Virus record (IMG/VR): IMGVR_UViG_3300006736_000020
Coordinates: 1-38,771 of that record
Source of the DNA: a virus
DNA length: 38,771 bases
Reading direction: 5' to 3' (one strand)
The notes beneath the pieces were generated by a model that saw only the letters and a program-made list of their open reading frames with translations, was not told the origin of the DNA and made no database searches. How positions within the stretch are numbered: position 1 is the first letter of the stretch; every line of letters begins with the position of its first letter. The position numbers and the translations under genes are program-made. Below, one piece after another: positions 1 through 38,771 of the stretch.

Positions 1-2
1 CG

Positions 3-1610
3 TATGACGGGTCATCATCAGACAATCAGGCAAAAGGATACGTCGACGGTGCCGAGGTTGAAATGATCGTAGATATACCACTGGGTACCAGAGATACAGT
101 GTCACTGATGAGTATAGGTGGTCGAAGCGCTAGCCGGGCATTTGAAGGCCAGCTGTCGGATGTTGCTGTTTGGAATACAATCCTCACCGCGGAAGAGATT
201 AAGGCAATCTACGAAGTCAGTAGCACTGGCGCTTTTCTACCCACCAGAAATTATGACCTGATTGGGAGCAGTGTCACTCCGCCTTACACAGGTTCGTACG
301 GGTCCACGCTTCAAGGTATCAATATAACAACCTTCGAGCGTTTTGGAATGTCTGTGGCGCCTAAGATGGGCCGGTCTGACCGTCCTGCAGTTTTCTTGTC
401 ATCAAGCGATGGGTTCATAAACGTCACTCCAGAGAATAATGATTTCTTTGACGATGCTTTACGCCTGCCACAACCAATTACATTTGAATCGAGCTCTATC
501 GCTTCGACCGTAACGTCTAGCAATCAACAACTAATAGGTGAAGATTCGTTCAGAGTTGTGCAAGTTCCCCAATATATACTCAATCGTCAAGCATATGGAT
601 TGGAAAATTTATTTGTGGAGCGTGATCCTTTTGTTGAAATGGACCAGTTTAGTCCCACTATCTATATTGGAGAACCACTTAGGATGGCGTGGCCGGTGGT
701 CATGGAGAACCCATCACCAATCGATCCCTTTGATTTTAATGGAGCAATTGAACCGTTTGCGCTGAGAAGACCCCTTGCCGGATTCTCAACATTTATTGGT
801 AGTGCAGAAGATCCCGAACCCACTGGCATGCGAGGATCAGTTTCGTCCGGCATGATGCAGGATGTTTTTTATAAGCGATCAGTTGCCTCTAGTAATTTTT
901 ATTTCCCGGGACAGACATCCCTTGAGCCATTCGAAATGATCGGGGCAAGTGAAGAATATGACGAACCTGCACCACTTTCGGCGGTGGCCACCGGGTCGTT
1001 GTTAATGAACGATTTTCCTGCTGTTGGTGACGAAATTATTTTGACGTCGTCAGATGGGACCGCAGCAACATACGTTGCCGACACCTACGATGATCCGGAG
1101 AACAACATATTCGACGTCGATTCGGGCACCATGGCTGGTGTTTACGTCACGTTGGTGTATTGTCTAAATGCTCCCGAGGGTCATGCGGGCAAGATAAAAG
1201 CAAGCTTCGACGGTGGTGCGACTCCGTCCACAGGTCGAATAACTCTGTATCAAGCAGAACCAGGATATAACGGGAATACTGTAATCACGTCGAGTCTCAC
1301 AAATGTTACCGCTTCAAATTTTGCTGGTGGGACTGGAATTTGGAAACCGCTGCATGCCTATGTAAAACAACTTCCTTATATGACTGATATCACGGCAAGT
1401 TTGGCACCATTTGAAGATGCCACATCACCGGAAGATGCATTTTATTATGTGTCAAATAGAGAAATACGGGACTTGTTAGAGGTAACATTTACAAAGGCTG
1501 ATCGCTTGGGTGTTCCGTCACGCAACGCAAAGAGTGCTGACTGTGGTTGGAGCTATGAAAACAGTGTGTTTGGTATTGATTCGGTAGCATTTGGTGGGTT
1601 AAAGAAATGA
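3..1610 (+). CDS. LamG-like virion structural protein, 5' partial
   Basis: The reading frame is open from base 3, so the true start lies upstream of the window; the first visible ATG at 63 is internal. The N-terminal visible part is the end of a LamG/concanavalin-like jelly roll: a YVDG strand, an SIGG strand, then FEGQLSDVAVWNTILTAEEI followed by IY, the usual last strand and helix of that fold. Near 1003-1338 there is a beta-rich module with ILTSSDGT, EPGYNGNT and FAGGTG motifs that recurs in the genes at 1607 and 24087. The C-terminus reads FGIDSVAFGGLKK. LamG domains in phage virions usually bind host-surface glycans, so a tail or adhesin role is inferred. It overlaps the next gene by 4 bases (ATGA), implying translational coupling. 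Confidence 0.85.
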   Translation, partial: YDGSSSDNQAKGYVDGAEVEMIVDIPLGTRDTVSLMSIGGRSASRAFEGQLSDVAVWNTILTAEEIKAIYEVSSTGAFLPTRNYDLIGSSVTPPYTGSYGSTLQGINITTFERFGMSVAPKMGRSDRPAVFLSSSDGFINVTPENNDFFDDALRLPQPITFESSSIASTVTSSNQQLIGEDSFRVVQVPQYILNRQAYGLENLFVERDPFVEMDQFSPTIYIGEPLRMAWPVVMENPSPIDPFDFNGAIEPFALRRPLAGFSTFIGSAEDPEPTGMRGSVSSGMMQDVFYKRSVASSNFYFPGQTSLEPFEMIGASEEYDEPAPLSAVATGSLLMNDFPAVGDEIILTSSDGTAATYVADTYDDPENNIFDVDSGTMAGVYVTLVYCLNAPEGHAGKIKASFDGGATPSTGRITLYQAEPGYNGNTVITSSLTNVTASNFAGGTGIWKPLHAYVKQLPYMTDITASLAPFEDATSPEDAFYYVSNREIRDLLEVTFTKADRLGVPSRNAKSADCGWSYENSVFGIDSVAFGGLKK

Positions 1611-4600
1611 AGAGAGATAGACGTGCATCAAGAGATTATGATTTAAACGAAAACCGCGGTGCGTACGTGTCGCGCGATCGTTTAATTTTCTGGTATCGTT
1701 TTGATGATGAGACGAAATATCCAAAAAACAATACCTTAATTCCCAACAAGGCGAGAAGTTCTTACGGTGGAAAATCAACCGAGATAATAGGTGTTCCTAT
1801 TGCAGGAACACCCAGAGGTTGGGATGCTACTGCGATTAGCGGATCGTTGCAGGTGGGGACTCAGGGTGACGGAATTAGTCTTACCAGCTCGCGACTCCCT
1901 GATGAGTCGTGGATGCGTGGCAGAAATTATGCAAGAAAAGATGTGCTTGCCGTTGGAGATGCCCAGCGCTTTCAGACATATCTAGAAAACATTATACAAA
2001 CTTGGGACGCTGTTGGCAGCGCGTCCGCCCCAGCGGCCTTGAAGCGGGTTGCCCAGGGATTTACTGTCTCTATGTGGTGTCGCTTCCTTGACAATTGGCC
2101 CGTCCCTATCCCGTTCGGTCCGTTACCCCATCAAGATGTGCAGTTGTTTGCATATGACAATGCGGTCCGCACACCTGTCTTGAGATTCTGGTATGATGTT
2201 GATGGCGGTGTAAAGGGCCACACCGGTGAGCCGGGATTTCATTTGTCATTAGCAGATAATCTAGGAGCTACCCTCCGCGTTGACACTTGGAATTGTGGAG
2301 CTGCAGGCGTAATAAGATACCCGGAGCTCCGTGGCTGGATGCATATTGTTCTTGCCGTAGAAAATTTTAATGACGCAGGCGTCGATGACGTCGCCGCTTG
2401 GAGCGGTCGCAAATTGTATATTAACGGGAAAGATCTTGGTGTTCCCGATGGTCATTTCACCCCTGGAGGCACCGACTTTCCTCTTGTCGCCCAGAAGGTC
2501 ACCCGCGTTTACGCCGGTAATTCCGATCTCGCGGGTGGAGGTGGAAACATCGCTCTCGGGGAATTCGCGTGGTGGGATACCGCCCTCACACATGCGGAAG
2601 TTGGTGAGTTATACGATCGTGCCAAGACATCATTTAATAGCGGTTTCGTTTCAAATCCACCTCGTACTTCTCCCGAGATACAGTGTGGAGGTGATGCCTA
2701 TCCAACAATCGCAAAATCAACCGATCAACGTCGCCTGAACGCATCAACTCCATTTTTTGACGATCAGGCACTGATGATAGATTATGGTCCTGTTTTAAGC
2801 GGATCGCAGTTTAATTATCCCACGCTGTTGAGGTCTGGTAGTCGATATATTGATAGTGTCGTTTCAACACCAAACACTGTTCCCGATATTTATGTTGCTA
2901 ATTCACAAGCTAAAACCACCGCAATTTTCGGGGCTGGGCCACTAGTAGGTGAGACGTTAACGCTGACGTCGAGCGATGGGACTGGTCGCACATATACTGC
3001 CGCAGTGGTTGAAAATTTTCCGACTAATCACTTTGTAAGTTCTTCTCATCCAATGAATGGATTGAATCTAACGATGATTTCGCTAAAGCGGTGTATTGAA
3101 GATTCGGCAGGACATGATGGCAAAATTACATGTACGGTTGATCCTCCTAAATTCCATATGTTCCAAACTACACCGGGGTTGAAGGGTAATACAACTATTA
3201 CACACGATTTCTCCGATGCTACAATCTCACCTTATACCTGGTGGTCTGCGTTTCAAGGAGGAACAGGCGCCACCGGTTCGCTTGGATCACAGACATCGAG
3301 GGTGGTGGGTGATTATCTTCCTGACACAAAAAGTTTCTCATCTCCCTATGCGGCATTTGACGATAGCCGAATTCCTGTGAATGTGAGTGAAGAAAAGACA
3401 TATATTAGTGATTTTGCACCTGGCTTTACAAAAGATAAGGGTGATAGGATCATGATCGAAATCGACATCACACCCTCAGCACCAACGACGCTTCAAATCG
3501 TGTCGGGTGTTGATGGACAGGTCGGTTGGAACGAGGAGTCCGGAACTCAGCCGATTGATTCGCAAGAGACAGGCCCTAAAACTGGGTTGTCATATTTCAA
3601 TTTTAAGACAAAAATTTGGGAGCCGATGTGCCACCGCCTCCCACAACACGATGAATCGGGACAACCTGTGGAGGGAGTGAAGCTCGAATGGTCCCTCCCT
3701 CAAGAGAAGAGTAGCTCGCTCTATTCCGGTTACTGGCACCAGAACTCAAAACAAGTACCTTCCCCGGTAATAACTAATCTAAGAACTGTTCCGCGATTGT
3801 TCCAGCCGTTTACTTCACTATTTGCTCATCGCAGCACGTTTAATTGGTTGCACGATGGATTTCATTCTTTTCAATTTATTCCGGGGACAGGTTACACAGC
3901 CCCTTCTGTGGGAGGAGCTATTTACGGATCATCACCGGGGAGCTGGGATTTGGGTCTATTCCCAAATTACTATCCGGCCGATATCTCGTTTGCCGACAAT
4001 AAATGCATTGAAGAGTTGGCGGTTTTTAAAAACGTCTATCGGGTTTCGTCGGGAGGGGTGAGAGACGGCTCTTCGCTGGCACCTAACTGTCTGCATACGG
4101 CCTGGCAAAAAGACGTCTTTAACTATCTGTCGTCGGACCTGCTGGGTCTGCATCATGATGCGACCGACGTAACAGTAACCGACATCTGTAACGACTCAAC
4201 GGCGAGTTGGGGAACGTCCAGTTACTGGGGTTCTTCTGATTATTATGATGAAATTTTGAATGATGAGTTGAAAAAAGTGGGATTGCCAATCGCCTACTCA
4301 AACTATTCTAATAATGCCGCATTTTATGCTACTGCATCACAGCTTATTCGAATGGGCGATTATATCCAACATCCGTTTTTGTTAGAGTCGGTAGAAGTTG
4401 AAACAGATGTTGACACCTATCGCCTATTTAAGACAGCAACGCAGGTAACGGGAGCTTTTGGCCGCGGCCATTGGGCAAATGGAACACACAGGGATCGCAA
4501 TGCCGACGATACAACCCAGGAGGTTTCGGCGTGGTCTGTCACTAACAATTTTGTAGATTGTCTTACGTTTTTTCTGTGTCGACAGAATGATCACAAAAAA

Positions 4601-7600
4601 GGGTTGGCTCAATCTGCAGTCCAGGCAAATGAGGCTACTCGGGAACTTATAACGTTTTCAAACAACATGTTCTTTTCACCCTATATCGGGTGGGATTTTT
4701 GGCAATCGTGGGCTCACCCATATTATGACGGCGGCGCCGACGGAATGTGGCCCGGCGAGTGGCACAAACCATTGACCAGCCCCGACGGCATGCCGTACAA
4801 CGACCTGCCCAGCTCCTTCTTCCCCTGGTCCGACGGCAGGTATGCAGGCGGAAGAATGGCGGCTGACGATCCATCTCGTGACCGAGATGGTGCTGGAAAT
4901 GTCGGCTTCCGACCGGATAAACTTGGCGTCTCTGCGTTTTATCCGATGTGCGGCCGCCGAGCAACACGTCGATGGATTGTTAGATCAAGTTCGTTGTTGG
5001 AGCACGTTCCTGGATGTGACGGAACGGCACCATATCGTACTGCTCCCGGCCTCCCCCTTCGGGTTGATGGACTGGGAGGGGTGTTTTGGTCCGCGGCTCA
5101 ACCAACAGCTCTCCTCCTCGGCGTGCCAGCTACCGGATCTATAGGGGATACGCGGCTCAGTCTTGCTCATACAGACGGACAAAAACTCGGTCTACGGTAT
5201 ATGACGGCATCGCTGCATGTCCACAAACCATTTCCAGTCCGTGTTTGTGGACCCTATGCCCAACATGATGTTCCCATCATGCCTTTGGACGCAACAGGTC
5301 CGATGTTCGCCCACCCACTCCCTAACATAAATCCTTTTAATAACTACATTTATTCTGGGACACTGGATGCAGGCGGCGCCGGTGGTGTGTATCCAGCTTC
5401 TGGTGCTCAGGCAGTTACCACTGCCGGATTTCAATGGTCCACTGTTGGTATGGTCGGAACCGCCTATCTCGGTCCCCGTACAGCTCTTCCATCTATGGGT
5501 CGATACTGGCCTGGAGGAATGCAGCTAGACGCTATGTGTCCGGATCCTAATGATCCATCGGGCCCGTCACATACACCCGAGAGCACGTTTCAAGACTTAT
5601 TTACACAGCCAAAGATGGTTTACAACAGCGATATGAATGCCGGGCTGGTATTCATTTACTCCGATCCTACGGTGGTAGAATCTGGGGCGGTAGTGTATCC
5701 GACCAAGGAAATATCCGACTCAACATATTTAGGTTCGTCTCTTTTTCACACCGCCACTCCACTTCGCATTTTTTCGGATACACCTGCCACGGGAAGTACC
5801 GTTGGTTACCCGAATCTTGCCAACGGCACATGGGGTTCAGGGCCATACGCTTATCCCCAAGGTTTACGGAATGTGTTAGGACGTGGTTCAAACGTAGGTT
5901 CCCCAAATTGGTCTAAATTTAAAACGTCAGGATCACACGTATATGAGAGTGCAGTTATTTTCCAGCCTGACGATCAGATTTTGCTCGGCGCTCAGTGGTC
6001 ACCTGGAGACCCCGTTCATACCAGTTATCGTTCGCTTGCGCGGCTTATCAACTGTTACTCGGCGTCCTGCCATATGTCTGCGGCAGCAATGGCTCCCACT
6101 CTTCAGTGGGGCAATTGGAGTGCTGGATATAATACTTACGGAGGTGTATTACCTGTGACAGGGTGGAACTACCAGGCCGGTTCTCAGCCTATACAACAAC
6201 AGTATCGATTTTTAGGTTGGGATTCTACAAATGATCTTACGGTGCACGCCAGCGCTTCATGTACTATAAGGGCAACTCCATCCAAACTACGTCTTTATGG
6301 CGTTCTGCTTAAAGATCAAAAGCAATACCACCATCCACTCTCGCAGCAAACTCGGACAGTCTGTGTTCACGAGGCAATTTCAAACGGCCCTGTTATAGAT
6401 GAATATGATCTTGCGACAAATCATGATCTGTATTATAGTCCGTTCAGTACATTAATTTCTGGCTCAACGCGTCTGGACGGAATTACTGCTGTTCAGTCTT
6501 CGTCCCCCATGACTTCTAGTGCCCGCGGTATTAAGCGAAGATACTCTCCATTGGGCGGCCGCCTCCCATCGAATCTCTATGACGCAGGTTCAATTCGACG
6601 TACAATTCGATGCAGTGACATGTCCGAATATTACTATGATTCTTTAGCACCAAATATTCGCGGATTGTGGCAGGCAGATGGGAGGGAACTCAGTAATGTC
6701 ACCCAAGGCACAGATTTGACTGCCATGGGCTTCAGCGGCGGTCCACACAAACCCGTACTTCCTATTTCTTGTTCTGCGTATTTTTCGATTCGACTCGGGA
6801 TAGAGCCACCGTATTGGGGTGGACCTGAAATTGGGGAGAATCACATTTTCCGTAATGACAGATGGGAGCGGGCCTTTCCATTCGAGAGTCGCTATAACGG
6901 GGTTGACCGCGCGTTTGTGCAACAAGTTAATCCGATTGTTGTCGTTGGCGAAGACATGAATAAAGAAGTTCGGTATACGCTGGGCGACACCGGCACCGGT
7001 GTCGCCGGTGTTGCGTGGAAACGCCATGCTGCCTTTGGCGTGAATGAACCACATGATTGGGGCACTCCTTTAATTTGTAGAATACAATATGACATAAACG
7101 AAAATAAGGGTGCCAGCACCTGGCCACGCTATATAGGGTCGGACCTGGGCTTGGCCGCGTCGGCAAACCAGGCAGCGCTGCTTGAAATCATTTTTAAGTG
7201 GGCCGGCGCCTGGCCGAGTCCAGGGAACAAGCAGTCTATGGAGATGATGTTTGGAATTGGTGATCGCAACGATGGAGGAACTCCCACGCTTAGAGGGATC
7301 TGCACATACAATCCGAAGTATACATCGTTTGTAGCACTATTTAAGAAAATTCGCGGATTAAAGTATGGATTGATCGCCGCACAACCACTTCACACGTCGG
7401 CCGTCTATCGCCGCGATCGGTTTGGACAGTTTCGCGATATGCTTGAACAGCGCCAATATTCCACGATGTTTATCAATGATCCTGGTGACGTTGCCCGCCG
7501 ACGTAAGCGCCAAGGCAAGCGCCGAAGACTACACCAAGAACCACAGCGTTCTCCAATTGAGGCCATATTTAGAGTACCGACATGGACGAACCCGACGTCA

Positions 7601-7750
7601 ACTGATTTTATTGTCTCCCCTCCCACAACACAGTGTTCAAACCTGAGTGCCTACGCAACGTCTTCACTTCCTTATTTTGATGGAACGGCAAGAAACCGCG
7701 ATGCAGTCGAGGCCGATGCGGCTAGGTCTATAGTACTAACGTGGCCGTAG
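1607..7750 (+). CDS. Giant LamG-like virion structural protein (2047 aa)
   Basis: ATG at 1607 overlaps the preceding stop in an ATGA arrangement. Residues about 24-345 look like a LamG jelly roll: it opens with LIFWYRFDDETK, has FTVSMWCRF, then LYINGKDLG and finally IALGEFAWWDTALTHAEV. Residues about 440-555 hold the TLTSSDGT...TPGLKGNT...FQGGTG module shared with the genes at 3 and 24087. The remaining 1450 residues are Gly/Ser/Tyr/Trp/Pro-rich with no domain I recognise, as in very long phage tail or baseplate-periphery proteins. A basic patch (RRRKRQGKRRR) lies near residue 1965. No signal peptide or membrane segment is evident. DNA around 4741-4840 is distinctly GC-rich (see findings), but codon pattern supports this frame throughout. 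Role in adhesion is inferred from LamG; the large C-terminal part is unknown. Confidence 0.88.
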   Translation: MKRDRRASRDYDLNENRGAYVSRDRLIFWYRFDDETKYPKNNTLIPNKARSSYGGKSTEIIGVPIAGTPRGWDATAISGSLQVGTQGDGISLTSSRLPDESWMRGRNYARKDVLAVGDAQRFQTYLENIIQTWDAVGSASAPAALKRVAQGFTVSMWCRFLDNWPVPIPFGPLPHQDVQLFAYDNAVRTPVLRFWYDVDGGVKGHTGEPGFHLSLADNLGATLRVDTWNCGAAGVIRYPELRGWMHIVLAVENFNDAGVDDVAAWSGRKLYINGKDLGVPDGHFTPGGTDFPLVAQKVTRVYAGNSDLAGGGGNIALGEFAWWDTALTHAEVGELYDRAKTSFNSGFVSNPPRTSPEIQCGGDAYPTIAKSTDQRRLNASTPFFDDQALMIDYGPVLSGSQFNYPTLLRSGSRYIDSVVSTPNTVPDIYVANSQAKTTAIFGAGPLVGETLTLTSSDGTGRTYTAAVVENFPTNHFVSSSHPMNGLNLTMISLKRCIEDSAGHDGKITCTVDPPKFHMFQTTPGLKGNTTITHDFSDATISPYTWWSAFQGGTGATGSLGSQTSRVVGDYLPDTKSFSSPYAAFDDSRIPVNVSEEKTYISDFAPGFTKDKGDRIMIEIDITPSAPTTLQIVSGVDGQVGWNEESGTQPIDSQETGPKTGLSYFNFKTKIWEPMCHRLPQHDESGQPVEGVKLEWSLPQEKSSSLYSGYWHQNSKQVPSPVITNLRTVPRLFQPFTSLFAHRSTFNWLHDGFHSFQFIPGTGYTAPSVGGAIYGSSPGSWDLGLFPNYYPADISFADNKCIEELAVFKNVYRVSSGGVRDGSSLAPNCLHTAWQKDVFNYLSSDLLGLHHDATDVTVTDICNDSTASWGTSSYWGSSDYYDEILNDELKKVGLPIAYSNYSNNAAFYATASQLIRMGDYIQHPFLLESVEVETDVDTYRLFKTATQVTGAFGRGHWANGTHRDRNADDTTQEVSAWSVTNNFVDCLTFFLCRQNDHKKGLAQSAVQANEATRELITFSNNMFFSPYIGWDFWQSWAHPYYDGGADGMWPGEWHKPLTSPDGMPYNDLPSSFFPWSDGRYAGGRMAADDPSRDRDGAGNVGFRPDKLGVSAFYPMCGRRATRRWIVRSSSLLEHVPGCDGTAPYRTAPGLPLRVDGLGGVFWSAAQPTALLLGVPATGSIGDTRLSLAHTDGQKLGLRYMTASLHVHKPFPVRVCGPYAQHDVPIMPLDATGPMFAHPLPNINPFNNYIYSGTLDAGGAGGVYPASGAQAVTTAGFQWSTVGMVGTAYLGPRTALPSMGRYWPGGMQLDAMCPDPNDPSGPSHTPESTFQDLFTQPKMVYNSDMNAGLVFIYSDPTVVESGAVVYPTKEISDSTYLGSSLFHTATPLRIFSDTPATGSTVGYPNLANGTWGSGPYAYPQGLRNVLGRGSNVGSPNWSKFKTSGSHVYESAVIFQPDDQILLGAQWSPGDPVHTSYRSLARLINCYSASCHMSAAAMAPTLQWGNWSAGYNTYGGVLPVTGWNYQAGSQPIQQQYRFLGWDSTNDLTVHASASCTIRATPSKLRLYGVLLKDQKQYHHPLSQQTRTVCVHEAISNGPVIDEYDLATNHDLYYSPFSTLISGSTRLDGITAVQSSSPMTSSARGIKRRYSPLGGRLPSNLYDAGSIRRTIRCSDMSEYYYDSLAPNIRGLWQADGRELSNVTQGTDLTAMGFSGGPHKPVLPISCSAYFSIRLGIEPPYWGGPEIGENHIFRNDRWERAFPFESRYNGVDRAFVQQVNPIVVVGEDMNKEVRYTLGDTGTGVAGVAWKRHAAFGVNEPHDWGTPLICRIQYDINENKGASTWPRYIGSDLGLAASANQAALLEIIFKWAGAWPSPGNKQSMEMMFGIGDRNDGGTPTLRGICTYNPKYTSFVALFKKIRGLKYGLIAAQPLHTSAVYRRDRFGQFRDMLEQRQYSTMFINDPGDVARRRKRQGKRRRLHQEPQRSPIEAIFRVPTWTNPTSTDFIVSPPTTQCSNLSAYATSSLPYFDGTARNRDAVEADAARSIVLTWP

Positions 7751-7765
7751 AGGGAGAGGTGATAT

Positions 7766-9895
7766 GTGGCAACTAGCATAAAACCAGAAACGCTTAGAAA
7801 AAGCGGATTTTTAACGACAACGACTCCTCAAGGTGATGTGGTTAATGTAATCGCACCCAATGGATTACAGGTGGGGTTGAGGAACCCTGACTACCCTGGT
7901 GGTATTTTTGTTGCATTAGGAGGAATATCCGGTTCTCTAACTCGCTTGCCTACCGGAAAAAGTTTCTTACGGGCAGGTACTAATATAAGTATTGTAACCG
8001 GTTCTGGAGGCCAAATTACGATTGGGGCAACTGGTTTCCCGTCAACGGCAGCACTTACCAACGCTGGTGGAATTGAAGATCTTAACTACGATGGCCTCCA
8101 GGCCCAGTCAATTACCGTTGCATTAAGTGCGTCGTCTGGGTTGGCTATCGTAGGCGGCAAAATAAGTTTCAATCCCAATTTGGTTACGGCAAATAGAGCA
8201 GCCACCGCAACCGATCAGCTTTTGGTGACACAGACAGGATTGGGAAATGCGACAGCACTTGCCAATATAACTGTCCAAGGAATTTTAGACCTGGGCACCG
8301 CCGCAACATTACAAAATCCAATTACGTTTGGAAGTGGTATTTATGATACTTCGATACAAGGTGCTACGTCATATAATAACTCCCAGGCTGTTACGATGGC
8401 CGTTAAGGTGGCTACAAATGGAGGTTTACTGGCTGACACTAGTGGTGTGGGAGTAGCACCCAATAGCGTTGGAACTATAATCACTGCCGCTTCTACAGAC
8501 GTTTTGTTAGTTGCAGATGCAAACAACAATTATGCGCTAGGTAAAACTACAGCACAATCAATCGCGGATCTTGCAACGACAGGCATTTTATCAAATGCTT
8601 TAACTACTGGTGATGGATTACAACTATCAGGTCAAGGATCGGTATTTGACGGATCGTCCGCCCGCACAATCTCAGCCAAGGCAAATGGATCTACGGTAAG
8701 TGTTGACGCAAATGGAATTAGTGTTTTAAGCATTCCAAATGCCTTAACAAACTCAAAGGGTATTAAGACGTTATCGTTCGACGGATCAGGCGTTAAGGGA
8801 ATTGAGGTCGATTTGCACAGCGAAGGCGGCCTGGTATTTACCGATAATCCAGGCGCGATTCGTATTGATATTGAGACTCTGAACATCGGCGCCACCCCAG
8901 CGCTCAGTGATGAGATTGCAGTATCGTTCGGTCCTGCTGCAACAAGAAAGGTAGATCTATCTGTGGTGAGGGGACTTTTCAATACCGGACCCGTCTCAAT
9001 TCAGGGTGATTTACAGGTAACCGGTTCGACTGAAGCCACGGGCTATATTTTAGCAAAGTCAGGACTGTCAGGCTCCCTTACCAGATTGTCGACAGGAGCA
9101 CCGTACATTGTGGCCGGCCTAAATATGACGGTAACGTCAGAATCAAACGGCCAAATTACGCTCGCTTCGACGACGGGTGGCGATAGCGTGGGATTTTTTA
9201 CCACACCCGCATCCGGATTTTTAAATACTACAGGAAGCACCGCTTTTGCTGGAGGTTTCGGTGCCAGTTATAAGACTTCCGACGTAGGAACCGACGTAGT
9301 TTTCTTTGTTTCCGGAACGGTCGATTCAAGAGGTACGTCGACAAGGGGTACATCGTTATTCGGTGGGGATACTGTAGTTTCTGGAGCTTTAGTAGCTCAA
9401 ACTGGTCTTTCCGGTTCACTCACAAGACTTGCGGATGACACATCTTACATACGCGCGGGTAGTAATATAACTGTCACGTCAGCTTCAAACGGTGCTATTA
9501 CAATTGCATCCCCAGGGGGAGGGGATGCCGGCGCAGAATATCTGGTATTGGCTGCAACGGCATCTCTTTCTGCGGAGCGTGTATTTACTCTATCTACAGG
9601 CTTGAGTGCCAGTGACGCCGGCTCCGGGGGAGCGTATTCCATTGCCACTCACCCTCAGAAATTTGTTTATGAAGTAACTGGATCCCACACAGCAGATGAG
9701 CCACTTATTATCCCTGATCTTAATTTTTCGATAAATAGCTACAATTTTCACAAAAACGATATTTTTTTAAATGGACAGCTTATGACGTCTGGTTCTGGTA
9801 AGGATTATGTCATTGCACCGGCTTCTGGTAGTAATGCGGTTGCATTTTCGATGAATTTGTTATCCGAAGATGTGGTCATCGTAAGGCAGAGCTGA
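7766..9895 (+). CDS. Fibre-like structural protein with GLSGSLTRL repeats
   Basis: The start is GTG at 7766, set by the purine-rich ribosome site AGGGAGAGGTGAT just upstream; an ATG two bases earlier is in another frame. The 709-aa product is Gly/Ser/Thr/Ala-rich and looks beta-structured. It carries three copies of a roughly 37-residue unit (residues 52-88, 432-468, 546-582) with core GLSGSLTRL...Y.RAG.NITVTS.SNG.ITIAS. Near the C-terminus comes a segment (VFTLSTGLSASDAGSGG) of the sort seen in phage fibres. The last 50 residues form an IFLNGQLMTSGS...DYVI...LLSEDVVIV module also ending the gene at 10344. This points to a trimeric fibre or fibre-associated virion protein; receptor or partner is unknown. 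It follows the giant LamG gene by 15 bases. Confidence 0.82.
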   Translation: MATSIKPETLRKSGFLTTTTPQGDVVNVIAPNGLQVGLRNPDYPGGIFVALGGISGSLTRLPTGKSFLRAGTNISIVTGSGGQITIGATGFPSTAALTNAGGIEDLNYDGLQAQSITVALSASSGLAIVGGKISFNPNLVTANRAATATDQLLVTQTGLGNATALANITVQGILDLGTAATLQNPITFGSGIYDTSIQGATSYNNSQAVTMAVKVATNGGLLADTSGVGVAPNSVGTIITAASTDVLLVADANNNYALGKTTAQSIADLATTGILSNALTTGDGLQLSGQGSVFDGSSARTISAKANGSTVSVDANGISVLSIPNALTNSKGIKTLSFDGSGVKGIEVDLHSEGGLVFTDNPGAIRIDIETLNIGATPALSDEIAVSFGPAATRKVDLSVVRGLFNTGPVSIQGDLQVTGSTEATGYILAKSGLSGSLTRLSTGAPYIVAGLNMTVTSESNGQITLASTTGGDSVGFFTTPASGFLNTTGSTAFAGGFGASYKTSDVGTDVVFFVSGTVDSRGTSTRGTSLFGGDTVVSGALVAQTGLSGSLTRLADDTSYIRAGSNITVTSASNGAITIASPGGGDAGAEYLVLAATASLSAERVFTLSTGLSASDAGSGGAYSIATHPQKFVYEVTGSHTADEPLIIPDLNFSINSYNFHKNDIFLNGQLMTSGSGKDYVIAPASGSNAVAFSMNLLSEDVVIVRQS
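7919..8029 (+). repeat. Fibre repeat unit 1 (GGISGSLTRL...)
   Basis: First of three protein-level repeats in the 7766 gene. It is the most diverged copy, keeping SGSLTRL, the RAG-N-I core and the GGQITI ending. Confidence 0.75.
9059..9169 (+). repeat. Fibre repeat unit 2 (SGLSGSLTRL...)
   Basis: Second protein-level repeat in the 7766 gene, residues 432-468. It matches unit 3 at 25 of 37 positions by hand alignment. Confidence 0.8.
9401..9511 (+). repeat. Fibre repeat unit 3 (TGLSGSLTRL...)
   Basis: Third protein-level repeat in the 7766 gene, residues 546-582. It ends in SNGAITIAS before a short Gly-rich linker. Confidence 0.8.
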
Positions 9896-9942
9896 ATAAG
9901 TAATTAATGAGTTTACGGCGACTTTAATCCAGCGGTGATATC

Positions 9943-10167
9943 GTGCAAGATTACATAACAAACGACTTAGGTGTTGCGGCATTTTTACTGGTTAAAGGAT
10001 GTGTGCTGCTTGATGCGTTTATTTCTTCCTCAGGTATTTATTGTTTTCATTTTTCTGATCCTACTGGAAAGGTACACCAGATTGCTATTGAATTTATTAA
10101 TTCGGACTGCGCTAGATTTGATGCACAATTGCGAAATTTAAAGAAAATTTTGAGAAAGAAACCTTAA
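9943..10167 (+). CDS. DUF5659-like small protein
   Basis: A 74-aa product from a GTG start at 9943 with a modest GGTGAT ribosome site six bases or so upstream. The pattern is that of the DUF5659 family as I remember it: an N-terminal DLGVAAFLLVKGCVLLD, a two-strand IYCFHFSDPTGK middle, then a helical end with a DAQLRNLKKILRKK tail. Function is unknown for the family. Family-sized and complete, with no membrane segment. It sits alone between two fibre-type genes, just before the leader of the 10344 unit, and could belong to either transcript. Confidence 0.65.
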   Translation: MQDYITNDLGVAAFLLVKGCVLLDAFISSSGIYCFHFSDPTGKVHQIAIEFINSDCARFDAQLRNLKKILRKKP

Positions 10168-10204
10168 ATCTGTATACTTAAGCTTGTAAGTTTCTTGCGT
10201 TTGT

Positions 10205-10248
10205 CTGTTATCTTAATCTGTTATCTTAATCTGTTATCTTAATCTGTT
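10205..10248. repeat. 13-bp tandem repeat, three copies plus a part copy
   Basis: CTGTTATCTTAAT occurs at 10205-10217, 10218-10230 and 10231-10243 with no mismatch, followed by a partial CTGTT at 10244-10248. It lies in the 176-base non-coding stretch before the highly expressed-looking gene at 10344. It could be a factor-binding array or a slippage product; I see no canonical sigma-70 promoter placed around it. Confidence 0.9.
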
Positions 10249-10289
10249 CCCTCGTTTATTTTTGAATTTGTCTTTGTTCTGTTGGCAAG

Positions 10290-10312
10290 CACAGGTCAGT
10301 TATTGATCTGTG
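10290..10312 (+). promoter_or_regulatory. 5' leader RNA hairpin before the 10344 gene
   Basis: CACAGGTCA (10290-10298) pairs with TGATCTGTG (10304-10312) as nine base pairs with one G-U wobble and a GTTAT loop. It ends 31 bases before the ATG, leaving the ribosome site free. A short U run (10320-10324) is seven bases downstream, too far and followed by A's for a good terminator. An mRNA-stabilising or translation-related leader element is the likeliest reading, by inference. Confidence 0.5.
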
Positions 10313-10343
10313 AGGCAAATTTTTAAAATAAAGGAGAAAAAAA

Positions 10344-12365
10344 ATGCCATTTAGTCGAACACAAATTAGGGTCGGCGCTCTTACAGGCTCGGTAGATGAT
10401 ACCCTCGGCAAAACCGCCGTTGGTGCGCTCAACGCCGATAGCTTGCAGGCAGTGCTTGACAATATTGTCTCAGCCCAGTCAAGAATGCTGGGTTTTGCCG
10501 CTCCCGCCGGCTCTTATTATTCCGTAGATAAGGACGTACTTTCCGTCGCCGCGGCACCCGTTATTTCCGGATCACTAGAGATCAAAAATGGGTCTGGTGA
10601 TATCGCCGCTCAAACAACCATCACCGGATACGTGTCTGGTAGTGGTATCAGAGTTGGCGCGCTGCTCGGAACCAGTCAGGATATTCTGGGTGTAAAGAAC
10701 GCCGATATGATTGTCGGTTTTGGACCCCATACCACACTGACCAACAAATGGCTCAAACTCGAAGCAACGCGCGCCGGAACAGCCGGTGGTGTGCGTGCTG
10801 AAGTCCAGACAGGCGGTGGTAGCTTCTCTGTCTTCAGTTCCGCCGATGCTGCCAATTCAGTTGCGTCAATCAGCTCTGATGGTACCTTGTCAGGTTCGTC
10901 GCTTACAATTGGTGGTACTGTCATCAGTGCACCTGCAGATGTTCCAAGTGTGAAAACATCGCAATTGCTCGATTCAAACGGCGATATCAGGGCCAATTTC
11001 CTCAATGCTGGAAATTTCCTGATCAAGAATCAGGCTGGTTCGGCAAATGTGCTTGAGATTGGTGATACTGTTATTACAGCCACTGGAGTGGTTACCGCTT
11101 CCGGTGGAGTCCAGATTACCGGTACTGGTACTGGTGCCAAGGATTCTTTCACTGTAGCAGCGGGTAATTCGACCTTCGCAGGTAACGTCACGATCACAAA
11201 CGATCTGACAGTTAATGGTACAACCACTACGATTGACACCGACAACCTGGTCATTCAGGATTCCATCATTGGTATGGGTATCTCTGGATCTGGAATCCCG
11301 GGTCCTGCTGCAGATCGAGCTCTAATGTTCTGCATCAAGGCGGCCAATGGAAATGCCACGCTTAATCCTGTGCTTACCTGGCAGAATACAGCTGGTCAGT
11401 TTGCCTTTGCTAAAACAAACCTGTCCGTCAGTGGATCTGGTCAGGTTGTTCCGCTTACTTCTGATGCTGATCTCAGACTTGGAAGCTTGTTTGTTAAGGG
11501 TACCACCATCGACCTCGATGTTGCAACAAACATGGATCTCCTCGACAACAATGGAGCTGCCTTATCATACAGATTTGGCACAGACACCAAGGCGAAGTGG
11601 ATTACTACCAATACGTCTGAAGCCCTTCAGCTCGAGGACGATGTCAGACTCAACCTGGGAGACAGCGGTGACGGTTCGATCCGCTTCCTCAGTGCGACGG
11701 ATGATCTGGTTATCTCAGGCTCAGGTACTACCGATATTCGCATCGGTGTTGATGCCGGTGATTCTGTGGCCCTCGAGGTGGATGGCGCATTTTTCCTCCG
11801 GTCAAGTGGTTCAGGTGGTGTCCAACTGGGAGTTAACAAGCTTGTTGGTGGTACCGGCATGGGAATGGAGCTTTCGTCTTCCGCAGGTGGATTCCTTCGC
11901 CTGTCATCTCCTGGAGATCAAATCCAGTTCTGGGATGGTTATAAGATCGGGAGTGATTGGACTGATGCTAATCCATTGTTGCTCGCCAGTGCCGATGCAG
12001 ACTATGTCAATTACAGGGCTACTTTTGGAGAGGTTTCGTTGCTTTCTGCGATCAATACCGCTGCAAATTCAGCGTCTACTCGACAGAAGAAGATCATGTC
12101 GATCTCAGGTAGTCAGGCAACTGCTGGTCAGCTCTTGTCTACCGCGACTGGAGCGACAACTACAAATATGTCTTCACTTACAATGGCCAGCAGGGCGTTT
12201 GTTGATGTATATGTAAATGGGCAGCTTATGAGGTCTGGTTCGGAACCTGAGCGTGCACTTGGCACAGTTGATTATAACATGGTTGATGCCAGCTTAGCAG
12301 CTGTCGATTTCAAGTTCGCGTTTAACATCATCGTAGATGATACCGTGATCGTCGCCGTACCGTAA
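10344..12365 (+). CDS. Fibre-like structural protein, highly expressed unit
   Basis: The 673-aa product has an ATG preceded by a near-ideal AAGGAG at 10331-10336, spacing seven. It is Gly/Ser/Thr-rich and beta-like. Around residues 288-313 is DLTVNGTTTTIDTDNLVIQD, a motif typical of fibre proteins of T4-like phages from water. Two short related units, IRVGALTGSVDDTLG near the N-terminus and IRVGALLGTSQDILG near residue 95, suggest internal duplication. The C-terminus (VYVNGQLMRSGS to DDTVIVAVP) is the module also found at the end of the 7766 gene. It has its own leader and a strong terminator, and its codons are more C/G-ending than the neighbours', together implying high expression. Fibre or abundant virion surface protein is inferred. 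Confidence 0.85.
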   Translation: MPFSRTQIRVGALTGSVDDTLGKTAVGALNADSLQAVLDNIVSAQSRMLGFAAPAGSYYSVDKDVLSVAAAPVISGSLEIKNGSGDIAAQTTITGYVSGSGIRVGALLGTSQDILGVKNADMIVGFGPHTTLTNKWLKLEATRAGTAGGVRAEVQTGGGSFSVFSSADAANSVASISSDGTLSGSSLTIGGTVISAPADVPSVKTSQLLDSNGDIRANFLNAGNFLIKNQAGSANVLEIGDTVITATGVVTASGGVQITGTGTGAKDSFTVAAGNSTFAGNVTITNDLTVNGTTTTIDTDNLVIQDSIIGMGISGSGIPGPAADRALMFCIKAANGNATLNPVLTWQNTAGQFAFAKTNLSVSGSGQVVPLTSDADLRLGSLFVKGTTIDLDVATNMDLLDNNGAALSYRFGTDTKAKWITTNTSEALQLEDDVRLNLGDSGDGSIRFLSATDDLVISGSGTTDIRIGVDAGDSVALEVDGAFFLRSSGSGGVQLGVNKLVGGTGMGMELSSSAGGFLRLSSPGDQIQFWDGYKIGSDWTDANPLLLASADADYVNYRATFGEVSLLSAINTAANSASTRQKKIMSISGSQATAGQLLSTATGATTTNMSSLTMASRAFVDVYVNGQLMRSGSEPERALGTVDYNMVDASLAAVDFKFAFNIIVDDTVIVAVP

Positions 12366-12400
12366 TTAACAATAGCAAACAATAGCAGAGCATATTGTCT

Positions 12401-12434
12401 GGCGGCCCGAATTTTTTCGGGCCGCCTTTTTTTT
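12401..12434 (+). terminator. Rho-independent terminator
   Basis: GGCGGCCCGAA (12401-12411) and TTCGGGCCGCC (12416-12426) make a perfect 11-bp stem with a TTTT loop, followed directly by eight T's (12427-12434). It lies 35 bases after the stop of the 10344 gene and is the only strong intrinsic terminator in the window. Confidence 0.95.
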
Positions 12435-12482
12435 ATTTTCAGTGAAGATGGTGTAAACTTAGCATGTTTATTGAGGTGTGAT

Positions 12483-12989
12483 TTGTCTACAAAGAAATTG
12501 CAAGATGTTAGTGAGAATATTCGTGAGCGGAGTGCTTCGATCGATCGTCATATAGAGTGGCTTAATAGTGCCGACGAGCAGTACAAGTTGACGGTAAGTG
12601 GAATTAACGAATTTGTTGAGAGAGTGTTTACCCAGGTAAGTGGTAATACAGATGCGGTTGCCGTGAACCAGCTGTTAGTCGATGCAATTTTAGAAATTCA
12701 ACGATATCTCGATGCTCGTCCCGAGACGATTCAAAATGACAAGATAGCTCTTGCGGCTCAGAAAGCGGCCTTTGAAGAATGTGTCGCCCTGTGTCAACCG
12801 GATGAGGAGCCGAAATCTGCGGGGTCACCTTCCGGCGAGAAAGATGCATTTGCTCGCATTAAGGATAGATTAGACCAGGATGGGAAGATGCCCTCTCGAA
12901 AGATGGGTGAACGTCCGGAGAAATTGAAAGACGTCAGAGGGCTTCAAGAGCAAATGATGGGCGAAGACATTCTAGAGGAAGATATTTAA
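12483..12989 (+). CDS. Unrecognised helical protein (168 aa)
   Basis: The frame opens with TTG at 12471, but the TTG at 12483 fits better: GAGGTG at 12473-12478 is a good ribosome site for it, and the product then begins MSTKKLQ. I do not recognise the family. The protein is mostly polar and helix-like, with a charged C-terminal third (EKDAFARIKDRLDQDGK, then an acidic EDILEEDI end). No cysteine pair, signal or membrane segment stands out. It is the first gene after the terminator, so a promoter should lie in 12435-12482, but I cannot identify a convincing one. It precedes the coupled structural cassette and could be a chaperone or minor structural component. Confidence 0.7.
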   Translation: MSTKKLQDVSENIRERSASIDRHIEWLNSADEQYKLTVSGINEFVERVFTQVSGNTDAVAVNQLLVDAILEIQRYLDARPETIQNDKIALAAQKAAFEECVALCQPDEEPKSAGSPSGEKDAFARIKDRLDQDGKMPSRKMGERPEKLKDVRGLQEQMMGEDILEEDI

Positions 12990-13006
12990 TGTCGGAGGGA
13001 TAATTT

Positions 13007-13915
13007 GTGGCCGGCATTTTAAATAGTAAAACTCGCGTTTTAGATACTGTGATCACGCCTACGGGTCGAGCCCAAATGGCCGATGGTGAGATGCAAATTA
13101 TGTATGTATCTTACTCTGATAGGCAAATGTTCTATCAGACCGGCTCTAATGGTGAACTTTTTGATCCGGGCGATCGCCTTTATTTTGAAGCATATTCTAT
13201 TGATTCTGATCTTATTATTCCTGAGACGGATAGCGGTGGAAATTTGGTCCCTTTTACGACCGACACCTTCAACTTGTATGGTGGGCGTGTAGTGAGTGGC
13301 AGTCAGCTTCAACAAGATGTTTCACTTTATGCGGAAGAACTCACGGCCGATTCATTAAAGAGTTTCCAGCGGCAGATGGTGCTCGGCACTCGCAATTTAA
13401 TGAAAAATGAAATTATAGATGCGTTTACACTCACTCCTACAACGGCATCATTTTACATAAGCGCAGAATTGTCCAATCTTGGCGATACTATCGTGACAGC
13501 GAGCCTTGATGACGTTGAATGTTTATGGCAAGATTATCGAGTGGCTAGAGCTCCTAATTATCGATATCTCCCACCCCAAATGTATGCGCTTCCGAACGAA
13601 GTTACCGGTAGTGCATTGGGAAAATATACGAAAATCAATCAAGATCCGCCGGCAGACTACGACGCCGTTTTAAAAAATCTAAAAGATCAACAATTGCTAA
13701 AGTTTTCGTTTTCAAATACTCGTACTACTAATGATCTGTTGGGACAAATGTTTGAAGTGAGTGGTGACTCACTAACGAAATTAATTGTAATCGATGGTGG
13801 AACTTATCCAATAAATGGAGGAGTTGATCCACACGTTTTTTATGCTGGAAAGATGTATCGAGATACCAAGGGATGCTTGACGTTTGCAAATCTTTTTACA
13901 CTGGTGTTTGAGTAA
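13007..13915 (+). CDS. Virion structural protein with ILxSxxxVxDxxxTxxGR head domain
   Basis: GTG start at 13007 with a strong GGAGGGATAA ribosome site. The first 40 residues (GILNSKTRVLDTVITPTGR, then MADGE, then YVSYSDRQMFY) match in pattern the start of the 22004 gene (GFLDHSTNNIIVDAVLTDKGR). That head domain is known to me from structural proteins of marine T4-like phages with no assigned function. The other 260 residues are unrecognised. The stop codon shares one base with the next start (TAATG), beginning a chain of four coupled genes. Likely a tail or baseplate-associated component; the exact place is unknown. Confidence 0.72.
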   Translation: MAGILNSKTRVLDTVITPTGRAQMADGEMQIMYVSYSDRQMFYQTGSNGELFDPGDRLYFEAYSIDSDLIIPETDSGGNLVPFTTDTFNLYGGRVVSGSQLQQDVSLYAEELTADSLKSFQRQMVLGTRNLMKNEIIDAFTLTPTTASFYISAELSNLGDTIVTASLDDVECLWQDYRVARAPNYRYLPPQMYALPNEVTGSALGKYTKINQDPPADYDAVLKNLKDQQLLKFSFSNTRTTNDLLGQMFEVSGDSLTKLIVIDGGTYPINGGVDPHVFYAGKMYRDTKGCLTFANLFTLVFE

Positions 13916-16335
13916 TGTTTGTACGTGACCTAGAATCTGACGCAGAATATTTTTTAATTGAAAACGAAGATACATTTGCAAGTGTTTCGTATGAAGACGG
14001 CATTGTGACTTATAATTTCACGGTTTACGGCAGAATGCTACAAGCCGTTATTGACGAATATGACGAAATACAAGTACAAATTGCAAAAAAAATGCGTTTT
14101 CGGTACAAGTATTTTAAAGGAACAACACCTGAAGATGTTGAAAACGCAACCGTCGGTTTTGTTCAAAATGTCAAGGCTGCCCTGGATGCCTTAGAAGAAA
14201 AAGAAACCATCGTTGAGGAAATATTTCCCATTAATCGCTTTGTTTCTGATGAAAATATTTCGAATATTGGGTCTGGTTTTATAACTGATGAAAATTATAC
14301 GGACTATTTAGATGTCATCGATATCATGGAGTCCAGCGAGGCAAATTCTAGCGAACAGCTGGTATTGAGCGGAAGTGGTCTTGAGGAGCTTACCGTTGCT
14401 GCGGAAAGTACATCTCCCATAAAATTAAGCAATGATTTATTCGAAAATCTGGGAATTTTTCCAGGTCTTATTTCTAAGGTTACGTTTCCGAGGCAGTGCG
14501 AAATGGATCGAGATTCTGGAAAGATGCGCTCCTGCAACACAACAATTGATGAATTGATAAAAACAACCGGCCCATTTAAGGAACTTTATTCTCATTTTGT
14601 GTCTGTAGTTCCAGATTCAGAGATGGTGACCTCACTCACTACCGGAAAGCCAGAATATCAGGAAATGAATTTTTCTATTTCGTTTCCAATGAGTGAAGAC
14701 GAGTTGGCTGGCATTGCTGGGGAAAAAAATCTTTTGTTGCGAATTTCCCTATTCAAGCAAGGGATCGAGGTCGTACAACAAAACTTTAGCTTCAATAATT
14801 TAGAGTTATTTACCAGATTTTCAGCACGCTTAAAAGATGTCAGCGTAGAGCTGGTGACATACGATCCTATCACTGTTTTACCAGACACATTGGTCGTTAA
14901 AAATCCCAATAATTTTTCGGTCGACGTGACGCTTTTTAAATTTATTCCGTCTGAATCCGGAATTTTAGATAGGGACGTAGTAACCGAAGATACTCTCGAG
15001 CCTTTAGAAAGAAAAGAGATAGAGAGTGATACCATATTTTATGATGCATCTGAGACCCGTGCTTATGCCCTTACTGCGAATCGATCTGTGGGAGGTATAC
15101 CTGGAGTTGCCAATGTTAGAGCTTTGGAGGCTCCTCCGTCAATTAAGAAACCAGGCATTGAAACAATTGTTCCTACTCTAACTGTTCAGGACGGAGAGGG
15201 TGGAGTAACAATTACGCTTGAGGGTCTACCTGAGGTGGGTTACAAAGCCATTCTTTATCGAAAGGAATTTGGTTATGTTGACGATATTGTGATTGGTACT
15301 TCGGTGGGAAATGCTTCGTGGGGTGACAATACTGTTTATGACGGGAGCATTTTTATTTACACAGCGCGAGTTTTTATGAACGATGCTTTTGGCAAACTTG
15401 TCGCAGAGACCCCATCATTATGGCATGCTCCCAGAGCGACGGCAATGAGACTGGGTTTTTCTATCATAAATGAACGTTCGATCCGACGTGGTAGCACGGT
15501 GACTCACACGTTCAAAATAACGCAAAATGTTGCTTCTACTCCCGCAAGCCAGATGTTGGAATCAGCGACTTCCTCGGGAGAAGCATCAATTTATGAAACT
15601 GAGCTCGAGGCTGAAAAAACTGATACGTCTGTTATCGCCGATTACGTTATTTTTCAATATCATAAAAAGAGAGGAGCATTACGCTATATGGGAGATTATC
15701 AGGCGGATAAAACAATTACGTTTACTTTACCGGCACGACGTGCCAAAAGAATTCTTTATTTTGTGATACCCCGTGTAACAGCCGCAGCAGCTCTTTCATA
15801 TTTAACAACGACCCAGGAGACGGACCAAGCCACTGGACAATCATATTTACTCCGTTATAAGAAGTGGAGAGATCCTATGGCTAACCGGGAAGAAATACTC
15901 CCTTCAAATGGCGAAATTATATTAAATGATATAGTTGCTGCTTTGCTTAATTCACAGAGTGGCTTAGTTAAGAAAGTAGACATGACTGCGTCGTCTAAGC
16001 TTGGAGTTGTCAGAAATCTAGACGCAGATTTTGATAAAGCCGGAGGCTATAATTTCATTTCGTGGCAATTCAGCGGCGATTTATCGAATATTGCGTATTT
16101 TGTCGTCATGGCTAATTATAACGGTGTAAAGGCTCCGGTAGGTATGGCAATCCCGGATGGCAGAACCGCCCGGGAATTAATTTCTTTTGCTGACAAAGAT
16201 TTAGGTGGAGCCCTTGGAGTAATATCATATTCAATTATTCCTGTTACCGTTAGTGGAGAACTGGCTAAAGAATCAAATGCTAAAAAAATCATGAATTTAT
16301 CTACCTTTCCTAAAGAGGCACTTCTGGCAACATAA
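13915..16335 (+). CDS. Large structural protein with fibronectin-III-like segment
   Basis: The 806-aa product begins at the ATG that overlaps the previous stop (TAATG). There is no strong separate ribosome site, so it probably depends on coupling. The N-terminal 100 residues are acidic and mixed alpha/beta. A segment from about residue 405 to 510 (starting PPSIKKPG, with VTITLEGLPEVGYKAILYRK) reads like a fibronectin-III or Ig-like sandwich. The C-terminal part has further strand-rich sequence (NFISWQFSGDLSNIAYFVVM). No enzymatic motif is seen. Together with its neighbours it is inferred to be a tail or baseplate structural component. I do not recognise a named family. Confidence 0.7.
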   Translation: MFVRDLESDAEYFLIENEDTFASVSYEDGIVTYNFTVYGRMLQAVIDEYDEIQVQIAKKMRFRYKYFKGTTPEDVENATVGFVQNVKAALDALEEKETIVEEIFPINRFVSDENISNIGSGFITDENYTDYLDVIDIMESSEANSSEQLVLSGSGLEELTVAAESTSPIKLSNDLFENLGIFPGLISKVTFPRQCEMDRDSGKMRSCNTTIDELIKTTGPFKELYSHFVSVVPDSEMVTSLTTGKPEYQEMNFSISFPMSEDELAGIAGEKNLLLRISLFKQGIEVVQQNFSFNNLELFTRFSARLKDVSVELVTYDPITVLPDTLVVKNPNNFSVDVTLFKFIPSESGILDRDVVTEDTLEPLERKEIESDTIFYDASETRAYALTANRSVGGIPGVANVRALEAPPSIKKPGIETIVPTLTVQDGEGGVTITLEGLPEVGYKAILYRKEFGYVDDIVIGTSVGNASWGDNTVYDGSIFIYTARVFMNDAFGKLVAETPSLWHAPRATAMRLGFSIINERSIRRGSTVTHTFKITQNVASTPASQMLESATSSGEASIYETELEAEKTDTSVIADYVIFQYHKKRGALRYMGDYQADKTITFTLPARRAKRILYFVIPRVTAAAALSYLTTTQETDQATGQSYLLRYKKWRDPMANREEILPSNGEIILNDIVAALLNSQSGLVKKVDMTASSKLGVVRNLDADFDKAGGYNFISWQFSGDLSNIAYFVVMANYNGVKAPVGMAIPDGRTARELISFADKDLGGALGVISYSIIPVTVSGELAKESNAKKIMNLSTFPKEALLAT

Positions 16336-19300
16336 TGGCAATAACATCTAAAACAGTCTCAGCACCAAAAACGTCAACTTCGGCATCGAAAGCCCGGGTA
16401 CCCGCAAGTTATAGCACTGGAAAAGCAGGTTCTGCGCCCAAGGTTCGGGGCAATATCGCAAAAACAATTGCGCGATCTTCTAAACGGATGCATCAGGCGG
16501 CCAAAATTACAGACCAGCGTCCGGAAATTTTGGCAATGCTTGATTTTAAACCACTTTATGCAACGGGTGGCGATTTAACTCTGGCCGGAAAAATGTTCAA
16601 GGCTCGTGTAAGTGAAAGAAGCCAAACGTTGGAGGCCATTCGGGATATGTTGACTGAGTTGGAAGATACTCTGCCAGACGAATTTACGGCTGCCACGAAT
16701 CAATACGCCAGCGCTCTTGCTGCCACAGAAGCCGATATCGCGCTGCTTAAGTTGATGATTTTATTGCGGGAATATGCAACACATTCCGCTCGATTTGTAG
16801 ATTTTAAAGGTGAATACGAACCTCCGGAAGAGCTGGAGGTTGATTTGTTTGGAGTCAATGTAGCCAGTCAAATTAGAAATATTTTGGGAATTAAGAGCTC
16901 CAAAAATAGAAACTCGTTTTGGAAAACAGCTGCTCCACCATTTTTACAGATATTATCCGACATTCCGTTGTGTAGCTATGCGATTATTCCCTCACAGATG
17001 CAGAAAAACAAGCGGACCGCTGGTGCAACCGAGGGAGTAGCAAAGAGATTTAAGTCTAAAATTCGTGAGAGATTGCCGGTTTTAACGACGGGATTTGTGG
17101 TACGAGATATGGTCGCATCTTATGAGTTCACGAAACTATCCATTGGTGATGAAGTAGACGACGATTTTCTTGCTATTTGTGAAAGCGCCCTTGGCTCTAA
17201 ATTCATAACCTCAAATATAGATCAGCCATTTTCAGGGTTTAAAAACTTGATCGGTGAAGATTCGTGGGTTAAATTAAGGAGATCGACATATACAGAGAGC
17301 CTTCTCAACACCGAAACAAAAGCAAAAATTTCAGAAATGTTGAGAACAAAGAAAGGAATAATTGGAAAATCAAAAACCAAATTAAATCGCGAGACAATTT
17401 TTCTACCGTTAAAGGCAACGACCTCGTATGGAACCTCGGAATATTTAACAATAGAAGGATTAGTTGACGAGGCGTTTTCTGGTCCGGATCCATTAAATTT
17501 TGATGAATTTAATGAAACTTTGGGTGACTTCACCCAGTCAATGCATGATTTAGAGACATTTGGAAAGACAATGTTTCGGTTAGGTGAAAAAGCTGATGGT
17601 TATGCCGATCCACGAGATTATGCGCTTGTTGCGGACGAAATGCCTTTTAATTTGGGTCCTGCTGCCGCGGTAATTCTCGATGTTTGGAACCGCCGATTTG
17701 TGAGCGCTTTTTATTCGGCTGCTTATAGCGAAATTGATGAATATCTTTCTCCTGAACACATGATGTATAACCGAATGATCGCGTGGCTCATCATTCGTGA
17801 TGATTATGAGACGGCTTATGGCTTCGTATCTGCATTGGTGAGTGATTACGAAAATGGCTTTTTAACTGCGTCCGGTTTGCCGGAGGAAATCGTTCTTGAC
17901 GAAGAGACAAATGAGACAGAAATGTCGCCAACAGCATATGTTTTGCCAGGAACGTCAACTCCAGCCAGCCTTGATACCGTTGGTACCCGCTTGGGCTCTA
18001 AGCTTTCTGCAATGTCAGATTGGTTTAATGAGAAGAGTTCGTATTCCCCCAAGATTGATACCCAAAAATCGTACGATGACGGTTATCCGTATCCCAAGGA
18101 AGGTTATAATCTGGCTAATCGTATGTTCGGATCGGCACAGAATGGAGATAGACGTTACGTTAACCCAATGTTTGTAGGTTATTTGTTTTTTACAGAAAAT
18201 AATCGGACCGTTAAAGGCTGGCGTGGAATAAAGATTGCTTCGGCAGAAATTATTGATACTATTATGGAGATAATGGGTGCATTGATGTCGCCGCTTCATG
18301 AAGTTGAAGCAGTTCCTGATGGCGATCCAATTTTCCCATCGTTGACCGAAAGTAAATCGCCTTATGGGTCGGGTTCATGGTCATTTTGTGATCCCGCGTA
18401 TGAGTCTATGGCTACCGAAATGTGGGTTCCAACAATTGAGGCATGGCATGATCTCTTTGCTCGTAAAACATCTCGAGAAACGCGGTTTAGAAATGCTAAT
18501 TTTAAAAATCACGCGAAAAATATAATGCGTGCACTTGCCGCGCTAATGTCGAATTTTGATATGGTTAAAATCTTTTCTGCCGGAAGCGGTGATCCGGCCG
18601 ATATCGCAGAAGGAGGACTTGGAGATCTTGAGTGGACGTCAGGGACAACTAGGTCGTATAGCACCCAAGTGGCGTCCATTGGCCTCGCCGCATCATCCAC
18701 TCAATCTCATGAGGGTGTGGGACATGTTTCATTTTTTAAGAACGTGCGTGACTCGGTAGATAATTTACTTGCGAGCAGTTGGGATGATTTAGAAGATATT
18801 GATTACACTGAAGCAGAAGGAGTCGGAGCGAGCTGGGCCAACAAAAGGTTGAACGCGATGCATAAAGGAATGAAAGAATTTCTTCTTGAATCTCACGAGA
18901 ATGATGTTGCATTGGAACTTTTGTATGATTTCGTTGGTGATTATGCAACTAGGGTAGACAATTATAGCGCCGCCGTTCAGGGGTTGGTTGAAGGTGAAGA
19001 TTCTGCTCTTGCAACGTTTGTTGAATCTATTAGAGAAACCGGCGATGCAGGAATTGATTTGTTACAAAATCTCTCTCCAAACCAGCTTGCGTTAAAGCAA
19101 ATTGCGTTGGCAGAAGAAAGAGGTGATGAAGATAATGCGTTTTTACCAACGTTGGCAATTTTGACAAAATCAGAAATAAAGGCAGTTCGACTTCTTGCTA
19201 GAGAAACGAAGGCTGTGGCTCCTGAAGGTGATAATGCAAAGATAATTTTGGTAGGATTACCGGCTGGTATGTTTGAAACATTAGATATCGATAATGATTT

Positions 19301-20192
19301 TGCGGTACGGGTGAGCTATGTTGACATCGAATACCCTCAAATAGTATTTCGGGGTCGTATGTATCCGTTTTATAAAGATGTATACGTTGATCCTGATGAT
19401 TTAGAGAAGAGTCTTAGTGGAGTTGATACTTTTGAAGAACTCGTAAAGAAAGTACGCTTCTCAAAACTGGTTGTTGAAGTTGAAGAATCAAACGACACGT
19501 CGGCTTCTATCGAGGTCAGTGATGATATCAAAACAAAGCGTGCTAGAACAAAAACAATGATTCCATATTCAAATCACGCCGCATCAGAAATTCTTAAAAT
19601 ATATTGTAGAATTATGCTTGGTCTAAATTTTGCAGAGTCTGCATTTTTAGGGACTGCCGAAGGAATTCAGATTCCGATCAATGATTACGCCGCAGATCTT
19701 GCCGGTGCCATGGCTGCTGGTTTGGAGACGATAGGCGAATTTTCTGAGGATTTAGCAGCGTCTGCAACGAGTGTTCTTTCGGAACTTTCTGTTATTGAAG
19801 ATGATGCATTTGTATCTGGCGAACTTGAGGCAGTTGATGAAGCGTTATTGACGAATCTAAGAGATGCATTTCAAACTCGCTTATTCAGCGCAGGGGTAAT
19901 GAGAAGCCGGGTAATGTCGGCAAAAATGTTTGATCGAATTTTTGCTTTAGCTGTAGATCCTGACGAATTTTATATTGTAGCCCCCGATGATACCGATGTA
20001 TCGGGTGTTACGACTCCGCAACTAATTTTGGATTTTTATCTTCAAAAAGGAATAATTGAAGAGACCGGAGAGGATGCTCCATTTCGTTATAAGCTTGCTC
20101 CGCGAACAACCGCAGAGGGTCGAATGGCATTTGGAAAGTTTTTCGTGTCAATAGTGTCTACGCCCACAAACCTAGATAGGACTTTTGAATAA
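16335..20192 (+). CDS. Very large unrecognised structural protein (1285 aa)
   Basis: It starts at an ATG overlapping the previous stop (TAATG) with only a distant GAGG, so translation is probably coupled. The N-terminal 50 residues are basic, Ser/Thr/Ala/Lys-rich and probably disordered. The rest is a mixture of helical and acidic stretches. No signal peptide, membrane span, catalytic motif or repeat unit stands out. It is the middle member of the four-gene coupled cassette, and its size suggests a scaffold of the baseplate or a neck/tail accessory, but this is inference from position only. I cannot name the family. Confidence 0.65.
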   Translation: MAITSKTVSAPKTSTSASKARVPASYSTGKAGSAPKVRGNIAKTIARSSKRMHQAAKITDQRPEILAMLDFKPLYATGGDLTLAGKMFKARVSERSQTLEAIRDMLTELEDTLPDEFTAATNQYASALAATEADIALLKLMILLREYATHSARFVDFKGEYEPPEELEVDLFGVNVASQIRNILGIKSSKNRNSFWKTAAPPFLQILSDIPLCSYAIIPSQMQKNKRTAGATEGVAKRFKSKIRERLPVLTTGFVVRDMVASYEFTKLSIGDEVDDDFLAICESALGSKFITSNIDQPFSGFKNLIGEDSWVKLRRSTYTESLLNTETKAKISEMLRTKKGIIGKSKTKLNRETIFLPLKATTSYGTSEYLTIEGLVDEAFSGPDPLNFDEFNETLGDFTQSMHDLETFGKTMFRLGEKADGYADPRDYALVADEMPFNLGPAAAVILDVWNRRFVSAFYSAAYSEIDEYLSPEHMMYNRMIAWLIIRDDYETAYGFVSALVSDYENGFLTASGLPEEIVLDEETNETEMSPTAYVLPGTSTPASLDTVGTRLGSKLSAMSDWFNEKSSYSPKIDTQKSYDDGYPYPKEGYNLANRMFGSAQNGDRRYVNPMFVGYLFFTENNRTVKGWRGIKIASAEIIDTIMEIMGALMSPLHEVEAVPDGDPIFPSLTESKSPYGSGSWSFCDPAYESMATEMWVPTIEAWHDLFARKTSRETRFRNANFKNHAKNIMRALAALMSNFDMVKIFSAGSGDPADIAEGGLGDLEWTSGTTRSYSTQVASIGLAASSTQSHEGVGHVSFFKNVRDSVDNLLASSWDDLEDIDYTEAEGVGASWANKRLNAMHKGMKEFLLESHENDVALELLYDFVGDYATRVDNYSAAVQGLVEGEDSALATFVESIRETGDAGIDLLQNLSPNQLALKQIALAEERGDEDNAFLPTLAILTKSEIKAVRLLARETKAVAPEGDNAKIILVGLPAGMFETLDIDNDFAVRVSYVDIEYPQIVFRGRMYPFYKDVYVDPDDLEKSLSGVDTFEELVKKVRFSKLVVEVEESNDTSASIEVSDDIKTKRARTKTMIPYSNHAASEILKIYCRIMLGLNFAESAFLGTAEGIQIPINDYAADLAGAMAAGLETIGEFSEDLAASATSVLSELSVIEDDAFVSGELEAVDEALLTNLRDAFQTRLFSAGVMRSRVMSAKMFDRIFALAVDPDEFYIVAPDDTDVSGVTTPQLILDFYLQKGIIEETGEDAPFRYKLAPRTTAEGRMAFGKFFVSIVSTPTNLDRTFE

Positions 20193-21943
20193 TGGCAACT
20201 TCCGAAGAGCCCGGACAACTGTTAAGTTATCAATCGATTTCTACACCGATTTTTGATGTTCCTGAGCCTGAAGATCTGGACGGGAAGTTTGTGTACAATT
20301 ATTTTTTGGCCGATGAGCGTGTTTCCACTAACACGTCAAGTAGCTTGGAGGCATTTAATCGTCATAATAAAGCATACGCTCGAGAAGTGCATCTCTCTTT
20401 TACACCTTTAGCATCTATTATTCCACCCGAAGCAGAGCTTTCCCAAATTCAAATGAGCGATAGGCAAAAAGAAGTAATGCTTGGCAAGAATATCAGTAAG
20501 ATAATTAAAGAAACCGAATTTATGAATTCTGCGTTTTTGGCTCTTCAAATGCAAGATTCTACCGTCACCGAACGATTGATGGCAAACGTAGAAGCACAAC
20601 TTCTACAGAGAAAAATTGACGCTCAAGCACTGTCGCCGACGGAAACACTTTTAAAATATAGTTCAGCCACCTCAGAGAACGTCGACGGTCAAGCTCTTTT
20701 AGAAAGCATAGATCTCGATGATGGCAACGAATATATTTCGATTGATCCTACTACTGGTGAGCCATTTGCTGTGAGTAAGGCCGGAGCGGTAAATTCGTTA
20801 ACGTTTAACGTTGTAATGGCTCAAAAATTTGCTGGCGATATTGTTTCTGCGGCTGTAATGACACCAATGGGGCCTGCAGAAAATATGCTTCGTGGAGTAA
20901 CCGAAAAAATTATTGAACAGCAAATAAAAGCACGAGAATTTATTAACAGTAGAGTAGTGAGAGTTGCAAATTATCAATTTGCCGTGAGACCAATTGCATT
21001 TGAGAAAATCGACACCGATGATGTATTTTTGGGGGGCAATACGATTATGGGTTATAGAATTAGGAAATCACTCGTTCAAAATGGGACAAATAAGTTTATT
21101 AATGATTTCTTTGTGGCAAATACCTCTGCTACATCATTTGTTGATCGAGATGTTTTGTATGGTGTGAAATATGAATACGCCATTTCAGTTGTTTATCTTG
21201 TTAGGTTTTTTGCGTATAAAAAACGAAGTGTTGTGGAAATGGATTTGCTTGTGGAATCGCGAGAATCTCCGTCGATTACGGTGACTTGTGTCGAGGCAGT
21301 TCCTCCATTGGCACCTGACGGATTAGATTTTTATCTCTTACAGGGTGGGCGATTGGTATTAGAGTGGGAGATGCCATATAATCCGTCGGAAGACATCAAG
21401 AGATTTCAAATATTCGTTCGATCATCAATTAATGAACCTTTCAGATTGGTGAAACAACTGGATTTTGACAACAGTGTTGTTCAAACATCTCGTAGCGAAA
21501 ATATTCCAGATTTTGCAAATATCGTTTATGACAGACCAAAGATGTCTTACGTGGACGAAAAATTTTCTATTGAAAATAAATATATTTACGCTATTTGTGC
21601 CGTAGATGCGCACGATTTGGGTTCTGGTTATAGTGAACAATTTCAAGTAAGTTTTGACATGTTTGATGGAAAACTCAAAATTGAGTTTGTTGCAAGAAAA
21701 GACGCACCCAAGCCATATCCAAACTTTACACTAGTGACACCCTTGACACAGGACAGCATCAAAGATTCGTCACATTCATCGGTATCGTGTTATTTCGATC
21801 CGGAATATTTAAAGGTTATAGATTCAACAGGAGAAGATATGCAGCATTTGGCTTCTGCTGTTGAGAAGGCTAGTTACAAGCTGCAATTATTGCACTTAAA
21901 TTTTCAGCAAAGTGCAGTGGTGGATATAATTGTCACCGATTGA
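20192..21943 (+). CDS. Structural protein with fibronectin-III-like segment (583 aa)
   Basis: Last member of the coupled cassette, starting at an ATG in a TAATG overlap. Residues about 369-495 form a fibronectin-III-like unit: PPLAPDGLDFYLLQGGRLVL opening, EWEMPYNPSEDIKRFQIFVR middle, and IYAICAVDAHDLGSGYSEQF closing, the usual pattern of strands B to G. The N-terminal half is helical with a stretch about residues 85-150 rich in Gln/Glu/Lys. A second FN3-like gene (13915) lies two genes upstream. A tail-periphery role is inferred; a family name is not possible from sequence alone. A 60-base gap with a small palindrome follows. Confidence 0.72.
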   Translation: MATSEEPGQLLSYQSISTPIFDVPEPEDLDGKFVYNYFLADERVSTNTSSSLEAFNRHNKAYAREVHLSFTPLASIIPPEAELSQIQMSDRQKEVMLGKNISKIIKETEFMNSAFLALQMQDSTVTERLMANVEAQLLQRKIDAQALSPTETLLKYSSATSENVDGQALLESIDLDDGNEYISIDPTTGEPFAVSKAGAVNSLTFNVVMAQKFAGDIVSAAVMTPMGPAENMLRGVTEKIIEQQIKAREFINSRVVRVANYQFAVRPIAFEKIDTDDVFLGGNTIMGYRIRKSLVQNGTNKFINDFFVANTSATSFVDRDVLYGVKYEYAISVVYLVRFFAYKKRSVVEMDLLVESRESPSITVTCVEAVPPLAPDGLDFYLLQGGRLVLEWEMPYNPSEDIKRFQIFVRSSINEPFRLVKQLDFDNSVVQTSRSENIPDFANIVYDRPKMSYVDEKFSIENKYIYAICAVDAHDLGSGYSEQFQVSFDMFDGKLKIEFVARKDAPKPYPNFTLVTPLTQDSIKDSSHSSVSCYFDPEYLKVIDSTGEDMQHLASAVEKASYKLQLLHLNFQQSAVVDIIVTD

Positions 21944-21975
21944 TATGCTTCCATTATTTACTGAAAATAAAATGT

Positions 21976-21991
21976 ACCTATATTTATAGGT
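21976..21991. repeat. AT-rich perfect palindrome in intergenic gap
   Basis: ACCTATA and TATAGGT flank a two-base TT centre, a perfect 7-bp inverted repeat 13 bases before the 22004 start. It is too weak and lacks a T run for termination. It may affect ribosome access or be a protein site. Confidence 0.45.
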
Positions 21992-22003
21992 GAAGAGGTT
22001 AAA

Positions 22004-22726
22004 GTGGGTTTCTTAGATCATTCAACTAATAATATCATTGTCGATGCCGTGTTAACAGATAAAGGCCGACAGCTTTTGGCGAGAAATGATGGCTCATTTC
22101 AGATTACAAGGTTTTCATTTGGCGATGATGAAGTTGATTACCAAATTATTAGACAGTTTGGCAGAACTGTCGGAAAAGAAAAAATAGAAAAAAATACTCC
22201 TGTTTTTGAGGCTCAAACAAATAGTGACTTGGGTTTAAAAAATAGAATGATCAGCGTTGCAAATCCATATTTGACAGTCCTGCCTACGCTGGCTGCTTCT
22301 TTTGTAAATGGCGCTTCTACGCTTGTGAGAGGATCATCCCCGACACAAGCCGACGTTCAGGTTGTTCAATCTAACGAAAATAATACCAGCATTGATGTCG
22401 ATCTTCGCGATTCCAGCTTTTTGGTTCAATATGATAATAGATTTTTGTCTGTAACAGGTTACGAGAACAACGTTTCGACTCCGTCAACAGGACAAAATTA
22501 TATTAGCACAGTACGCGTGCGCCAGACAGCCACAAATTCCGATGGGAGCAATGGCTCAATTGCAACGTTTAGGGTAGCAATCAGATCTTTTTCGGATTCG
22601 TATTATAGCTATTATTCAACGTCAGCAAATTCAGGTGTGATTAGAACGTTTTTAACTATCACCGGAACTGCAAGCGGCGCACTTGTCACCCAGCAGCTTG
22701 ATATTAACAAGAATAGTAGTACATGA
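22004..22726 (+). CDS. Virion structural protein (240 aa), GFLDxSTNN...TDKGR family
   Basis: GTG start at 22004 with GAAGAGG upstream. The N-terminus (GFLDHSTNNIIVDAVLTDKG, then LARNDGSFQITRFSFGDDEV and DYQIIRQFGRTVGKEKIEKN) is, from memory, a well-conserved block in structural proteins of marine T4-like phages, of unknown exact function. The second half is a beta-rich Ser/Thr domain. The head block parallels the start of the 13007 product, so the two may be paralogues that dock in the same place on the tail. It is followed 11 bases later by the 22738 gene. Confidence 0.75.
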   Translation: MGFLDHSTNNIIVDAVLTDKGRQLLARNDGSFQITRFSFGDDEVDYQIIRQFGRTVGKEKIEKNTPVFEAQTNSDLGLKNRMISVANPYLTVLPTLAASFVNGASTLVRGSSPTQADVQVVQSNENNTSIDVDLRDSSFLVQYDNRFLSVTGYENNVSTPSTGQNYISTVRVRQTATNSDGSNGSIATFRVAIRSFSDSYYSYYSTSANSGVIRTFLTITGTASGALVTQQLDINKNSST

Positions 22727-22737
22727 GGTTTTTATAA

Positions 22738-24069
22738 ATGGCCACTTTTAAGACAATTGGTGCCGATGACATTCAAACATCTACGAGTGTTTTAAGTCAA
22801 TTGGTTGATGTGATTCAGGAAGACATATCAGGTTCTTCCACCCGTAGAAAATTTCAGGTTTTTGTTACGGGTGGAGTGGGACCAGGCGTTACATCGTCAC
22901 TGTTTCAAACTGTTTACGATCAAGATTTCACTCTCCAGACGAGCAATGCGGTCTTGGACATGACCGTTGGGCTTTATGAGTCTGGAAGTACCGTGATAAA
23001 TTGTCAAACCGGTATTGATTCCAATGGTAAATTGCTGTTTCCGTCGCAGTCATTGATGATGCGTGAAAAAATCGAAAACTATAAACAATTTGCGCAGCTG
23101 CTCCTTGGTGATGCTAATGGAACATTCTACGCACCTGGAGTCAATGCTTACGATTCTGCGGCCAGCGCCACCGGTGTTAGCACTGGATCAGCGGGTGATC
23201 GTATCGAAGAAGCAATGTTTGTTAACTTTAAACGCTTGTTTGCTCGTGACGAAATTAGAAAAGAGACGTTTGCAGTCAGGATGTTTTCCTCCGCGTCTCT
23301 GGACGGAAGCAAGGTCGATGCGATCAAGGGTGTGGTGGATGGAACCATTGCTAATGCATTTACCGGAACAAATGTCGCTCGTCCCACCACATCTGGAAGT
23401 GTTATCTATGCCGACGTCGGTGCATCAGCAACACAGTTGAAGTATTTTGGTGGCGATGTTGGATTTATTAAAAATACCGCCGACACATCTAAAGCCGTGG
23501 GCTTAATGTGGTACGATTATGGCGTGGGCGTTTTTGATATGGGTAAAGTATTTTGTATCGATCAACACATGTCTGGTGTTATTGCTGCAATGAATGCTAC
23601 TGCATATTTGGGTACTGACGTCGCTCCCGGTGAGGCAATGCTCGGTGGGGGCTCCGGACCAATACCCACCGATCTTTGCGATAATGTAAGTGGATCGTTT
23701 ATTCCTGACATGATGGTATCCGCGTCAATTGATAATATTGTTGACCACCTCGCGTCTACTCGGTTTGGAACCGGTTCATTTACGGCAACCACGTTTCAAA
23801 ATGTAACCAACATTAACTCAACGTTGCTTTTTTGTAGGGCGACGGCTGACGAATTTAATTATTCATCCAATCCCACCTTTAGGGACGCAACTGGAGAGGT
23901 TATTGTAATTGAGCCTGGAGATGATACTGGCCAGCGTTCGTTTACGTTTGTGACGACAGTCGGGATGTATAACAGCAACAATGAACTCTTGGCAGTTGCC
24001 AAGCTTTCCCGACCGGTTGAGAAAAACGACGAGAAAGATTTAACGGTTCGGGTGAGATTAGACTTCTAG
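22738..24069 (+). CDS. Virion structural protein (443 aa)
   Basis: ATG at 22738, ribosome site GAGG overlapping the previous stop. The N-terminal block MATFKTIGADDIQTSTSVL, followed by LVDVIQEDISGSSTRRKFQV and SLFQTVYDQDFTLQTSNA, is a pattern I recall from conserved structural proteins of marine T4-like phages with unresolved role. The C-terminus, about residues 370-443 (FNYSSNPTF, then TTVGMYNSNNELLAVAKLSR and VRVRLDF), is matched in layout by the end of the next gene. It is not a recognisable tail sheath or tube. Tail or baseplate component by context. Confidence 0.78.
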   Translation: MATFKTIGADDIQTSTSVLSQLVDVIQEDISGSSTRRKFQVFVTGGVGPGVTSSLFQTVYDQDFTLQTSNAVLDMTVGLYESGSTVINCQTGIDSNGKLLFPSQSLMMREKIENYKQFAQLLLGDANGTFYAPGVNAYDSAASATGVSTGSAGDRIEEAMFVNFKRLFARDEIRKETFAVRMFSSASLDGSKVDAIKGVVDGTIANAFTGTNVARPTTSGSVIYADVGASATQLKYFGGDVGFIKNTADTSKAVGLMWYDYGVGVFDMGKVFCIDQHMSGVIAAMNATAYLGTDVAPGEAMLGGGSGPIPTDLCDNVSGSFIPDMMVSASIDNIVDHLASTRFGTGSFTATTFQNVTNINSTLLFCRATADEFNYSSNPTFRDATGEVIVIEPGDDTGQRSFTFVTTVGMYNSNNELLAVAKLSRPVEKNDEKDLTVRVRLDF

Positions 24070-24086
24070 GATTGGTGTGATGTTCC

Positions 24087-26897
24087 ATGTCATTTATACG
24101 AATTACGAAAGCAAATATCGACACGTCAGTGTTGGAGCTCCACCCAAGTCGTAGCTTTAGCTCTTCTTCGATAGGCGGAGTAACAGGTAGTGTTAGGGTA
24201 ATAGCCCAATCGTCTCCGTTTTTTAAAGAAACGTCAAAGAATGGTCCTTTTGTTGAGGCTCCAGTTGATGCTTCCTCTATTGAAGAATTTCGGGACGCGG
24301 CATTTGGTGGTATTTACAGTGTTGATGCAATAGCAGCGACGGGTTCTGCGTCTGGCTCTTGGGCAGGCAACGCAACAGATCCTCTGGCTGATGGATTAAC
24401 TCTTACATTTCTCGATACTGCCGGTAATCTTTTTTCTGCAGTTACTGATACGGCCGTCGCGTATGGTAGCAGCACTGCCACCGTGATTGGAGTTGATCCC
24501 GGCACAGGAGTTACCGTCGGGTCTGATCTCGTAACTGCAGTTAAAAATTCTATAACACAGGCAAAACTTTATGGTGTTACGGCAACCTCCCACAACACCG
24601 ATTCTGGCAATAATGATAAATTGCAGGTAGAAACTCCCACAGCGGATGGCACAGGTTACACACTGCTTTTAACGGCTTCCGATATTGGTTACGCCGGCAA
24701 TCAGCCGCTCACCGGGACGTTGGTGGATTTAGCAAGTGCCGATCCTCCTCGTCTAACGGTTAAGGGCCTTGCCGGTGGTACCGGCGCAAATTTATCATCT
24801 GTCTTTGAGGGATATCTGACAAAGGTCAATGATGCTTCTCAAGCTGCTCGTCAAACCAAGTATGTCGAGGTTCTTCGTTTCATTCCGACTAACACATTTA
24901 CCAGCGATACAATTAGAAAGAACGTGTTCCGCAAAGTCTTGATGCCACAATATAAAACGGGTTATCCGGATCTTGAGTGGGCATTCATGAACAATCAAAG
25001 TTTTCACTTTGTTAGTTCGTCGGCATTTCCATCTGCGAGCGTTCTTATTTATCCTGATCCTCTCGACACGTATTTGGTCATGTCTGGATTGACACTTTCG
25101 TGTAACGTTAAATTGAGTCGGACAATAAGTGGATCACATCCATATACCGCAGGTACCACGATATTTAGATCCTCATCGTATGCATTGTCTGTGGTGACTG
25201 GCTCACAACGAGATCCTACGGGTAAGGTGACTGGTTTCCGTTTATTGCTCCAGCTTACAGGAGCATGTGATACTCCGGCACAGAACGTATCACTTACTTC
25301 TCTTCCTCCTTATACCTTTTTAAGTTCTGACAACGTTTTGAAATATAATCATTGGCACAATATTTGTGCTGCTTGGGGATCGGAACACAATTCGGGAACC
25401 GGCTCATTTTATATTGATGGAGTTAAAGATGCAGATGCCGAGTTTTGGGTCAGCACCGCATCCATCAATACATCTCCCGATGATTTTAATTCAGTTTTTA
25501 TTGGGGCCCATTATAATTCTTCCAGCTTGGCAATGAATGGTTATTTTAATTCTGCCGTTGCCGCAGTTGAGGGAATTTACGATGGAGGCGGACCCACGGT
25601 AGAGCCGCTGCCTGAAGCTTTAAAAGCTTCAAGATTCAATGGCGAAATTAACGATATCCGGATTTTTAGTGAAAGAATTTCTGATGATCGAATACTGACG
25701 GGTTCTATGTTTGGTTTAACCGAACTCCCTCAAGGTTTGGTTTTTTATGTTCCCGGATTTTTTGTAAAAGAGAGTCCCAAGCGGGAAGTTCTATTAACAC
25801 CGTTTCAGGCGACAACTGAAGCAACAGAGGAACCGTTCAACGTAAAACTTGCTTATGGTGTGAGGGGTCGAGATATTAATTTGCAAAATTATGTTCGTGA
25901 ATTCGTCCAAAAGAAACATCCTCGTCTTTATTATCTTACCGCCTCCACGATAGATATTTCCACAGAAACATATACGGCAAATTCTTTCTTGCTTGATATC
26001 GGTGCTAACCATAAGATGCACCGTGCGCGTGAAATGTTTATATTACCGGCAGATAATGGTAAATTCATTCCTGGATGGAACCTGTTGTCAAGTGGAACCG
26101 TTGCACAACGTCCAGCTTCTGGATCTGCGATGTCGTCATTTGTTAATGATTTGGGAAATTTGAATCTTTCCATCGTGACCCTCAACGACTTGATGCCCAC
26201 GTCGTCAATTTTTGAAGGCTTGACACAAGCAAACAGCGATGGTACTGACAATACGGCCAATAGTGGTATTTTGCAGGAAATTATGGGTTCTAGTCCGGAG
26301 TCAGCCGGTGTAGATCCTGGGTCGGGTTACACAATTTTGCAACGAACCCGTGATAATTCATCAAATGCTGTCGTTATTTTTGATGCCTGTAACTTGTTTT
26401 ATGGTAAAAGAATGATGCCGGGATCTATAAGAATTCACGATAGTAATTTGTCTGGCACGGCCGATACGCTTAATATGACAATTTTAGACAATGATCGAGG
26501 GACCCTTTATCGAGCAGACGCAGATTCGGTACATGCAACGTGGTGTGCAATTGGTTATACGATTTACGAAGAAGGGCTATCGGTTATAATGAATCCCAAT
26601 ATTCCATTTTTTGGAAGAGAGCAATTTTCTTTCATTATGCAGGGTGAGCAGAATATTCATATTCTTGAAGTTGTTACCCCCGCTTTGCAGGGGATGTTAA
26701 ATTCCAGTTCTAATCCGTCATTTATTGCAGGTACTCGAGACAACTACGCGTCAAGCTTCGAAGGTACGGCATTTGGAATTTCATCAATTCAATTCCATGA
26801 TAACAATATGAACGTTATAGCCCGAACAACGCTCGCTCAGCCTATACTCAAGACAGAATTTGATAAATATATGTTTAGGGTGAAATTTGATTTCTGA
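24087..26897 (+). CDS. LamG-like virion structural protein (936 aa)
   Basis: ATG at 24087 with a weak GGTG site; a nearby ATG at 24080 is out of frame. Residues about 99-233 hold a variant of the beta module seen in the 3 and 1607 genes (GLTLTF, GYAGNQ, GLAGGTG). Residues about 331-545 look like a LamG jelly roll: NHWHNICAAWGSEHN, SFYIDGVKD, VFIGAHY and FNGEINDIRIFSERISDDRI. The C-terminal 65 residues (SSNPSF, ISSIQFHDNNMNVIARTTLA, VKFDF) parallel the end of the 22738 product. Thus a mosaic adhesin or tail protein. It overlaps the resolvase start by 11 bases, joining the structural and DNA-metabolism blocks. Confidence 0.82.
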   Translation: MSFIRITKANIDTSVLELHPSRSFSSSSIGGVTGSVRVIAQSSPFFKETSKNGPFVEAPVDASSIEEFRDAAFGGIYSVDAIAATGSASGSWAGNATDPLADGLTLTFLDTAGNLFSAVTDTAVAYGSSTATVIGVDPGTGVTVGSDLVTAVKNSITQAKLYGVTATSHNTDSGNNDKLQVETPTADGTGYTLLLTASDIGYAGNQPLTGTLVDLASADPPRLTVKGLAGGTGANLSSVFEGYLTKVNDASQAARQTKYVEVLRFIPTNTFTSDTIRKNVFRKVLMPQYKTGYPDLEWAFMNNQSFHFVSSSAFPSASVLIYPDPLDTYLVMSGLTLSCNVKLSRTISGSHPYTAGTTIFRSSSYALSVVTGSQRDPTGKVTGFRLLLQLTGACDTPAQNVSLTSLPPYTFLSSDNVLKYNHWHNICAAWGSEHNSGTGSFYIDGVKDADAEFWVSTASINTSPDDFNSVFIGAHYNSSSLAMNGYFNSAVAAVEGIYDGGGPTVEPLPEALKASRFNGEINDIRIFSERISDDRILTGSMFGLTELPQGLVFYVPGFFVKESPKREVLLTPFQATTEATEEPFNVKLAYGVRGRDINLQNYVREFVQKKHPRLYYLTASTIDISTETYTANSFLLDIGANHKMHRAREMFILPADNGKFIPGWNLLSSGTVAQRPASGSAMSSFVNDLGNLNLSIVTLNDLMPTSSIFEGLTQANSDGTDNTANSGILQEIMGSSPESAGVDPGSGYTILQRTRDNSSNAVVIFDACNLFYGKRMMPGSIRIHDSNLSGTADTLNMTILDNDRGTLYRADADSVHATWCAIGYTIYEEGLSVIMNPNIPFFGREQFSFIMQGEQNIHILEVVTPALQGMLNSSSNPSFIAGTRDNYASSFEGTAFGISSIQFHDNNMNVIARTTLAQPILKTEFDKYMFRVKFDF

Positions 26898-27459
26898 GTA
26901 TGTGATAGGACTCGACATCTCCACGAGCTGTACAGGAATTGCAATAATTTCGACTAATGGTAAATTAGTGGATATGTTGACACATGTTCCTGAGGGTTCC
27001 ACACTGGTAGAGAAAGCTACTCATTTTAAAGAAATACTTGTTGATGAAATTGCCAAACAATACGCCGCGGATCCCACAGCAATATTCATTGAACAAAATC
27101 TCCAAAAGTTTCGACGCGGCTTTTCAAGCGCGCATGTGATTAACAAGCTTGCTCGTTATAATGGAATGTGTAGCTTGGTGGTTTATGAAGTTTTCGGTAT
27201 ACAGCCTGTTTACGTTAATGTGAATGAAGCTAGAAAAAAGCTTGGCATAAAAGTTAAGCGTGGCGAAAATGTCAAGGAAAAAGTGTTTGAATGGGCAAAA
27301 AATTCCACAGATTATGTATGGCCAACAAAAATATTGAAAGGAGGCCCCCGACGAGGGCTTGAAATTCTGCATCCTGGGTGTTATGATATGGCAGACGCTC
27401 TAGTTACGGCAACTGCTGGTCTCAGGATAGAGGATGACGCAAGAAGAGAGAGTACTTGA
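26887..27459 (+). CDS. RuvC-like Holliday-junction resolvase
   Basis: The 190-aa product shows the RNase H fold of RuvC-type resolvases: GLDISTSCTGIAII with Asp10 on the first strand, IFIEQN with Glu69, and a C-terminal YDMADALVTA with Asp167/Asp170 as the likely metal-binding acids. A TTG at 26887 preceded by AGGGTGA is the chosen start; GTG at 26902 is an alternative that keeps all motifs. RuvC-type enzymes cut four-way DNA junctions; here it probably debranches replicating phage DNA before packaging, the role taken in T4 by endonuclease VII, which has a different fold. It overlaps the primase gene by 26 bases. Confidence 0.85.
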   Translation: MISEYVIGLDISTSCTGIAIISTNGKLVDMLTHVPEGSTLVEKATHFKEILVDEIAKQYAADPTAIFIEQNLQKFRRGFSSAHVINKLARYNGMCSLVVYEVFGIQPVYVNVNEARKKLGIKVKRGENVKEKVFEWAKNSTDYVWPTKILKGGPRRGLEILHPGCYDMADALVTATAGLRIEDDARREST

Positions 27460-28414
27460 CATTCGAGTGAGCTTTTTAGCCGATACATTCGGTCGTGGAG
27501 TTCGTTCGGACATATCGTATGCGGTAGCATGCCCAAGTTGTTGCGCAGATGATCACCGCCAACATAAGAAAAAGTTGTCCATAAGATTGGACACTGGCAT
27601 GCATCATTGTTGGATCTGCGGTTTAAAGGGAAAAACACTACTTTATACAATAAAGAAATTTAAGCCATCGAGGCTAGAAGAATATAGTCGCATTTTTGAT
27701 GAAGCCGATTATCAATCGCATATAGCTCCGCATGAACTAATAGAAGAAAAATTAAAGCTTCCGGAAGGTTTTGTTCCACTGGCAATGCTACAAGATAGCA
27801 AAGACCCAGATGCCAGGGATGCAATTCGATATCTCGAAAATAGAGGTTTGGGGTGGAATGATTTTTTTAGGTGGCAGTTGGGAACGTGCGTAGCTGGCAA
27901 ATTTTGTAGGCGAATTATAATGCCGTCATTTGACAATACTGGAGAGTTGAATTATTTTACTGGTCGATCGATAGATTCTGATGGGGCTAAAAAATATATG
28001 AATTCAAAAGTCAAACGAAAAGATGTTATTTTTAACGAGTTGAACATTCGATGGGATGAACAGTTGGTTTTAGTAGAGGGACCTTTTGATCTTGTCAAGT
28101 GTGGCTGGAATTCGTCAGCATTATTGGGTTCGTTTTTAGATGAAAGTTATGCGCTTTTTAGAAAAATCGTAACCAACCATACGGATGTGATATTAGTGTT
28201 GGACCGGGAGGCTGCTAATAAAATGGCGAAAATAGCCGAAAGATTGACGGGCTATGGTATAAATGTAAAATGTGTAAATTTGGATAAATTTAATGATGTA
28301 GGTGAAATGTCGAAGGAAGATCTGCGACGAACTTTGGATGATGCGTATTTATGGTCGTCAACCTCAAAGCTTGAATCGTTAATAAGACAAATAAAAAGTG
28401 GATCAATTTTATAG
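27434..28414 (+). CDS. DnaG-like DNA primase (zinc ribbon + Toprim)
   Basis: 326 aa. The N-terminus has CPSC (Cys33, Cys36) and CWIC (Cys59, Cys62), a zinc ribbon for template recognition. The middle (FCRRIIMPSFDNTGELNYFT, then GRSIDS and KYMNS) is the primase core. The Toprim part has LVEGPFD with Glu215 and VILVLDREA with Asp257 and Glu259, where the classical DxD is DxE. T4 gp61 is the analogous enzyme. No helicase domain is attached, so the replicative helicase must be elsewhere. ATG at 27434 has AGGA six to seven bases before it and lies inside the resolvase gene; GTG at 27470 is a possible shorter start. Confidence 0.85.
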   Translation: MTQEERVLDIRVSFLADTFGRGVRSDISYAVACPSCCADDHRQHKKKLSIRLDTGMHHCWICGLKGKTLLYTIKKFKPSRLEEYSRIFDEADYQSHIAPHELIEEKLKLPEGFVPLAMLQDSKDPDARDAIRYLENRGLGWNDFFRWQLGTCVAGKFCRRIIMPSFDNTGELNYFTGRSIDSDGAKKYMNSKVKRKDVIFNELNIRWDEQLVLVEGPFDLVKCGWNSSALLGSFLDESYALFRKIVTNHTDVILVLDREAANKMAKIAERLTGYGINVKCVNLDKFNDVGEMSKEDLRRTLDDAYLWSSTSKLESLIRQIKSGSIL

Positions 28415-28428
28415 GAAAGTTATGATTT

Positions 28429-31400
28429 ATGGTTAGAATTGCTCATTTAGCTGATATTCATTTTCGAGGTCTCTCTCGGCATGCAGAATATCGAAAAAGT
28501 TTTGAAGAGTTTTTTAAGCAATGTGACAAGTTCAAACCCGATCATATTGTGATTGCTGGGGATATCGTTCATTCAAAAACTCATGGTATTTCTCCGGAAC
28601 TTGTTGATATATTGACGTGGAGCTTTAGGGGGATGGCGTCACGAGCTCAAACCCATATTATGCTGGGAAATCACGATGGCTTAATTACAAACAAAGATCG
28701 TCAGGATGCTATAAGCCCTATAATTACCGCCATTAATCATCCAAATCTGCACCTGTATAAAGATTCAGGTGTTTATGATTTTGCAGATGGAATGTGTTTC
28801 TGCGTATTTTCGTGTTTTGACGAGGAGGGATGGAAGGATTTGTCTCCCCATGAGGGGAAGGTGAATATTGCTGTATATCACGGAGCCGTCAGAGGCAGCG
28901 CTATAGAAAGTGATTGGCTCATTGAGGGAGAGGTCGACGTTGATATTTTTGACGCATATGATTTTGCGTTATTGGGTGATATTCATAAAAGGCAATATTT
29001 GAACGACGCTAAAACCATTGCATACCCTGGCTCAATGATTCAGCAAAATTATGGTGAGTCGATAGAAAAAGGTTATTTGTTGTGGGATATTACAAGTCCG
29101 AAAGAATACACTAGTCGTTTCATTGAGGTTCCTAACTTGCAACCTTTTGTGACCCTTGATTGGAATTCTATTGATACCAAGAAGGTAAGTGGTGGACTCA
29201 TTCCAATGGGATCGCGCGTAAGAATCAAGCACCCTCCAAGTGTTCCCCGCGCTGAAATAAATCAATTTAAGTCATTGTTGATGGAGAAGCTCGGCGCTAC
29301 TGAAATTGTTACTCGCGTGTTGAAACCAGAGCAGGAAGATTCTGTTATCACCATTAACGAGAATGTTTTAGATCTCCGAGATCCGCAGGTTTTATTCACA
29401 TTAATTCGAGATTATCACTCCAATATTTCCGATGAAGATATTTGGAAAGAAATTGAGCTGCGCTTACGGAAATATTGCGAAATGATACCAAAAACCGACA
29501 CAGCCCGAGGTACTCGGTGGTCGATTAACAGAATTAAATTTGACAATATTTTTGGGTACGGCAAAGGAAATGAAGTTAATTTTGATTCTTTAGCGGGCGT
29601 GATTGGTTTGTTTGGAGCTAATCGTGTTGGAAAGAGTTCTTTGGCAGGCGCGCTCACGTATGGATTATTTAACACGAGTGACAGAGGCGCTTTAAAGAAT
29701 TTGCACGTGATTAACACAAGGCGAAATCACTGCCTCGCCGAAGTAGACGTTAGTGTTAATTCGAAGCGCTATAGAGTTCAGCGCCAATCTATAAAGCGTA
29801 CCGCCAGATCTGGGACGGTAAGTGCTAGCACTCATCTTAATTTATTTGAAATTGATCCGGCTGGCGAAATTATTAAAGATACGTCAGGCGAGCAACGCCG
29901 CGATACTGATCGGTTTTTAAGGCACCTCATCGGTGATAGAGAAGATTTTTTTCTGACATCGTTTGCGACCCAAGGAGAGATGAACGCTTTTATTAAAGAG
30001 CGCGCTACGCAACGAAAGGCAATTTTGGCAAATTTTCTGGACTTGGCTGTTTTTGACACGTTGTATGAACTAATCAAGCGAGACGCCACTGAAATTAAAA
30101 CACTTTTGTCGAAGGTGCCAGAACGAAATTGGCGATCTATTATTGCCGATCTCAAGAATCAGCTAAAAGAGTACAAGATAAAAATTAAAAACATCGAATT
30201 AGTGATGACGTCAACACAATCAAGATTGGATGGTTTAAAACTAGAATTACGTGAAGCTAATGGTGAACATGTTGTTACGGTAAACGATATTCATCGGAAG
30301 GAGAACAAGCTGCAGATTGTTAAAAATCGGATCATTGAAACTTCGGCGCGACTTCAGGCTCATGAAGAGACGTATCAGCATCAGATTCGAAAACTAGAAA
30401 AGGCCCGAATTTTGGAACGCTCGTTTCCACTTCCACAGCTTGAAGCCCGCCTAAACGACCAGCGCGACATCGAACGCGCGCTTTTAACTGTTCGGCATAA
30501 CACGGAAATTGAACAAAAGGAGTTACAACGACAGAAGGGATCAGCTAAAATTTTAGAGACAGTTCCCTGTGGGACAAGTTTCCCGCAATGTAAATTCATC
30601 AAGCGCTCGCACAAAGATGCCGCTTTAATCGATGAGCAGATTGGTCGAGTTAAAGAAACAAATTCTTCCTTGCGAATTTTGGAACAAAATTTACAAAATT
30701 TGATAGCCGAAAATCTACAAGAAAAAATTGACAAATACAAAGAAATTTTTAAACAAGTTAACGATCTTAAATTGAGTCAATCGGGCATTGAATTGGAGAT
30801 GAATAAGCTTAAACGGGAATTAAACGACTTATCCGAATCAGAAATTTTATTGGACGATGAAATATCGGTAATGAGAACACAAGTGGTCCAAAAGACTGAG
30901 ATGCCTGAAATTTCTTCTCTTCATGAAAAAATTTATGAATTGGAGGAAGAACTGAAGGCAGATGATGCATCACGATTGTCACTGAGTGAACTGGTTGGTC
31001 GCACCAAAACTGAAATGGGCCACGTTGCTAAAGAACAGGCTAAATATGTTACGCTGCTTAAAGAGTGGAAGGTTTACGATTTATTGATGACTGCAACAAG
31101 TAAGCGCGGGGTACCTGTCCATATATTGAGTTCTCGTCTTCCCAAGATTAATGCCGAAATTGCAAAAATCTTGGGAACAAATATTAATTTTGCCATCGAA
31201 CTTGAAGCACCCATCGATTCAAATGCAATGAATATCTTTATTGATTATGGCGATTCTCGTCGTCCAATTGAATGTGCTTCTGGAATGGAAAAAATGCTCG
31301 CTTCTCTCGTAATTCGCGTGGCACTAATTAATATCTCGACACTGCCCAAATCAGATATCCTGATTATTGACGAAGGCTTTGGTACGCTGGACGAAGTCAG

Positions 31401-31551
31401 CATTGTTGTTTGTAATATGCTATTACAAAGTTTAAAAAAGTATTTTAAGTGTATATTGGTTATATCTCATATCGAAGGCATTAAAGATAGTGTGGATAAT
31501 TTAATTGAAATACAAAAAGAGGGTGTTGATGCCAAAATTTGTATCGTTTGA
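28429..31551 (+). CDS. SbcD-SbcC (gp47-gp46) fusion recombination nuclease
   Basis: One 1040-aa frame contains both subunits of the Mre11-Rad50 type complex. Residues 1-350 are the metallophosphatase: LADIHF (Asp9, His11), AGDIVH (Asp45), GNHD (Asn81-Asp83), YHGAV (His151), GDIHK (Asp184, His186). From about 364 the ATPase begins: GANRVGKSS (Walker A, Lys402), coiled coil about 530-900 with a CGTSFPQC hook (Cys714, Cys721), SGME signature at 951-954, and LIIDEGFGTLDE (Walker B, Asp981, Glu982). In T4 these are separate genes 47 and 46 in this order. Likely to resect DNA ends for recombination-dependent replication. ATG at 28429 follows AGGAAAG by about ten bases; an ATG at 28422 stops at once. 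Confidence 0.93.
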   Translation: MVRIAHLADIHFRGLSRHAEYRKSFEEFFKQCDKFKPDHIVIAGDIVHSKTHGISPELVDILTWSFRGMASRAQTHIMLGNHDGLITNKDRQDAISPIITAINHPNLHLYKDSGVYDFADGMCFCVFSCFDEEGWKDLSPHEGKVNIAVYHGAVRGSAIESDWLIEGEVDVDIFDAYDFALLGDIHKRQYLNDAKTIAYPGSMIQQNYGESIEKGYLLWDITSPKEYTSRFIEVPNLQPFVTLDWNSIDTKKVSGGLIPMGSRVRIKHPPSVPRAEINQFKSLLMEKLGATEIVTRVLKPEQEDSVITINENVLDLRDPQVLFTLIRDYHSNISDEDIWKEIELRLRKYCEMIPKTDTARGTRWSINRIKFDNIFGYGKGNEVNFDSLAGVIGLFGANRVGKSSLAGALTYGLFNTSDRGALKNLHVINTRRNHCLAEVDVSVNSKRYRVQRQSIKRTARSGTVSASTHLNLFEIDPAGEIIKDTSGEQRRDTDRFLRHLIGDREDFFLTSFATQGEMNAFIKERATQRKAILANFLDLAVFDTLYELIKRDATEIKTLLSKVPERNWRSIIADLKNQLKEYKIKIKNIELVMTSTQSRLDGLKLELREANGEHVVTVNDIHRKENKLQIVKNRIIETSARLQAHEETYQHQIRKLEKARILERSFPLPQLEARLNDQRDIERALLTVRHNTEIEQKELQRQKGSAKILETVPCGTSFPQCKFIKRSHKDAALIDEQIGRVKETNSSLRILEQNLQNLIAENLQEKIDKYKEIFKQVNDLKLSQSGIELEMNKLKRELNDLSESEILLDDEISVMRTQVVQKTEMPEISSLHEKIYELEEELKADDASRLSLSELVGRTKTEMGHVAKEQAKYVTLLKEWKVYDLLMTATSKRGVPVHILSSRLPKINAEIAKILGTNINFAIELEAPIDSNAMNIFIDYGDSRRPIECASGMEKMLASLVIRVALINISTLPKSDILIIDEGFGTLDEVSIVVCNMLLQSLKKYFKCILVISHIEGIKDSVDNLIEIQKEGVDAKICIV

Positions 31552-31801
31552 TAAGCTCCACATACTCACCGACGAGTTGTTTGTGAGGGTTCCTCTTTCG
31601 TGTCCGCTATGCAGTTTTTTGTTCCGAGATTCTCAAGATCATTTATCGTTTGACGAATTCGGATGTTGTGTAGAGTGTAGAGATTATTTTGTTTGGCCAA
31701 ATAAAGCAAGGTGGCTTACTGGTTGGAGACCAGGCCAAGAAACGATTCTCAAGTTTAGGCAGAATAGAATTTCGGTGCCTAGTTATATTGTGCGAGGTTA
31801 G
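31529..31801 (+). CDS. Small zinc-ribbon-like protein (90 aa)
   Basis: The frame is open earlier (TTG at 31505), but ATG at 31529 has GAGGG five bases upstream, giving MPKFVSFDKLHILT. It overlaps the end of the SbcD-SbcC gene by 23 bases. CPLC and CVEC pairs about 24 residues apart look like a zinc ribbon. The C-terminus has an aromatic/basic stretch (WPNKARWLTGWRPGQE). I do not recognise the family; a nucleic-acid or protein-binding accessory of the recombination or packaging machinery is plausible by position only. Confidence 0.7.
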   Translation: MPKFVSFDKLHILTDELFVRVPLSCPLCSFLFRDSQDHLSFDEFGCCVECRDYFVWPNKARWLTGWRPGQETILKFRQNRISVPSYIVRG

Positions 31802-31802
31802 A

Positions 31803-32177
31803 ATGCTTACTACAGAACAAGTTAGGGCTTTGGGAGAAATTACCAATTCATCATGGGGAAGCTCATCAGATGGAACATATGGTTGTAAAGTATTATTTGA
31901 AGGGAACCGTCTGAAGATCACGTATAGTACTATGGCTTATTTTGCATCCGAACGCGCGATGCGAGACCAGACAGTTCGTTTGGCGGAAGAATCCAATGAT
32001 AGAATGGCAGAGTTTCTCAAAGTAATAAAAGATAGATTCAAAGAATCAACCGGCACTACACTCAAAGTGGAGCAGCTGTCGGATAGAGATTCTCTGGAAA
32101 TGACAAATGGTTCCACCATTAATCCACGAAGAGTGTGTGTTTTCCGGCGAAACATTATTTTAGAGTTAGATGCCTGA
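31803..32177 (+). CDS. Conserved small phage protein before terminase (124 aa)
   Basis: ATG at 31803 with GCGAGG upstream; the reading frame is open further left but without a suitable site. The product starts MLTTEQVRALGEITNSSWGS and has a helical middle with many charged residues (ASERAMRDQTVRLAEESNDR) and an NPRRVCVFRRNIILEL end. The pattern is familiar from hypothetical proteins of marine T4-like phages. The stop shares a base with the terminase start (TGATG), so the two are probably co-translated. A small-terminase role is possible by position, but I see no helix-turn-helix or coiled-coil signature to support it. Confidence 0.72.
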   Translation: MLTTEQVRALGEITNSSWGSSSDGTYGCKVLFEGNRLKITYSTMAYFASERAMRDQTVRLAEESNDRMAEFLKVIKDRFKESTGTTLKVEQLSDRDSLEMTNGSTINPRRVCVFRRNIILELDA

Positions 32178-33784
32178 TGGCAATCAACAAGAAGCGCCAA
32201 ATTCAAGAAATCGTTAAATGTGGAAAAGAACCACTTTATTTCGTCAACCGCTATGTAAAAATCCAACATCCAGAGCGGGGAACCATATCGTTTGATACAT
32301 ACCCATTTCAGGATGAATGTGTTGAAAATTTTCTTGATCACAGATTTAACGTAATTCTAAAGTCTCGACAGTTGGGACTTTCTACTCTTGTGGCCGCGTA
32401 TTCTGCGTGGATGGCTCTTTTTTATAAAGATAAAAATATTCTTGTTATTGCTACAAAATTAAGCGTAGCAATGAATTTTATCAAAAAAGTAAAAACCGCT
32501 ATTCGCTATCTTCCAAAGTGGCTTGTTTTGCCAGAAATTGTGAGTAATAACAAACAGAGTATTGAGTTTAGCAACGGGTCGAGCGTGAAGGCAATTCCAA
32601 CGTCAGATGATGCAGGTCGATCAGAGGCTCTTTCGTTATTAATTGTTGATGAGGCTGCATTTGTGAGAAATTTTGACGAGCTGTGGATGGGTCTCTATCC
32701 AACTTTATCTACTGGAGGTCGGGCAATTATTTTATCGACACCAAATGGTGTCGGCGGCCAATATTACGATATCTACATGAAGGCCGTGGCCGGAGAGAAT
32801 CCATTCCACACGATCAAGCTTCCTTGGGACGTTCACCCCGAAAGAGATGAAGAGTGGTTTGATACCGAGGCAAAAAACTTGAGTGAAAAACAAATCGCTC
32901 AGGAACTTATGTGTGATTTCGCGGCCGCAGGTGATACGTTTTTGACTGCAAGAGAGATTGAATACATCCGCCAGACCGTGAGCCAACCCCTGGAGAGATG
33001 GGGTCCTGAAAATGCGGTATGGGTATGGAAATACTCGCTTTCAGAACACAAATATATTATTTCTGCCGACGTAGCGCGCGGCGATGGCGCCGATTATTCG
33101 GCGTTTCATGTTATTGACGCCACTGAATCGGAGGTTGTAGCTGAGTTTAAGTGCAAGATTCCGCCTGATCAATTTGCGGTAGTTTTGGCCGAGGCAGGTA
33201 AGCGTTATAATGACGCTATAATTGCTCCCGAGAGTAACACGTATGGATATGCGGTTCTTATGAAGCTCAAGGAACTCCAATATCCTGCTATTTATTTTGC
33301 GCACGAGAAAGATCGCTATGCAGTTATGTATGGCAATGGAAATATAGGAAAAGGTGGTTTTTCCACTTCTGGCGTATCAAGACCAAAAATTTTAACAAAG
33401 CTTGAAGAAGTAATTAGAAATCGCCAAATAGTGATCCGTTCTTCGAGATTATACGAAGAACTCAAGACGTTTATTTGGAAAGGTCAAAAACCTCAGGCTA
33501 TGCGAGGTAAAAACGATGATTTAGTGATTTCGTTGGCTATTGGAGTGTGGTTATACGATACAGCGGCCGGCTATTCGAAACAAAATGTCGATTTAAATGC
33601 TGCAATGCTGGAAGCTATGAGTGTCAACACGTCCGGTCCATCAGGTATTTTAGATCCCAGAATGAAAACGCTTAGAGGGGTAAATCCGTTCAAGCCAATA
33701 ATTTTAGATGGATCTTTGCAACCTGCTGAGAGTTCAAATGGTCAAGAAAATCCTCTCTCCGATTTCCTGTGGCTGTTAAAGTAG
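32177..33784 (+). CDS. terL: Terminase large subunit (gp17-like)
   Basis: 535 aa from ATG at 32177, in a TGATG overlap with the preceding gene. The ATPase half has a deviant Walker A KSRQLGLST (residues 62-70, with the lysine at the front rather than before the Ser/Thr pair), Walker B LLIVDEAAF (Asp158, Glu159) and STPNG coupling motif (187-191). The RNase H-like nuclease half has ISADVARGDGADYS (Asp298), IAPESNTYG (Glu352) and GKNDDLVISLA (Asp448). It cuts concatemers and drives DNA into the prohead through the portal encoded next. T4 gp17 is 610 aa; this one is somewhat shorter. Headful packaging is inferred by analogy. Confidence 0.95.
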   Translation: MAINKKRQIQEIVKCGKEPLYFVNRYVKIQHPERGTISFDTYPFQDECVENFLDHRFNVILKSRQLGLSTLVAAYSAWMALFYKDKNILVIATKLSVAMNFIKKVKTAIRYLPKWLVLPEIVSNNKQSIEFSNGSSVKAIPTSDDAGRSEALSLLIVDEAAFVRNFDELWMGLYPTLSTGGRAIILSTPNGVGGQYYDIYMKAVAGENPFHTIKLPWDVHPERDEEWFDTEAKNLSEKQIAQELMCDFAAAGDTFLTAREIEYIRQTVSQPLERWGPENAVWVWKYSLSEHKYIISADVARGDGADYSAFHVIDATESEVVAEFKCKIPPDQFAVVLAEAGKRYNDAIIAPESNTYGYAVLMKLKELQYPAIYFAHEKDRYAVMYGNGNIGKGGFSTSGVSRPKILTKLEEVIRNRQIVIRSSRLYEELKTFIWKGQKPQAMRGKNDDLVISLAIGVWLYDTAAGYSKQNVDLNAAMLEAMSVNTSGPSGILDPRMKTLRGVNPFKPIILDGSLQPAESSNGQENPLSDFLWLLK

Positions 33785-33814
33785 TAAACTAGATATTTAG
33801 AATTAGGTGTTGAG

Positions 33815-35752
33815 ATGGCTGAACAGGAACCAGGGCTTTTTAGAAGGCTAACGCAGTTGTTTAGGGATGGACCGACCATTAAGCGTCGAGTCCGTGCTTT
33901 TAATGGACAAGATCCGACCCATGGGTCTTCGTTGCAACAATTCCGAAAATCCCATTCGGACGTTTATTCGAACACGATGAGTGCGTATGGCTCGTTTGAC
34001 AGAATGTCCCGTTATTCGGATTTTTCGGAGATGGAAGCAACCCCTGAAATTGCTAGCGCACTGGATATTTACGCTGAAGAAACGGTATCGGCAGATGATA
34101 AAGGTAACGTTTTACACGTGTATTCAGAAAATAGGAAAATTAGAGAGCTTCTGCATACCTTGTTTTATGATACGTTGAACGTCGATTTTAATTTGCCGAT
34201 GTGGGTTAGAAATCTTTGTAAATATGGCGATTTTTTCCTTTTTAATGATGTTTCTCCCGAGTTCGGAGTGATAGCAGCGTACCCAATTCCAATTGCAGAA
34301 ATTGAAAGAGAGGAAGGGTACGATCCTGAAGATCCAGCGGCGGTTCGTTTTAGGTGGATGACACAAGGAAATCAGATTTTAGAGAACTGGCAGATAACGC
34401 ATTTTCGTCTTTTGGGTAATGACGCCTTTTTGCCTTACGGATCGAGTGTTTTAGAGTCATCTCGACGAATTTGGCGACAATTAATTCTTATTGAAGACGC
34501 TATGCTTGTTTATCGCATAATTAGGGCTCCAGAAAGACGGGTTTTTAAAATTGACGTCGGAAATGTCCCACCAGAGGACGTTGCAACATATTTAGAACAG
34601 GCAAAAAATTCATTAAAGCGCGAGCCGGTCATTAACAAATCTGATGGCCGCGTAGATCTGCGATATAATCCGTTAAGTGTCGATGAAGACTATTTTATAC
34701 CCGTAAGAGGTGGTGATTCAGGTACTGACATCCAGTCTTTGGCCGGAGGACAAAATACTTCCGCAATTGAGGACGTACAGTACATTCAAGCCAAGCTTTT
34801 TGCTGCATTGAAGATTCCGAAGGCATATTTGGGTTATGATGAGTCTATTGGTTCCAAAGCGACACTAGCCCAAGAAGATATTCGTTTTTCGAGAGGAATT
34901 GCTAGAATTCAAAGGACTGTTATAGCCGAACTTAACAAAATTGCGATGATTCACCTTTATGCCCATGGATTTGCAGGTGAATCATTAATTGATTTCGATC
35001 TAAAGCTGTCGAATCCTTCCTCAATAGCCCAACAACAAAAATTAGAGCTGATATCGACAAGGTTTGATATTGCTGGAAAGGTACCTGAAGGTATGTTGGA
35101 TCGGCGCTGGGTTCAAAAACACGTGTTGGGACTTAGTAATGAAGAAATCGACTTTGTGAACGAAGGCCGCGTTGAAGAAAAGCTTCTTGACGCCGAAGTC
35201 GAGGCAGCTGGAACTGGAGAAGAGGCCGGCGGCGAAGAAGGTGGCGGTGGTGAAGAAGGTGGCCTCTTCGCGGCCGATATTGCAACTGGAAAGTTGTTGA
35301 TTGGTGATCCGGACCTTGACGATGACGATTCCGACGATGATGACGACGATATTGATTTGCAACTCTCCATGGACGACGAAGATGCTCCAATTAAAGTTGA
35401 TAAGGCCGTTAAGAATGTTTTTGGTACCCGTCTAAAAAGGCGAAAGAACCGTAAGGGTCCCGCCTACACGCAAATGCCTGATTTTAAGAACATTGCTGGG
35501 GTGGGGTCTACTACTCGTTCACGAGACACAAGTAACCAACCCTATGATAATGATTACTTTAAGAATCCATTCGCCGAATCGTTAAACGCTGAGCTAGGAT
35601 TTTCAAATCCTCGTCCCAGAATGAGTCCTGATGTCACAAATGCGTTATCAAGCCTTGATAGCTTAATAAATAATTCTAGTACTGGGCTTCTTGCCGAGGA
35701 CATTGACGAAGACGTAATACCACCCGAGGAAGATCAAAATGGCACGCCATAA
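33815..35752 (+). CDS. Portal protein (gp20-like) with acidic C-terminal extension
   Basis: 645 aa, ATG at 33815 with a weak GGTGTTGAG site. The body is T4-type portal: SRYSDFSEMEATPEIASALD and IYAEETVSADDKGN, WVRNLCKYGDFFLFND, RAPERRVFKIDVGNVPP and KIPKAYLGYDESIGSKATLA motifs are diagnostic. The dodecameric portal forms the DNA channel and the terminase docking site. The C-terminus is long: about 462-485 is Gly/Glu-rich and about 501-513 almost all Asp, followed by a further 120 residues with a basic RLKRRKNRKG patch. T4 gp20 is 524 aa, so the extension is unusual. The gene overlaps the next one by 14 bases. Confidence 0.95.
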   Translation: MAEQEPGLFRRLTQLFRDGPTIKRRVRAFNGQDPTHGSSLQQFRKSHSDVYSNTMSAYGSFDRMSRYSDFSEMEATPEIASALDIYAEETVSADDKGNVLHVYSENRKIRELLHTLFYDTLNVDFNLPMWVRNLCKYGDFFLFNDVSPEFGVIAAYPIPIAEIEREEGYDPEDPAAVRFRWMTQGNQILENWQITHFRLLGNDAFLPYGSSVLESSRRIWRQLILIEDAMLVYRIIRAPERRVFKIDVGNVPPEDVATYLEQAKNSLKREPVINKSDGRVDLRYNPLSVDEDYFIPVRGGDSGTDIQSLAGGQNTSAIEDVQYIQAKLFAALKIPKAYLGYDESIGSKATLAQEDIRFSRGIARIQRTVIAELNKIAMIHLYAHGFAGESLIDFDLKLSNPSSIAQQQKLELISTRFDIAGKVPEGMLDRRWVQKHVLGLSNEEIDFVNEGRVEEKLLDAEVEAAGTGEEAGGEEGGGGEEGGLFAADIATGKLLIGDPDLDDDDSDDDDDDIDLQLSMDDEDAPIKVDKAVKNVFGTRLKRRKNRKGPAYTQMPDFKNIAGVGSTTRSRDTSNQPYDNDYFKNPFAESLNAELGFSNPRPRMSPDVTNALSSLDSLINNSSTGLLAEDIDEDVIPPEEDQNGTP

Positions 35753-36572
35753 CAAAAAAAGGAATGTCGGTCTCATTTATGAGCAGTTAATTGTGTGCAT
35801 TAGTCGAGCACTGGTTAATAATGAAAGCAAAAAAGTCAACACTGTTAAAAAAATAATTGAAAAGAGATTTGCAAAAAATACTCAACTTTATAAAGAGTTT
35901 CGTTTATTTAACGCCTTGATCCGCACATCAGGAGTTTCCGAATCTTTGGCAACTAGAATTTTGAGTGAAGCACAAAAAGCTGCTCAAAATCACAACAGTT
36001 CTCAGCTTGATAAAGAAAAGTCGGCGCTTATTAAAGAGATAAATTATCGAATTAATGAATCCGATTTTTATGATCAACGAATTGGAGACTATGTTCATTA
36101 TGCAACGATTCAAACATTGCTTAACAATTGGCGATCCTCAGTCCCAAATCTCAGACAGATGGCTGAACACGAATCAAAAATTCATGGTTGGTTGTGCCGT
36201 GACGAAAAAGAACTTACCTTGGCTGAACACTCTTCACGCGAGGTAAATGATTTAACGGTCGCCGTTATGGAGAAAAAGTTTGAAAAAAAATACGGAACCT
36301 CTCTGTCCGATAAACAAAAAGTCATTATGCATTTATATTTGACAGAAAAATTCGATCAGCTAGAAAATGAACTCTCTGGAATTAATCGAGACGTGAAGCA
36401 CGCGCTGCGTAAATATAAAAAGGTCGGCAAGAATAAGTTTTTGCTTGAAAAAACTATGAAAGTTCAATTGCATGTAGAAGATGTCGCAACAAGTGTTTCT
36501 ACCGATGGGGTGGTACGTGGAATGGTTTTATGCCAGTTACTAAATGAGCTAAATGGAGAAATCAATGACTGA
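35739..36572 (+). CDS. Conserved basic helical phage protein between portal and protease
   Basis: 277 aa, ATG at 35739 inside the portal end, ribosome site GAGGAAG. It begins MARHNKKRNVGLIYEQLIVC, a block I recall in marine T4-like phages in this very position, but without assigned function. It is helical and rich in Lys, Asn and Glu, with two charged regions typical of oligomeric scaffolds. In T4 the place between portal and protease is taken by prohead core proteins gp67 and gp68; an equivalent role is possible but this protein is much longer. It overlaps the protease gene by 8 bases. Confidence 0.78.
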   Translation: MARHNKKRNVGLIYEQLIVCISRALVNNESKKVNTVKKIIEKRFAKNTQLYKEFRLFNALIRTSGVSESLATRILSEAQKAAQNHNSSQLDKEKSALIKEINYRINESDFYDQRIGDYVHYATIQTLLNNWRSSVPNLRQMAEHESKIHGWLCRDEKELTLAEHSSREVNDLTVAVMEKKFEKKYGTSLSDKQKVIMHLYLTEKFDQLENELSGINRDVKHALRKYKKVGKNKFLLEKTMKVQLHVEDVATSVSTDGVVRGMVLCQLLNELNGEIND

Positions 36573-37182
36573 TGATAAAATGAACCTGTTGTGTAGCTGG
36601 ACACCGTTTGATTATACGACAGATATGATTCAAGAATCAAAAGATGTAAATGGTGGCAAAATTATTCTGCGTGGTGTTTTGCAAAAAGCCGATACCCTCA
36701 ATCAGAATGGACGTGTTTATCCACGAGTTATTCTAGAGAGAGAGGTAAGAAATTATCAAAAATTTATTCGCGAAAATCGGGCTTTGGGGGAATGTGACCA
36801 CCCGGATTCTTCAGTGGTAGAATTAAAAAATGTTTCTCATATTGTGAGGAGCGCTCACATGGATAATGACGTGGTCTATGGAGATGTGGAGTTACTTGAT
36901 ACACCTGCCGGCAAAATTCTCCAATCACTTGTGGAATCGGGAGTGACGCTGGGAATTTCTTCCCGAGGTGTTGGTTCGACGATAGATCAAGGTGATCACA
37001 CTGTTGTACAAGATGATTTTCAGCTTATTTGTTGGGATTTTGTCAGCGAACCTTCAACCCCCGGCGCATTTATGATGCGTGAAGGCCGGGAGGTTTCTAG
37101 AAAAGAACTTAACCAATATTTTAACGCGTCAGATAGAATAGATAGAATTTACAACGAAATTCTAGATTGGGAGAACGAATAA
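36565..37182 (+). CDS. Prohead core protease (gp21-like)
   Basis: An ATG at 36553 opens the frame, but GGAG (36555-36558) fits the ATG at 36565, so the product is 205 aa starting MTDDKMNLL. Diagnostic blocks are QNGRVYP, GECDHP with His79, and LGISSRG with Ser132/Ser133, matching the His and Ser of the T4 gp21 / herpes assemblin-like protease fold. It cleaves capsid and core proteins during prohead maturation. T4 gp21 is 212 aa, the same size. It sits next to the portal and packaging genes as in T4, and its stop overlaps the next start (TAATG). Confidence 0.92.
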   Translation: MTDDKMNLLCSWTPFDYTTDMIQESKDVNGGKIILRGVLQKADTLNQNGRVYPRVILEREVRNYQKFIRENRALGECDHPDSSVVELKNVSHIVRSAHMDNDVVYGDVELLDTPAGKILQSLVESGVTLGISSRGVGSTIDQGDHTVVQDDFQLICWDFVSEPSTPGAFMMREGREVSRKELNQYFNASDRIDRIYNEILDWENE

Positions 37183-37595
37183 TGGCATGGGATAGTCAAC
37201 CAAATTATGCACCGGGTAATTTAACTGTTAACGAAGGTTATGCACCTGCATATCAAGCATCTGGGAAACCTTTTGTAACTGGATCTGTGGCGGTGACGGT
37301 CTCGGGTGTGGAGATTAAATTTCCCACCGTGACCCGGTGGGTTCAGGTCACTAATACTGGCAACGCCGATTTGCGGGTCGGATTTTCGGCCAATGGCGTT
37401 CATACGAGCTCATGCTATTATGATATCCAGCAAAGGGGAGCAGGCGCAGGCTCTGGAACGTCAGTTCGTTGGGAATTGAAGTGTAAGAGTCTGTTTTTTC
37501 ACTCCACCACCAGCACTACCGTTTCGGTCGTTGCCGGCTTGACCAGCATCAAGGACCTTAACTCACCGCTTTCCGGCTCCGCGGGAGTGATGTAA
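37182..37595 (+). CDS. Small beta-rich protein in head module (137 aa)
   Basis: The ATG at 37182 shares a base with the protease stop (TAATG); earlier in-frame ATGs lie within the protease. The product is Thr/Ser/Val/Gly-rich with alternating strands (SVAVTVSGVEIKFPTVTRW, VQVTNTGNADLRVGFSANGV, TSVRWELKCKSLFFHST). No helix, signal or catalytic motif is apparent. Its size, all-beta look and place between protease and the putative core genes suggest a capsid-decoration or head-associated protein, by inference only. The next gene starts one base after this stop. Confidence 0.72.
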   Translation: MAWDSQPNYAPGNLTVNEGYAPAYQASGKPFVTGSVAVTVSGVEIKFPTVTRWVQVTNTGNADLRVGFSANGVHTSSCYYDIQQRGAGAGSGTSVRWELKCKSLFFHSTTSTTVSVVAGLTSIKDLNSPLSGSAGVM

Positions 37596-37596
37596 C

Positions 37597-38055
37597 GTGG
37601 CTAAGGTATCTAGAAGCCTTCTTAAGGGTCTTGTTAAAGAGTGTTTGGTGGAAATATTGGCGGAGGGACTCGCTTCATCTGAACCGATTACAGAGTCCAC
37701 ACCACGTAGGACAAAACGATCGCATGTCTCTCGGGCTCCTAGAAAGCATCCAACTGATCTTATGACGTTAACGGAAGATTCTAAGAAGATGAATCATGCG
37801 GTCCAGCAAAGTATTTCTGCGGTAGCTGCCGGCGATTCTGTTATGCAGGATATTCTGGCCGATACAGCGTCAAGGACGCTTCCACAGATGGTGGCAGCTG
37901 ACAATAAAGGTAGTTCACAAATGGTGGAACGTATGGCTCGAGGTGATCAGGCGACTCGGGCTATGGCGACCACAGATCCGATGGATTTATTTGAAGGTTC
38001 ATCGAACTGGGCAACTTTAGCTTTTCCTGATGCAAAATCAAGTACAAATTCTTGA
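37597..38055 (+). CDS. Putative prohead core or scaffold protein (152 aa)
   Basis: GTG start at 37597; GGGAG lies about ten bases upstream and the previous stop is adjacent. The N-terminal helix SRSLLKGLVKECLVEILAEG is amphipathic and is followed by a basic linker (TPRRTKRSH) and a long Ala/Met/Gln-rich helical part. This N-terminal helix type recurs, in weaker form, in the next gene (LTPSLLRKIVMEE). Such small helical proteins between protease and capsid in T4-like phages are often prohead core components, but this is a guess from context. No named family recognised. Confidence 0.65.
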   Translation: MAKVSRSLLKGLVKECLVEILAEGLASSEPITESTPRRTKRSHVSRAPRKHPTDLMTLTEDSKKMNHAVQQSISAVAAGDSVMQDILADTASRTLPQMVAADNKGSSQMVERMARGDQATRAMATTDPMDLFEGSSNWATLAFPDAKSSTNS

Positions 38056-38109
38056 TTTTTTTATTTAAGTTTGATATTTAATTTTGAGCATAGCTCATGG
38101 AGATTTATT

Positions 38110-38436
38110 ATGAGACGTAGAGCCAAGAAATTAACACCATCACTGCTTCGAAAGATCGTGATGGAAGAGACTCGAAAGACCCAGCGCCGCCAGCCGACAA
38201 AGAGGCGTCGAGTCAGACGGATGAGAGAGCAAGTTGGATCCGGTACCCTGGAGCCAGTTGAGGATGTCAAGGCGGTTGAGGTTGATGCCGACGCGCAAGG
38301 TACATCCGTTGCTTTGGAGAAGGATATTGATCATGCCCAGGTGTTAAAGCTTGAAGAGGCAAGGTTAACCCGCAAGCTCCGTAAGGTTAGAGAAGCCCGT
38401 AAGCGAGTCCGCGCCCGCATTACGAAGAGGCTTTAA
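38110..38436 (+). CDS. Very basic small head-module protein (108 aa)
   Basis: The reading frame is open back to a TTG at 38071, but GGAG at 38099-38102 fits the ATG at 38110, giving MRRRAKKLTPSLLRKIV. Some 30% of residues are Arg or Lys, including RRRVRRMRE and ARKRVRARITKRL, with a central acidic stretch. A helix-forming N-terminal part resembles that of the 37597 gene. It may be a prohead core or DNA-associated head protein, by inference. The 54-base gap before it is AT-rich and holds a small TGAGC-ATA-GCTCA hairpin (38085-38097) just upstream of the ribosome site; I cannot place a clear promoter. Confidence 0.68.
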   Translation: MRRRAKKLTPSLLRKIVMEETRKTQRRQPTKRRRVRRMREQVGSGTLEPVEDVKAVEVDADAQGTSVALEKDIDHAQVLKLEEARLTRKLRKVREARKRVRARITKRL

Positions 38437-38438
38437 TC

Positions 38439-38771
38439 ATGGGAGCAAAGCAAGGAACAGTATACTATGAGCCCGGAGAGGACTTTGGGACTGGAAATGG
38501 CGGATTAGGTTCATCTAATGCGGCGACACTATCGGCCCTTTATCCTGATAGCACGGTAATCAATCAATCAATTCCTCAGTTAGAGGATCCTGGTTCTTTG
38601 AATTCTGCTATGCGGGCGTGGTACGATGAGAACGTTCTTCATCTTGCACAGGATCAGAATTCATTGTTTGGATCTGTTGATATGACATATGCCACCCTGG
38701 CCGAGAGCCTCGGCGATGTCTCCGCAGTTGCCGTAGGCGGCGAAGGCAAGCCTGCAACGCCTTATGTTCCC
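38439..38771 (+). CDS. Unrecognised head-module protein, 3' partial
   Basis: ATG at 38439, two bases after the previous stop, with GAGG about nine bases before it. The frame stays open for all 111 codons to the window edge, so it is truncated. It begins MGAKQGTVYYEPGEDFGTGN and continues with an acidic Ser/Asn-rich sequence. It is too short to recognise a family and does not look like the start of gp23-type capsid protein. Its position after the putative core genes suggests another head protein, perhaps core or scaffold, just before the capsid gene. Confidence 0.6.
   Translation, partial: MGAKQGTVYYEPGEDFGTGNGGLGSSNAATLSALYPDSTVINQSIPQLEDPGSLNSAMRAWYDENVLHLAQDQNSLFGSVDMTYATLAESLGDVSAVAVGGEGKPATPYVP

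Follow-up and report, generated by a model that had tools for sequence, protein, structure and literature searches.

The window analysed here, a 38,771-base IMG/VR virus record, carries four consecutive large genes on its plus strand, termed A to D, and raises the question of what kind of assembly they encode and whether their close packing has a meaning for it. Gene A (13007..13915, 302 aa) has a GTG start and a strong ribosome site, and its product combines an N-terminal motif of about 43 aa, common with the product of g10, with a conserved C-terminal strand region. Gene B (13915..16335, 806 aa) encodes a protein with a fibronectin-III (FnIII) domain near residues 408-499, gene C (16335..20192, 1285 aa) a protein without a recognisable domain, and gene D (20192..21943, 583 aa) a protein with an FnIII domain at residues 370-490. 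The ORF listing agrees exactly, in coordinates and lengths, with the four genes described in an earlier note on this DNA, and the start positions are supported by the relatives, since the initial methionine is invariant or nearly so in the four family alignments. No clear transmembrane segment was found in the four proteins (highest 19-residue Kyte-Doolittle mean, 1.6).

The 3' side of the module is occupied, in order, by g10 (22004..22726, plus strand, 240 aa), which has its own ribosome site and is the constant partner of A-D, then by g11, the LamG-like g12, a RuvC-like resolvase, a primase and a fused SbcD-SbcC-like protein, after which come terminase, portal and prohead protease. The last three are T4-like (PHROG matches at 1e-49, 8e-68 and 9e-50, respectively), and the gene set 3' of A-D as a whole identifies the window as the late block of a T4-type phage. 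On the 5' side lie g1-g5, of which g2 encodes 2047 aa and g3 and g4 contain fibre-like repeats by inspection; LamG or lectin genes flank the module on both sides. The LamG domain of g1 (1-1610) begins upstream of the annotated start at 63 and the reading frame is open past the left edge of the window, so that this start is probably internal. The SbcD-SbcC-like g15 (28429-31551, 1040 aa) combines a match to an SbcD-like PHROG at residues 1-357 with one to an SbcC-like PHROG at residues 365-1032; it is apparently a pair of the T4 gp47-gp46 type fused into one protein, and a 1066-aa AAA protein occupies the matching place in Mel-JY01.

The four genes keep company far beyond this record. With g10 as query, 80 IMG/VR loci were recovered, and the terminase added 17; in those reaching far enough A-D lie 5' of g10 in the same order. 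The D family gave 376 relatives in IMG/VR, of which 80 were kept; 47 of these were new. In each of the 47, g10 follows D, and A, B and C precede D within the reach of the locus and the profiles. No relative was found in IMG/VR by a scan with B alone, a protein too divergent for this method, and g10 and D were therefore used as queries instead. D is present in at least 117 distinct loci, and the order A-B-C-D-g10, recovered with two independent query proteins, is kept in essentially every locus that spans it. The conservation of gene order suggested earlier as a check is thus borne out, and A-D can be regarded as a real module. In some loci the C profile is silent or weak and the slot is filled by an ORF of about 930-1450 aa; a divergent copy on a contig from a metagenome-assembled genome (MAG) has A and then a 928-aa ORF that the B profile does not match, followed by a C of 2178 aa, by D and by g10; and one locus (L027) has g10 with no detected D. 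At L045:1438-4112, B is represented by two adjacent ORFs (448 and 447 aa) matching the two halves of its profile, which reflects either a natural split or a frameshift or assembly error.

The junctions A/B (13913..13917), B/C (16333..16337) and C/D (20190..20194) on the plus strand all read TAATG, the final A of each stop codon being the A of the next ATG, as expected from the three one-base overlaps reported before. In distinct loci of relatives, the start lies within -10..+15 nt of the preceding stop at 232 of 259 A-D junctions (90%), against 137 of 426 junctions (32%) 3' of g10 in the same loci, and the overlap is of exactly one base at 58 of the former (22%) and 31 of the latter (7%), the background being approximate because it derives from greedy ORF calls. 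Four-base overlaps are found at 35 of the 259 A-D junctions, and the triple one-base overlap occurs in 2 of 71 loci only, namely the window and L030. What the relatives conserve is tight spacing within A-D, with a break at either end of the module, and not the exact one-base overlap. The anti-SD energies in the window are -10.0 kcal/mol for A, -5.3 for B, -5.6 for C and -3.9 for D. The downstream ribosome sites had been called weak or distant, and those of B, C and D are indeed weaker than that of A and of most neighbours, but they are moderate rather than absent, and the medians of -5.3 and -5.7 kcal/mol at the C and D starts of relatives indicate that a weak site is not a conserved feature.

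Termination-reinitiation coupling is often seen among the subunits of heteromeric complexes (PMC10666635, PMC6728339), and such coupling of A-D is plausible. The further proposal that strict coupling fixes the stoichiometry of one assembly is not supported, since the exact overlaps are unconserved and similar ones join other tail genes: in the wedge region of relatives gp6, a gene of about 500 aa, one of about 1140 aa and the next gene serially overlap by one base, as do T4 genes 9/10 and 10/11. T4 wedge proteins encoded by overlapping genes occur at differing copy numbers, so a fixed ratio does not follow from coupling. The serial overlaps are mostly a tight-packing habit of tail genes and not a special device; reading them as local packing, with no evidence of fixed stoichiometry, corrects an over-reading of this locus.

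With A-D and two divergent copies of D as queries, tblastn against 50,697 phage records returned no homologue, the C profile being run against cultured records in a smaller hmmsearch. The four proteins searched singly against Pfam and PHROG, the A and D families against PHROGs and the B family against Pfam gave no coherent match, and a single match of one D member to an unnamed PHROG (9e-4) was taken as chance. None of the four profiles matched T4 gp6-gp15, wac or gp53, nor any T4 baseplate chain among the PDB sequences; the profile check proposed earlier thus gave no sequence-level match of A-D to T4 wedge proteins. By the searches used, A-D are absent from cultured phages, and a literature search found no description of the module.

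FnIII-like segments had been noticed in two members, and both were recovered by independent means. For B, positions 408-499 of the profile match FnIII domains of gp130 at E 1.4e-5. D, which after A is the best conserved member, gave a confident AlphaFold model (mean pLDDT 82), and residues 370-489 of D superimpose on FnIII structures with a Z score of 10.8 and an rmsd of 2.2 Å over 93 residues; against tandem FnIII chains the match extends over residues 22-493 (Z about 11), and the model probably contains a second sandwich, which a helical insertion divides. FnIII proteins were the only ones among the structural matches listed, and no T4 chain was among those. Among viral folds the best matches are to proteins without a name, and those with a name, which come next, are largely tail, tip or FnIII proteins; these named matches appear limited to the common FnIII sandwich, with low TM-scores. 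B and D thus resemble FnIII-bearing phage tail proteins, such as minor tail proteins and the tip attachment protein J, in their FnIII domains, but the helical insertion of D and the rest of B are left unaccounted for by this likeness. Many phage proteins contain FnIII domains, which often decorate virions and do not fix the location of a protein in the virion.

The 1285-aa protein C had been described as lacking a recognisable domain, and Pfam, PHROG and PDB sequence searches likewise gave no match. It is conserved at residues ~51-100 and ~850-1285, while the middle is variable, and its size in relatives ranges from about 930 to 2180 aa. An hhalign comparison gave no partner for C. Its hits among PDB profiles, to proteins of coiled-coil or designed helical type (E 0.01-5), were dismissed as chance.

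Protein A, whose predicted structure is of low confidence (pLDDT 55), is linked to g10 by the common N-terminal motif, which spans 43 columns at 40% identity (hhalign probability 91, E 1e-6). The hhalign alignment is restricted to the N-terminus; 37 of 50 A proteins enter an iterated g10 profile with matches over most of the g10 model, possibly through their own inclusion. Matches of A to OST6 and Lon in PDB profiles (E 0.4 or worse) were dismissed as chance, and a link of g10 and A to the N-terminus of P2 gpH, suspected by eye, was not borne out by profile comparison. The C-terminal domain of g11 weakly matches part of the N-terminal domain of P2 gpH (E 0.005, 24 columns). By eye, g11 and g12 (22738-26897) have alike C-terminal stretches, and the g11 profile matches five consecutive genes of Mel-JY01 (L099 22490-31436); this stretch is possibly an attachment domain common to the set of fibre and lectin proteins.

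The position of the module relative to the tail genes was traced in longer records of relatives. Tail sheath (PF04984) was detected in all 14 related records (E <= 0.001; 7 above the curated cut-off), outside the fragment represented by the window. The gp25 and gp6-like wedge genes are separate from A-D and lie upstream, usually 11-30 kb away, which argues against A-D being the wedge core of the baseplate. Four relatives were examined, and in these the genes of about 500 and 1140 aa come after gp25 and the gp6-like gene; next are g1 and/or g2 homologues and sometimes fibre genes, and A-D come last. Of 12 records, 9 have gp25 on the strand of A-D at a distance of about 11-30 kb upstream; the other three have it on the opposite strand at a distance of 32-38 kb, and there A-D still accompany g10-g12, an arrangement that links the module to the fibre side.

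The cultured phages immuto (Flavobacterium; gp113-gp105) and Mel-JY01 (Microcystis), which have the nearest cultured terminases to that of the window, contain gp25, a gp6-like gene and genes of about 370-390 and 1300 aa, followed by g10 and g11 homologues; RM378 also has homologues of g10 and g11. Unlike the uncultivated relatives, immuto and Mel-JY01 have no detectable A-D, and from the ~1300-aa gene to g10 there is either no gene or one unrelated 403-aa gene. Since these phages have the wedge genes, g10 and g11 without A-D, the module looks to be an addition specific to one lineage, made at the baseplate's fibre side and not in the wedge core.

Taken with its neighbourhood, the module rather likely encodes structural proteins particular to this lineage, which in a T4-type contractile tail would form an assembly that is peripheral in the baseplate or anchors the fibres. 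Such an assembly would lie between the inner wedge (gp25, gp6 and their two neighbours) and the fibre and lectin proteins (g10-g12) and would hold or space the receptor-binding proteins. In this arrangement D and B may serve as FnIII-type linkers, C as a long scaffold with a middle of variable length, and A as an adaptor bearing the same short N-terminal motif as g10. Translation would probably proceed largely by termination-reinitiation on one message from the strong ribosome site of A, which would help co-assembly without fixing exact ratios. The proposal of an undescribed structural machine in the baseplate or neck is thereby upheld in part: a single conserved and unnamed module does exist in the tail and late block of a contractile phage, but a neck accessory is not favoured, because the neighbours are baseplate wedge and fibre or lectin genes. 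A bolder form of the baseplate reading, less likely than not, is that A-D are an undescribed outer baseplate assembly that does not share descent with the T4 peripheral wedge and is a fixed feature of large contractile-tailed phages of one widespread uncultivated lineage, with C as a length-variable arm setting the reach of the receptor-binding fibres.

A-D could also be other virion parts or assembly factors. They might be versions of the peripheral wedge proteins of T4 (gp7/gp8/gp9/gp10/gp11) so extremely diverged that the homology would show in the fold but not detectably in sequence. Like T4 genes 9-10-11-12, they come after the gp6 wedge region within a late block of T4 type, in a similar order relative to gp6, and encode large structural-type proteins with serial one-base overlaps as in T4 9/10/11; the protein sizes differ, however, B and D contain FnIII domains, and the lack of any profile match to T4 gp6-gp15, wac, gp53, the PDB baseplate chains or PHROGs makes such descent unlikely. 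A neck, collar, whisker or tail-shaft decoration would accord with the FnIII domains and with a module not locked to the wedge genes, as the three records with displaced gp25 illustrate, but fibre and lectin-type genes are its constant neighbours and replication genes lie between it and the portal, protease and terminase, so this location seems quite improbable. It is very improbable that C, and perhaps A or B, acts as an assembly factor, ruler or chaperone for tail building that is absent from the finished virion: the roughly two-fold variation in length, the poorly conserved middle and the fact that its matches are all weak (E no better than 0.01) and go to helical or coiled-coil proteins would suit such a role, yet C keeps about 930-2180 aa in the spanning loci inside a block of structural genes, and a surface arm would be equally expected to vary in length.

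The proposed peripheral baseplate or fibre-anchoring module amounts to about 3,000 residues that are probably tail structure, and it occurs in essentially every locus spanned in full in this common uncultivated phage lineage, whose contigs reach ~320 kb. It suggests how a T4-type tail may gain parts lying between the conserved wedge and the variable fibres, and it provides four families for annotators to recognise. Two contigs of the lineage were binned in bacterial MAGs, assigned to Halobacteriovorax sp. (L108, 109 kb) and Methylococcaceae TMED69 (L109, 306 kb), which may be mis-binning rather than evidence of the host. The sheath matches of relatives fall in very long frames of about 990-1175 aa, and two such frames are present in six records (those behind L002, L009, L012, L075, L095 and L008), whose sheath proteins are possibly large and duplicated.

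What the first reader, a model, noticed from the sequence alone, without database searches (positions are those of the whole stretch)
28429..31551. Single-chain SbcD-SbcC (gp47-gp46) fusion
The nuclease and ATPase subunits of the Mre11-Rad50 complex, encoded by separate genes in T4 and in bacteria, are here one 1040-residue frame with all catalytic motifs intact and only a short linker (about 350-364). A fusion fixes a 1:1 ratio and makes separate translation impossible. It may allow a different assembly from the usual M2R2 complex.
Basis: partly seen in the sequence, partly recalled or inferred. Interest (0 to 1): 0.75.

Follow-up and report, generated by a model that had tools for sequence, protein, structure and literature searches.

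The report
One-piece phage DNA-end repair enzyme
A marine-type phage makes the two halves of a universal DNA-end-processing machine (Mre11-Rad50) as one protein; such fusions have been known since 2011, but related uncultured phages turn out to use this form very widely and some have cut it again at a different place, which makes the value of the physical link testable.

Summary
Window 28429-31551 (+) is one intact 1040-codon frame with a complete SbcD/Mre11 part, a ~10-residue linker (353-362) and a complete SbcC/Rad50 part. The closest relative (81% identical) aligns without a gap and the linker codons show only synonymous changes, so the junction is real and under selection. Such fusions are already described (Yoshida 2011: Mimivirus R555, a Bacillus phage, plasmids, some eukaryotes). 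'All catalytic motifs intact' needs qualifying: Asp184 replaces Mre11 His206, the ABC signature reads SGME, the hook is CX6C. Nothing supports an assembly other than (MR)2.

Beyond the finding: of 120 IMG/VR loci chosen only by the SbcD motif GDIHKRQ, 66 are fused, 45 stop inside SbcD, 9 cannot be judged; none is split at the SbcD|SbcC boundary. In 44 of the 45 the break lies between the Mre11 nuclease core and its capping domain, so capping-HLH-Rad50 stays one chain. Other relatives are broken at the active site by homing-endonuclease-like insertions, or at the P-loop by an apparent split intein. The window protein is a new member of a known kind; the re-split relatives are the more interesting part.

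The parts
28413..28419 (+). AGGAAAG, ribosome-binding-type sequence 9 bases before the ATG
   Evidence: sequence read directly
28429..31551 (+). single-chain SbcD-SbcC (Mre11-Rad50) gene, 1040 aa
28429..29193 (+). Mre11 phosphoesterase (nuclease) core, residues 1-255; ligand positions D9 H11 D45 N81 H82 H151 D184 H186
   Evidence: Pfam Metallophos; alignments; fold match to Mre11/SbcD chains 3thn, 7dog, 7yzo_A; domain edge approximate
29194..29364 (+). Mre11 capping domain, residues ~256-312 (strand-helix-strand 263-297)
   Evidence: AlphaFold secondary structure; homologous stretch begins the second gene of the re-split relatives
29383..29484 (+). helix-loop-helix (Rad50-binding) segment, residues 319-352
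   Evidence: AlphaFold helices 319-329 and 336-352; equivalence to the Mre11 HLH inferred from position
29485..29514 (+). linker, residues 353-362 (PKTDTARGTR), under purifying selection
29515..30108 (+). Rad50 N-lobe, residues 363-560, Walker A GANRVGKSS (396-404), Q-loop Q515
   Evidence: Pfam AAA_23
30109..30561 (+). ascending coiled coil, residues 561-711
   Evidence: AlphaFold helices
30568..30591 (+). hook: C714-GTSFPQ-C721 (CX6C instead of CX2C)
   Evidence: CX6C in 75 of 78 aligned sequences; CX2C in most other fused phage proteins
30601..31098 (+). descending coiled coil, residues 725-890
   Evidence: AlphaFold helices
31099..31548 (+). Rad50 C-lobe, residues 891-1040: signature SGME (951-954), Walker B/D-loop IIDEGFGTLD, H-loop H1014
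26887..27459 (+). RuvC-like Holliday junction resolvase, upstream neighbour (homologue near the fusion in 64 of 88 loci)
   Evidence: PHROGs; synteny
27434..28414 (+). DnaG-type primase, directly upstream (homologue in 76 of 88 loci)
32135..33784 (+). T4-type large terminase, downstream neighbour (homologue in 84 of 88 loci)
33815..35752 (+). T4-type portal protein (homologue in 79 of 88 loci)

Best explanation
It is a phage-encoded, single-polypeptide Mre11-Rad50 (SbcCD) nuclease of the R555 (Mimivirus-type) fusion kind. Two copies most likely pair through their nuclease cores and their ATPase heads and form the usual (Mre11-Rad50)2 complex, each Mre11 helix-loop-helix docking on the coiled-coil base of the Rad50 domain to which the ~10-residue linker ties it. 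ATP-driven closing and opening of the heads would gate the nuclease, which trims or opens DNA ends. Its likely role is to make 3' single-stranded ends for the phage's RecA-type recombinase, in recombination-dependent replication and concatemer formation before packaging, as T4 gp46-gp47 does. Shown here: intact frame, domains, most catalytic residues, constrained linker, conserved neighbourhood, single copy per record in the fused viral records searched, RecA in most related records. Inferred: dimer architecture, nuclease and ATPase activity, role.
For: Domains and frame. AlphaFold model, mean pLDDT 82.7, with helix-loop-helix, 10-residue linker and Rad50 start in the expected order. Foldseek matches to Rad50/SbcC and to Mre11/SbcD chains and, over nearly the whole length, to giant-virus 'DNA repair' proteins of ~970-1390 aa (Tupanvirus E 1e-55, Harvfovirus, Yasminevirus, Catovirus) and to Tenacibaculum phages pT24 and PTm1. 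Asp184 and the histidine of the GDxxH motif are also described for R555 (PMC3175470). Purifying selection across the linker; 214-227 residue spacing. One fused copy and no second SbcCD match in the fused records of 94-289 kb searched whole. A strong RecA match in 13 of 14 window-clade records. Conserved order RuvC-primase-SbcDC-terminase-portal.
Against: No biochemistry. Only a monomer could be predicted, with pTM 0.48. Asp184, the SGME signature and the CX6C hook differ from every characterised Mre11-Rad50 that I know of, so rates, metal choice or hook dimerisation may differ. The window is a 38.8-kb fragment and does not itself show the recombinase. R555 was compared through the paper's text and through giant-virus relatives in the fold search, not by a direct alignment.
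Confidence: 0.8

Rival explanations
1. The fusion forms a different assembly (monomeric, domain-swapped in trans, or higher-order through the short linker).
For: Covalent linkage limits how the Rad50-binding segment can reach a neighbouring subunit; the hook is unusual (CX6C) in this sub-clade.
Against: Linker plus helix-loop-helix matches the geometry of separate-chain complexes as estimated in PMC3175470; spacing from active site to P-loop is nearly constant; a 1:1 ratio is the canonical ratio.
Confidence: 0.1
2. The nuclease centre is weakened by Asp184 and the protein acts mainly as an ATP-driven DNA tether or end sensor.
For: His206 is replaced by Asp in all aligned members of the clade where the column is filled, whereas all six separate-gene comparators have His.
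Against: All other ligands and catalytic His82 are retained; Asp is a good metal ligand, and strict conservation as Asp is not decay.
Confidence: 0.07
3. Assembly or sequencing artefact: a lost stop codon joins two genes.
For: Such joins may occur: Listeria phage LMTA-57 has one 1009-aa ORF where LMTA-34 has two genes.
Against: 77 distinct other contig ORFs with the same unbroken architecture, gapless alignment and linker under selection.
Confidence: 0.01
4. Internal initiation at M352 (29482) also yields a free Rad50 subunit, so the ratio is not fixed.
For: In-frame ATG directly before the linker, kept in L002 and L003.
Against: Met at this column in only 4 of 78 sequences; no clear ribosome-binding sequence before it.
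Confidence: 0.02

Closest known systems
Mimivirus R555-type Mre11/Rad50 fusion proteins (Yoshida, Claverie and Ogata 2011, PMC3175470)
   Same: N-terminal Mre11, C-terminal Rad50, one chain, helix-loop-helix and short linker between; GDxxH motif and Asp for His206 as described for R555; relatives abundant in aquatic viruses, which that paper predicted to be phages in part.
   Different: Shorter (1040 vs 1351 aa), phage-borne next to primase and terminase, CX6C hook; not in a eukaryotic virus.
Microcystis phage Mel-JY01 WWT39521 (1066 aa), uncultured phage LR756501 (1202 aa), Tenacibaculum phages pT24/PTm1 (~1310 aa)
   Same: Fused phage homologues; the Mel-JY01 gene also lies just downstream of a primase-like gene.
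   Different: 24-29% identity for the first two; CX2C hook in those two; longer coiled coils in some; pT24/PTm1 known here only from the fold search.
T4 gp47-gp46 and E. coli SbcD-SbcC
   Same: Same two domains, same order of genes, probable same reaction.
   Different: Separate genes (in T4 with 46.1 and 46.2 between), His at the Asp184 position, CX2C hook, outside the fused clade in the tree.
Re-split relatives in IMG/VR (e.g. L131, L126, L177)
   Same: Same clade, Asp184, helix-loop-helix joined to Rad50.
   Different: Nuclease core is a separate gene (~260-285 aa) and capping-HLH-Rad50 is a second gene (~790 aa), with small genes between.

Membership tests
Mre11/SbcD nucleases | Calcineurin-like phosphoesterase domain | tested here: met
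   PF00149 E 1.5e-9 over residues 3-175; fold match 3thn, TM 0.67 by target
Mre11/SbcD nucleases | Seven metal/catalytic residues including the GHxH motif | tested here: inconclusive
   All present except the His206 position, which is Asp184, an Asp kept throughout the clade
Mre11/SbcD nucleases | Capping domain and Rad50-binding helix-loop-helix | tested here: met
   AlphaFold strand-helix-strand 263-297 and helices 319-329, 336-352; function inferred
Rad50/SbcC ATPases | Split ABC ATPase with Walker A, Q-loop, signature, Walker B, H-loop around a coiled coil | tested here: met
   PF13476 E 5.9e-11; motifs present with signature SGME; coiled coil in model
Rad50/SbcC ATPases | CX2C zinc hook | tested here: not met
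   CX6C (C714, C721) at the hook tip; conserved in 75 of 78 sequences. The Moorella phage comparator also lacked a CX2C, so the feature varies within the family and the window protein is filed under the fusion kind, not as a canonical Rad50
R555-type Mre11/Rad50 fusions | Both domains in one chain, Mre11 first, 9-12 residue linker | tested here: met
   linker 353-362
R555-type Mre11/Rad50 fusions | Outside the canonical cellular and T4-like clades | tested here: met
   Tree: fused plus re-split proteins form one group, SH-aLRT 99, apart from the six separate-gene comparators. Long outgroup branches; R555 itself not in the tree
R555-type Mre11/Rad50 fusions | Direct sequence relation to R555 | not tested
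   R555 sequence not at hand; near full-length fold matches to giant-virus proteins support it
Mre11-Rad50 complex | 2:2 assembly and ATP-dependent nuclease activity | not testable with these tools
   needs protein

The most novel reading that the evidence does not exclude
Single-chain SbcDC is the ancestral form of a large, almost uncultured phage clade marked by Asp184; one lineage later cut it again, at the Mre11 core|capping boundary instead of the old SbcD|SbcC boundary, so that capping-HLH-Rad50 is the unit selection keeps together while the nuclease core is detachable. Mobile elements (homing endonucleases at the GDIH active-site motif, a split intein at the P-loop) keep breaking the same protein.
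Probability: 0.6. Interest if true: 0.6.

Novelty: new member of a known kind. Interest (0 to 1): 0.42.

Why it matters
Mre11-Rad50 is universal, and how the nuclease half is coupled to the ATPase half is still debated. A natural one-chain form, plus relatives cut at another domain border, gives ready-made material to test which contacts must be covalent or intramolecular. It also supports the 2011 prediction that aquatic phages are a main home of Mre11/Rad50 fusions: only a handful of fused forms were found in 50,697 phage records, against hundreds of relatives in IMG/VR.

Tried and rejected
Frameshift or lost-stop artefact: rejected by gapless relatives and linker codon changes. Internal start for a free SbcC: M352 not conserved. 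A canonical split (stop between SbcD and SbcC) in the clade: none among 111 classifiable loci found by the GDIHKRQ motif; note that this motif selects for Asp184, so separate-gene forms with GHxH are excluded by design. Listeria LMTA-57 as support for the clade: rejected; it is a separate join within the Listeria phages, keeps His, and sits with LMTA-34 in the tree. Claim that the re-split group lies inside the fused group: favoured by the trees, but the AU test did not reject the alternative (p = 0.074), so it is stated as likely, not shown. Bacillus phage 0305phi8-36, the phage fusion known in 2011, is not in the collection under the accession tried. Genome scan: only 4 loci in bacterial/archaeal assemblies, all MAG contigs, possibly phage. 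Two family searches failed on wrong coordinates and were repeated.

Full report
What is there. The window is a 38,771-bp IMG/VR virus record. ORF 28429..31551 (+), ATG start after AGGAAAG, encodes 1040 aa. Pfam gives Metallophos at 3-175 and AAA_23 at 368-587; PHROGs gives the SbcD family at 1-357 and the SbcC family at 365-1032. The closest solved relatives by sequence are Rad50 ATPases and Mre11/SbcD chains. Neighbours are a RuvC-like resolvase, a DnaG-type primase, a T4-type terminase and a T4-type portal, so this is a tailed phage with a T4-like packaging motor.

The junction is real. The relative L002 (81% identity) aligns over 3120 nt without an indel; linker codons 353-362 show 6 synonymous and no non-synonymous changes, and around the junction 27 of 31 differences are at third positions. 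82 full-length unbroken ORFs were found in the first loci fetched (78 distinct sequences with the window). The spacing from the GDIH motif to the Walker A lysine stays within 214-227 residues. AlphaFold (31 sequences, pLDDT 82.7, pTM 0.48) gives capping-type strand-helix-strand 263-297, helices 319-329 and 336-352, then Rad50 from 363, with coiled-coil arms on either side of a hook at 712-724. Foldseek finds Rad50/SbcC and Mre11/SbcD structures and, over nearly the full length, giant-virus proteins and Tenacibaculum phage proteins long enough to be fusions.

Catalytic details. In the 78 aligned sequences D9, H11, D45, N81, H82, H151, D184, H186, G401, K402, S951, G952, M953, E954, D981, E982 and H1014 are invariant. 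In a wider set, Asp184 is found in every fused and re-split protein where the column is filled, while T4, Stenotrophomonas, Vibrio, Listeria and Moorella phages and E. coli have His. Yoshida et al. report the same Asp for R555. The ABC signature is SGM-E in most fused proteins and SGY/SGF-E in the re-split group, against mostly S-x-G-E in the separate-gene set. The CX6C hook belongs to the window's own sub-clade; other fused proteins mostly have CX2C.

How common. Among 50,697 phage records, 108 match and 4 cover at least 80% of the query: Mel-JY01, LR756508 (interrupted) and two Listeria LMTA-57 records; LR756501/LR756503 are also fused although only 63% was aligned. A second scan used only the SbcD motif GDIHKRQ, without regard to fusion: of 120 loci, 48 carry the complete fusion, 18 a fusion cut by the locus end, 45 stop inside SbcD and 9 cannot be judged. 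The motif itself selects for the Asp184 clade, so this is a proportion within that clade only.

The re-split group. In 44 of those 45 the first gene ends 78-84 residues after the start of GDIHKRQ, at the end of the nuclease core, and where the locus is long enough the second gene starts with the capping domain and helix-loop-helix and runs on into Rad50. Between them lies ~0.2-2.8 kb with small genes that recur between contigs. Pfam/PHROGs confirm a phosphoesterase in gene A and an SbcC-like protein in gene B; AlphaFold of gene B (lower confidence, pLDDT 68.7) gives the same order strand-helix-strand, two helices, Rad50. In the tree the group is one branch (SH-aLRT 99), next to the fused LR756501 and inside the fused assemblage, but the alternative that keeps all fused proteins together is not rejected (p = 0.074). 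The simplest reading is fusion first, then fission at a new border.

Other breaks. L009 (56% identical to the window protein in its larger piece) carries ~34 extra codons with one in-frame stop directly after GDIHKRQ. In LR756508 the gene is interrupted at the same place by a 305-aa zinc-finger/TnsA-like nuclease ORF, and in L110 by a 306-aa DUF559/Vsr-like ORF that is 26% identical to it; this looks like homing-endonuclease insertion at an active-site motif. In L091-L096 the fused gene ends in the P-loop with VGK|CVHP.TKINI.., and in L096 the rest begins ~4.9 kb downstream with ..YYANNIAVHN|SNILNSITYG, which has the marks of a split intein with a short N-part; Pfam did not flag it, so it rests on the junction residues and on the conserved N-part in six contigs.

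Mechanism and context. The fused viral records searched whole (94-289 kb) have one SbcDC match and no separate pair; L009's record has its one gene in two pieces and the three re-split records have the two genes. 13 of 14 window-clade records also have a strong RecA match. The order RuvC, primase, SbcDC, terminase, portal is widely kept. With the known roles of T4 gp46-gp47 in recombination-dependent replication (discussed in PMC3175470) and of SbcCD as an ATP-dependent end/hairpin nuclease (PMC6265447), the likely job is end processing for RecA-dependent replication and concatemer formation. The activity and the dimer are inferred.

Novelty. Mre11/Rad50 fusions are in the literature since 2011; I found no later paper in the held library on the phage single-chain form. 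The window protein is a new member of that kind. The re-split architecture and the apparent split intein were not found described in the searches made, which cover open-licence papers only.

Noticed in passing
L131:4198-8310, L126, L154, L177, L190, L193, L211, L212, L218 and others: Re-split SbcDC: Mre11 nuclease core as one gene, capping-HLH-Rad50 as a second gene, with a few recurring small genes between. In this group the Q-loop Gln and the D-loop Asp positions hold other residues.
   Followed up: partly
L096:5992-7329 and L096:12236-13237; same N-part in L091-L095: Apparent split intein in the P-loop of a distant fused SbcDC; the halves lie ~4.9 kb apart with other genes between.
   Followed up: partly
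L009:5540-5700; L006:4665-5582; L110:11229-12146 (-): SbcDC genes broken directly after the GDIHKRQ active-site motif, in two of the three by Vsr/TnsA-like, zinc-finger-bearing ORFs; resembles homing-endonuclease 'genes in pieces'.
   Followed up: partly
L228:3434-6463 versus L230:2905-5935: Listeria phage LMTA-57 has one 1009-aa SbcD-SbcC ORF where the near-identical LMTA-34 has two genes: a very recent join or a sequencing error, unrelated to the window clade.
   Followed up: partly
window 30568-30591: Hook motif CX6C instead of CX2C, conserved in the window's sub-clade; whether it binds zinc is unknown.
   Followed up: partly
window 63-16335: Six of the large ORFs in this stretch (515, 709, 673, 172, 302 and 806 aa) match no PHROG; probably virion proteins. 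The ORFs of 2047 aa (1607-7750) and 1285 aa (16335-20192) were not searched.
   Followed up: no
window 24087-26897: 936-aa protein with a weak concanavalin-type (Laminin_G_3) match, a homologue lying upstream of the fusion in 61 of 88 loci; tail or fibre candidate.
   Followed up: no
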